DNA of 38,971 bases from an uncultured Microcaldota archaeon (lineage in GTDB: Archaea > Micrarchaeota > Micrarchaeia > Anstonellales > Bilamarchaeaceae), in the NCBI GenBank assembly GCA_903835325.1, contig CAILMU010000240.1, positions 1 through 38,971 of the forward strand. Reading direction: 5' to 3'. The translations under genes were made by a program, and so were the position numbers. Under the pieces are notes generated by a model, which did no database searches, was not told where the DNA came from, and worked only from the letters and a program-made list of their open reading frames with translations. Below, piece by piece: positions 1 to 38,971 of this stretch; the first letter of the stretch is position 1, and every line of letters begins with the position of its first letter.

Positions 1-1765
1 GTATCTTCTTGCCCTCTTCCAGGTCCCGCTCCTCCATGAATGGCAGTCTTGCCCCGCTCGAGTAGCTGCCCATCCCGCCAGTGTTACCACAGATGGCTAC
101 ACGACCGTTTCTCCTTACCAAAACGAATCCGGTCGAAACATTTACGCACCCAACATAGCCGTTGTACCTAATTTTCCGTATGTGTTTTTTTCTTATCGAG
201 GTCTTTGTTCTATTTTTCATCTCGATAGAATAAACCGGATTCGCCTTATATGTTCTATGATTGAGAGGATTTTTCATCGTGGTGCGTTTATCTGTCACGA
301 TGATGCCGTTGCACCCGATCTTGGCCAGCACTTCTTGGATATCATCTATCAGTCGTTTTGACGCGCTATGAAATCGTTGTTTCCCCATATGGATATCGCC
401 GTCGCCCATGCAGAAATATTTCAGGAATTCCCGGATGGTTCTTTCATCAGAATTCTTGATATAATCCGGCACAAACTTATGATAGCAATCCCCGAAAGGT
501 AAAAGGAATCGTGCTAATTGAGCTGAATTTGTTCTAAATTTGCCATTGTTATTTTCATAAATGAACTCGAATGGGAATTCTTTGAGCACTTTTTCCATCG
601 CTTTTAAATGCCTAGATTTTTTTGTTTGGCAAATATATACTCTCCCTCTGCCTTGGCGGTCAACTTGGGAATATCCTTCAGAAAGAAATAATGCCAAAAA
701 CCGGACCCATTTTATGAACGTAATCTTCTTTCTCCTGAAATTGAAATGTTTCTTAAGCTGTGGAATCGAGTAGTTTTTGTGGGCCACGCCATCCCATTTA
801 GCGCTCTGGAGAATAAAATGTTCTCCTTTGTATTCTTGCGCTTCTAAAACAAAAACCTTTTTCCTGCCTTTTCTTTGTTGCAGAAGCATTCTATGATTGG
901 GAGTTACAATAAGATCTACGTCTCTATTTTTGAAATTAATCATTTGGCCGGCATATTTCATCCAATATATTTTCTTTGGTTTTTGGAACTGGAATTTTTT
1001 CAAATATTTATCATACACCATGACTTTATCGCTGGATTTCAATTTATCAAAGGTTTTCCATCCGTCATCCGTTAGTACCTCTGTGTCTGAAGAGTAGCAA
1101 TTCGGCCCGCGGTCGTTTTCCCACGCCCTTTTATGGTCCTGCACAGGGGGCATGGCGCAAATAGAGGAACCGTCCGAGAAGCATTGCAGGGTGAATTCCT
1201 CGCCGACAAGCTTCTCCTCTATCAGGACGCTCCCGTCCTTTTTGATGAGGGAATCGGCATATGCTATCTTCTCGCTGATATCAGTGAAATGGTCTCCGCT
1301 CACCTTGACGCCTTTGCCTCCGGTGAGGCCGAGAGGCTTGATGGCGACCATGCCGTAGTCTTTTATCACGCGCTCAGCGTCTTCCTTTGTCTTCACGACT
1401 TCGTGCTTGGGGGAGCCGGGGACCTTGTGGCGCTCGAGCAGGAAGCGCATGAAGGATTTGTCCCATTCTATCCTGGATGCGGCTTTCGTCGGAGATGCGA
1501 CAGCCGTGCCGGCAGCCTCCAGTGCGTCGCTCACCCCCGCTTCAAGGGTGGCATCAGGGCTCGCGAAACCAAGGTCGAACGATCTGCCGGAAATAGCCTT
1601 GGAAACCGCACCCGCATTCTCGATATCGCATATCCAGTGCTTCTTGGCAAGGTTAGCGATGGCAGGGTTCTTCTTCGACATCACGGCATAGAGCTCGGCA
1701 TCCTCAGCAAGCCGTTCGGCTATGATATGCTCCCGCGCCCCGTTGCCGATAAGTAAGACCCGCAT
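1..1765 (-). CDS. purD: PurD, phosphoribosylamine-glycine ligase, 5' part, interrupted by an intein
   Basis: PurD (GAR synthetase) joins glycine to 5-phosphoribosylamine with ATP in step 2 of purine synthesis, in the cytoplasm. The protein starts MRVLLIGNGAREHIIAERLA, the typical PurD N-terminus. The N-extein is 222 residues and ends in WENDRGPN; after the intein it resumes TGGMGSYSSG, so the spliced product restores the family's DRGPN-TGGMG signature in the ATP-grasp domain. The gene continues past base 1, so only the first ~27 C-extein codons are present and the C-terminal part is outside the window. I checked codon by codon that the frame stays open from 1 through about 720 and around both intein junctions. 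A TATA-like box lies 23-32 nt upstream of the ATG, which points to leaderless transcription. The ORF track shows only opposite-strand shadows here because this frame has no stop inside the window. Confidence 0.95.
   Translation of the reverse strand, partial: MRVLLIGNGAREHIIAERLAEDAELYAVMSKKNPAIANLAKKHWICDIENAGAVSKAISGRSFDLGFASPDATLEAGVSDALEAAGTAVASPTKAASRIEWDKSFMRFLLERHKVPGSPKHEVVKTKEDAERVIKDYGMVAIKPLGLTGGKGVKVSGDHFTDISEKIAYADSLIKKDGSVLIEEKLVGEEFTLQCFSDGSSICAMPPVQDHKRAWENDRGPNCYSSDTEVLTDDGWKTFDKLKSSDKVMVYDKYLKKFQFQKPKKIYWMKYAGQMINFKNRDVDLIVTPNHRMLLQQRKGRKKVFVLEAQEYKGEHFILQSAKWDGVAHKNYSIPQLKKHFNFRRKKITFIKWVRFLALFLSEGYSQVDRQGRGRVYICQTKKSRHLKAMEKVLKEFPFEFIYENNNGKFRTNSAQLARFLLPFGDCYHKFVPDYIKNSDERTIREFLKYFCMGDGDIHMGKQRFHSASKRLIDDIQEVLAKIGCNGIIVTDKRTTMKNPLNHRTYKANPVYSIEMKNRTKTSIRKKHIRKIRYNGYVGCVNVSTGFVLVRRNGRVAICGNTGGMGSYSSGARLPFMEERDLEEGKKI
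83..1099 (-). mobile_element. Intein with LAGLIDADG (DOD) homing endonuclease inside PurD
   Basis: A 339-residue in-frame insertion splits DRGPN from TGGMG in PurD. It begins CYSSDTEVLTDDGWKTF (block A, Cys1 nucleophile) and has a block B-like DLIVTPNHRML with the expected T-x-x-H. Its C-terminus is the hydrophobic VGCVNVSTGFVLVRRNG (block F region) followed by GRVAICGN, ending in the catalytic Asn with Thr as the +1 extein nucleophile. Two dodecapeptides are visible, FLALFLSEGYS and KYFCMGDGDIH, both with the acidic residue kept, so the endonuclease may be active. The penultimate residue is Gly instead of the usual His. The insert is visibly richer in AT than the exteins, which fits a mobile origin. 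The boundaries follow from the PurD motif and are exact to the codon. Confidence 0.95.
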
Positions 1766-1787
1766 GGGTATCTCTAGGCGTGAAGAG

Positions 1788-1797
1788 ATTAAAAAAC
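1788..1797 (-). promoter_or_regulatory. TATA-like box of purD
   Basis: On the minus strand TTTTTTAATC lies 23-32 nt upstream of the purD ATG. That is the distance expected between an archaeal TATA box and a transcription start at or next to the start codon, so purD is probably leaderless. Confidence 0.45.
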
Positions 1798-1819
1798 GAT
1801 AGTTGATCCGCTCTCTTTT

Positions 1820-2146
1820 CTATTTGCTCCCCAAGAGATCCGCGATGGAATCCATGAACGATTTCTTGAGAGGCTTCTTTATCGAGAACGTCCGGACTAT
1901 CGGGTAGTGCCTGACGATCTCGAAATTGAATTCCGATGAATCGGAATTGTAGGCGTTGGTATCGGCGCTGCCATCATCGGGCGCATATGCCTTCGGTTTC
2001 GAGCGCTCGGGCTTCTTCCCTTGTTTCTTGGTGCCTCTGCGCTCGTCCGCTTTCACCGCAAGGCGCGCTTCCGGCGAGTCCGGGTCCTCTTTCTCATCCG
2101 TAGGATCCACCCAGGAATCGTCTTCCATGCTTGAGCTGCCTTTCAT
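1820..2146 (-). CDS. Small charged protein, third gene of the HerA-like ATPase operon
   Basis: I do not recognise this 108-residue protein. Residues 1-65 are Asp/Glu/Lys/Ser/Pro-rich and look disordered. The last ~40 residues (SEFNFEIVRHYPIVRTFSIKK onward) look foldable and end in an amphipathic KKSFMDSIADLLGSK. There is no signal peptide, membrane segment or cysteine. Its ATG overlaps the stop of the upstream gene as ATGA, so it is translationally coupled to the coiled-coil/winged-helix gene and belongs to the ATPase operon. A role as a partner of those two proteins is an inference from this coupling only. Confidence 0.7.
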   Translation of the reverse strand: MKGSSSMEDDSWVDPTDEKEDPDSPEARLAVKADERRGTKKQGKKPERSKPKAYAPDDGSADTNAYNSDSSEFNFEIVRHYPIVRTFSIKKPLKKSFMDSIADLLGSK

Positions 2147-2850
2147 TCGAAACGCCTCCGGATGTAGCCTCCATGAAGAAGCAGGTTCAGGCCGTCCTCG
2201 GCCCTGGTGTGGACGATGTTGTTGGCTTTCGCGAATTCCTTGATGTCAATCGTTCCGCCATGCATCTTTATCCAGTTGAAAAGCGATTCCTTGAGAAGGT
2301 CGTCGCTCATGCCGTTCATTTTCGAGATGCGCTTCTCGAGCTCCTCGCGTTTCTGCTCGCATTCGAGAAGTATCCTCGTGTTCGCCTCGCTCGAGCGGAC
2401 CAGGTCGTTGTATTTGGCGACCAGGTCGGTGTGCCTGGCCTGGAGTTCTGTGAACTGGGTCGACATCTCGGACGCGTCATGGTCTACGACTTTGGAAAGC
2501 TCTGTTATCACTTCATTCACTGAGGAATAGACGCAGCTCGGAGCGATGCTGTAGTATTCCTCTGATACCCGCAGGATGTTCAGGAAGGTCGGAAGCACCT
2601 CGATGAGGCGGCTTACCCGGCTGCGGTTCTCAGGGATGGAGAAGACGAGCTCTATCTCGTCAGGGCGGAACTCTATCTGATATTCCAGATACGGGTTGCC
2701 CCGGAGATCCTGGCCCTTTATCTTCTCTATCGAGAGCGTGTCGCTCATGAACGCTATCTTGCTGAAACCAAGGCCGCTGAAGAGGCCGGCTAATGGCTTC
2801 AGGCTGCCTTTTCGGCTGGCCGCTATCCTTATCCTTTCCTCATCCGGCAT
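2143..2850 (-). CDS. Coiled-coil protein with C-terminal winged-helix-like domain
   Basis: This is a 235-residue protein from ATG 2850. The ORF track starts 18 nt earlier at MCWMIQM. I prefer 2850 because GGATGAT sits about 7 nt upstream of it as a ribosome binding site, inside the end of the ATPase gene. The N-terminal ~100 residues are a mixed alpha/beta domain with FRPDEIELVFSIPENRSRVS. Residues ~110-185 are a heptad-rich coiled coil (TELQARHTDLVAKYNDLV). The last ~50 residues (LLKESLFNWIKMHGGTIDIKE...GGYIRRRFE) look like a winged-helix fold, with a closing beta-wing. There is no membrane segment. The gene overlaps the ATPase gene by 11 nt and the next gene by 4 nt. It may be a DNA-binding or adaptor partner of the ATPase; I do not recognise a named family. 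Confidence 0.8.
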   Translation of the reverse strand: MPDEERIRIAASRKGSLKPLAGLFSGLGFSKIAFMSDTLSIEKIKGQDLRGNPYLEYQIEFRPDEIELVFSIPENRSRVSRLIEVLPTFLNILRVSEEYYSIAPSCVYSSVNEVITELSKVVDHDASEMSTQFTELQARHTDLVAKYNDLVRSSEANTRILLECEQKREELEKRISKMNGMSDDLLKESLFNWIKMHGGTIDIKEFAKANNIVHTRAEDGLNLLLHGGYIRRRFE

Positions 2851-4306
2851 TTGAATCATCCAACACAACGTTGACGACGCCTTTCGTGGCTTTCCTCATC
2901 TTCACCAGCGAGAACACCTTGATGAGGTTCTTCTCATCGATACCGAGCTGGCGGAGGAACGATATTATAGACGGCCTGGAATAGCCGAACTTCTCCAATA
3001 TGGCGACAAGCTTCTCGCCATCGAGCATACCGTCGCCCTTCTCGAACTCCCGTTTAAGCATGCTGAGCTGGCTCTCGTTCAGGCCGAATTCGTATAGCAT
3101 CCTGACAAACTGCTCCCGTTCAATCTCAACGTCCATATCCCCACCATGTATCCTGAACAATAGCAATGGCTCTTCGCCGTCTATCTTATCCATCAAGAAC
3201 GTCATGACTCTGGATTGCCTTGCCGAGAAAATCATGTTCACGGCGGCATCGCCTACACCGAAACGGGATATCTCCGAATCGATGAAGTTCGAATATCCGA
3301 CGGATGCGCGCACATAGTCCCTGAACTCCTTGAGGACAAGGCGCAGGACGAATATCGTCCCGATGTTGCTGAATATCGTCTTATGGATGTCCGTCGGGTT
3401 CTGGGTCGCGACTATCAATGAGAAGTTGTACTTGCGGCCTTCGCGGACAATCGTGATGACATCGCTCCGTTCATCCTGGGCTATCTTCCAGGCTTCGTCC
3501 AGGACCACGAAGAGGCGCACGCGCTTGTCTTCCTCCTTCAGGCTTTCCGAACGCATTATCTCCTTGATATATTGCAGTATCGTGAGCCCTGCTAGGCTCC
3601 TCATCTCCTCTGTCGGGAGGTTGTGGAGGTCTATGCAGACAAGGCCGCTCCTGGTCAAGGTCTTGAGGTCGAAAGTCGAGGTGCCTGCGAAGAAATCCGT
3701 GCCTTCTGATGTGAAGCGCTTCAAGAGGCGCGCGGCTTTCTTGTCGCCCTTGTCTTCGAGGACTTCGACGACATCCAATAATGTCGGCTTGTTGCCCTTG
3801 CCTTCTTTCACCTTGCGGTCATAGACGGCTTCGAGCGCCTCTTCGATATGGTCCCTCTCGTTCGGATAGCTCTTGAGGTCGCAGAGTATGTCGAGCGAGG
3901 ACACTATCTGCTTTATCCTGCTCCGTGAATTCGTGCCGACCAGGTCGAGTATGTTGAGGCGCTCCTCGCCGAGGTTGATGACCTTTCCCCCGGCCTGTTT
4001 CACCCAGCGGTCGTATTCCCCGACCCAGTCAAGGATGATGGCGTTCGTGTTCCAGATGAGGGAGGCCCGGGTGAGGAATGTCTTCACAGTGTAGGATTTG
4101 CCGGCGCCGGTTATACCCAAAATCGCGATATGAGGGTTGATGAGTTTGCTGGGGTCCCAGAAGACCGGCGTCCTGAGGAACCTTGTCTTGCCGATATAGA
4201 CCCCGTCGCTGGGGGCTGAAAGAAGCAGGTCCTTCCTTGGCTCTGGAGGGTGCACTAGAATCATCTTGCGTGCGACTTCCTTGGAGAGCATGTACGATAG
4301 CTTCAT
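2840..4306 (-). CDS. HerA/VirB4-type P-loop ATPase (DUF87 superfamily)
   Basis: This is a 488-residue FtsK/HerA-superfamily ATPase. The motor core has the lead-in VFWDPSKLINPHIAILG, Walker A GITGAGKSY (~64-72), Walker B LFVVLDEAW (~265-273) and a sensor/Q-type motif ATQNP (~300). The VFWDP...NPHIAILG lead-in and VLDEAW are typical of VirB4/CedB-like and HerA-like DNA-pumping ATPases. The VirB4 N-terminal domain is missing, because only ~50 residues precede the lead-in. The C-terminal ~100 residues carry two small helical repeats (FGLNESQLSMLKREFEKGDG, FGYSRPSIISFLRQLGI). It is the first gene of a three-gene overlapping operon with a TATA box and a GGAG ribosome site. It could be the motor for the VirB6- and VirB4N-like membrane proteins at 7.8-9.7 kb, or an independent HerA-like translocase. 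No NurA nuclease gene is adjacent. Confidence 0.9.
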   Translation of the reverse strand: MKLSYMLSKEVARKMILVHPPEPRKDLLLSAPSDGVYIGKTRFLRTPVFWDPSKLINPHIAILGITGAGKSYTVKTFLTRASLIWNTNAIILDWVGEYDRWVKQAGGKVINLGEERLNILDLVGTNSRSRIKQIVSSLDILCDLKSYPNERDHIEEALEAVYDRKVKEGKGNKPTLLDVVEVLEDKGDKKAARLLKRFTSEGTDFFAGTSTFDLKTLTRSGLVCIDLHNLPTEEMRSLAGLTILQYIKEIMRSESLKEEDKRVRLFVVLDEAWKIAQDERSDVITIVREGRKYNFSLIVATQNPTDIHKTIFSNIGTIFVLRLVLKEFRDYVRASVGYSNFIDSEISRFGVGDAAVNMIFSARQSRVMTFLMDKIDGEEPLLLFRIHGGDMDVEIEREQFVRMLYEFGLNESQLSMLKREFEKGDGMLDGEKLVAILEKFGYSRPSIISFLRQLGIDEKNLIKVFSLVKMRKATKGVVNVVLDDSNAG

Positions 4307-4350
4307 GGGTAACTCCGCTTCATTTGTATATTATTAGCTACTCTTTGCAG

Positions 4351-4360
4351 GTATTTAAAG
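4351..4360 (-). promoter_or_regulatory. TATA box of the ATPase operon
   Basis: CTTTAAATAC on the minus strand lies about 45-54 nt upstream of the ATPase ATG, leaving a leader of about 20 nt. That leader carries GCGGAG about 6 nt before the ATG, so this operon uses a ribosome binding site, unlike many neighbours. Confidence 0.45.
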
Positions 4361-4455
4361 GTTGATGGTTGGCAGGACGACGGAAAGATAGGGGGAGATG
4401 AAGGAAAGATGGAAGGAAAATGAATGGAAAGAAAGAAGGGTCGGGAGCTGGGATA

Positions 4456-5823
4456 TCACTCGTTTGCCGGTTGCATATTCAGGAGCTCCTCCAGGCGCGC
4501 CATCACCATATCATAGAACCCGTACGGGAAGGAACGGCACGCGTTCTGCTCCGGGCTTGTCGCATCCTTGGCAGGGCAGCGGTTGTTCACCAGGTTGTGC
4601 GGGTCGGCTATACCACGAAGGCGGTTGGGGGAGTTTGCCCATATCTCAGATGCGCTCGTATCCATGGCATTGCCATGTATGCTGTCCGGCCCATCGGCTC
4701 GTCCCGGGCACATATCCACACGTCCGTTGGCGCGGATAAGGCCGAAGCCGTTCGATGCCTGATTGCACGGGGCAGCGCCGACGTAGGATGCGATTCCTTC
4801 CGAGCGTATCTGCTCTATCGTCTGGATGCCCTTCCTGATGTTGAACAGGTATATCTGGGCATAGAGCTCGATGAGGCGCTCCTGGAACTGGTTCATGACA
4901 GATCTCTGGCGCCCGAGCTGCACAAGGCCCAGGCCGCTCACCATGGTAGGAGTCATTATCACAGGTGTCCCGCGCTCGATGAAGAAGCGGTAGATATCCA
5001 GCGATTCATCGATGTTCTCAGGTACTATCGGGGTATTCGCTGCGCATATCCGGTTTGTCATTCCATCCTTGTAGAAATCCGAAGCGAACAGGTTCTCAAG
5101 AGCTTTCACACGGATTTCATGATAGCCTCTGAGGCCGCGCGACTTCCCATCCACAACCCGCGAGACCAATGCCTGCTGGGTTTCCGGATCGAACGATTGG
5201 AATGAGAACAAGAGGGTGACGTTTCCGCATGCCGCGAGGCGGTCAACGAACTCCTTTGCCGAATTGATCCCCATGTGTCCTTGGTATTTTCTCGCAAGCG
5301 CATCGTTTCCCAGAAGCGCGCCCTTTGTGAAGATGCCGATTGTTATTCCGCGTTTCGCGTACTCCTCGATGATATCGAAAAGCTCCGGGTTCATCAGAAG
5401 CTCGCCCGGGCCGAGGAATTTCACGCTCTCGAAGCGATGATTTTCGCTGGCCGCGATCGCTGCCAGTTGGTCTATCACCCCGAACGTCTCTCTCATCGTC
5501 ATAATCGGGTTCGGGCTCCCATCTGCATTTCGTTTGGCGTATACCGCATCCTGCTCGCTGAAGCACGAGGGGCATCGGTGGACGCAGAGGTCCGGGTGGT
5601 AGCTGGAAAGGAGGGAGTAATCGCTATCCGGGTCGTTGTGCTTGGCGACCAACTCATCTGGGACATGCTCCACATCGGCGGTGTAGCATCCGGGCGTCTC
5701 TGCCCTGACAGGCCAGCCTCTGGTGCTGTTCCTGAATCCCTCTGGGAGCGGCGCATGGCCCGGGAAACGGGCGGGGAATCTTTTCGCAAAAGCTTCCTTG
5801 TGTGCTAACTTGTGGTTTTGCAT
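4456..5823 (-). CDS. Radical SAM enzyme, uncharacterised
   Basis: This 455-residue protein has the radical SAM cluster motif CVHRCPSC (CX3CX2C, Cys80/84/87), expected to bind the [4Fe-4S] cluster that cleaves S-adenosylmethionine. A TIM-barrel-like core follows (VKFLGPGELLMNPELF, ITIGIFTKGALL, VTLLFSFQSFDPET). The last third carries extra cysteines (GAAPCNQAS, RVDMCPGRADG, NNRCPAKD, NACRSFPYG), which suggests an auxiliary Fe-S cluster of SPASM/Twitch type. The substrate is unknown. It is divergent from the tandem Lrp regulator, with a TATA box 18-27 nt before its ATG, so regulation by that neighbour is plausible but unproven. The last residues (MQPANE) end in ordinary sequence. Confidence 0.9.
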   Translation of the reverse strand: MQNHKLAHKEAFAKRFPARFPGHAPLPEGFRNSTRGWPVRAETPGCYTADVEHVPDELVAKHNDPDSDYSLLSSYHPDLCVHRCPSCFSEQDAVYAKRNADGSPNPIMTMRETFGVIDQLAAIAASENHRFESVKFLGPGELLMNPELFDIIEEYAKRGITIGIFTKGALLGNDALARKYQGHMGINSAKEFVDRLAACGNVTLLFSFQSFDPETQQALVSRVVDGKSRGLRGYHEIRVKALENLFASDFYKDGMTNRICAANTPIVPENIDESLDIYRFFIERGTPVIMTPTMVSGLGLVQLGRQRSVMNQFQERLIELYAQIYLFNIRKGIQTIEQIRSEGIASYVGAAPCNQASNGFGLIRANGRVDMCPGRADGPDSIHGNAMDTSASEIWANSPNRLRGIADPHNLVNNRCPAKDATSPEQNACRSFPYGFYDMVMARLEELLNMQPANE

Positions 5824-5839
5824 GATATGATATGGCTGT

Positions 5840-5895
5840 TTTTATATAATAAAGATTTTATCAAAAAATGAGCGAAAATGATAGGGATTTAAACT
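5840..5895. promoter_or_regulatory. Divergent promoter region of the radical SAM and Lrp genes
   Basis: The 94-nt AT-rich gap 5824-5917 holds TATATAAA on the minus strand (about 5841-5848) for the radical SAM gene and TTTAAACT on the plus strand (5888-5895) for the Lrp gene. Each lies roughly 18-30 nt from its start codon, so both transcripts are likely leaderless. An Lrp-type protein often binds its own promoter, and this gap would be the natural operator. Confidence 0.45.
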
Positions 5896-5917
5896 ATTTC
5901 AATAAAAATGCAAAATT

Positions 5918-6901
5918 ATGGTCGATATAAATAACATCAAGCTCGACAAGGCAGACAGGCTTATTCTGGCTGAGCTGGATAAGAACTGCCGTGTGCCTAC
6001 ATCGAGACTTGCCAAACTCGCCCGGAAATCGCGCCAGAGCATCGAGTATAGGATAAGACGGCTCGTAGAACAGGGCATCATCACAAGCTTCAACGCCTCG
6101 ATAAACCCGCACAGGATGGGCTACAAAATCTACAAGATATATCTCCAGTTGCGCAACCTCCCTAAGGAGAAAGCGGCCCTTTACGCGTATCTCCGAACAT
6201 CCGGCATCGTCTACTGGATGGGAGAGGCTGACGGTGCGTGGGACCTGATTTTCGGCGTCTTCGCGAAATCCGATTACGAATTCTACGCGCTCAAGAACGA
6301 GATGGTATCGCAGTTCGGCCCGATAATCGTGAAGAACTATTACGATGTTCTAGTCGATGTGAAGCAGTACCCGAAGATGTACTTCACCAACGAAATCTCG
6401 AAACCGACCATGTTCGCAGGCGAGATAGTGGTGAACGAGCTCGATGCGCTCGACCATGCGATTCTGGGCGAGATGGTGAACAATGCGAGGATCCCCATAA
6501 CCGAACTAGCGGCGAAAACCAAGTCGAATCCCGCGACGGTCGCGAACAGATTGAAGAGGCTGGAGAAATTAGGTATCATCATCCAATACCGCATCGGGGT
6601 GGACCTCAATAAGCTCGGGCTCGAGTACTACAAGGCTATTCTCCATCTCGACCGGTATACGAAAGAAGACGAGAAGAGGCTCCTGGAATACATGTCCGGC
6701 CTTCCATGCACGCAGTATTTCATCCGCAATATATGGGATATCGAACCTGAGCTGGTCGTTTCGGATTATCATGAATACCGCGAGATAATCGAACGCGTGA
6801 AGGACGAATTCCCGCTTGTCATCAAGAACGTGGAGACCGCTCTGATGAAGAGCGATGAATGGACGCCGGGGTTCAGGAACCTCCTCAAAGCGAAGGTCTA
6901 G
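5918..6901 (+). CDS. Tandem Lrp/AsnC-family transcription regulator
   Basis: This 327-residue protein is made of two complete Lrp/AsnC units. The first HTH (LDKADRLILAELDKNCRVPTS through YRIRRLVEQGIITSF, ~8-58) is followed by a RAM-like ligand domain (~70-150). A second HTH (LDALDHAILGEMVNNARIPIT through NRLKRLEKLGIIIQYRI, ~172-222) is followed by a second RAM-like domain (~230-320). Ordinary Lrp proteins are ~150 residues with one unit that dimerises, so this one is a fused dimer. It is divergent from the radical SAM gene across a 94-nt gap and may control it and itself. The effector is not known; Lrp relatives usually sense amino acids. Confidence 0.9.
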   Translation: MVDINNIKLDKADRLILAELDKNCRVPTSRLAKLARKSRQSIEYRIRRLVEQGIITSFNASINPHRMGYKIYKIYLQLRNLPKEKAALYAYLRTSGIVYWMGEADGAWDLIFGVFAKSDYEFYALKNEMVSQFGPIIVKNYYDVLVDVKQYPKMYFTNEISKPTMFAGEIVVNELDALDHAILGEMVNNARIPITELAAKTKSNPATVANRLKRLEKLGIIIQYRIGVDLNKLGLEYYKAILHLDRYTKEDEKRLLEYMSGLPCTQYFIRNIWDIEPELVVSDYHEYREIIERVKDEFPLVIKNVETALMKSDEWTPGFRNLLKAKV

Positions 6902-6925
6902 CCGCGCTTGTAAAAGCCAGGATAG

Positions 6926-7753
6926 TCATCTTCGTTCTGCGAAGCCCAATGCAGAAATCAGCTGGTTCCGGTAATGCTTGCCTTCATCGATAGTGCGATC
7001 GTATAAGCCGAGGCTCTGCGCCATGCGCTCAAGAGAATTCGGGTTCTTTGGCCTCAAAAGTATCCCGCAGGCGCTCCCCAGCATTTCAAGGACATCCAGG
7101 ACATCGTTCGATAGGACAGCGGAGGTCTGTGGATCGAACGGCAAGCCCGCCGAAGCGAGCAGTTTCGATACGGCAGTCATCTTGGTCATGACAATCGTAT
7201 CGCCATCCATGGAATCCTTTGCGCCGATTATGGTCTCGAATCCTGCGAAATCATGCCCCCTGACCCGCTCGATGCTTCCGATGGCGTGCCTGAAGCCCAG
7301 GCTCCTTGCGACATATTGGGCGCTCATATCCGAGCCTCGCGTTGCGAGGACAGGCGTGATGGCGAAATCCCTCCCGGCCCGAAGAAGAGCCTCCGCAAGG
7401 CCCTTTCGGAAGCCTCCGGAATATTCCAGCTTCTTCATTATATCTGTCCAGTCGGCCTGCCTGAATCCCGCGGCATAGATATCGGCGAATATCGCCATAT
7501 GCAACTGGTCAAGGCCCATCTCCCTGCGTTTGACCTTGCGCGAGTAATCTGCGAGGCGCTCCTTGGCTTCCTCCTTGCCGTATACCCGCTCGAGAGCGAC
7601 CTGCGCCGAATCCTCGGTGGTGAGCGTGCGGTCGATATCGACTATTATCGTCTCTATCCTGGGCATATGTTTCGCCTTGGCCATCGTCCGCCGCATCGCG
7701 AAACGAGCGCTGGATGATGCTACGAGTAAGAATGGATTCTGGTTGATGCCCAT
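6926..7753 (-). CDS. HAD-superfamily hydrolase
   Basis: The HAD motif I nucleophile is visible in IIVDIDRTLTTED (DxDxT), followed by a helical cap region, a motif II-like TPVLATRG and a late DVLEMLGSACGILL with the usual motif IV layout. This supports a phosphatase or phosphotransferase; the substrate is unknown. Length is 275 residues from ATG 7753, which has TTTTAATC about 25-32 nt upstream (leaderless). The first 29 residues precede the usual HAD start, so ATG 7666 (MPRIETIIVDIDRT) is an alternative start. It is downstream of the VirB4N-like membrane gene on the same strand (76-nt gap) and convergent with the Lrp gene. Confidence 0.8.
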   Translation of the reverse strand: MGINQNPFLLVASSSARFAMRRTMAKAKHMPRIETIIVDIDRTLTTEDSAQVALERVYGKEEAKERLADYSRKVKRREMGLDQLHMAIFADIYAAGFRQADWTDIMKKLEYSGGFRKGLAEALLRAGRDFAITPVLATRGSDMSAQYVARSLGFRHAIGSIERVRGHDFAGFETIIGAKDSMDGDTIVMTKMTAVSKLLASAGLPFDPQTSAVLSNDVLDVLEMLGSACGILLRPKNPNSLERMAQSLGLYDRTIDEGKHYRNQLISALGFAERR

Positions 7754-7829
7754 ATATTGATATTACTCTACACAAGTGATTAAAATGGAATGCGAAGAGG
7801 ACGTCGACCCGCGGAAGAACCCCGCCGGT

Positions 7830-8654
7830 TCAGAACAGCGTGTCCTTTATCTCCTCAGATGTCGTCGGCGCGAAGAAGTCCCAGTCGAAGCAGTGTATCA
7901 TCTCAAGGTCGGTCAGTTCCCTGATGTCGCATCCTAAGGAACTCGAAAGTATCGTCTTCAGCTCCTTGGCCTGCCTCGAGACCCTGCTCGTCGCCTCATC
8001 CCGCGTCAAACCGAATGCCGTCGTTGATGCGAAAGCGATTATCTCGACCGGCCTCTCGCCCTGCGTTATCCTTTCCAGAAGCCTGTTCCAGTAGGCGAGC
8101 TCGCGGTCCATGCGCATAGCTTCGTCAGGGGCGATTCGCGCCTCCTTGGATTTCTTCGTCTCGACGATGCTGCGCTTGGTTTTGATGTCATCGATATGGC
8201 CGGAGAGGTCGAGGGTGCTTATCATGAAGCTTATCTTCACGATGTATTTGAGGGAGCTCACAGCCTTCTCGAAGGATTCGAACATCAGGCGCTTCTCCTC
8301 CTGGTCTTTATCCATGGAGCTCTCGTAGAAATTTATCTCCAGGAATTTGGTCGCGTAATACCCCTCGTTAGTCTTGCGGATGATATAATCGCGCGATGGC
8401 GGGATTTCGTAGCCTGCATGCATCTCGACGATGTTGGTCGCTTTTGTTATGGCCGGCATTATCAGGTAGCCGTATTTCCAGAAAGCAAGGCTCACCGTGA
8501 AGCAGACGGCCCCGATCACAGGCCAGAGCGGGTTCCCGTAGAAGAGCGATAGGATTATGCAAAGCACGCCGCCGACCAGGGCGGCAACGGTGATAACGCG
8601 ATTCAGCAGCATATTGATCACATTCGATGCTTGCCAGATAAACCATGCAAGCAT
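7830..8654 (-). CDS. Membrane protein resembling PrgI fused to a VirB4 N-terminal domain
   Basis: This 274-residue protein has two membrane helices near the N-terminus (~19-38 and ~43-66), as in small PrgI/VirB3-type proteins. A ~190-residue soluble domain follows. Its layout is a beta strand after YYATKFLEINF, then an amphipathic helix, then a strand of VKISFMISTLDLSG, then a long charged helix pair (DEAMRMDRELAYWNRLLERIT), then VEIIAFASTTAFGLTRDEA and a helix ending LSSSLGCDIRELTD. This matches, by eye, the N-terminal (CagE/TrbE) domain of VirB4, with no P-loop. It starts 13 nt after the VirB6-like gene, the same order (VirB6, PrgI, VirB4) as Gram-positive conjugation operons. The missing ATPase half may be the protein at 2840-4306. 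The VirB4 relation is inference; the membrane topology is clear. Confidence 0.75.
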   Translation of the reverse strand: MLAWFIWQASNVINMLLNRVITVAALVGGVLCIILSLFYGNPLWPVIGAVCFTVSLAFWKYGYLIMPAITKATNIVEMHAGYEIPPSRDYIIRKTNEGYYATKFLEINFYESSMDKDQEEKRLMFESFEKAVSSLKYIVKISFMISTLDLSGHIDDIKTKRSIVETKKSKEARIAPDEAMRMDRELAYWNRLLERITQGERPVEIIAFASTTAFGLTRDEATSRVSRQAKELKTILSSSLGCDIRELTDLEMIHCFDWDFFAPTTSEEIKDTLF

Positions 8655-8667
8655 TATAAAACATCAG

Positions 8668-9693
8668 TCAAATCTGCGCCATTGTCCTAAGGCCTATCTC
8701 GCTTCCTAAGAGCGAGCTCAGCTCTTTCACGAAGACGGCTGTGACCAGGAGCGAGAATATTGGCGCAACCACCGAATAGAGGAGCGATTGGGAGATCGCA
8801 TCGGAATCTGCTTTCGATATGTAAGTGAGGTCGCCGCTGAGGTCTGTAGTCGTATTGTTACCAATTCCGGCAGTGAGGTTGAAGCATCTGGAGCCGTTGG
8901 AGATATTGGCTATGTTGTTGGAGCACCTTCCGCTCATGACATCCAATTTCCCTGCCAATGCATAATTGTCATTGAGGTCCACGACAGGGACCGGGGAATA
9001 GTACGTGTTGTTGTCGAATGCCTGCATGGCCGCCGTCGCGTTGTTTATCCCCGGGGTCGGGTCGGGGAATATCAGGACGAAAGTCGGGTAGAAGAGATAG
9101 AGGCCTATAGCCAGGCCGATCAGGAAACCTCCGACCTTGCGAGTCGCGAACAATGTACGCAGGATGAGGCCTGTCGGGAAAAGAATCCCCAGGACGCTCG
9201 CGCTGATGAACGCAGTCGTCTGCACGTTCAGCGAGACGAGTATCATGGTGAGGTTGAGCAATAAGAGCTGGACGGAAAGCGCCCCGGATATCGAAGAGAG
9301 GCTCGCCATCGGAAGTATGGTGAATGCGCCGAAATTCAATGAGAGCCCCTGGTAGTAGGTGAGCGTCCCCAGGAGGCGCATGAGCTCCTCGAGCATCGAT
9401 AGGAGCGCAGTATTGACATTGGTGAGCGAGCAAAGGAGCTGGGCAGCGACGCTCGTCGCGCTGCATCCTTCGGTCACCAAGGACGAGCTGACTGAAGCGA
9501 CCAGGGCCACAATCGCGGCAAACGAGCCGATGATGGCGGCATTGACGATGGATTGGATGAGCTCCTCTATGCCGAACTGCTCTATCCGCTTGTAACCGAA
9601 AGCGCGGCCTAAACCTATCAGGATCCCTGCAAGGACGATAGATGCCGTGACCACGATCACAGCGATGCCCATGCCGGCGAAATCTTCTGCCAT
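8668..9693 (-). CDS. Polytopic membrane protein, VirB6/CedA-like candidate
   Basis: This 341-residue protein has about seven hydrophobic segments: IAVIVVTASIVLAGILIG (~10-28), a segment near 47-70, two or more between 125 and 175 (LLLLNLTMILVSLNV, ASVLGILFPTGLIL), FLIGLAIGLYLFYPTFVL (~190-210) and a C-terminal YSVVAPIFSLLVTAVFV (~305-325). A ~90-residue loop between the last two is rich in Asn and Thr with a Cys pair (GRCSNN, SRCFN) and N-x-S/T sites, as expected outside an archaeal cell. The pattern of many helices, one large outer loop and a short tail is that of VirB6/TrbL/CedA channel proteins. It is followed after 13 nt by the PrgI-VirB4N-like gene. Family membership needs a profile search. 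Confidence 0.75.
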   Translation of the reverse strand: MAEDFAGMGIAVIVVTASIVLAGILIGLGRAFGYKRIEQFGIEELIQSIVNAAIIGSFAAIVALVASVSSSLVTEGCSATSVAAQLLCSLTNVNTALLSMLEELMRLLGTLTYYQGLSLNFGAFTILPMASLSSISGALSVQLLLLNLTMILVSLNVQTTAFISASVLGILFPTGLILRTLFATRKVGGFLIGLAIGLYLFYPTFVLIFPDPTPGINNATAAMQAFDNNTYYSPVPVVDLNDNYALAGKLDVMSGRCSNNIANISNGSRCFNLTAGIGNNTTTDLSGDLTYISKADSDAISQSLLYSVVAPIFSLLVTAVFVKELSSLLGSEIGLRTMAQI

Positions 9694-9715
9694 CCGGATT
9701 GGATAGAAGTCCTAA

Positions 9716-9726
9716 CATTATATATG
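9716..9726 (-). promoter_or_regulatory. TATA box of the VirB6-like operon
   Basis: ACATATATAAT on the minus strand lies about 23-33 nt upstream of the ATG at 9693, so the VirB6-like and PrgI-VirB4N-like genes probably start from a leaderless transcript here, separate from the Yip1 gene upstream. Confidence 0.45.
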
Positions 9727-9813
9727 TTGTGTTTCGCTTCCGCTCCGGGTATTGGAAAGAAGGATGAAAAGCGCGGGTTTCGGCGGTTTCTGCCTGATGC
9801 CGGGTGCGCCTAT

Positions 9814-10389
9814 TCATACCGGGGCCGCGGCAAGGCCGGCTGCAGCCGGACCAAGGATGGCTGCGAGCGCGAAGACTATGACCACTGCCAGCAATATCGG
9901 TATAACGACGATAGCTATCACCGCTTTCCATACCGGCATCTGGTGTATCCTGGCCGAACCGACCACTATGTTGTAGAGGCCGAGGAGCGAGGGGAGGATG
10001 CCGATGTACGGCAGGGAGCCGAAGATGAAAGAGGGCGTTCCGGCATAGACGAACACCTGGACGCTTTTCTGGAAATCCGCCTTTCCTCCGAGTATCTTCA
10101 GGAGGACGAATTCGACTCCGAATCCGATATACTGGAGCGGGATCCCGATGAGGAAGACTGCCGGGAGGCTGATGGCCACCGCGGAAACAGCGCCCGGGAT
10201 GTCTGCCTTGCTGCTCAATGCGATGGCGGTGAATCCGAGCATCATGACCGGGATGCTCAGGACCATGCAGATTAGCAGATATAGGAAAGAGTCTGTGTAG
10301 TTTCCGTCTTTCACCATCTCATCGAAGCGCTTCTCCGGGACTATCCAGAGGGTGGTCTTTATCCTCTCAAGAATCTTGTTCATGTCCAT
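9814..10389 (-). CDS. Yip1-family integral membrane protein
   Basis: This 191-residue protein has a short cytoplasmic N-terminus (ILERIKTTLWIVPEKRFDEMV) followed by about five membrane helices (~35-55, ~68-95, ~115-135, ~150-175). The layout of a W/P-containing amphipathic lead-in, clustered helices and a Gly-rich helix around YIGILPSLLGLYNIVVG is that of the Yip1 domain family, common in archaea and of unknown role there. ATG 10389 is chosen because GAGGT lies 6 nt upstream; ATG 10383 is possible. A TATA-like TTTTGAATATAG sits about 25-35 nt upstream. It is 120 nt before the VirB6-like gene with its own promoter, so membership in that system is open. Confidence 0.75.
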   Translation of the reverse strand: MDMNKILERIKTTLWIVPEKRFDEMVKDGNYTDSFLYLLICMVLSIPVMMLGFTAIALSSKADIPGAVSAVAISLPAVFLIGIPLQYIGFGVEFVLLKILGGKADFQKSVQVFVYAGTPSFIFGSLPYIGILPSLLGLYNIVVGSARIHQMPVWKAVIAIVVIPILLAVVIVFALAAILGPAAAGLAAAPV

Positions 10390-10429
10390 GATAAAACCTC
10401 TTCATTCGATATCGAGCACTATATTCAAA

Positions 10430-10560
10430 AGGTTGCCTTCGTCAGGTCCTGAGCCGGTTGCAGACCACCTTGCAAGGGCAGAAACTGCCCACGCGGCCGT
10501 GGTGTGCGGATGCCCGCGTGACCTTGTGCTCCGAAAGAAGATATGGAAGGGCATTAGAGA
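10430..10560. other. GC-rich structured intergenic sequence, possible RNA or operator
   Basis: The gap 10390-10586 contains clear inverted repeats: TCAGGTCCTGA (10440-10450), GGGCAGAAACTGCCC (10478-10492), and CACGCGG pairing with CCGCGTG across about 17 nt (10492-10522). No open reading frame here looks real. The compact run of three hairpins is unusual against the plain AT-rich gaps elsewhere in the window. It could be a small RNA on either strand, or an mRNA-end structure of the PHP gene. It does not fit tRNA. No function is claimed. Confidence 0.3.
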
Positions 10561-10586
10561 CTGGAAGACAATTTGCTGCAACCTAA

Positions 10587-11258
10587 TCAGGCTCCTTTGA
10601 GTTTCCGCGAGATCTTGCGCACAATCGATATGGCCTTCGTTGTGCCCCGGACATAGAACGGGGCCGGATGCCGGACTAGGCGGGTCGAGCGTGATTTCAA
10701 GGCTCTTAGAAGGGCTTTCGGGTCATCCAGCCCGGATGCTTCCAGGGACGGGATCTCCGTATATGTCTTGCCGAACTCGAAGAGGAAATGCGAGTCCGAG
10801 CCGGCAGCGATCGGAATCCTGCTTTTCTCCGCGAAGGCTTCTGCTTTCTGGTTATATGATTGGAGGACGCAACGGGCATTGAAGGCTTCCACGATATCGA
10901 TCTTCTTCCACAGCGCCTTCGGCGGTTCCCCAGCCCCTTTCCGGGTGATATCGAACATGTGCGGGAGATAGCTGAGGCCGCCTTGGCCATGGATCAAATC
11001 GAGGGCTTCGGAAAAGGGCGTTTTCTTTTTGATTGCTTCGCTGAGGTAAAGGCCGATAAGGTCGCCGCGCTCAGTCAATATCTCTTCGGCAGGGATGAAC
11101 GGCGCGCCGAGCGCCTGCATCTTCGCGTGGGCAGCGGTCGTGTTGTGGTCGCAGATTGCCGGGATGATTTTGAGCCTCTCCGACATCGAGGCGAGGTGCC
11201 GGGGCTCTATCATGGAATCGATGGAATCCCGGGTATGCACGTGGAAATCTATTTTCAC
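10587..11258 (-). CDS. PHP-domain metal-dependent phosphoesterase
   Basis: This 223-residue protein opens with the PHP motif MKIDFHVHTRDS (HxH metal ligands), continues with PAICDHNTTAAH (DHN, motif II), GDLIGLYLSEAI (motif around the third ligand), SYLPHMFD and AAGSDSHFLFEFG (final D/H ligands). These residues build a trinuclear metal site for phosphoester hydrolysis, as in YciV/TrpH-type 5'-3' nucleases or histidinol phosphatase. The fold is complete and of usual length. The start codon is GTG; no ATG is available before the HxH motif. It lies 43 nt after the TBP-half-like gene on the same strand, with a TTATAATC box about 33-40 nt upstream. Substrate unknown. Confidence 0.88.
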   Translation of the reverse strand: MKIDFHVHTRDSIDSMIEPRHLASMSERLKIIPAICDHNTTAAHAKMQALGAPFIPAEEILTERGDLIGLYLSEAIKKKTPFSEALDLIHGQGGLSYLPHMFDITRKGAGEPPKALWKKIDIVEAFNARCVLQSYNQKAEAFAEKSRIPIAAGSDSHFLFEFGKTYTEIPSLEASGLDDPKALLRALKSRSTRLVRHPAPFYVRGTTKAISIVRKISRKLKGA

Positions 11259-11301
11259 AATTTTCTACCAGAGAGGATATCGGCATATAGGATTATAATT
11301 C

Positions 11302-11637
11302 TCATACGAGGGCGTGGGCGTCGTCCAAAACAGCCATCAGCTTCCTTGCAAGGGCGTGCGCTTCTGTCTTCCCGAGGCGCTTTCCGCCTTCGCCCGGCTT
11401 CATCATGACCCTGCCGCTCGCATAGACGCTGAGCACGCATCCGTCGACCTTTGCGATCAATACTGCCTGGAGGGAAGCGCCCACCATGCCGATTGCCGAG
11501 AGCGCCGGTTCCGCCTTCTTGAGGTCTATCTTCCTGCCTTTCAGGTAGATCTCGAATCCGCCTGCGCTCGAGCAGGGTTCGACGATGTAGAAATTGTCCG
11601 GGGCAGATGTTCCGGTTGTTTTGTTTGATTCATTCAT
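11302..11637 (-). CDS. Small protein resembling half of a TATA-binding-protein fold
   Basis: The real gene is 111 residues from ATG 11637, not the 163 residues of the ORF track, because the stop of the ThiF-like gene overlaps this ATG as ATGA. Its core runs FEIYLKGRKIDLKK, LQAVLIAKVDGCVLSVYASGRVMMKP, then TEAHALARKLMAVLDD. The strand-turn-strand SVYASGRVMMK followed by a helix of the form T-E-A-xx-LARKL is how each half of TBP ends, so one TBP-like repeat is likely. This is by-eye inference. Translational coupling to the E1-like gene implies a shared pathway. There is no C-terminal Gly-Gly, so it does not look like a classic ubiquitin-like modifier. Confidence 0.75.
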   Translation of the reverse strand: MNESNKTTGTSAPDNFYIVEPCSSAGGFEIYLKGRKIDLKKAEPALSAIGMVGASLQAVLIAKVDGCVLSVYASGRVMMKPGEGGKRLGKTEAHALARKLMAVLDDAHALV

Positions 11638-12374
11638 CCCAGTTCGGCCCTCCAGAACGGGTTTTCCCGCGCCAAATCGAAGAATATGGCTTGCGGCGCT
11701 TTTGTGTGGGGTTTCTTGAGGAGCGCGTTCACCGCCTGCGACGCCGCGAGGCTTCCGGCGATCATCGCTGCCGGGCAGATTATCGAGGCGCATTTCCTAT
11801 ATCGCTCCAGCCCGAGCGCGCTTGATTTGGAGTTTGGGAGCTGGAACGCCTTGCGGAAAGGGTAGTCATTGAAGACCGTCACGATGCCGCGCGTGCCTTG
11901 GGCGGAACAGAAGACGTATGGGAGGGAGGCGGTGCGGGCTTTTCCCGCGGCGAGATGCTTGGTCTCGATATTGTCTGAGCCATCAAGAACGATATCGGCT
12001 TCCGTGAGCTTCGAACCCTTTGTGAAGCGCCCTTTGATTACGAGATGCGCAAAGGCGTTTATCATATCCGCACGCGAGCGCGCGGAATCTGTTTTCAACC
12101 GATCGATATTCTTATCCACTGCCAGGATCTGGCGGTTGAAATCCGAGAGGGCTGTGCGGTCATCCTCGAAAACCATGAAGCGCTCCGCCCCCATCCTCAG
12201 CAGGCTCTCCAGCATATATCCGCCTGTGCCGCCGAGGCCGATTATGGCGAAACAGGCCCGCCGGACCCTCTCCTGCTCCCTGGTCCTTAATGGGTTGCGC
12301 TGGAATTTCTGGGAATAGACCGCCCGCGCGCCGAGCGCGCATTCAGAGGCTGCCGAAGTCGCGCGGTTTGTCAT
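11634..12374 (-). CDS. ThiF/MoeB/E1-like adenylyltransferase family protein
   Basis: This 246-residue protein has the Rossmann nucleotide motif IIGLGGTGGYMLESLLRMG (~45-63), the strand-Asp of VFEDDRTALSDFNRQIL (D-x-x-x-x-S-N-x-x-R-Q, ATP and substrate contacts), and VLDGSDNIETK, the E1-family D-x-x-D-N motif. These are the marks of proteins that adenylate the C-terminus of a ubiquitin-like or sulfur-carrier protein. The zinc CxxC pairs of MoeB/ThiF are missing; the only close pair is CASIIC near residue 200. The N-terminal VYSQKFQRNPL replaces the usual YSRQ. The start overlaps the K+ channel gene by 32 nt; ATGA coupling joins it to the TBP-half-like gene. Its partner protein is unknown. Confidence 0.88.
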   Translation of the reverse strand: MTNRATSAASECALGARAVYSQKFQRNPLRTREQERVRRACFAIIGLGGTGGYMLESLLRMGAERFMVFEDDRTALSDFNRQILAVDKNIDRLKTDSARSRADMINAFAHLVIKGRFTKGSKLTEADIVLDGSDNIETKHLAAGKARTASLPYVFCSAQGTRGIVTVFNDYPFRKAFQLPNSKSSALGLERYRKCASIICPAAMIAGSLAASQAVNALLKKPHTKAPQAIFFDLARENPFWRAELG

Positions 12375-12819
12375 CGCGTTTCTCGCCCCTCTGTTTCACC
12401 GCGGCCGTCTTTTCTTCTTTTGGCGGCTCGGACATCTCGATCTTGCTTCGGATCTTGTTTATCTCCGACTTCGCCACAACCCCTGTGTGCAGGGATGTCA
12501 GGTTCCGCAGGACCTCTATCCTGCGCCGCACGTAGGGGTCTATCTTGCGCTCCCTGAACTGGCCGATATGCGTGAGGTGGTAGAAGAATATGGATACGCC
12601 GCTGAAGACGAGCACCACAGTGAATATCTTGCCCAGGGCGGTCTTTGGATACACGTCCCCGTAGCCCACGGTCGTTATGGAGACAGATGTGAAGTAGAAC
12701 GCATCCACGAGGCTGAAGCCCTCGAAATGCATGTAGAATGGTATCGCTATGATATACAGGATCACGATGAGCATGACCGCGTTCATCAATCCTTTGACCA
12801 CTGGGTCTGATGTATCCAT
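12343..12819 (-). CDS. Two-helix potassium channel
   Basis: The selectivity filter TTVGYGD is present, between a first helix (LMNAVMLIVILYIIAIPFYMHF) and a second (IFTVVLVFSGVSIFFYHLTHI), the minimal 2-TM K+ channel. The ORF track starts 165 nt too early; I choose ATG 12819 (MDTSDPVVKG) because a TATA-like TAATATAAAT lies 25-35 nt upstream and the extension would run into the antiporter gene. Length is then 158 residues. The C-terminal ~65 residues are cytoplasmic and charged, with no RCK/TrkA-N domain. It is the next gene after a CPA2 antiporter, so the pair may act in K+ or pH balance. Confidence 0.88.
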   Translation of the reverse strand: MDTSDPVVKGLMNAVMLIVILYIIAIPFYMHFEGFSLVDAFYFTSVSITTVGYGDVYPKTALGKIFTVVLVFSGVSIFFYHLTHIGQFRERKIDPYVRRRIEVLRNLTSLHTGVVAKSEINKIRSKIEMSEPPKEEKTAAVKQRGEKRDDKPRDFGSL

Positions 12820-12922
12820 GATTAGGATATTGATGGTGCCGGGATTTATATTATTTTGTAAACAGCCGGTTTGGGGGGAACGGATAGATGCTGCCGTTCC
12901 TTCGTTGCCACGGCGCGCTCTA

Positions 12923-14770
12923 TTACTGCCCGCCGTTACCGGCGTGCCTATGCCTTCCGTTCCTTTTCGTCCTGCTATCATCATCGTCGCCGCGCGACCG
13001 GTCGTTCCGCTTCCCCACGACCACAGCGTCGTCGCGCGATATCATTATCTCGCTCCGGAGAAGGCTGATGCCGTGCGTCTCGTTGAGGAAGAATCCCAAG
13101 GATGCTGCGCGTATCGCGCTCCAGAAGAAGAATATCGAAAAAGCAGCGAAGATGAGCGCGAGCCAGTTGAACTGCGGGGGGAGCAGCATGAAATTCACTA
13201 TCAGGTTGAACGTGGCGAAGACAACGAAGAAAAGCGAGGATATCAAGATATTGCGCAATATCGCCCCCTTGCTCGTCTGCGGGGTCGTCCTGGAGAAGAT
13301 GGATGAGAGCGCGTCGAAAAGCCTTTTCACAGAAAGGAGTATCCTGGCTATAGGTATCAGGGACAGGGCCGAAAGCACGGCCAGGAGGGCCAGATCAGCC
13401 GGCATGGCGTTCCCTAAAATATCCATCTGGAAGCCGAGGTAATTCCGGCCCATCCAGAAGAACATCGTCGCTCCGGCAAGATATAGGACATCCACGGTTA
13501 TCCTGTTGACTTCATGGAGGAGCACCTTGTGGAAATATCCTTTCGGCTCGAACGCGCTCACGACGTTGCGGAAATAACCGGACGCATCCGTGAAGCGCTG
13601 GATGAAGCGGATGGGGAGCATCTTGCGGATGCCGACATAGAGGCGCTCTGCGCTATCCAGAGAGAGCGAAGAGACCAGCGATGTGACGAGCACGCCTGCG
13701 GAGACCAGGCCGACGAGGTCGATCCCGGTGAGGCCCGCGCCTTCTTTTGCGATAAGGAGCGAGAATTCGCCGAGGGGTATCATGGCCAGGCCGGCGAATA
13801 TCGAGGAGCGGCCGCTCGCGGTCGTCAGGAAGAAGGTCACTGATGTCGCGAGGAACACGAGGATGATGAAGCTCAGGATGATGAGAGCTGATGGCAGGGC
13901 CGAGACCAAAATGGCGCCGGGCATGACAAGCATCCCGACGGAGAGGAAGAAGAACGACGAGAACACCACGCTGAAGGGGCGGATGGAGCGCTCGAACTCG
14001 CGCCCGTTCGGAAGCGCGGATATCAGGCTCCCTGCCAGGAAGGCGCCGATAGCCGGGGTGAAGCCCAGGAGCGAAGCAAGCGCGCTCATGCCGATGCAAA
14101 GGATGGATGCGAAAAGGATGAGCGTGTCATCCGCCTGGTAGCGGAAGAAGACGGTCGAGAAGTCCTTGAGGAATTTCAGGAGGATGATGTATGTGAAGAC
14201 AAGGATTCCTATCGCGATGATTATCGAGCTGAGGTATCCGTCTCCTGCATGGAGGCCGTTCCGCAGGTTCGAGAAGAATGTGAGCATGAAGATGGCGACC
14301 ACATCCTCGATTATCAGTATCGTGACGAGGACCGGGACCTCGGGGCGCTCTATCAATTTCTTCTGCTCCAGTATCTTCATCATTATCGCTGTGCTGCTCA
14401 TGGAGAATGTCGCCGCGATGAAAAGCGAGGTTATGAAATCGAAGCCGAGGAGCACGGCCACTTCATGCATCAGGATGAAGAGCATCACCATCAGGACCAT
14501 GCTGCTTATGACCGCCCGCAGTCCGCTGGAGAGGAGCTTTGTGACGCTGAATTCGAGCCCTATCATGAAGAGGAGGAGGACAGCGCCGATATCGGAGTAT
14601 GTTCCGATAGCCCCGGGATTCACCAGGTCCAGCATGTTGGGCCCTATCAGCATGCCGACAATCAAAAGGCCGGCCACAGGGGGTATCCTGAATCGCACTG
14701 ATAGGATGCCGCTGATGGCTGAGAAAAGCAGGACCAACACAAGGTCCGCTATGCCGCTGATGGGTTCCAT
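12923..14770 (-). CDS. CPA2-family cation:proton antiporter (KefB-like)
   Basis: This 615-residue protein has an Na+/H+ exchanger domain of about 12 helices in residues 1-380. It opens LVLVLLFSAISGILSVRFRIPPVAGLLIVGMLIGPN, and helix 5 carries SLFIAATFSMSSTAIMMK and ILIIEDVVAIFML (the -ED- near the transport site). A later GFTPAIGAFLAGSLIS also fits CPA2. Residues ~440-560 hold about four more helices instead of the RCK domain of KefB. The tail is highly charged (GKRNDRSRGDDDDSRTKR). It likely exchanges K+ or Na+ for H+ across the cell membrane. It precedes the K+ channel gene on the same strand and is divergent from the beta-CASP nuclease. GGATGG around the ATG offers a weak ribosome site. 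Confidence 0.9.
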   Translation of the reverse strand: MEPISGIADLVLVLLFSAISGILSVRFRIPPVAGLLIVGMLIGPNMLDLVNPGAIGTYSDIGAVLLLFMIGLEFSVTKLLSSGLRAVISSMVLMVMLFILMHEVAVLLGFDFITSLFIAATFSMSSTAIMMKILEQKKLIERPEVPVLVTILIIEDVVAIFMLTFFSNLRNGLHAGDGYLSSIIIAIGILVFTYIILLKFLKDFSTVFFRYQADDTLILFASILCIGMSALASLLGFTPAIGAFLAGSLISALPNGREFERSIRPFSVVFSSFFFLSVGMLVMPGAILVSALPSALIILSFIILVFLATSVTFFLTTASGRSSIFAGLAMIPLGEFSLLIAKEGAGLTGIDLVGLVSAGVLVTSLVSSLSLDSAERLYVGIRKMLPIRFIQRFTDASGYFRNVVSAFEPKGYFHKVLLHEVNRITVDVLYLAGATMFFWMGRNYLGFQMDILGNAMPADLALLAVLSALSLIPIARILLSVKRLFDALSSIFSRTTPQTSKGAILRNILISSLFFVVFATFNLIVNFMLLPPQFNWLALIFAAFSIFFFWSAIRAASLGFFLNETHGISLLRSEIMISRDDAVVVGKRNDRSRGDDDDSRTKRNGRHRHAGNGGQ

Positions 14771-14805
14771 CCTGGGATAAACCTGCCGACTCGTTTACTG
14801 TATCT

Positions 14806-14820
14806 CGATCGGTTCGATCG
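14806..14820. repeat. Inverted repeat CGATCG-GTT-CGATCG between divergent genes
   Basis: Two copies of the palindrome CGATCG separated by three bases lie 36-50 nt upstream of the antiporter ATG and upstream of the beta-CASP gene's AT-rich promoter (ATATATTAAAAACC, about 14850-14863). It could be an operator or chance; the sequence alone does not decide. Confidence 0.35.
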
Positions 14821-14887
14821 TGCTTGGGAGTATATCGGTTTCCTAACAATCAATATATTAAAAACCTTGCATGCGAGGTGCACACGA

Positions 14888-16135
14888 ATGGAACCTTTTC
14901 TCGAATGCCTGGGCGCCTCGCGCGAAGTCGGGCGGAGCGCGTTCATGCTCCACACCGACCGGAACATCTACCTTGATTACGGTATCAAGCTCTTCGATGA
15001 GAGCGGGAAGCCGAAATTCCCGATTCCGACGACCACGAAACCGGATATGATGATCCTCTCGCACGCGCACCTGGACCACAGCGGCTGCCTGCCGTCGCTG
15101 TACCATCACAACAAGATACGATGGTACTCGACCCCGCCGACCATGGAGATCTGCCAGATGCTGTGGATGGATTCCATGAAGATAAACGGCTCCGAGCTCC
15201 CCTTTCGCCTGGCCCAGTTCGCAAAAGCCCTGAAATTCTGGTCCCCGCTCCTCTATGAGCAGACGATACAGACGGGAAGGACGAGCATGGTCCTGCATGA
15301 TGCCGGCCATATCAGCGGCGCGTCCATGATAGAGATAGAGCATGAAGAGAAGACGATCCTGTACACCGGGGATTTCAAGTGCGAGGAGACGTTCATGCAC
15401 AAGGGGGCGAAGCTTGCCAAAGACGTGGATGTGCTCATAACCGAGTGCACCTATGCGAAGAAGGAGCATCCGCCGCGCAAAGCCGCGGAGAGGAAGTTCA
15501 TGGATGAGATACATGAGACCATAGAAAACGGCGGGAATGTCTTGCTGCCGTCCTTCGCGCTCGGGCGCACGCAGGAGCTCATAGCCATGATCAGGCATTA
15601 CGACAAGAATGTGCCGGTCTTCGTAGATGGGATGGGCAGGGAGATAAGCAAGATATACCTCAGATACCCCAAATACATCAAGGACCCGAACGCGTTTCGG
15701 AAGAATGTCCATGAGGTCACGAGCGTGGCTGACCAGACCGACCGGAGGCTGGCGACCAGGAAGCCGTCTGTGATAATCACGAGCGCCGGCATGATGAACG
15801 GCGGGCCCGTGCTCAACTACCTGTTCAACTGCAATAGCGAATCGAAAGTCTTGTTCACAGGATATTGCGTGGACGGCACGAACGGGTGGAAATTGCAGAA
15901 CCACGGGTTCATAACGAAAGACGAGCAGGACCTGTATGTCGACCTTCCGATAGAATATATAGATTTCTCGGCTCATGCCGGGCGCTCGGACCTCCTGAAA
16001 TTCATCAAGGCGGCGAACCCGCAGAAGGTCGTGCTGGTGCATGGGGACAAGCCGATGGATTTCGCTGCGGAATTGAAGGAGGAGCACGGGCTCGATGCCG
16101 TCGCGCCGCTTCCAGGAGAGAGGATAATGCTCTGA
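14888..16135 (+). CDS. Beta-CASP metallo-beta-lactamase ribonuclease (aCPSF2-like)
   Basis: This 415-residue protein carries the zinc motif SHAHLDHSG (His59, His61, Asp63, His64), later DAGHISGASM, YTGDFK and ECTYAKK, and the beta-CASP motifs LLPSFALGRTQELI (A), ITSAGMMNGGP, DFSAHAGRSDLL (B) and VVLVHGDKPMDF (C). It should cleave or trim RNA, as archaeal CPSF-type nucleases do. It lacks the N-terminal KH domains of aCPSF1, so it is the shorter aCPSF2 type. I place the start at ATG 14888, since GAGGTG sits 7 nt upstream and the protein then begins at the first conserved strand (FLECLGASREVG). The long minus-strand ORF 14858-16087 is its shadow. Confidence 0.93.
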   Translation: MEPFLECLGASREVGRSAFMLHTDRNIYLDYGIKLFDESGKPKFPIPTTTKPDMMILSHAHLDHSGCLPSLYHHNKIRWYSTPPTMEICQMLWMDSMKINGSELPFRLAQFAKALKFWSPLLYEQTIQTGRTSMVLHDAGHISGASMIEIEHEEKTILYTGDFKCEETFMHKGAKLAKDVDVLITECTYAKKEHPPRKAAERKFMDEIHETIENGGNVLLPSFALGRTQELIAMIRHYDKNVPVFVDGMGREISKIYLRYPKYIKDPNAFRKNVHEVTSVADQTDRRLATRKPSVIITSAGMMNGGPVLNYLFNCNSESKVLFTGYCVDGTNGWKLQNHGFITKDEQDLYVDLPIEYIDFSAHAGRSDLLKFIKAANPQKVVLVHGDKPMDFAAELKEEHGLDAVAPLPGERIML

Positions 16136-16139
16136 TTAA

Positions 16140-16265
16140 CAAGGAGATTATTTTTTTCCTTTTCTCGTTCTTCTTTTTTTGATGATTTTCTTTTTCGATT
16201 CTGCTTTTGTTTTCATTTTTGTTTTCGTTTTGGCTTCCGATTTTTTTATTTCTGCTTTCCCTTCG
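16140..16265 (+). terminator. Oligo-T tract downstream of the beta-CASP gene, inside the cca tail
   Basis: Right after the beta-CASP stop the plus strand is very T-rich (TTATTTTTTTCC, CTTTTTTTGATG, GTTTTCATTTTTG). Archaeal RNA polymerase stops at such oligo-T runs. The same bases, read on the minus strand, encode the Lys-rich C-terminal tail of the convergent cca gene. Confidence 0.5.
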
Positions 16266-17557
16266 TTCCTTTTTCCCATGTATCTCTCAACGACAACGAG
16301 CTCTTCGCTGCAGGCAAGATGCGATTTCGTCCTGCCGAACTGCCTGAAGAATCCCATTATCGCATCATGCGCGCCGGTTATCGGCCGCTTGACCCTCGCC
16401 ATCATCCTTTTTTTCTGCTTGAAGAACCTCGCGCCCTTGTGCTTTTTCTGGAAATCGATAACGTTCTTCTTCATGTCCAGCGGCGGGCCTTCTATCGCCA
16501 TGTCTTTGGGAAGCGTGTCTTTTGAAAGCGAGAGCGCGATACGGACGATGTGGCGCGAGTCGTCGGCAGCTATCGCTTTCGGCGAGAAATCTTCCATGTG
16601 CGCTTCCAGCTGGCTGTTCAACCGATAGAGCTGGCCCCAGAGCACATCATCGACTACGTCGGAACGTGGCATCGTGATGATGAACACCGCTGACCCTTTC
16701 GCGGATGCCAGGCGCTTCGCCTTGTCATCGAACGTCTCCGGCTTCCTCGTGAAAAAGACGGCTGATGGCTTCTTCAGGAACGATTTGCAAAGCGCGATGA
16801 AAACCCTGAGATTCTCCCGGGATAATGCTGCGGCGACATTCCTGTTTCTATCTGTCGGATCGATGACCGCGAAACCGCCGAGACGTTCGTGCGCATCCGA
16901 GATCGCCTGCTTGCCTTTGTGGAACCCGTTGATGTCTATGAATATCGGCTTTTTCTCATCCCATCTGGAAGCCTGCTTCACCAATTGCGGGAAGCTTCCG
17001 TATCCGATGATGAGGAGTTCGCAGAGGTATCCTGAGAAGCCCTTTATCTTTATCTCTGCGCCATAAAGCGAATTCGCTTTCAGGAACGCTTTGAGCAATA
17101 GGACATCCCCTATGCGGCTCTTCGGAAGATGCGAATTCACGAATATCGTGTGCAAAGCGGAGCGGTCCACTGCGCTGAGGCGCTCGGATGATTCCGATAT
17201 CTTGTATGCGGGCACCAGGTCTATCCGCCTCCCGCGGTAATGGAAACGGACATACGGGTGCTCGGCGTAGCTTATCTGGTAGCCGGTCCCTGGAAGGGAG
17301 GACTCCATCACGTTCTTTATGAGCATCTCGAGCATCTCGCGCGGGTAGGAACGGTCGAAGAGCACGAAGATGTCTATGTCGCGCCCTTCTTTGAGGAACG
17401 TGCGTTTGGCCACGGAGCCCGTGAGTATCACCTCGCATCCGGATGGGGCGGACGACTGGAACTTGCCTATCAGTTCGTTTGCGATATCAAGCTCGCGCTG
17501 AGTCTCCTCATCTGACGGCCTGATGGAAGAAAGGACCTGGGAGAGGATCTTCTGCAT
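16148..17557 (-). CDS. cca: CCA-adding enzyme (archaeal class I tRNA nucleotidyltransferase)
   Basis: The enzyme adds CCA to tRNA 3' ends without a template. The class I nucleotidyltransferase motif is LTGSVAKRTFLKEGRDIDIFVLF, with the GS and DxD residues, and RRIDLVPAYKI supplies the third carboxylate. The following SGYLCELLIIGYGSF and FIDINGFHKGKQAISD are typical of archaeal Cca. Length is 469 residues from ATG 17557, near the family's usual 440-460; the ORF track starts at TTG 17563. I prefer ATG because a TATATAAC box lies 25-32 nt upstream. The last ~35 residues are a Lys/Arg-rich tail (KTKTKMKTKAESKKK) absent from the core fold and probably RNA-binding or disordered. Convergent with the beta-CASP gene, 12 nt apart. 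Confidence 0.93.
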   Translation of the reverse strand: MQKILSQVLSSIRPSDEETQRELDIANELIGKFQSSAPSGCEVILTGSVAKRTFLKEGRDIDIFVLFDRSYPREMLEMLIKNVMESSLPGTGYQISYAEHPYVRFHYRGRRIDLVPAYKISESSERLSAVDRSALHTIFVNSHLPKSRIGDVLLLKAFLKANSLYGAEIKIKGFSGYLCELLIIGYGSFPQLVKQASRWDEKKPIFIDINGFHKGKQAISDAHERLGGFAVIDPTDRNRNVAAALSRENLRVFIALCKSFLKKPSAVFFTRKPETFDDKAKRLASAKGSAVFIITMPRSDVVDDVLWGQLYRLNSQLEAHMEDFSPKAIAADDSRHIVRIALSLSKDTLPKDMAIEGPPLDMKKNVIDFQKKHKGARFFKQKKRMMARVKRPITGAHDAIMGFFRQFGRTKSHLACSEELVVVERYMGKRNEGKAEIKKSEAKTKTKMKTKAESKKKIIKKRRTRKGKK

Positions 17558-17618
17558 AGCCAACCCGTTCGAAGCTAAATGTTATATACACTTCACGCGC
17601 CCTACGCGCGCCGCTTGC

Positions 17619-17715
17619 GCGGACGGGTTGCAGGACCATGCCTGCGAAATCGGATATCTACAAGCGCTCATGCGGATAGATATCGGCGCGAATCGGCGCC
17701 CGCTCGTCCGCTCCA
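17619..17715 (+). ncRNA. Possible structured RNA with a cloverleaf-like fold
   Basis: Within the 232-nt gap between cca and the lipoprotein gene, GCGGACGGG (17619-17627) can pair with CTCGTCCGC (17703-17711). Inside are three hairpins: GCAGG/CCTGC (17630-17645), GATATCTA/TAGATATC (about 17653-17684) and GGCGC/GCGCC (17685-17700). The closing stem is followed by T-CCA, as in a tRNA end. It is not a normal tRNA: the D- and T-loop consensus bases are missing, the middle arm is too long and the total is 97 nt. A TATATA box at 17582-17589 could serve it on the plus strand but also serves cca. The folds are also possible on the other strand. Real or not is undecided. Confidence 0.35.
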
Positions 17716-17761
17716 TACTAATAATATGAAGCGCAATCCGAGAATCGCGCTGGGGGTGAGA

Positions 17762-17769
17762 TTTTAAAG
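17762..17769 (+). promoter_or_regulatory. TATA box of the membrane lipoprotein gene
   Basis: TTTTAAAG lies 21-28 nt upstream of ATG 17790, which fits a leaderless transcript starting at that ATG and argues against the upstream GTG start (17775) of the ORF track. Confidence 0.5.
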
Positions 17770-17789
17770 TTCTTGTGTGTTATCCCCCC

Positions 17790-20078
17790 ATGCGCCGTGC
17801 ACTGATACTGGCCGTGGCACTCGTCATATTCCTGGGCGCCTTCGGCTGCATAGAGCAGAAGGATTACCCGAGCGTCAAGAACGAACAGCTCGCCGCCACC
17901 AACAGCGTGGATCTGGACAATGACGGCGTAGCGGATCTTTCAGTGTATGATTTCGCGCCGGTTGCTGTCTCAGGCACTGACCTGGTCGTGCAACGCCAGC
18001 TCAGCGTTGCGATACGCTCGAGCGCGACATTCAGCAAGACGAACCCCAACCTGACAGACCTCGACCTCCTCACGGCTGATTCGAACCTCGAGGAGTTCGG
18101 CAAATCCAAGGACCAGGCGGTTGGTTCCTGCAGCCAGGCGATAGGCCTTTTCAACGTCGTATGTTCCGACACCGAGACATGCAGCAGGCTCTGCTCGAGC
18201 AACTCGGTAAGGTGCAAGAAAATCGCCGCATCCTACCAGGATGTGCTGGCAGGCTCCATGATAGGATACATCCAGAACACGAACGAGATAAGCTCGCTCA
18301 TCCTCGATATGCGCAGGATGGTCACAAGCCTGCGGACCGGGACGGCCGAGGACCGCGACAACTACCTGGACAAATCTCGTGCGCTCATCGAGGAGATAGC
18401 GCAGGTGGAGACCAACCCGCTCTACACGAGCAAGGACATGAGCCTCTGCGCCCCGCAGGATTTCGGCGTGTCATACCTGATGGATGCGGTATCCGGGATA
18501 GGGACGTATTCCAGCGAGCCGACGGGCTATCACTATACGATGACAGTTTCCGTGAAACCGGCTTCCGGTAACAACGCCAAGATGAGCTCGGAGATAGGGT
18601 CGCTCGCGATAACAGACAAGATACCGAAATCCGTCGTATCCAACAAGGAAGCGATATCATCGGTCCAGACCCTCGCCACTTCGGATAACGGCAACAGCAT
18701 AGCCATGTCGTGGGCGGAAGCGAAACCATCGGATCAGGGAAGGATATTCATCTACGAGTTCGATTCGTCTTCATCCCCTGATATCCTCATGCCTTCGCTA
18801 ACGAGCCCTGCTGTCAGCGTGAAAAGCATCAACCTCATCTGGCTGCAGCCGACCAACATGCTCTTCAGCGCGGTCTACGGCTTGAGCAGGAATTATTTCT
18901 TCGCCCTCGGATTGGCCATAGGCGCCACCATCGCAGCCATTCTCCTCGTATATAACGTGGCGATACTGCTCTTCACCCTCATCAGCGAGAAGACGGCCGG
19001 GGCAGGCCTCAGCACGGCGTTCAGGAGGGCATTCGGAAGGACCGAGATTCGCTGGAAGAGCGACCTGGCCCTGTCTGTGATTGTGCTCATAGCCGGATAC
19101 TATCTTTCCGGATTCGTCGCGACTCAGCCGGATACCGGCTCGACGATAGTGGATTCATTGGATATACTTTTGAAGAACGGCGTCGGCATGGTCTCTGCTT
19201 GGCTCGTCCTTGCAGGGGCGATCCTCATCTATTTCGCGCTCGAGAACATCGTGAAGATAACGCTCCTGGAGATGTCGTACGGCAAGATACTCAAGGCTGA
19301 GAAGGAGACATTCGTGCAGAGGGCCGACGGGGTCAAGGAGCGCATCAAAGCCTTATCAGACCTCATAGACGCCTATCGCGAGGAGGACTTCGACATCAGC
19401 AGGGAATATGATGTGCTCACGACAGTGAACCCGCAGAAGATAGATGATATCGTGAAAAGCATGACCCCGAGGTCAAAGGCCATGCTGGATGACTACTCGA
19501 TACACATCGACGGCGCCATCAGCACGCTCAAGGAGCGCAAGAAGCTCGCGGACGACAGCTGGCCTAGATGGAAGGACAGCATAACGAAATCGCTGGAGGA
19601 GCATGACGAGGTTTATGCCTCGAACCTTGTGACCATCCCAGCGTCCCTGCGACTCTGGGCCCTCAGCAAGTATGTCGCTGAGAAGAAGAGCGAGGGGCTC
19701 GTCTTCGAGCACGACGCGCTGCGGAAGAAACGCATCGACCCCGCATCCGTAGTCAGAGACATGATAGAAAAAAAGCTCATCCGGGGCGCCATCGTCATCC
19801 AGGACGAGAAGATAACGATATCCGAGTTCGCGGACGGCAATGCGACATTGCGAAGCGCGCTTGCCATGAAGCTCAGGACTTATCTCTATTCATTGACCAA
19901 GAATATAGCGCAGCGCGAACCGGCGAGGTTCCTCTCTGTAGGGAATAAATCCGTGCTCCTGTTCTTCAAGGGAAGGGCGAGCGAGACAATGCTTTTCCTT
20001 GATAAGGATAGGGTCAAGGAAGCGATAGAGGGCTGGAACAGCAAGATGGCTCCTGGAGAAACGGGCGCGAGTGGCTAA
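17790..20078 (+). CDS. Large membrane-anchored lipoprotein-like protein, function unknown
   Basis: This is a 762-residue protein from ATG 17790. It starts MRRALILAVALVIFLGAFGC, a signal peptide with a lipobox-like AFGC (Cys20). The outer region (~21-365) contains NSVDLDNDGVADLSVYD (a calcium-binding-like acidic repeat) and a Cys-rich stretch with six Cys (CSQAIGLFNVVC, CSRLCSSNSVRC). Three membrane helices follow (~367-397, ~424-443, ~463-488). The last ~270 residues are cytoplasmic and helical, with coiled-coil-like parts (KEETFVQRADGVKERIKALSD). A final mixed domain (DPASVVRDMIEKKLIRGAIVIQDEKITISEF) may be a winged helix. I do not recognise the family. The topology suggests a receptor or an envelope-spanning scaffold. 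Confidence 0.85.
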   Translation: MRRALILAVALVIFLGAFGCIEQKDYPSVKNEQLAATNSVDLDNDGVADLSVYDFAPVAVSGTDLVVQRQLSVAIRSSATFSKTNPNLTDLDLLTADSNLEEFGKSKDQAVGSCSQAIGLFNVVCSDTETCSRLCSSNSVRCKKIAASYQDVLAGSMIGYIQNTNEISSLILDMRRMVTSLRTGTAEDRDNYLDKSRALIEEIAQVETNPLYTSKDMSLCAPQDFGVSYLMDAVSGIGTYSSEPTGYHYTMTVSVKPASGNNAKMSSEIGSLAITDKIPKSVVSNKEAISSVQTLATSDNGNSIAMSWAEAKPSDQGRIFIYEFDSSSSPDILMPSLTSPAVSVKSINLIWLQPTNMLFSAVYGLSRNYFFALGLAIGATIAAILLVYNVAILLFTLISEKTAGAGLSTAFRRAFGRTEIRWKSDLALSVIVLIAGYYLSGFVATQPDTGSTIVDSLDILLKNGVGMVSAWLVLAGAILIYFALENIVKITLLEMSYGKILKAEKETFVQRADGVKERIKALSDLIDAYREEDFDISREYDVLTTVNPQKIDDIVKSMTPRSKAMLDDYSIHIDGAISTLKERKKLADDSWPRWKDSITKSLEEHDEVYASNLVTIPASLRLWALSKYVAEKKSEGLVFEHDALRKKRIDPASVVRDMIEKKLIRGAIVIQDEKITISEFADGNATLRSALAMKLRTYLYSLTKNIAQREPARFLSVGNKSVLLFFKGRASETMLFLDKDRVKEAIEGWNSKMAPGETGASG

Positions 20079-20079
20079 A

Positions 20080-20116
20080 ATTTTTTCTGAACTTTCTTTA
20101 GTTTTTATTATTACAC
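20080..20116 (+). terminator. T-rich terminator after the lipoprotein gene
   Basis: AATTTTTTCTG and TAGTTTTTATTATTA follow the stop codon at 20078 directly. Two oligo-T runs in an AT-rich stretch are what archaeal termination uses. Confidence 0.5.
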
Positions 20117-20174
20117 AGAATGGAATTGTGGCACAAAACCTTAAATTGTATTAAATCATCAAATATATTATATT

Positions 20175-21560
20175 TTAGGATTTTTTATTCAATAAATATC
20201 TAGACGAACGATACTGCCCAATTTTATTCAACCTTCCTTGGGCAGTTAATTCATTGAGATCTCGGATAGCGGTAGGATGTGAGATCCCTACGATTCTTGC
20301 GAAAACTGGTGCAGTTATGAACTCGTGTTTTTCTAGATATGCAAGGGCTTTTTGCTGACGCTCCGTTATTATTCCGAATGCCCTCACGGCTCGAGAAGAT
20401 AAAGAACCATATAGAGTTACCCTGAAAAATCCCCCAAGATCGTCGAAAACTGGGTCGGGAAGGTCATTTTGACGCATTATTCTTATCATGTCTTTAACTC
20501 CAAGATTAAGGCCTTCTCCCCAACCAGCATCGTTCAAAACCCGATGGATGAGCGGGTTCCTGTGCCGGCGAATATCTGCGAAATTCTTTAATGTTTGCCC
20601 TGGAAGTAAGGTTCCTGGATTTGAAATTTGTATGCGATCGACAAATATTTCTACTAAAACTCCATTAGGATCGAAGTAGTCCCTGTGTCCAACTGCATTT
20701 GTCAATGCCTCTCTAAGAACTCGATCAGGTATCATAGGGGCTTCAATCCTTTTGCCATTTACGATCCGAGCCGAGATGCCTGCTTTATCCTTAACGAGAC
20801 TGAAACAGGTCTCAAGAACTTCCAGCAAAGTATCATTCAGTCTCATATCAAATTCCCTTGCTTTCATGCTTGGGAAAAATCCCTTATATTTAACAAGACG
20901 AATCTCTGAGTTCAAGAAGAAGCGTGCAATGTTTTTAGCGAAAGCAAGTACGCCAGCGTTTTTAATATAGAATGGCCCCATGCTGTTCGCTACACCTATA
21001 CTCGTTAAAATTGTGGCGAAATCAATACCTTCAAATTTCTCTGCTTCAGTTCCACGAAGCAATAATAGCTTATGAACTTTTCTCTCATCAAGATCCTCTA
21101 TTTTTGCATTGGATGGGTTTTCTTCGAAAGATATTACCCCCCTCGCTTTGAGGAACTCGATAAGTTCGCGCTTACTTAGTTCGACGTTCACTGAGCCTTG
21201 CCTAATAAAAGCGAATTTTTTTAGAAAACATAATTCAGAGACAGGAAGCGGGCCGATTTCAACCAAAATGATAAGATGTGAATCAACATCATGCTCTTCC
21301 ATGTTGCATTTGGGTCGGGGATCAAGCATGGGCAAAATATTGGCGATTTTTTGATATGCTTCATCGCGATTTGGAACTCCAACAACATGAATATTATCTT
21401 CTTGTTCTTCAACTCCTAAGATCAATATTCCCCCGCCAGAATTGGCGAAAGCGCAGAAGGTTTGGCCAATCCTGTCTGTGAATTGAGCCGACTTTTTAAA
21501 CTCCAGTTTGGAACCTTCAGGTTGCTGGAGCAAAAGTGCTACCTGGTCTTTCGAAAACAT
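20175..21560 (-). CDS. AlbA_2/Schlafen-type ATP-binding protein with C-terminal HTH
   Basis: The N-terminus (EGSKLEFKKSAQF...FANSGGGILILGVEE) is the AlbA_2 (AAA_4, Schlafen-like) domain, residues ~1-130. The middle holds the conserved ALTNAVGHRDYFDPNGVLVEIFVDRIQISNPG, as in proteins annotated as RecG-like or ATP-binding transcription regulators. The last ~70 residues (RQQKALAYLEKHEFITAPVFARIVGISHPTAIRDLNELTAQG) form a winged HTH. Such proteins are often found in mobile or defence settings; their role is unsettled. The gene is clearly richer in A/T and uses AT-ending codons unlike both neighbours, and it sits alone between AT-rich flanks, so transfer is likely. A leaderless promoter is suggested by ATTAAATATC 21-30 nt upstream. 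Confidence 0.88.
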   Translation of the reverse strand: MFSKDQVALLLQQPEGSKLEFKKSAQFTDRIGQTFCAFANSGGGILILGVEEQEDNIHVVGVPNRDEAYQKIANILPMLDPRPKCNMEEHDVDSHLIILVEIGPLPVSELCFLKKFAFIRQGSVNVELSKRELIEFLKARGVISFEENPSNAKIEDLDERKVHKLLLLRGTEAEKFEGIDFATILTSIGVANSMGPFYIKNAGVLAFAKNIARFFLNSEIRLVKYKGFFPSMKAREFDMRLNDTLLEVLETCFSLVKDKAGISARIVNGKRIEAPMIPDRVLREALTNAVGHRDYFDPNGVLVEIFVDRIQISNPGTLLPGQTLKNFADIRRHRNPLIHRVLNDAGWGEGLNLGVKDMIRIMRQNDLPDPVFDDLGGFFRVTLYGSLSSRAVRAFGIITERQQKALAYLEKHEFITAPVFARIVGISHPTAIRDLNELTAQGRLNKIGQYRSSRYLLNKKS

Positions 21561-21917
21561 ATAAATATATTAAACAGAGAGATATTTAATACTATTTAAT
21601 ATAAAATTCAAACGAGGATACCCAATTATCTTCGAAGAAACTACGGGAGTGTAACCTTTACATGTAACTCCTGAACCACATGCAATGTTATTTTCACACA
21701 ATCTTAAGAATTATGACGCGTAAAGGATTTTTGAACAAAACCATGGCGCTAATAAATCATTTTTGTACAAACCTCCCGGTTTATATGCAACCAAAAATCT
21801 GCGTATTCCGCCAGCTGAAACCGGCACGAATTTAAAGCCTTCCAGCCATTACTTTTCTACCAAGAAATTCTGAATTCTACCGACGTGGTTTTGGCATAAT
21901 GAATCAGTGGTTTTCAT
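21561..21917. other. 357-nt gene-free gap between the AlbA_2 gene and gyrB
   Basis: No coding sequence is seen. The left 60 nt hold the AlbA_2 promoter with short ATTTAATA repeats. On the plus strand GGTTTATATGC (about 21778-21788) and GAATTTAAAGCC (about 21828-21839) are TATA-like and could drive gyrB with leaders of about 50-110 nt. No strong ribosome binding site precedes the gyrB ATG. A regulatory role for a long gyrB leader is possible, since gyrase genes are often controlled by supercoiling, but nothing here proves it. Confidence 0.5.
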
Positions 21918-23807
21918 ATGGCATCCGACAGCGCTTACACGGCCAAGGAAATACAGGTTCTTACAGGCCTAGACGGGGTCAGGAAAAGGCCCGGGATGTA
22001 CATAGGCGACACGGCAAAAAGGGGCCTCCACCACCTGGTCTACGAGATAGTGGATAACAGCATAGACGAAGCGCTCACAGGCAACTGCAAGAACATATCC
22101 GTTGAACTCAGGAAAGACGGTTCTGTCCGGGTTATTGATGACGGGAGGGGCATCCCTGTGGATATGCACCCCTCCGGGAAATCAGGCCTGGAGCTGGTCG
22201 CGAGCTCCCTGCACGCGGGGGGGAAGTTCGACAAGAATGCCTATAAGGTATCGGGAGGGCTTCATGGCGTGGGGATGGGGGTCGTCAACGGCCTCTCGGA
22301 ATGGATGGATATCGAGGTCCACCGCGACGGCAAGGCATTCAAGATAGGCTATGCCAGGGGGAAGCTGAGGGAGCCCTTCAGGAGCATCGGCCCGGCAAAC
22401 GACCGCGGGACGATAGTGACATTCAAGCCGGATGGCATGATCTTCCCGTCTGTCGAATTCGATTACGATTATTTGCGCGAGCGCATCATGGAGCTCGCAT
22501 TCCTGAACAAGGGCCTTCGGATGGTCCTCGTGGACGAACGGACCGATAAAAAGGAGGAGTTCCGCTACGAAGGCGGCATCGTGGAGTTCGTGAAGCATAT
22601 CAACGAAGCCAGGAACAAGCTCCATGAGCCGTTCTACCTGAACAAGAAGACGGACAGCATCGAAGTCGAGATAGCCCTGCAATACACCGACGGCTACACG
22701 GACAGCATCTACAGCTTCGTGAACGACATCAAGACGATAGAGGGCGGCACCCATGTGGTGGGATTCAGGACAGCCCTCACCCGCGTAGTCAATGATTACG
22801 CCAAATCCAGCAAGTACATCAAGGAGGACCAGAAGATAACCGGCGACGATGCTATCGAAGGCCTGACAGCGATAATCAGCGCCAAGGTGCAGGAACCCCA
22901 GTTCGAAGGCCAGACCAAGACCAAACTGGGCAACAGCGAGGTCCGGGGAGCCGTAGACAGCATAACATACGACGCCTTGAAATCATATTTCGAGGAGCAC
23001 CCGCAGATAGCCAAACCGATATTCTTCAAGATCCACAACTCGATGGAGGCACGGGAAGCGGCCCAGAAAGCGAAAGACCTGATAAGGCGCAAGAACGTGT
23101 TCGAGAGCAGCGTCTTGCCGGGGAAACTCGCCGATTGCTCGGAGGAGGACCCTGCCAAATGCGAGATATATTTCGTGGAAGGCGACTCCGCCGGCGGATC
23201 GTCAAAAGGTGCCCGCGACCGCAGATTCCAGGCCATCCTTCCGCTCCGTGGGAAGATCCTGAACGTGGAGAAGGCGCCGATACACAAGATAATCGAGAGC
23301 GACGCCATCCGGAACATCGTGCTTTCTCTGGGGGCAGGCTTCAAGGAGGATTTCGACCCGGCGAAACTGAGATACCACAAGATAATCATCATGACTGATG
23401 CCGATGTCGACGGCTCGCATATCCGCACTTTGATACTGACCCTGTTCTATCGTTACTTCAAGAGCCTTATCGAGAAGGGATACCTGTACATCGCGCAGCC
23501 TCCTCTTTACCGCATCCAGAAAGGCAAGTCTGTCCAATATGCATACAGCGATGCGCAATTGGCCGATGTCCTGAAAGCCGTCGGGGGCGAAGCAGGCATC
23601 CAGCGCTACAAAGGCCTCGGTGAGATGAACCCGGGCCAGCTCTGGGAGACCACGATGGATCCGGAGACAAGGACATTGAAGAAGGTGACGATAGAGGATG
23701 CTCTTCTAGCTGATGAGCTGTTCACCCTCCTCATGGGAGACCTGGTGGAGCCGAGAAGGGCCTTCATCGAGAAGCACGGCGCCAGCGTGAGGAACCTGGA
23801 CATCTGA
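21918..23807 (+). CDS. gyrB: DNA gyrase subunit B
   Basis: GyrB supplies the ATPase of gyrase, which puts negative supercoils into DNA. The GHKL ATPase domain has [14 protein letters not shown] (catalytic Glu, Mg-binding Asn), [13 protein letters not shown] and the ATP lid [16 protein letters not shown]; a transducer domain follows. The Toprim domain has [20 protein letters not shown] (Glu421) and the metal motif [13 protein letters not shown] (Asp494/496/498). The C-terminal [21 protein letters not shown] is complete. Length is 629 residues, the short type without the long insert of E. coli GyrB. The sequence is bacterial-like, which agrees with the known bacterial origin of archaeal gyrase. 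gyrA follows after 10 nt as a clear operon. Confidence 0.97.
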
Positions 23808-23817
23808 AGTGATATTC

Positions 23818-26376
23818 ATGGCAGAGACCATCACAATCCGGACCATCGAATCCGACATGAAGGAAAGCTATCTCGATTACGCGATGTCAGTGATAATCGG
23901 GAGGGCGATACCTGATGTCCGCGATGGCCTGAAACCGGTGCACAGGAGGATCATGTTCACCATGCATGAACTCGGCAATGTGCACAACAAGGCATTCAAG
24001 AAGAGCGCGCGTGTCGTCGGTGACTGCCTTGGTAAATACCATCCGCACGGCGACCTGGCCGTCTATGACGCCCTTATCCGCATGGCGCAGCCTTTCTCGC
24101 TCCGTTACATGCTGGTAGATGGGCAAGGAAACATAGGTTCTGTCGATGGCGACAGCCCGGCCGCCATGAGATATACGGAGGTGAGGATGGCCAGGATAAC
24201 ATCCGAACTGCTCACCGATATAGACAAGGAGACTGTTCCCTTCACTGACAATTTCGACGGGACCCTGAAAGAGCCTACGGTGATGCCATCGAAGGTTCCG
24301 ACGCTTTTGATCAACGGGTCTTCCGGAATAGCTGTCGGCATGGCGACCAACATCCCGCCCCACAACCTCAGCGAGATCGTGGATGCGACAATAGCTGCCA
24401 TCGATGGGGCAGACGAAACGGAGTTGCTGAAACGGGTGAGCGGCCCTGACTTCCCCACAGGAGGGATAATAGTCGGCCGCTCAGGCATCCTCCAGGCGTA
24501 TAAGACCGGACGGGGGATAATCAAGGTCCGGTCCCGTATCGAGAAGGACCTGAAGAGGAACGCCCTCGTCATCAAGGAGATACCGTATCAGGTCACGAAG
24601 ACGGCGGTCATCGAATCTATCGTCGAAGCCGTCAAGAACAAGAGGATAGAGGGGATAAGCGGGGTCCATGACCGCTCCGACAAGGAGGGCATGGAAGTAG
24701 TGATAGACATCAAGAAAGGCAATGATCCCGACATAGTCCTGAACCAGCTCTATGCGCACACCCAGGTCCAGGGCACTTTCGGCATAATCAACCTGGCGAT
24801 AGTCGGCCAGCAGCCGAAATGTCTCAGCCTCCAGCAGACAGTGAACGAGTTCGTCGGTTTCCGCAAAGAGATAGTGCGAAAGAGGTGCGAGTTCGACCTC
24901 AGGGAAGCGAGGGCCAGGGCGCACATCCTGGAAGGGCTCAAGATAGCTATCGAGAACATCGATCCAATCGTCGCATTCCTCAAGGCCGCCAAAGACATGG
25001 ACGCGGCCCGGGCAGGGCTCATCAAGGATTATAACCTCAGCGAGATTCAGGCGAACGCTGTCCTGGACATGAAGATTTCACGCCTTGTGTCCTTGGAACG
25101 GACGAAGATAGAGAACGAGTACCAGGAGCTCATGAAGACGATCACCTGGCTCACGGGAGTGCTGGCCGACATCAACAAGATACTTGCGATAATCAAGGAC
25201 GAATTGCGCGAGATAAAGGACAAGTACGGGGATGAACGGCGCACCGAGATAATCGATGACGACGGCGATGTGGAGATAGAGGACCTCATCCCGAACGATG
25301 ATGTGGTCGTGGTGATAAGCGGGCGCGGATATGTGAAGCGTGTCAGCCTTGACGAGTACCGCACTCAGCACAGGGGCGGGAAAGGCGTGATAGGCGCAGA
25401 GACGAAGGAAGAGGATTTCGTCCAGGATGTCATCGTGACGAAGAATCATAATTACCTCCTGCTCTTCACCGACAAGGGCCGGGCATTCTGGCTGAAGGCC
25501 TACAGGATACCTGAAGGGAGCAGGTATGCCACAGGGAAGACCCTCGTGTCCCTTCTTGACCTGAAAGACGAGAAGGTGACCTCATGGATAAGCGTCGTCC
25601 GCTTCGACAGCGGGGAATATCTTTCCATGGTGACCAAGAACGGCATCATCAAGCGCACTGCCCTGGATAATTTCAGCAATGTCAGGAAGGGTGGCATAAT
25701 CGCGATAACATTGAAGGAAGGAGACCGGCTTGTCGAAGTCATCAAGACGGATGGCAAGAAGGAGCTGATAATCGCCACCAAGAAAGGCCAGGCGATACGC
25801 TTCAAGGAAGAGGAGGCTCGCGAGCTCGGCCGGACAGGCCAGGGTGTCATTGGGATCCGGTTCAAGGAGGGCGAGGACCAGGTCGTGGGGATAGCGAAAT
25901 GCACCAAGCCTGCGCTCCTTACGATAACAGAGAACGGATACGGCAAACGGACATCGATAGACGAGTACAGACTGCAGGGCCGCGGAGGTTCTGGGGTCAT
26001 CAACATCAAGACAGAAGGCAGGAACGGCGACGTCATCGGCGTGCGCGGGGCGGATGACTCTGATGAGGTCATTGTCATGAGTTCCAAGGGCCAGGCTATC
26101 CGGGCCTATGTCAAGGATATCTCTGTGATAGGACGGAATACTCAAGGAGTCAGGATAATCCGGTTGCAGGAGGAGGAAGGCGAGAAGGTCGCGAGTTTCG
26201 CTGTGGTTCCCAGTTCGCCCCCGAAGATAGGGGATGGGGAGAAGAAGGGGAATGACCCGAGCGGCACTGACCCCGAAGCTGACAAAGACGTCCAAACCAT
26301 AAAAGACAATCCCGAACCTAAAAGCGACGAAGCCGAGTCAGGCGTCGAGATGAGCGATAGCGGGCCGGCTGGATAA
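23818..26376 (+). CDS. gyrA: DNA gyrase subunit A
   Basis: GyrA cuts and rejoins DNA in gyrase. The winged-helix domain holds [43 protein letters not shown] and the active-site AAMRYTEVR, with Tyr119 as the nucleophile. A tower and coiled coil follow ([27 protein letters not shown]). The C-terminal beta-pinwheel has the GyrA box as QHRGGKGV, and six blades of the [18 protein letters not shown] type can be counted roughly. The QRRGGKG box is what allows DNA wrapping, so negative supercoiling is likely kept. A ~60-residue acidic tail ends the protein. The start is ATG 23818 ([10 protein letters not shown]), 852 residues, with AAGTGAT as ribosome site; the GTG at 23809 is rejected. Confidence 0.97.
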
Positions 26377-26418
26377 AGGATATCATCAATTTAATCTTCT
26401 TCTTCGGAATACCATACG

Positions 26419-27330
26419 ATGAGCAGCGGCAAGGGCAGGATTCTCTGGATAGATATCGCAAGAGCCCTAGCTATTGCCCTGATTGTCGGCTTCCATGTGG
26501 CCTATGAATTCAGCCTCGACAACGGCATCAGGTGGGTAGGGTTCCTGGGGGCGTCGCTGTTCTTCATCATCAGCGGGTTCATGCTGGCAAAACATGACCC
26601 GGGCATGGTTTCGTTCGACAAGGGATGGTTCGTCCGGCGCTATATCAAGATAGCGTCGTTATACTACCCGGCCATCATCGTCCTCGTCATCCTGTTCGGC
26701 GCGCAGATATACGATAACGGGTTATGGGATATCATCGCGCATTTCCTTTTCATAAATGGCATCTGGCCAGCGCTCACATATTCAATCATCAGCCCGGCAT
26801 GGTTCATCATCCCGCTTTTCTTCTATTATATTTTCTACCCGTATATCAACAGATTCACGAAAAATTATTCTCTTTTCCTTCCGCTCGCGGTCATCGCGAC
26901 GCTCGCTGCGAGGATGATCTATGGCGGGCTGGTGAACCCGAACCCATTCTGCTTTTTGGCGGAATTCTGTTTCGGGATAGCTTTCGCGCACGGAAAACGA
27001 GATTTTTGGATGCTCGCTCCTTTGGCGCTCGCCATCGCGGCTCCAGTCATGGCTCTGCCATTCATCGTGTTCTTCGTCCTGTCCTTGTTGCCATCGGACG
27101 AACCGAACCATATTATCGGATCAGCATTCTCGTTAATCGGGCAGCACACCTTCGAGATTTTCCTGTTCCATGAATCCGTGATGAAGGCGATATTGGGGAA
27201 ATGGAAGGTTTTCGGGCTCGGTGCAACCGCGTCTACGATCATCCTTCTCTTATCGCTCGCGATGGTTATGGTGATCTCTAAAGCGATAAACGGCATTTTT
27301 GCTAAAAAATCAGATGCGGTAAAGGGATGA
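26419..27330 (+). CDS. Acyltransferase-3 family membrane protein
   Basis: This 303-residue protein has about nine or ten membrane helices. It opens with the acyltransferase-3 (OafA/YrhL) motif ILWIDIARALAIALIVGFHVAYEF, in which the His of GFHV is the family's conserved residue, then GASLFFIISGFMLAKH and the FVRRYIKIASLYYP region (family R-R-x-x-R-I-x-P). ISPAWFIIPLFFYYIFYP matches the family's next conserved helix. Such enzymes move acyl groups onto surface sugars or lipids. No extra soluble domain is present. It begins 42 nt after gyrA and is followed 4 nt later by the phosphoribosyltransferase gene. Confidence 0.88.
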   Translation: MSSGKGRILWIDIARALAIALIVGFHVAYEFSLDNGIRWVGFLGASLFFIISGFMLAKHDPGMVSFDKGWFVRRYIKIASLYYPAIIVLVILFGAQIYDNGLWDIIAHFLFINGIWPALTYSIISPAWFIIPLFFYYIFYPYINRFTKNYSLFLPLAVIATLAARMIYGGLVNPNPFCFLAEFCFGIAFAHGKRDFWMLAPLALAIAAPVMALPFIVFFVLSLLPSDEPNHIIGSAFSLIGQHTFEIFLFHESVMKAILGKWKVFGLGATASTIILLLSLAMVMVISKAINGIFAKKSDAVKG

Positions 27331-27334
27331 CAGT

Positions 27335-27964
27335 ATGTTCCATGATCGCTTCGATGCAGGGAAAAAGCTCGCCAAGGCGCTGGAGGCTTACAAGGGCAGG
27401 AAGGATGCGATAATCCTGGCGATACCACGGGGGGCGCTCCAGATAGGCCAGGTCCTGCACGACGAGCTCAAGCTTCCGCTCGATATCATCATAGCAAAGA
27501 AGATCCCGCACCCCATGCAGGAGGAATTCGCTATCGGAGCTGTCGGCCCTGGAGGAGTGCGGATAATAAATGACGAAGCGGCCGCGAGCGTTCCGAAAGA
27601 GTATCTGGATAACAAAATCCGCGAGATAACGCGCTCGATAGATGAGAAGAATAAGAGATACCGCGGGGAGTTCCCGCTTCCGGCCCTGAAAGGCAAAATA
27701 GTGATAATCGTTGATGATGGGATAGCTACCGGGAGCACGATGATAGCGGCGATAAGGATCGCGAGGAAGCAGAATCCGGAAAAGATAGTGGTGGCTGTCC
27801 CGGTCGCCCCAGCCGATTCCCTTGTGCATATCAAGGCGGAAGCGGATGAGGTCATATGCCTCGAGACTCCGACCATATTCTACGCGATTGGCCAGTTCTA
27901 CGAGGATTTCGCCCAGGTAGAGGATGAGGAAGCTATTGCGATATTGGCTAGATGCAGAAAATGA
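27335..27964 (+). CDS. Type I phosphoribosyltransferase-domain protein
   Basis: This 209-residue protein has the PRPP-binding loop VIIVDDGIATGSTMIAAI (~127-144), with the PRTase hallmark V-D-D-G-x-A-T-G-x-T. It opens with LAIPRGALQIGQVLHDELKLPLDIIIAKKI, typical of the PRTase family often fused to dienelactone hydrolase or next to it. The hood region HPMQEEFAIGAVGPGGVRIIND is also characteristic. The base substrate cannot be told. GGGATGAC sits 4-11 nt before the ATG, overlapping the upstream gene's stop region, so it is cotranscribed with the acyltransferase. It converges with a TPR-like gene 18 nt away. Confidence 0.9.
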   Translation: MFHDRFDAGKKLAKALEAYKGRKDAIILAIPRGALQIGQVLHDELKLPLDIIIAKKIPHPMQEEFAIGAVGPGGVRIINDEAAASVPKEYLDNKIREITRSIDEKNKRYRGEFPLPALKGKIVIIVDDGIATGSTMIAAIRIARKQNPEKIVVAVPVAPADSLVHIKAEADEVICLETPTIFYAIGQFYEDFAQVEDEEAIAILARCRK

Positions 27965-27982
27965 CTCCGGAAATTATCCAAT

Positions 27983-28450
27983 TCAGAGACCGAGCATTTT
28001 GAGAACCATATCCGCGGCCATGGATTCGTTCAGTTTGAACAGCTGGTCCATGTGGTAGACCGCCTCATCGGACTTGTTCAGGGCCATGGCGAAGACGAAC
28101 ATGCGCTTCTGCAATTCGTCGGTGCTCTTGCGCTTCTCAATGGTCTTCAATAGCTCATATCCTTGCGTGTATTCGCCCTTGTTGTAGTAGGCGGAACTGG
28201 TCAGCAGGGCTGTCACAAGCATGTCGTCAGCGGAGCTCGCCAGGTTGAATGCCTTCCTGCCCTCGATCTTCGCTTCGTCGTACTTGTCCAGGCGGTATGC
28301 CGCGAGAGCAAGCAGGAAATGCGCGAGCATCTCGTCAGGGTGTGCATTGACGAATTCCTTGGACAGCTCGTAGGCGCGCTGGCGGTCCTCGTTCCTTATG
28401 AAGATGGCAAGCTGCCTGGCGAAGGCTTCCTTTTTCGTGAATTCGACCAT
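27983..28450 (-). CDS. TPR-like helical repeat protein, paralogue A
   Basis: This 155-residue all-helical protein begins MVEFTKKEAFARQLAIFIRN. It holds about four helix pairs in TPR style (AHFLLALAAYRLDKYDEAKIEGRKAFNLA is the clearest unit, ~42-70; SAYYNKGEYTQGYELLKTI is another). It has a close paralogue at 31126-31587, sharing FTKKEAF, NED, HFLL, LDKYDE and EGRKAFN. Both are divergent from a helical coiled-coil gene on the plus strand. TPR proteins bind partner proteins; the partner could be the divergent neighbour. GTTTTTTATTCC lies 24-35 nt upstream of the ATG (leaderless). Function unknown. Confidence 0.85.
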   Translation of the reverse strand: MVEFTKKEAFARQLAIFIRNEDRQRAYELSKEFVNAHPDEMLAHFLLALAAYRLDKYDEAKIEGRKAFNLASSADDMLVTALLTSSAYYNKGEYTQGYELLKTIEKRKSTDELQKRMFVFAMALNKSDEAVYHMDQLFKLNESMAADMVLKMLGL

Positions 28451-28568
28451 TGGGTATCGATTGGCAGGCGAGGAATAAAAAACATGCGATAGGCTTTCCG
28501 CATCGGAAAAAGCTGGAAACCGCCGCGCCTGCCATCAAAATAAAAATATCGCCGAACATAGGCTTTGC

Positions 28569-29660
28569 ATGTGCCCCGAGACGAAACGGGCGGCCATAGC
28601 CGCCCAAACCGAAGAAGCGAAGCTCACGATGCCGAAGGCCTCGAATGTGATGGCTGATTTCTGCAAGACCAACAACATCAGGCTGGATGCCATGATGCCT
28701 GAGATCCCCATGCTCCAGCGCTTGGTCAATAAGGCGAACAAGATGGAAGGCGACAAAGCCGAGAACCTGAACACGCTGTTGGGCCAGTATTTCCTTTCTA
28801 AGATAGATATGGCCAAGAAAGAGGGCAATTACAATTTCCTTGACAGGCTGACCCAGTCGCCTAGTGAGAGCCGGGTAAGGAACGAGAGATGGATAAAGGA
28901 AGGCTCCGACCACCCGCGGATGAAGGCCCTTGCCGGGATAGAGAAGACGATAATGGAACGGCTGCCTGCGACGTATTTCCCCGAGGAGCTCGACAGGCTG
29001 GCCACGGAAGGGAGGAGGCAGACGGGCGAAAAAGACACTGAAGGCCTTATCTCAACTGTGAAAAGGATGACGGTCATCCAAGCCGCTTACGCGGAACGCG
29101 ACCCGGAAGCCGCGAAGGCATATGAATCGGTCGTGAAGAATTTCGGCCTCAGCGCCGGGAATCTGGTTCTGTCCAGGACGACCGATACAATCGGTGATGC
29201 CGAGCAATTCTACATGAAATCGTCCTACCTGCATGACCTGAAGAAGGCAAGGGAATCAGGTTACTCTCGGATGGATGAATTCCTGGTTTCCGCCCAGAAG
29301 GACACGGTTACCCTGGACGAGATGGAAAAGAAAGGGCAGCTGGACGACGGTCAGAAAACCAGGCTGGCGGATTATCATAAAAGGCTGGATAGGCTCGAGG
29401 AATTCAAAAAAGCCCCGGAAGCGCAGCAGCGCTTGATTGCGTATTCAGCGATGTCGAAAGACGAGCTGCAGCGCGAGAAAGAGTACTGGGATGGCAGGCT
29501 CGCCCAGGCCCAGAAGAGGTTCGAGGCCGATTCCGCGAAAATCAAGGATCCCAAGGCCGCGAAGGCATTGGCCGAGAATTTCAAGAGCCAGACCGAAGAC
29601 ATCAAAAGGATAACGGAAGACGTGCAGTCTGCAATCGACAGGCGCGGGAAGACGGCATGA
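28569..29660 (+). CDS. Helical, coiled-coil-rich protein of an unrecognised family, member 1
   Basis: I do not recognise this 363-residue protein. It is rich in Lys, Glu and Ala, almost fully helical, has no signal peptide or membrane segment, and only two Cys near the N-terminus. Residues ~70-95 carry GQYFLSKIDMAKKEGNYNFLDRLTQ. The next gene has GTYFLNKIEQAEKSGNTAFLDKLTE at the same place, and near the C-terminus KEYWDGRLAQAQKRF pairs with EEFYEDRLAAFRGRL, so the two are tandem paralogues. TATA-like AAATAAAAATATC lies about 20-33 nt upstream of ATG 28569. The gene is divergent from TPR-like paralogue A. ATG 28629 (MPKASN) is a later alternative start. Confidence 0.8.
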   Translation: MCPETKRAAIAAQTEEAKLTMPKASNVMADFCKTNNIRLDAMMPEIPMLQRLVNKANKMEGDKAENLNTLLGQYFLSKIDMAKKEGNYNFLDRLTQSPSESRVRNERWIKEGSDHPRMKALAGIEKTIMERLPATYFPEELDRLATEGRRQTGEKDTEGLISTVKRMTVIQAAYAERDPEAAKAYESVVKNFGLSAGNLVLSRTTDTIGDAEQFYMKSSYLHDLKKARESGYSRMDEFLVSAQKDTVTLDEMEKKGQLDDGQKTRLADYHKRLDRLEEFKKAPEAQQRLIAYSAMSKDELQREKEYWDGRLAQAQKRFEADSAKIKDPKAAKALAENFKSQTEDIKRITEDVQSAIDRRGKTA

Positions 29661-29708
29661 TGATATATGGCCCGGAATCAAGGGCGATCATAACAGGAGG
29701 ATGAGGAT

Positions 29709-30602
29709 ATGCCAGAAGCATTCAAGCCCAAGGAGGAAGTCGGAGCCCTCACGAAGGAGAGGACGCAGGAGATACTGCATTCGTTCCAGCAGAAGTACGG
29801 GATAACCTCCCAGATGCTTCTGATGGATGTGGGGAAGATTTCTGAGATGCAGAGGAAGGCTGCGACCGGGACCGAATTCAGGCAGTCTGTCGGGACTTAT
29901 TTCCTGAACAAGATAGAGCAGGCAGAGAAGTCCGGGAACACTGCATTCTTGGACAAGCTAACCGAGGGGAACATCCAGAAGATAAGGGCGGAGTTCGGCC
30001 TGGGGAAAGAAACTGTCATGGAGAAGGACAGGGCTTTGTCCGCCCTCGAAGGAAGGATAAAATCCATCGAAGTCACCGGACCGACCGGAGAGGCGAGCAT
30101 GACAAGGTTCGAAGACGCAAGAAGGAGCCTGGATGGTGCAAGGGCAGCTATAGGGGAATTGGCCGGGATAAACCTTCCTCCCGGGCAGAGAGCCGAACTC
30201 ACATCGTCCCAATGGAAGAGGCTGGAAGAATGCAGGAAACAGCTTACTGATAAAGAGGAGTTTTATGAGGACAGGCTGGCTGCTTTCCGCGGGAGGCTCA
30301 CAGAGCAGTATACCGCGATGAAAACGCCCGAACTGCGGAAGGAGATGTCGAGCATCCAAGTGCAAGCTGCTAAGGACCAGGCCGTGCTGAGAAATCCGAA
30401 AGCCAGCGCCGATGCAAGAGAGGAGGCTATGGACAGGTTGGCCGGGGCTATCGAGAGCATGCATGCGATAGAGGATACATTATCATCCAGGAAACAGGAG
30501 CCCGGGACCGCAGCCATGGCCCAGAACGCGGCTTCGATCGCCACCACGCTTGAGAAGAGCGCCGAAACGCAGAGGAAGAAGAGCGGGCAGGGCGTCGCAT
30601 AG
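29709..30602 (+). CDS. Helical, coiled-coil-rich protein of an unrecognised family, member 2
   Basis: This 297-residue protein is a tandem paralogue of the previous gene: the motif GTYFLNKIEQAEKSGNTAFLDKLTE sits at ~61-86 and EEFYEDRLAAFRGRL near 185-200. It is Lys/Glu/Ala-rich, without Cys-rich motifs, signal peptide or membrane helix, and ends in a low-complexity tail (SAETQRKKSGQGVA). A very strong ribosome site GGAGGATGAGGAT precedes the ATG, so it is translated from the same mRNA as member 1, 48 nt upstream. It meets the YkgJ-like gene end to end (8 nt). A structural or scaffolding role is possible; nothing shows it directly. Confidence 0.8.
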   Translation: MPEAFKPKEEVGALTKERTQEILHSFQQKYGITSQMLLMDVGKISEMQRKAATGTEFRQSVGTYFLNKIEQAEKSGNTAFLDKLTEGNIQKIRAEFGLGKETVMEKDRALSALEGRIKSIEVTGPTGEASMTRFEDARRSLDGARAAIGELAGINLPPGQRAELTSSQWKRLEECRKQLTDKEEFYEDRLAAFRGRLTEQYTAMKTPELRKEMSSIQVQAAKDQAVLRNPKASADAREEAMDRLAGAIESMHAIEDTLSSRKQEPGTAAMAQNAASIATTLEKSAETQRKKSGQGVA

Positions 30603-30610
30603 CGGCCTGT

Positions 30611-31108
30611 TCATATTCCGTTTTCGGCATTATCCAGCAGGAATGCCAGGCATTCCTCTTTCTTCCCTTTTCTTTTGTTCCATTTTTTCACGAGTTTTTT
30701 GTGCGTTTCGAGCTCCGCAACCAAACGATCCCGCCCGATATCCGGAGCGCCGAATCGGAATAATATTTGCGATGGAAGCGGGCAGAAGCGCGCATTGATT
30801 CTCGAATCGAGCTGATAGGGGTATCTTTTGCACGAGAGCGGGGCGGATTCGTGGATTGAGCAGCGGTTGTCTTTGTTTAGATAAGCGCACGGGTGCGAAC
30901 GGATTCCGAGAAGATAGTAGCCATACCCATCGGTCGTATCGAGCACCATGTCCGGGTCGTAGCTGAGGAGCCGGGGCTCGTGTAAAAAGGCGATATCTTC
31001 GGGTAGTTTCCCGGTCTTTGAGGAAATCCTCAGGATATCGAAGATGGTCGTGGTTATGGTGTACGTCTTGCAGCATTCGGCTGAGCAGAATACGCAGGGG
31101 TTGACCAT
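30611..31108 (-). CDS. YkgJ/Fli-B-type cysteine cluster protein
   Basis: This 165-residue protein carries the YkgJ-family (UPF0153) pattern of paired Cys: CVFCSAECC at the N-terminus, CAYLNKDNRCSIHESAPLSCKRYPY in the middle and a late RFCPLP. These Cys are thought to bind Zn or an Fe-S cluster. The N-terminal CxxCxxxCC and the RCSIHExxPxxCRxYP core are both clear. Proteins of this family are linked to protein methylation or metal handling in various species, without a settled role. ATG 31108 is preferred (MVNPCVFC); the ORF track starts 9 nt earlier at GTG. It follows TPR-like paralogue B on the same strand after 17 nt, so the two form an operon. Confidence 0.85.
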   Translation of the reverse strand: MVNPCVFCSAECCKTYTITTTIFDILRISSKTGKLPEDIAFLHEPRLLSYDPDMVLDTTDGYGYYLLGIRSHPCAYLNKDNRCSIHESAPLSCKRYPYQLDSRINARFCPLPSQILFRFGAPDIGRDRLVAELETHKKLVKKWNKRKGKKEECLAFLLDNAENGI

Positions 31109-31125
31109 ATGGCGCACTGGCGGAC

Positions 31126-31587
31126 CTACCTGGTGAATTTGCTCACCAGGCTCATGGCGGCGTCCTTGTTCATCCGATAGAGCATCTCGGCGTGCTCCAG
31201 GGCCGCCTTCTCGTTCTTCAGGGCGTAAGAGAACAGGAAGAGCATGGTGCGCACCTCCTCATCGTCCCTGAGCTCCTTTACGGAACAAAGGAAGTCGTAT
31301 CCTTCCCGATAACGGCCGGCCTTGAAGAATGCGCTTGCCATGAGTATTGCGCATATCAGCATGTCCTTCTCGTTGCTCATGTTGAACGCTTTCCTGCCTT
31401 CAAGAATGGATTCGTCGTATTTGTCCAGCCAGAATGCGGTTTTCGAGAGCAGGAAGTGCCCGGCCAGGTCATCGGGGAATTTCGTGACTAGCTCTTTTGC
31501 CATCGGATAGGCCTGCCTGTAATCCTCGTTCTTCAGGTAAAGCGCGACTTGTTTTATGAATGCCTCTTTCTTCGTGAACCCTGCCAT
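31126..31587 (-). CDS. TPR-like helical repeat protein, paralogue B
   Basis: The real gene is 153 residues from ATG 31587 (MAGFTKKEAFIKQVALYLKN); the ORF track adds 39 spurious residues. It aligns end to end with the protein at 27983-28450 (FTKKEAF, KNED, HFLLSKTAFWLDKYDESILEGRKAFNM) and has the same helix-pair repeats. CCTTTTTATTCATA lies about 22-34 nt upstream of the ATG, so it is probably leaderless, and the same AT patch may serve the divergent coiled-coil gene. It heads a small operon with the YkgJ-like gene. Like its paralogue, it stands head to head with a large helical gene. Confidence 0.87.
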   Translation of the reverse strand: MAGFTKKEAFIKQVALYLKNEDYRQAYPMAKELVTKFPDDLAGHFLLSKTAFWLDKYDESILEGRKAFNMSNEKDMLICAILMASAFFKAGRYREGYDFLCSVKELRDDEEVRTMLFLFSYALKNEKAALEHAEMLYRMNKDAAMSLVSKFTR

Positions 31588-31650
31588 GTGGTTGTTCTTG
31601 CTGACTATGAATAAAAAGGATGGGGACGGAATAGGTATGAAGTGATATTC

Positions 31651-33708
31651 ATGGCTGAATCGGCGCAGAAGACTCAGGAAAACATAGCTGTATTGCAGAA
31701 GCAAGGGGAAAGCGAACTGACAAGGCTGGCTGGCAGGGTCGGGATGAGGATAAGCGGCGATGAGGTAACGAACGTGGTGAGAACCGCGATTGATAACGCT
31801 TCCAAGAGCGTTCGCGCTTATGGCGGTTCAGTGGGGCAGTCGCAGGTCAATGCAGCACTCAGCGACTGGCTGAGCGGGAAGGGGAAAGACATGGAGACAT
31901 CGTTCCTCAGCGCGCATGGCAAAGAGCTCGAAACTGACGCCAGGAGAATGCTGGGGCCGGCTGCGGCCGGCAATGATGCCAAGATCCAGGAGGCCGTGAG
32001 GAGGACCGCTGAGATGTTCGTTGCGTATCCTGAGACATACAAGACATACGATAGGGACCAATTGAAAGCTCCGCTCCAGACCGCGCTCGAGATGCAGGGG
32101 CTGAAGCGAACAGCACCTTCGGCACCGGCCGAGGCTCAGCAGCAGGCGGCGAAGAAAAGGAACGAGGGACCATCAACACAAGAAAGGGCATGGATGGAGA
32201 GGCAGATGGCTGGTGGTTTGCCAAAGACTTCTACTCCGACGAAAAAACCCGAAGAGTATAAACCCGAGAAGGAGGCGGTTGCTGCTCCGGTGAAGAAAGC
32301 AGAGGAGAAGGAAGCCAAGAAAGCGGATTTAGTGGCAAAACAGCGAGACGATGCTGCCAAGCTGCAGAAGAACGCTTCGGATAAGGTAGCAGCAAGGAAA
32401 GCTGCACAAACCGAAGAGACGAGAGTTAAGGAAACCAAATCTGCAGAAGCTGAGAAGAATAAACGGCAGGCAGTGCTGGATAAGCAGAATAAAGCGGTGG
32501 CAGAATTAGCGGCCAGGAAAGCTGCACAAGGCGAAGAGAAAAAAAGGCTGGATAAGGACAAGGCCGATAAAGCCCTTGAAATGGCTGCAGCCAGGGAGAG
32601 GTTGGCCCAAAGAGCCGAGGCAGCGCGGGAATTGAAGCAACAAAAAGATGGAGAGAAACGGGCGAAAGCTGAGCAAGCGCAGGCAGCGAGCAAAGCCCAA
32701 GCCGCTGCTAAGGTTCAGGAACAGGCCGAGCGAGCCGCAGCAGCAAAAGAAACAGCTAAGCAAAAAGCTGATGAGGCGCGGGCAGCTGCGCAAGCCAGGC
32801 AGGCCCAGGAAGCCCCGGTAAAAGCGGCGAAACAGCAACAGCAGACAACTGCGCAGAAACCAGCTTCGGAAAAACCGAAAACCGCGCCTTCTGTTTCAGC
32901 CGAAGAAGCGAAGGAGAATGTGAGAAAGGCGACACGTGCTGTATCAGCTGTTCAGAATGCCCAGGATACGATAGCCCAATATGGTTATCGGGCTCTCACA
33001 TACGACGAATTTTTGAATGGGCATAAAAAAATGAACGTCGATGATAGGGATTATACTGGAATCAAAGGAGCGTTAGAGGCAGCACGAAATATCTCCACTC
33101 CTAAAGTGAACTCGGCTCGCGAAGATGTCGAAAAGAGGCTTCCTCGATTCGCAGAGATCGAGAAAGGGCTCGCAGATAAGGAAAAAGAACTTACCGGATA
33201 TAAAAGCAAAGGCAAGGAAGAGGACGCCAAAAAAGTCGAAACCGAGATTGATTCTTTAAGAGGAGAACGTCTGACACTTTGTAACGAACTTAAAGTCCCA
33301 ACTTTGAAGCTTGTTAGAGAGCTTCAGGCAGCTGCCGAAGATTACGGAAAAGGGATACGGGACGCTGCAGCCAGGAAATCCGCGGGATTGCTTCCGCCTG
33401 GAGTAAGTGTGAAAGGGAGTGGGACAGTCGCATCGCCATATCAGATTTCCTTGCCGGGAGGCGAGGTGATGCAGACAGCGAAAATAATGCTCGGCCGGAA
33501 AAATGATGAGGTTGTTTTCAATATCCAGACACCAAGAACCGCTTTCGAGGATGATAACAAGAAAACGCAGTATTTGGCAGCCTTGTCTGATACGATGAAA
33601 CAGCTGATGTATACCCGTTATGGGCTCGCCAATGCTTCAGATAGCGACAAACACGAAGTCGATGACAGTGTGTCGAAATATGTTGGCCGGCTCTCGGGGA
33701 TTGTTTAA
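31651..33708 (+). CDS. Large Ala/Lys/Glu-rich coiled-coil protein with structured ends
   Basis: This 685-residue protein starts at ATG 31651 (MAESAQKTQENIAVL) with GAAGTGAT as ribosome site; the GTG at 31642 is rejected. Residues ~1-155 look like a folded helical head. Residues ~155-430 are low-complexity, TolA-like, with heptads of Ala, Lys, Glu and Gln, and include two copies of ARKAAQ(T/G)EE 40 residues apart. Residues ~430-685 fold again: a helical part (TPKVNSAREDVEKRLPRF) and a beta-rich end (GVSVKGSGTVASPYQISLPGG, DEVVFNIQTPRTAF). No signal peptide, membrane helix or Cys cluster is seen. It is divergent from TPR-like paralogue B. It may be a long rod-like scaffold; no family recognised. 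Confidence 0.82.
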   Translation: MAESAQKTQENIAVLQKQGESELTRLAGRVGMRISGDEVTNVVRTAIDNASKSVRAYGGSVGQSQVNAALSDWLSGKGKDMETSFLSAHGKELETDARRMLGPAAAGNDAKIQEAVRRTAEMFVAYPETYKTYDRDQLKAPLQTALEMQGLKRTAPSAPAEAQQQAAKKRNEGPSTQERAWMERQMAGGLPKTSTPTKKPEEYKPEKEAVAAPVKKAEEKEAKKADLVAKQRDDAAKLQKNASDKVAARKAAQTEETRVKETKSAEAEKNKRQAVLDKQNKAVAELAARKAAQGEEKKRLDKDKADKALEMAAARERLAQRAEAARELKQQKDGEKRAKAEQAQAASKAQAAAKVQEQAERAAAAKETAKQKADEARAAAQARQAQEAPVKAAKQQQQTTAQKPASEKPKTAPSVSAEEAKENVRKATRAVSAVQNAQDTIAQYGYRALTYDEFLNGHKKMNVDDRDYTGIKGALEAARNISTPKVNSAREDVEKRLPRFAEIEKGLADKEKELTGYKSKGKEEDAKKVETEIDSLRGERLTLCNELKVPTLKLVRELQAAAEDYGKGIRDAAARKSAGLLPPGVSVKGSGTVASPYQISLPGGEVMQTAKIMLGRKNDEVVFNIQTPRTAFEDDNKKTQYLAALSDTMKQLMYTRYGLANASDSDKHEVDDSVSKYVGRLSGIV
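32395..32540 (+). repeat. Direct repeat in the coiled-coil region, 120-nt period
   Basis: AGGAAAGCTGCACAA occurs at 32395-32409 and again at 32515-32529, each followed by a similar CGAAGAGA. The 120-nt spacing is 40 codons, so the repeat keeps frame and gives ARKAAQTEE and ARKAAQGEE. It marks an internal duplication within the coiled coil. Confidence 0.7.
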
Positions 33709-33753
33709 CAATGCTAGTTGGGGCAATTGAATAAATTGGACTCGGATATTTTT

Positions 33754-34593
33754 CTATTTTTTCCAAGGTTCCAGGCGTAGGTCCTTTATCCGGGGTCCGG
33801 ATATCCGTATCTCGACCGAGTTACTATCCTCCTTGCCGAAACACACTCCCCCTCCGCAGGAAAAGAAGGATGAATTAAGCGCGTCAATGCCTGCAGGCAA
33901 TATCGCGCTGTGCGCATCTGCATTCGGAGAAACAGTGATGACTAAACCGGAGCCGAGAGCCATATATAAGAGGCCTTCATCCGAAAATGTCTTCGCTCCC
34001 CGGACATCTGCCTGCAGTGGATAAGCCCGTACCTGGTCCATGTAGGGCGACGTGAAACTGATTTTCGCATCGTTTGTGAGGAAGACGCAGCTTTCCCTGC
34101 ATGCAAAGCCAAGAACCGCGTGCCTGGTGATTGTCGATATGTCTTTTGGTTGAGGGAAATAGTAGTCGGGCGTCAAGGTGAATGTGGTTCCGGGCATTGC
34201 GTTCATCGTGAGCCTGACCATCAGGTTAACCATATCCTCCTTGTCATCTACGATGGAGTAAGAGAGAAGTTTATTCCCGGCAATAGCGAAAACTTTGTCT
34301 TCTATGAGTGAAACAGAGGAGGGCGTTTCGCTTCCAAACCCCTGGTCTATCGTGACGCGCGCCCCGTTTCTTTTGGTGTATAATATCTTGTTATCCTTGA
34401 TTTCGCACTTCGGTTTCGTGGAAGGCGGGACTGACCTTGAGAAAGCCGATTCGAGGTTCCTCCATTCAGGCCTCAATGCCCCTTTCGCCTCATTGATCCA
34501 GGAAACCATCGGCAACGCAGAAACCGCGAGGGCGAGGGCTGCCTTCGCAGCGGCCTGCCTCATCCGCCCATGTTCTAGTTTCTGGTGCATCAT
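33754..34593 (-). CDS. Predicted secreted or membrane-anchored beta-rich protein, unknown
   Basis: This 279-residue protein has a short basic N-terminus followed by a hydrophobic stretch AAAKAALALAVSALPMVSW (~13-31), a signal peptide or anchor. The rest is made of short beta strands in a repeating style (SVSLIEDKVFAIAGNKLLSYSIVDDK; AVLGFACRESCVFLTNDAKISF; GLLYMALGSGLVITVSPN; GGGVCFGKEDSNSVEI), reminiscent of a beta-propeller of ~5 blades. It has two Cys pairs (CRESC; CGGGVC). I do not recognise a family. TATAAAATATAA lies about 14-28 nt upstream of the start; the second ATG (34590) is equally possible. It is divergent from the unknown gene at 34652. Confidence 0.75.
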   Translation of the reverse strand: MMHQKLEHGRMRQAAAKAALALAVSALPMVSWINEAKGALRPEWRNLESAFSRSVPPSTKPKCEIKDNKILYTKRNGARVTIDQGFGSETPSSVSLIEDKVFAIAGNKLLSYSIVDDKEDMVNLMVRLTMNAMPGTTFTLTPDYYFPQPKDISTITRHAVLGFACRESCVFLTNDAKISFTSPYMDQVRAYPLQADVRGAKTFSDEGLLYMALGSGLVITVSPNADAHSAILPAGIDALNSSFFSCGGGVCFGKEDSNSVEIRISGPRIKDLRLEPWKK

Positions 34594-34603
34594 GTAATGT
34601 TAT

Positions 34604-34622
34604 CAGTTATATTTTATAAATA
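34604..34622. promoter_or_regulatory. Bidirectional AT-rich promoter between the secreted and unknown genes
   Basis: The sequence TTATATTTTATAAATA between the divergent start codons reads as a TATA box on both strands. It lies about 10-30 nt from the minus-strand start and 30-48 nt from the plus-strand ATG at 34652, which has GGAAAAAGAT in front. Confidence 0.4.
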
Positions 34623-34651
34623 CGTATGTGTTATTATTATTGGAAAAAGAT

Positions 34652-35629
34652 ATGCCTGAACCGAAGAAAGAACAAACTGGAGGCGCCAAGCTGGCGAACC
34701 ATGCCCCAGAGGGGTCCATATCCCAGAATAAACGGACTCTCTGGCAGAGGCTGCGGGGCCTCATCAGCGATTTCCCAGTTGAAGAGCGCTCGAGCGGGAT
34801 AAGGACGAAGATGAACGGGGAATCGAACGACAACAAGAATGGCGTGAGCGCCGGAACGCCCGAAGAGAAGGATGCCGTATCCGAAAAGCGCGAGAGCGAA
34901 CCAGTCAAATTGAGCGATGAGGAGCAGCTCGGGCATGCCATAAATACGGCATCGAACGGATTGGTGGAAGAATCATACACCATGCTGCTCTCGGGAGTTT
35001 TCACGAACCGCGATGCCCAGATGTTCCTCATTCCCCTGATAACCGAACCTGAGAAAGCGGTGGCGCTCCTGCGGAAAGGCGAACTCTGCCCGGAAGCTGA
35101 GGCCGAGATTTTAGCGGTGATACGCACGGCAAGGGAAACAGCCATCTCCAACGTACTGTCGAGCGGAAGGTTCTCGAAAGCCAAGAAAATCGCTGTCTTC
35201 CTCCCGAATGGCGCTCAGGAGGACCAGAACACCATCATCCTGCCGTATATAATGGATAATATGATGGCAAGCGGAAAGGAGATAGCATCGTTCCAGGATC
35301 CTATGAAGGAAGTGGTCTCCTACAAGGTCCACAAAAGCGGCGAGATAATTGCCAAAAGGATGGACAATCTGGATATGTATTTCCCTGACCTCATCCTTCT
35401 GCCTGCAGTGGATAGAAGCGCTGCCATCCCTGACCTGAGGCTTGACGAAAAAACGAAATTCAATCCTTATAGCGGAGAGCCTCTCCCGGCTCATGGCCGC
35501 TACCTGATAGGCGTATGCTTCGATTTCCAGATCCAGGAAAGCCTGGGCAACGGAAGATACTCTGCTATCGTGGATGAGGTGGTGAGCGAAAAAAGAGGAT
35601 TGAGGAGCTCTAGGCCGCCGGGACAATGA
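34652..35629 (+). CDS. Hypothetical protein with disordered N-terminus
   Basis: This is a 325-residue protein from ATG 34652 (MPEPKKEQTGG); the ORF track starts 24 nt upstream at GTG. Residues ~1-85 are polar and probably disordered. The part from ~88 on looks folded: helical AEAEILAVIRTARETAISNVL, then alternating strands and helices (KKIAVFLPNGAQEDQNTIILPYIMDNMM; YKVHKSGEIIAKRMDNLDMYFPDLILLPAVD; YLIGVCFDFQIQESLG). No signal peptide, membrane segment or known motif is visible. It converges with gatE (4 nt between stops). Function unknown. Confidence 0.78.
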   Translation: MPEPKKEQTGGAKLANHAPEGSISQNKRTLWQRLRGLISDFPVEERSSGIRTKMNGESNDNKNGVSAGTPEEKDAVSEKRESEPVKLSDEEQLGHAINTASNGLVEESYTMLLSGVFTNRDAQMFLIPLITEPEKAVALLRKGELCPEAEAEILAVIRTARETAISNVLSSGRFSKAKKIAVFLPNGAQEDQNTIILPYIMDNMMASGKEIASFQDPMKEVVSYKVHKSGEIIAKRMDNLDMYFPDLILLPAVDRSAAIPDLRLDEKTKFNPYSGEPLPAHGRYLIGVCFDFQIQESLGNGRYSAIVDEVVSEKRGLRSSRPPGQ

Positions 35630-35633
35630 CCGG

Positions 35634-37409
35634 TCATTTCTTCTTCTTGACGAGTTCCGCGACTTCCTGGGGGTCGACCTGGAGCCTGAATTTCTGCATT
35701 ATGGCAGTCATGTCGTAGTAGTTCTCCTTCACGAGCTGGTCGAGCATATCGCCCGTTATCCTCTGGAGGCGATAGACCTTCAGCACCGCTTCCACCCTGG
35801 CCCCTTTGGCCATGCCTTTCAGCATTTCCGGGATTGCGGCTTTCACGAACGCGCCTTTTTTGTATTCCTCGAAAAGCTCGCCCAGCGTCTTCTCGGGATC
35901 TGTCAGCTCTATCCCTTCGCGCCTGAGCGATACCAGGGTGTTCTCGAGAGTGGTCGCGGCGAGCGTAGGGTCTGCCCCGGAAGCCACAAGCTTCTCGAAG
36001 AGGTGCAGGTTCCTGGATTTCAGCATGGTCCCTGCCATCTCCTTGTTCAGGATTTTCTCGAGCCTTTTCCGCTTCTCGTCCAGGGACTCGCCTTTCTCTA
36101 CGCTCTTTAGGAAATCGGTTGTGATGGGTATCGGAGGGACATCGGTCTCGGGGTACATCCTCGCCTTCCCGGGAAGGGGCCTCAGATAGGTCGTCGTCGC
36201 GTCCGGATTAGCCCGCCTGGTCTCGCCTGGGACGAAATCCATGTTGGCGCGTTCTAAAACGAAAGAGAGCGCCGTTTCGGCCTGCTCCTTCGGTGCTATC
36301 ACGAGGACGAAAGAGTCCTGCTCTCCCATGTCCAGTTTCTTGGCGAGTTTCTTCAACTCATCTTGCGATATCGGGTATTTCTCCAGGTTCTCATCGCTGT
36401 GGATGATGCCTTTGACTCCGGCACGTTTGGAATAGTCGCTCAGCTCGGTGCCGTATCTTTTACCTGGCTGTATCTCGCGCCCGAGGAGCCCTTTATGCCT
36501 CGGGAGATTCATCGCAAGGACTGACGCGCCTGATTTCAATCCGCCCTCTATTATCTTGGCTTTCGAGCTTTTGAAAATCTCCGTCGCGTCGATCGGTTTC
36601 GAAGAAATGGGAAGCACCTTGCGGGCCCTGAGCTCTGCGAGCACCGAGACAAGAGCGGTCTGCCTTTTGACTTCTATCTCGAGATACTGGGGAAGCATCT
36701 TCAGGTCCTGGGCCCCTTTTATCTCGACTCTCGCTCCGCCGTCTGTCGAGATGTTCACATCCTGCCTTATGGTCCCGAGGCCCCGCGCCACCTTGCCTGT
36801 CGCTCGGAGCATCATGCCGATCTTCTCAGCGACCTCAAATAGATGCGCCCCGTCCTTGATATCAGGATCTGTCGTTATCTCGATGAGCGGGATGCCGAGG
36901 CGGTCCAGGCGGTATGTCGCCTTGCCTTCTTCATTGGATATTATGCCTGCGCTCTCCTCCTCTATCGCGATGGTTGTGATATGAATCGTGCCCTTCGAGC
37001 TCTCGAGGCATCCGTTCAGGGCGACTATCGCTGTCCTCTGGAATCCCGAGGTGTTGCTGCCGTCGATCACCATCTTGCGCATGGGCTGGACTTCATCAAC
37101 AGGGGTGGCCTGGAGCTCTTTCGCCATCTGGAGGCCGATGCGCAATGCCTCCATATTCATCCTTCCCGGAGGCTCTTCGTCCATCTCGACCAGGCAGTCG
37201 TGCTTCTGGAAAACCTGGTATTCGAAGACGCGGTCTTTGGATTTCTCTGCCATGGACGCCTCGTCTATCTCGCCCATCTCGCTCACCACCGGGTGCAGCC
37301 TGCGGCTCATGAGCAGGTCGGGCTTCCCCTCGTCGCTCTGCGCGCTCGGGCATCCGCAGAAGAGCTTGTTCGTGTCGAGTCGTTGATGGATTTCTATGCC
37401 GATTTTCAT
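35634..37409 (-). CDS. gatE: GatE, glutamyl-tRNA(Gln) amidotransferase subunit E
   Basis: GatE holds the tRNA-binding and kinase part of GatDE, which turns Glu-tRNA(Gln) into Gln-tRNA(Gln) in archaea. The start MKIGIEIHQRLDTNKLFCGCPS is the GatB/GatE cradle signature, with the Cys pair for the zinc site. Also clear are YQVFQKHDCLVEMDEEPP, KMVIDGSNTSGFQRTAIVALNG (conserved in GatE) and the GatB-type helical and YqeY-like tail (MLKSRNLHLFEKLVASGADPTLAATTLENTLVSL, FVKAAIPEMLKGMAKG). The AspRS-like insertion unique to GatE covers about residues 270-400 (FVLVIAPKEQAETALSFVLER). Length is 591 residues, near the family norm. It follows gatD after 36 nt. Confidence 0.97.
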   Translation of the reverse strand: MKIGIEIHQRLDTNKLFCGCPSAQSDEGKPDLLMSRRLHPVVSEMGEIDEASMAEKSKDRVFEYQVFQKHDCLVEMDEEPPGRMNMEALRIGLQMAKELQATPVDEVQPMRKMVIDGSNTSGFQRTAIVALNGCLESSKGTIHITTIAIEEESAGIISNEEGKATYRLDRLGIPLIEITTDPDIKDGAHLFEVAEKIGMMLRATGKVARGLGTIRQDVNISTDGGARVEIKGAQDLKMLPQYLEIEVKRQTALVSVLAELRARKVLPISSKPIDATEIFKSSKAKIIEGGLKSGASVLAMNLPRHKGLLGREIQPGKRYGTELSDYSKRAGVKGIIHSDENLEKYPISQDELKKLAKKLDMGEQDSFVLVIAPKEQAETALSFVLERANMDFVPGETRRANPDATTTYLRPLPGKARMYPETDVPPIPITTDFLKSVEKGESLDEKRKRLEKILNKEMAGTMLKSRNLHLFEKLVASGADPTLAATTLENTLVSLRREGIELTDPEKTLGELFEEYKKGAFVKAAIPEMLKGMAKGARVEAVLKVYRLQRITGDMLDQLVKENYYDMTAIMQKFRLQVDPQEVAELVKKKK

Positions 37410-37445
37410 GCAGTATCACCTGGAAAGGAGGGGATTCGTATCCCA

Positions 37446-38777
37446 TCATACTATCTGGGTGCCTGAACGCGGGCATATCTCGCCCACATAATCCGTCACC
37501 ATCATCTCCTTTATCTTCTTCATGTCCTTTGTCTGGCCAAGGACCCAGCATAGTTTGGTGTATGCGGTCTCGGGGGTCCAATCCATGCCGTCGCCTATAA
37601 CGCCTATGTCCATCAGGAGCCTTCCGCTCGTGTAGACCCTCATGCACAGCCTCCCGTTGATGCACTGCGAGCTCATGACCACCGGGATCCCCGAATCGAT
37701 CAATGCTTTGACCGGTTCAAGGACGCTCCGAACGCTCTTATCATCAAAGGCATTCGCAGGAAGGTGCCCCAGGCCTGTCCCTATGAACACCACGCCGTCA
37801 TAGTCGTCCAGCTTAGATATCAATGATGGCTTGATGTTGGGGTGCGAATAGATGAGCGCGACATTGTCGTTCATCTTCTTGGATATATTCATCTCCGATA
37901 CCGGAGCCCTTTTCCTGTATTCAGAGAGCGGCTTGAACGTCTCTGTTCGGTAATCGACGGAAAACAACGGATCGGAATCTATGGAGTGGAACGCGTCCCT
38001 GCGCGACGTGTGCATCTTGCGCACCCTCGTCCCCCGGTGCACATGGCAGTAATCGTCGTTGGTGGTCGCATGCATGCAGACAGATACCTCCGCGAAATCT
38101 TTGGACGCCGTGTATGCGGAGTTCAGGATGTTCATCTCGTTCTCGCTGGATGGGCGGTCCGAACTGCGTTGCGCCCCGACGAATACTATCGGGACCGGCG
38201 GATTCTGTATCATGAAGCTGATGGCGGATGAGGTGTATGTCATCGTGTCTGTCCCGTGCATGACCACGATGCCGTTGCTGCCGCCTTTTATCTCCTCATC
38301 GATAGCATCGGCAAGTAGCCTCCAGTGGCTCGCGTTCATGTCCTCGCTGAAGAGCGAGAATATCTGGCGGGAGTTCACCGCCCACCTTTTCAGCGCCGGG
38401 AACGACTGCCTGAGCTCGCTTGCTGAAATCGACGGGTATACCGCCCCGGTCTTGTACTCTATCCGCGATGCTATCGTGCCCCCGCACCCCAGGATGGAGA
38501 GGTGGCCGTTCTTGATTCTCTCCTCCGACGATGCTGGCTTCGGGGATGCCTTTGATTTCTCGATGAGTTCTATGGAATCGACCTTGAGCCCGACATTGTA
38601 GCCGCTGGAGAGCTTGATGACGAGGATATCGGAATCCCCGTAGTGCGGTCTCGGCATGAGGAAGCCGGTGAATTCGCCGCCCGGCCCCGCGACCTTTATG
38701 CGGTCCCCGATATCTATGCCCTTGGACTTCAGTCTCTCTTGCAGCTTCGAGGAGTACATCAGACAACCTTCCTTCAT
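37446..38777 (-). CDS. gatD: GatD, glutamyl-tRNA(Gln) amidotransferase subunit D
   Basis: GatD is the asparaginase-like subunit that frees ammonia from Gln/Asn for GatE. An N-terminal beta domain (GDRIKVAGPGGEFTGFLMPR, ~20-75) precedes the asparaginase domain. Catalytic residues are visible: Thr101 in GCGGTIASR, Thr176-Asp177 in VVMHGTDTMTY, and Lys254 in RGTRVRKMHTSRRDAF, in GatD-like positions. The C-terminal domain (GVVFIGTGLGHLP, VVMSSQCINGRLCMRVYTSGR) is complete. Its ATG overlaps the stop of the upstream gene as ATGA, which supports start 38777; ATG 38759 with GGAAGG upstream is an alternative. gatE follows, so the two subunits are cotranscribed. Confidence 0.96.
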   Translation of the reverse strand: MKEGCLMYSSKLQERLKSKGIDIGDRIKVAGPGGEFTGFLMPRPHYGDSDILVIKLSSGYNVGLKVDSIELIEKSKASPKPASSEERIKNGHLSILGCGGTIASRIEYKTGAVYPSISASELRQSFPALKRWAVNSRQIFSLFSEDMNASHWRLLADAIDEEIKGGSNGIVVMHGTDTMTYTSSAISFMIQNPPVPIVFVGAQRSSDRPSSENEMNILNSAYTASKDFAEVSVCMHATTNDDYCHVHRGTRVRKMHTSRRDAFHSIDSDPLFSVDYRTETFKPLSEYRKRAPVSEMNISKKMNDNVALIYSHPNIKPSLISKLDDYDGVVFIGTGLGHLPANAFDDKSVRSVLEPVKALIDSGIPVVMSSQCINGRLCMRVYTSGRLLMDIGVIGDGMDWTPETAYTKLCWVLGQTKDMKKIKEMMVTDYVGEICPRSGTQIV

Positions 38778-38971
38778 GTGGACGTCGCGTTCGCGCTTAT
38801 CTTGTATATCTTGACCATGTTGTCCGGCGTGGTATAGACCCGGTCGAAACCAGGTATCGAGTTCAGGAACAGCCCCCGGTAAAGGTTCGAATCATAGAAG
38901 CTCCCCTTCCTGTCCTCGTAGCCGGATTTGACGACCCCGCCTTCCAGCCAGATCGGTTCGTCGGTGTAGAA
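38774..38971 (-). CDS. 3' end of a membrane protein, possibly AglB/STT3 oligosaccharyltransferase
   Basis: The minus strand is open from the window edge to a TGA at 38774-38776 (65 codons), missed by the ORF track because its start lies outside. The end reads LYRGLFLNSIPGFDRVYTTPDNMVKIYKISAN. A short L-Y-R-x-L-F region, then a strand VYTTPDNMVKIYKI, closes many archaeal AglB/STT3-type oligosaccharyltransferases (globular domain ending ...VKIYKV). That identification rests on this tail alone. The ATGA overlap with gatD shows it is the upstream gene of the gatD-gatE operon. Coding is convincing; the product name is a moderate guess. Confidence 0.55.
   Translation of the reverse strand, partial: FYTDEPIWLEGGVVKSGYEDRKGSFYDSNLYRGLFLNSIPGFDRVYTTPDNMVKIYKISANATST

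Follow-up and report, generated by a model that had tools for sequence, protein, structure and literature searches.

A predicted T4SS-like locus of Micrarchaeota in which VirB4 appears to be divided between two chains

The Ced (CedA/CedB/CedA1/CedD) and Ted (TedA/B/C) systems of Thermoproteota transfer DNA and consist of chromosomally encoded VirB2, VirB4 and VirB6 (PMC9905601); in CedB, and likewise in CedD, part of the VirB4 N-terminal domain (NTD) shares a chain with a motor, and VirB3 has been stated to be absent in archaea (PMC11868833). TrsD, abundant in Patescibacteria, is a separate protein remotely homologous to the N-terminal portion of VirB4 (PMC12102498). The inner-membrane complex of R388 (TrwM/VirB3, TrwK/VirB4, TrwI/VirB6) is built with a one-chain VirB4 and a single VirB6 present as a homopentamer (PMC9259494), and the rvh T4SS of Rickettsia has five strongly diverged virB6 paralogues that lie in tandem and keep their order (PMC2653234). 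Micrarchaeota are tiny archaea, many of which are thought to live on other cells, and how DPANN archaea connect to partner cells and exchange material with them is an open question; attachment structures have been seen by microscopy in one DPANN co-culture, their proteins being reported as unknown (PMC11420986).

The locus described here lies in a window of 38,971 nucleotides (the whole stretch of DNA that was analysed), which is part of a 1.59-Mb draft genome of an uncultured micrarchaeon. We read it, with a probability of roughly 0.8, as coding for the inner-membrane engine of a T4SS-like machine, chromosomally encoded and domesticated, whose VirB4 consists of two chains and in which P274 would be the anchor, the motor is free and P341 would provide a channel or platform; no functional data support this reading. 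No report of such a system in Micrarchaeota was found in the open-access literature (subscription papers and preprints were outside the scope of the search) and, provisionally, it appears to be undescribed. The features concerned are the following:

8668 to 9693, minus strand: P341, 341 aa, putative VirB6-like polytopic membrane protein with six hydrophobic segments and a long sequon-rich loop
7830 to 8654, minus strand: P274, 274 aa, predicted membrane hairpin with, C-terminal to it, a TrsD-like domain of the VirB4 N-terminal type; translation probably begins at 8609
4456 to 7753: genes between P274 and the motor, namely radical SAM (4456-5823, minus), Lrp-like (5918-6901, plus) and HAD (6926-7753, minus)
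2840 to 4306, minus strand: motor, 488 aa, stand-alone VirB4/CedB-type ATPase without N-domain; Walker A at residue 63, DEAW Walker B
2143 to 2868, minus strand: W241, conserved protein with a coiled coil; its frame overlaps the end of that of the motor
1820 to 2146, minus strand: W108, small protein; overlaps W241; a weaker member of the system

P341 and P274 are encoded with 13 nt between the P341 stop (8668) and the first ATG of P274 (8654). This spacing, noted earlier, holds for the annotated frames; homologues begin at Met16 of the window protein, so translation of P274 probably starts at 8609, which would widen the gap to ~58 nt. Since P274 and the motor adjoin in most relatives, the three genes that separate them here are not considered part of the system. 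A homologue of W241, for which profile searches gave no family match above noise, lies 3' of the motor in both the window-type operons and the paralogous ones described below, and a W108 homologue follows W241 in L033/L060 and L063 only.

Both P274 and P341 are, by sequence comparison, real genes, the former because homologues (E<=0.01, single-sequence search) occur in 256 of the 295 genomes of the phylum, mostly in two or three copies each. P274 has no Pfam, NCBIfam, PHROG or PDB sequence match above noise. Its AlphaFold2 model (13 sequences; pLDDT 67, pTM 0.55) comprises a long helical hairpin and then a mixed alpha/beta domain and, among the 1000 best-ranked PDB chains, was matched best (VIA-align) by VirB4/TrwK of R388 (Z 10.3 over 141 aa; model 80-260 against TrwK 221-373), with a background of unrelated ferredoxin-like proteins next in rank (Z 7-8.7); Foldseek placed VirB4 chains at ranks 3, 4 and 6. 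A 100-sequence P274 profile aligned with a TrsD-like family, taken from the nearest plasmid VirB4 operons, at an HHalign probability of 95.2% (E 2.5e-8, 160 columns), against at most 0.3% for 20 column-shuffled controls, 0.9% for the reversed profile and at most 0.6% for unrelated window proteins compared as single sequences. The TrsD-like proteins aligned in turn with residues 45-244 of canonical one-chain VirB4 (94.4%, E 8.7e-8), and it is through these two steps that P274 is tied to the VirB4 N-terminal region. Profiles and a structure model of only moderate quality thus agree in identifying the predicted soluble domain as of the VirB4 N-terminal type. As to which half of the VirB4 NTD is represented, the profiles lean towards the first half for single-copy P274 (90%, against 8% for the second); the structural alignment points to TrwK 221-373, nearer the motor.

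The P274 gene had been described in the earlier note as a PrgI-VirB4 N-domain fusion. The N-domain part of this proposal was supported by the profile alignments and the structural match, and a two-helix hairpin is present; homology of the hairpin to PrgI or VirB3 was not shown, HHalign giving no signal against PrgI (1.7% only). The architecture is that of a protein encoded on an Embleya plasmid (L129:4584-5633), in which a PrgI family protein is fused to a TrsD-like domain.

The motor was matched best in NCBIfam by CedB (4.7e-29), over positions 250-576 of 590, i.e., the motor half only, and next by VirB4 CD1110 (2e-28). Against the CedB equivalog NF041017 it scored 101 bits, not at full length and short of the curated cut-off of 700. 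Its CedB and CD1110 matches and its invariant Walker A and DEAW Walker B motifs identify it as a VirB4/CedB-type P-loop motor. The earlier note had placed a HerA/VirB4-type motor without N-domain 3.5 kb away from P274; the gap is 3526 bp, and the N-domain is indeed lacking, as Walker A is reached already at residue 63. This short form is common to all relatives read, Walker A falling at ~63-69 in the archaeal motors vs 232-288 in the motors of bacterial split systems. With its short N-terminus, the motor therefore misses just the part that P274 supplies.

All 58 loci that hold both genes have the motor 3' of a P274-type gene and on its strand, less than 300 bp away in 50 of them (both figures count fetched loci, some of which overlap, rather than genomes); the distance varies between ~60 bp and 4.2 kb in close relatives. 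A profile search found the motor in 248/295 Micrarchaeota genomes. Families that lack P274 lack the motor as well, and of 20 listed genomes without P274, 17 are also without the motor. We take the identity of the N-domain and motor genes, their split and their universal pairing to be established, and the machine to be, as far as such searches can tell, near-universal in Micrarchaeota (~85% of genomes). Two apparent natural fusions of P274 and motor, in G252 (L061, an 819-aa frame) and G232 (L062), were rejected, the join running across an N gap in one case and the other being a different reading frame. No P274 relatives were found in viral contigs or plasmids and no relaxase of PF03432, the sole relaxase family searched, was found in any of 59 genomes, which argues against an ordinary conjugative element.

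The closest bacterial counterpart is the TrsD/TrsE split of Gram-positive MPF-FATA systems and Patescibacteria, where a separate VirB4 N-domain protein is likewise encoded just before the motor. The nearest plasmid VirB4 operons mostly encode PrgI, then a protein of 250-340 aa, then a VirB4/DUF87 motor, which is the TrsC-TrsD-TrsE order, and operons of PrgI, TrsD-like protein and VirB4 motor are found in most of L123, L126 and L131-L140. The Micrarchaeota locus differs from these in its archaeal host, in a motor that keeps no N-terminal region and in the fusion of the hairpin to the N-domain, of which Embleya offers the only example among the bacterial loci read. On a plasmid of Halorientalis marina (L130:4920-5705), a separate TrsD-like protein (HHalign 95.6%) is likewise encoded ahead of a DUF87 ATPase and a multi-TM protein, apparently a split VirB4 in another archaeal group. 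With Ced and Ted the locus shares a chromosomal, relaxase-free set of VirB2, VirB6 and VirB4 and a divided VirB4 N-domain; unlike CedB and CedD, in which N-domain and motor form one chain, Micrarchaeota have them on two, with a hairpin in the place of VirB3 (VirB3 homology not shown) fused to the N-domain.

The assignment of P341 is less secure. The protein was said earlier to have seven helices and a large outer loop; its AlphaFold2 model (pLDDT 61) does have seven longer helices, but only six segments are strongly hydrophobic (at ~10, 48, 135, 160, 190 and 304), so that the number seven holds for helices and less clearly for membrane spans. Of the eight N-x-S/T sequons, seven fall in the large loop (~209-300), as would fit a predicted outer location. 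P341 is syntenic with P274 (44-62% identity in the close relatives aligned) and conserved directly before it, so that a polytopic membrane gene adjoins the N-domain and motor genes in a VirB6-like placement. R388 VirB6/TrwI is among the six best entries matched by the model (Z 9.8 over 160 aa, 9.2 over 237 aa or nearly the full length, and 8.8); the first-ranked match is an unrelated helical protein (Z 12.1), and helical bundles score high by chance. R388 thus provides the best structural match of P274 and one of the best of P341, although it differs in its homopentameric VirB6 and one-chain VirB4. At the sequence level nothing places P341 in the VirB6 family: it has no Pfam, PHROG or PDB sequence match, none of 34 members of the VirB6-like family matches Pfam TrbL, and HHalign gave no signal against bacterial or haloarchaeal VirB6 (CD1112, Bacillota, haloarchaeal; <=0.3% for the bacterial ones). 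The VirB6-like label of the earlier note accordingly retains gene order, topology and modelled fold resemblance in its favor, the last of these suggestive only.

Another operon with P274-type genes, paralogous to that of the window, occurs in genomes of the phylum. In 11 of the 13 such loci for which the full upstream sequence is available, all from two GTDB families (f12, f13), it begins with exactly six VirB6-like genes, themselves of the P341 family, after which come a tandem pair of P274-type genes, the motor, a two-TM protein of small size, a W241-like coiled-coil protein and a protein of ~800 aa with two hydrophobic segments; G017 and G076 are without an array at that place. The run of six VirB6-like genes, P274-type pair and motor is seen at L141, L142, L144-L148, L150, L151, L159 and L160. 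At each array position the genes of 11 genomes group as a separate clade (SH-like support 0.999-1.0), with only ~18-20% identity from one position to another; the six genes are not recent copies. A genome of another family, G054, also has six VirB6-like genes. Tandem, diverged and ordered VirB6 paralogues are known from Rickettsia rvh, which differs in having five instead of the six of the Micrarchaeota sister operon (and the one of the window copy), whereas the Micrarchaeota system is archaeal with a split VirB4. Of the tandem P274-type genes, first copies lean to the first VirB4 NTD half (92%, against 1% for the second) and second copies only partly to the second (68%, against 49% for the first). 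Contig C61 of the window's own genome (L053-L055) carries two tandem six-VirB6-like modules, at 15146-22940 and 32586-40424, whose genes match position by position (53-67% identity between counterparts, otherwise <=23%) and which are flanked by proteins of 1.2-1.9 kaa with no recognised domain.

Small proteins encoded beside related operons match the Pfam families TrbC/VirB2 (8/12) and T4SS_pilin (7/12). Although there is no pilin gene inside the window itself, its genome has five VirB2-like pilin genes, and VirB2-like pilins are encoded in 40 of the 40 relatives searched; the T4SS reading is therefore anchored independently of P274. Four of the five lie in tandem on contig C183 (L167, ~2534-4326) and the fifth on C7 (L168). 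Frames of ~520-680 aa with two VirB2-like segments in relatives (G146:C16, G150:C3, G124:C24, G161:C22, G185:C12) could be pilin fusions. In L155, pilin, VirB6-like, P274 and motor genes are contiguous, a complete small set, and its P274 falls in the window-type clade (support 0.94).

The P274 hairpin, taking the role of VirB3/PrgI in the membrane, would anchor the machine, and its ferredoxin-like VirB4 N-domain would form a docking layer on which the free motor may assemble, ATP hydrolysis then driving transport or pilus assembly. P341 would act as a VirB6-like channel, or as a platform for the assembly of VirB2-like pilins encoded elsewhere in the genome. The machine's most likely use would lie in contact between cells and the transfer of macromolecules, whether the other cell is a partner, a host or kin. 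Hexameric or ring assembly, direction, cargo and the part of P341 as VirB6 are all inferred, and the modest confidence of both structure models (pLDDT 67 and 61) counts against the reading as a whole. More speculatively, and we would sooner doubt this than assert it, the phylum may share a domesticated T4SS with VirB4 as anchored N-domain and free motor in which the VirB6 ring of the sister system is hetero-oligomeric, its six subunits each dedicated and not interchangeable, alongside two dedicated N-domain subunits, one per NTD half, and the window a simpler sister with one VirB6 and one N-domain, so that homo- and hetero-oligomeric versions would coexist; gene counts do not prove ring composition.

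The earlier note had proposed a split archaeal T4SS or Ced-like DNA transfer system, to be abandoned if structure prediction revealed no VirB4 N-domain or VirB6 fold, or if relatives had these genes with no co-occurring ATPase of this type. None of these turned up, though for the VirB6 fold the evidence is suggestive only, and the split T4SS-like system is supported. DNA transfer is another matter: CedB is the closest named motor, but a DNA cargo has not been shown. That the same machine moves chromosomal DNA between cells for recombinational repair, as a Ced/Ted-like importer or exchanger, is a serious candidate that we nevertheless hold at somewhat under even odds. The motor match, the precedent of chromosomal, relaxase-free VirB2, VirB4 and VirB6 sets (PMC9905601) together with the absence of PF03432 from the 59 genomes here, and the partial VirB4 NTDs of CedB and CedD (PMC11868833), which P274 seems to parallel, all speak for it; the motor nonetheless remains far below the CedB cut-off and without the N-terminal half of CedB, and the operon is without repair genes. 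We give equal weight to host-directed secretion or attachment, in which a T4SS-like machine would serve the dependence of Micrarchaeota on partner cells as in epibiotic Patescibacteria, whose chromosomal, relaxase-poor T4SS with separate TrsD is reportedly required for epibiotic growth (PMC12102498). Nanohaloarchaea, which are also DPANN, tie VirB4-type ATPases to giant surface proteins with proposed secretion into the host (PMC10266531), although there the neighbouring ATPase keeps its PF03135 N-domain in-chain and the motor is fused to a giant adhesin. The 1.2-1.9 kaa proteins flanking the six-VirB6 modules of the window's genome and the near-universal occurrence in the phylum fit this possibility; yet no substrate has been identified, the lifestyle of most carriers is unknown, and the giant proteins offer no recognised domain. 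For the cargo we estimate ~40% for DNA and ~40% for proteins or small molecules exchanged with a host in either direction, leaving ~20% for a pilus only.

Two further explanations would dispense with a working secretion machine. The motor might be a HerA-type DNA-repair translocase, with P274 and P341 forming an unrelated membrane complex that lies nearby by chance: its Pfam matches to DUF87/HerA (1.7e-18) and AAA_10 (8.1e-17) are about equal and its PDB profile matches are mostly to HerA. We consider this improbable and rejected HerA as the identity of the motor, as the NCBIfam HerA model scores far below those of CedB and VirB4 (5e-14), the pairing with P274 is without exception in loci with both genes, and P274 resembles the very N-domain that the motor misses. 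Less credible still is an origin of the genes by decay from a conjugative plasmid or integrative element, of which T4SS components are typical: their chromosomal position is syntenic in the genus, the frames are intact in nearly all listed genomes, the distribution is phylum-wide, and neither a PF03432 relaxase in 59 genomes nor relatives on viral contigs or plasmids were found.

A T4SS-like machine in ~85% of Micrarchaeota offers a concrete, testable candidate for exchange with partner cells. The split VirB4 is a natural dissection of the job of each half, and a membrane hairpin is now placed in the position of VirB3 in archaea, which had been described as without VirB3. The six position-specific VirB6-like genes of the sister operon may make VirB6 ring stoichiometry directly testable, along with the transition from a homo- to a hetero-oligomeric channel.

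Elsewhere in the window, a 767-aa protein (17775-20078, plus strand) has a lipobox-like start and membrane segments; several relatives (L033, L034, L036-L038 and L063) keep it on the strand opposite to P341 and no more than ~10 kb away. G+C content falls to 0.405 at 20001-22000, against ~0.54 around it, in a stretch that covers a 461-aa gene (20175-21560, minus strand) and is possibly acquired DNA. Three adjoining charged proteins of 363, 297 and 688 aa, the last very rich in Lys, Glu and Ala, are encoded at 28569-33708 on the plus strand.
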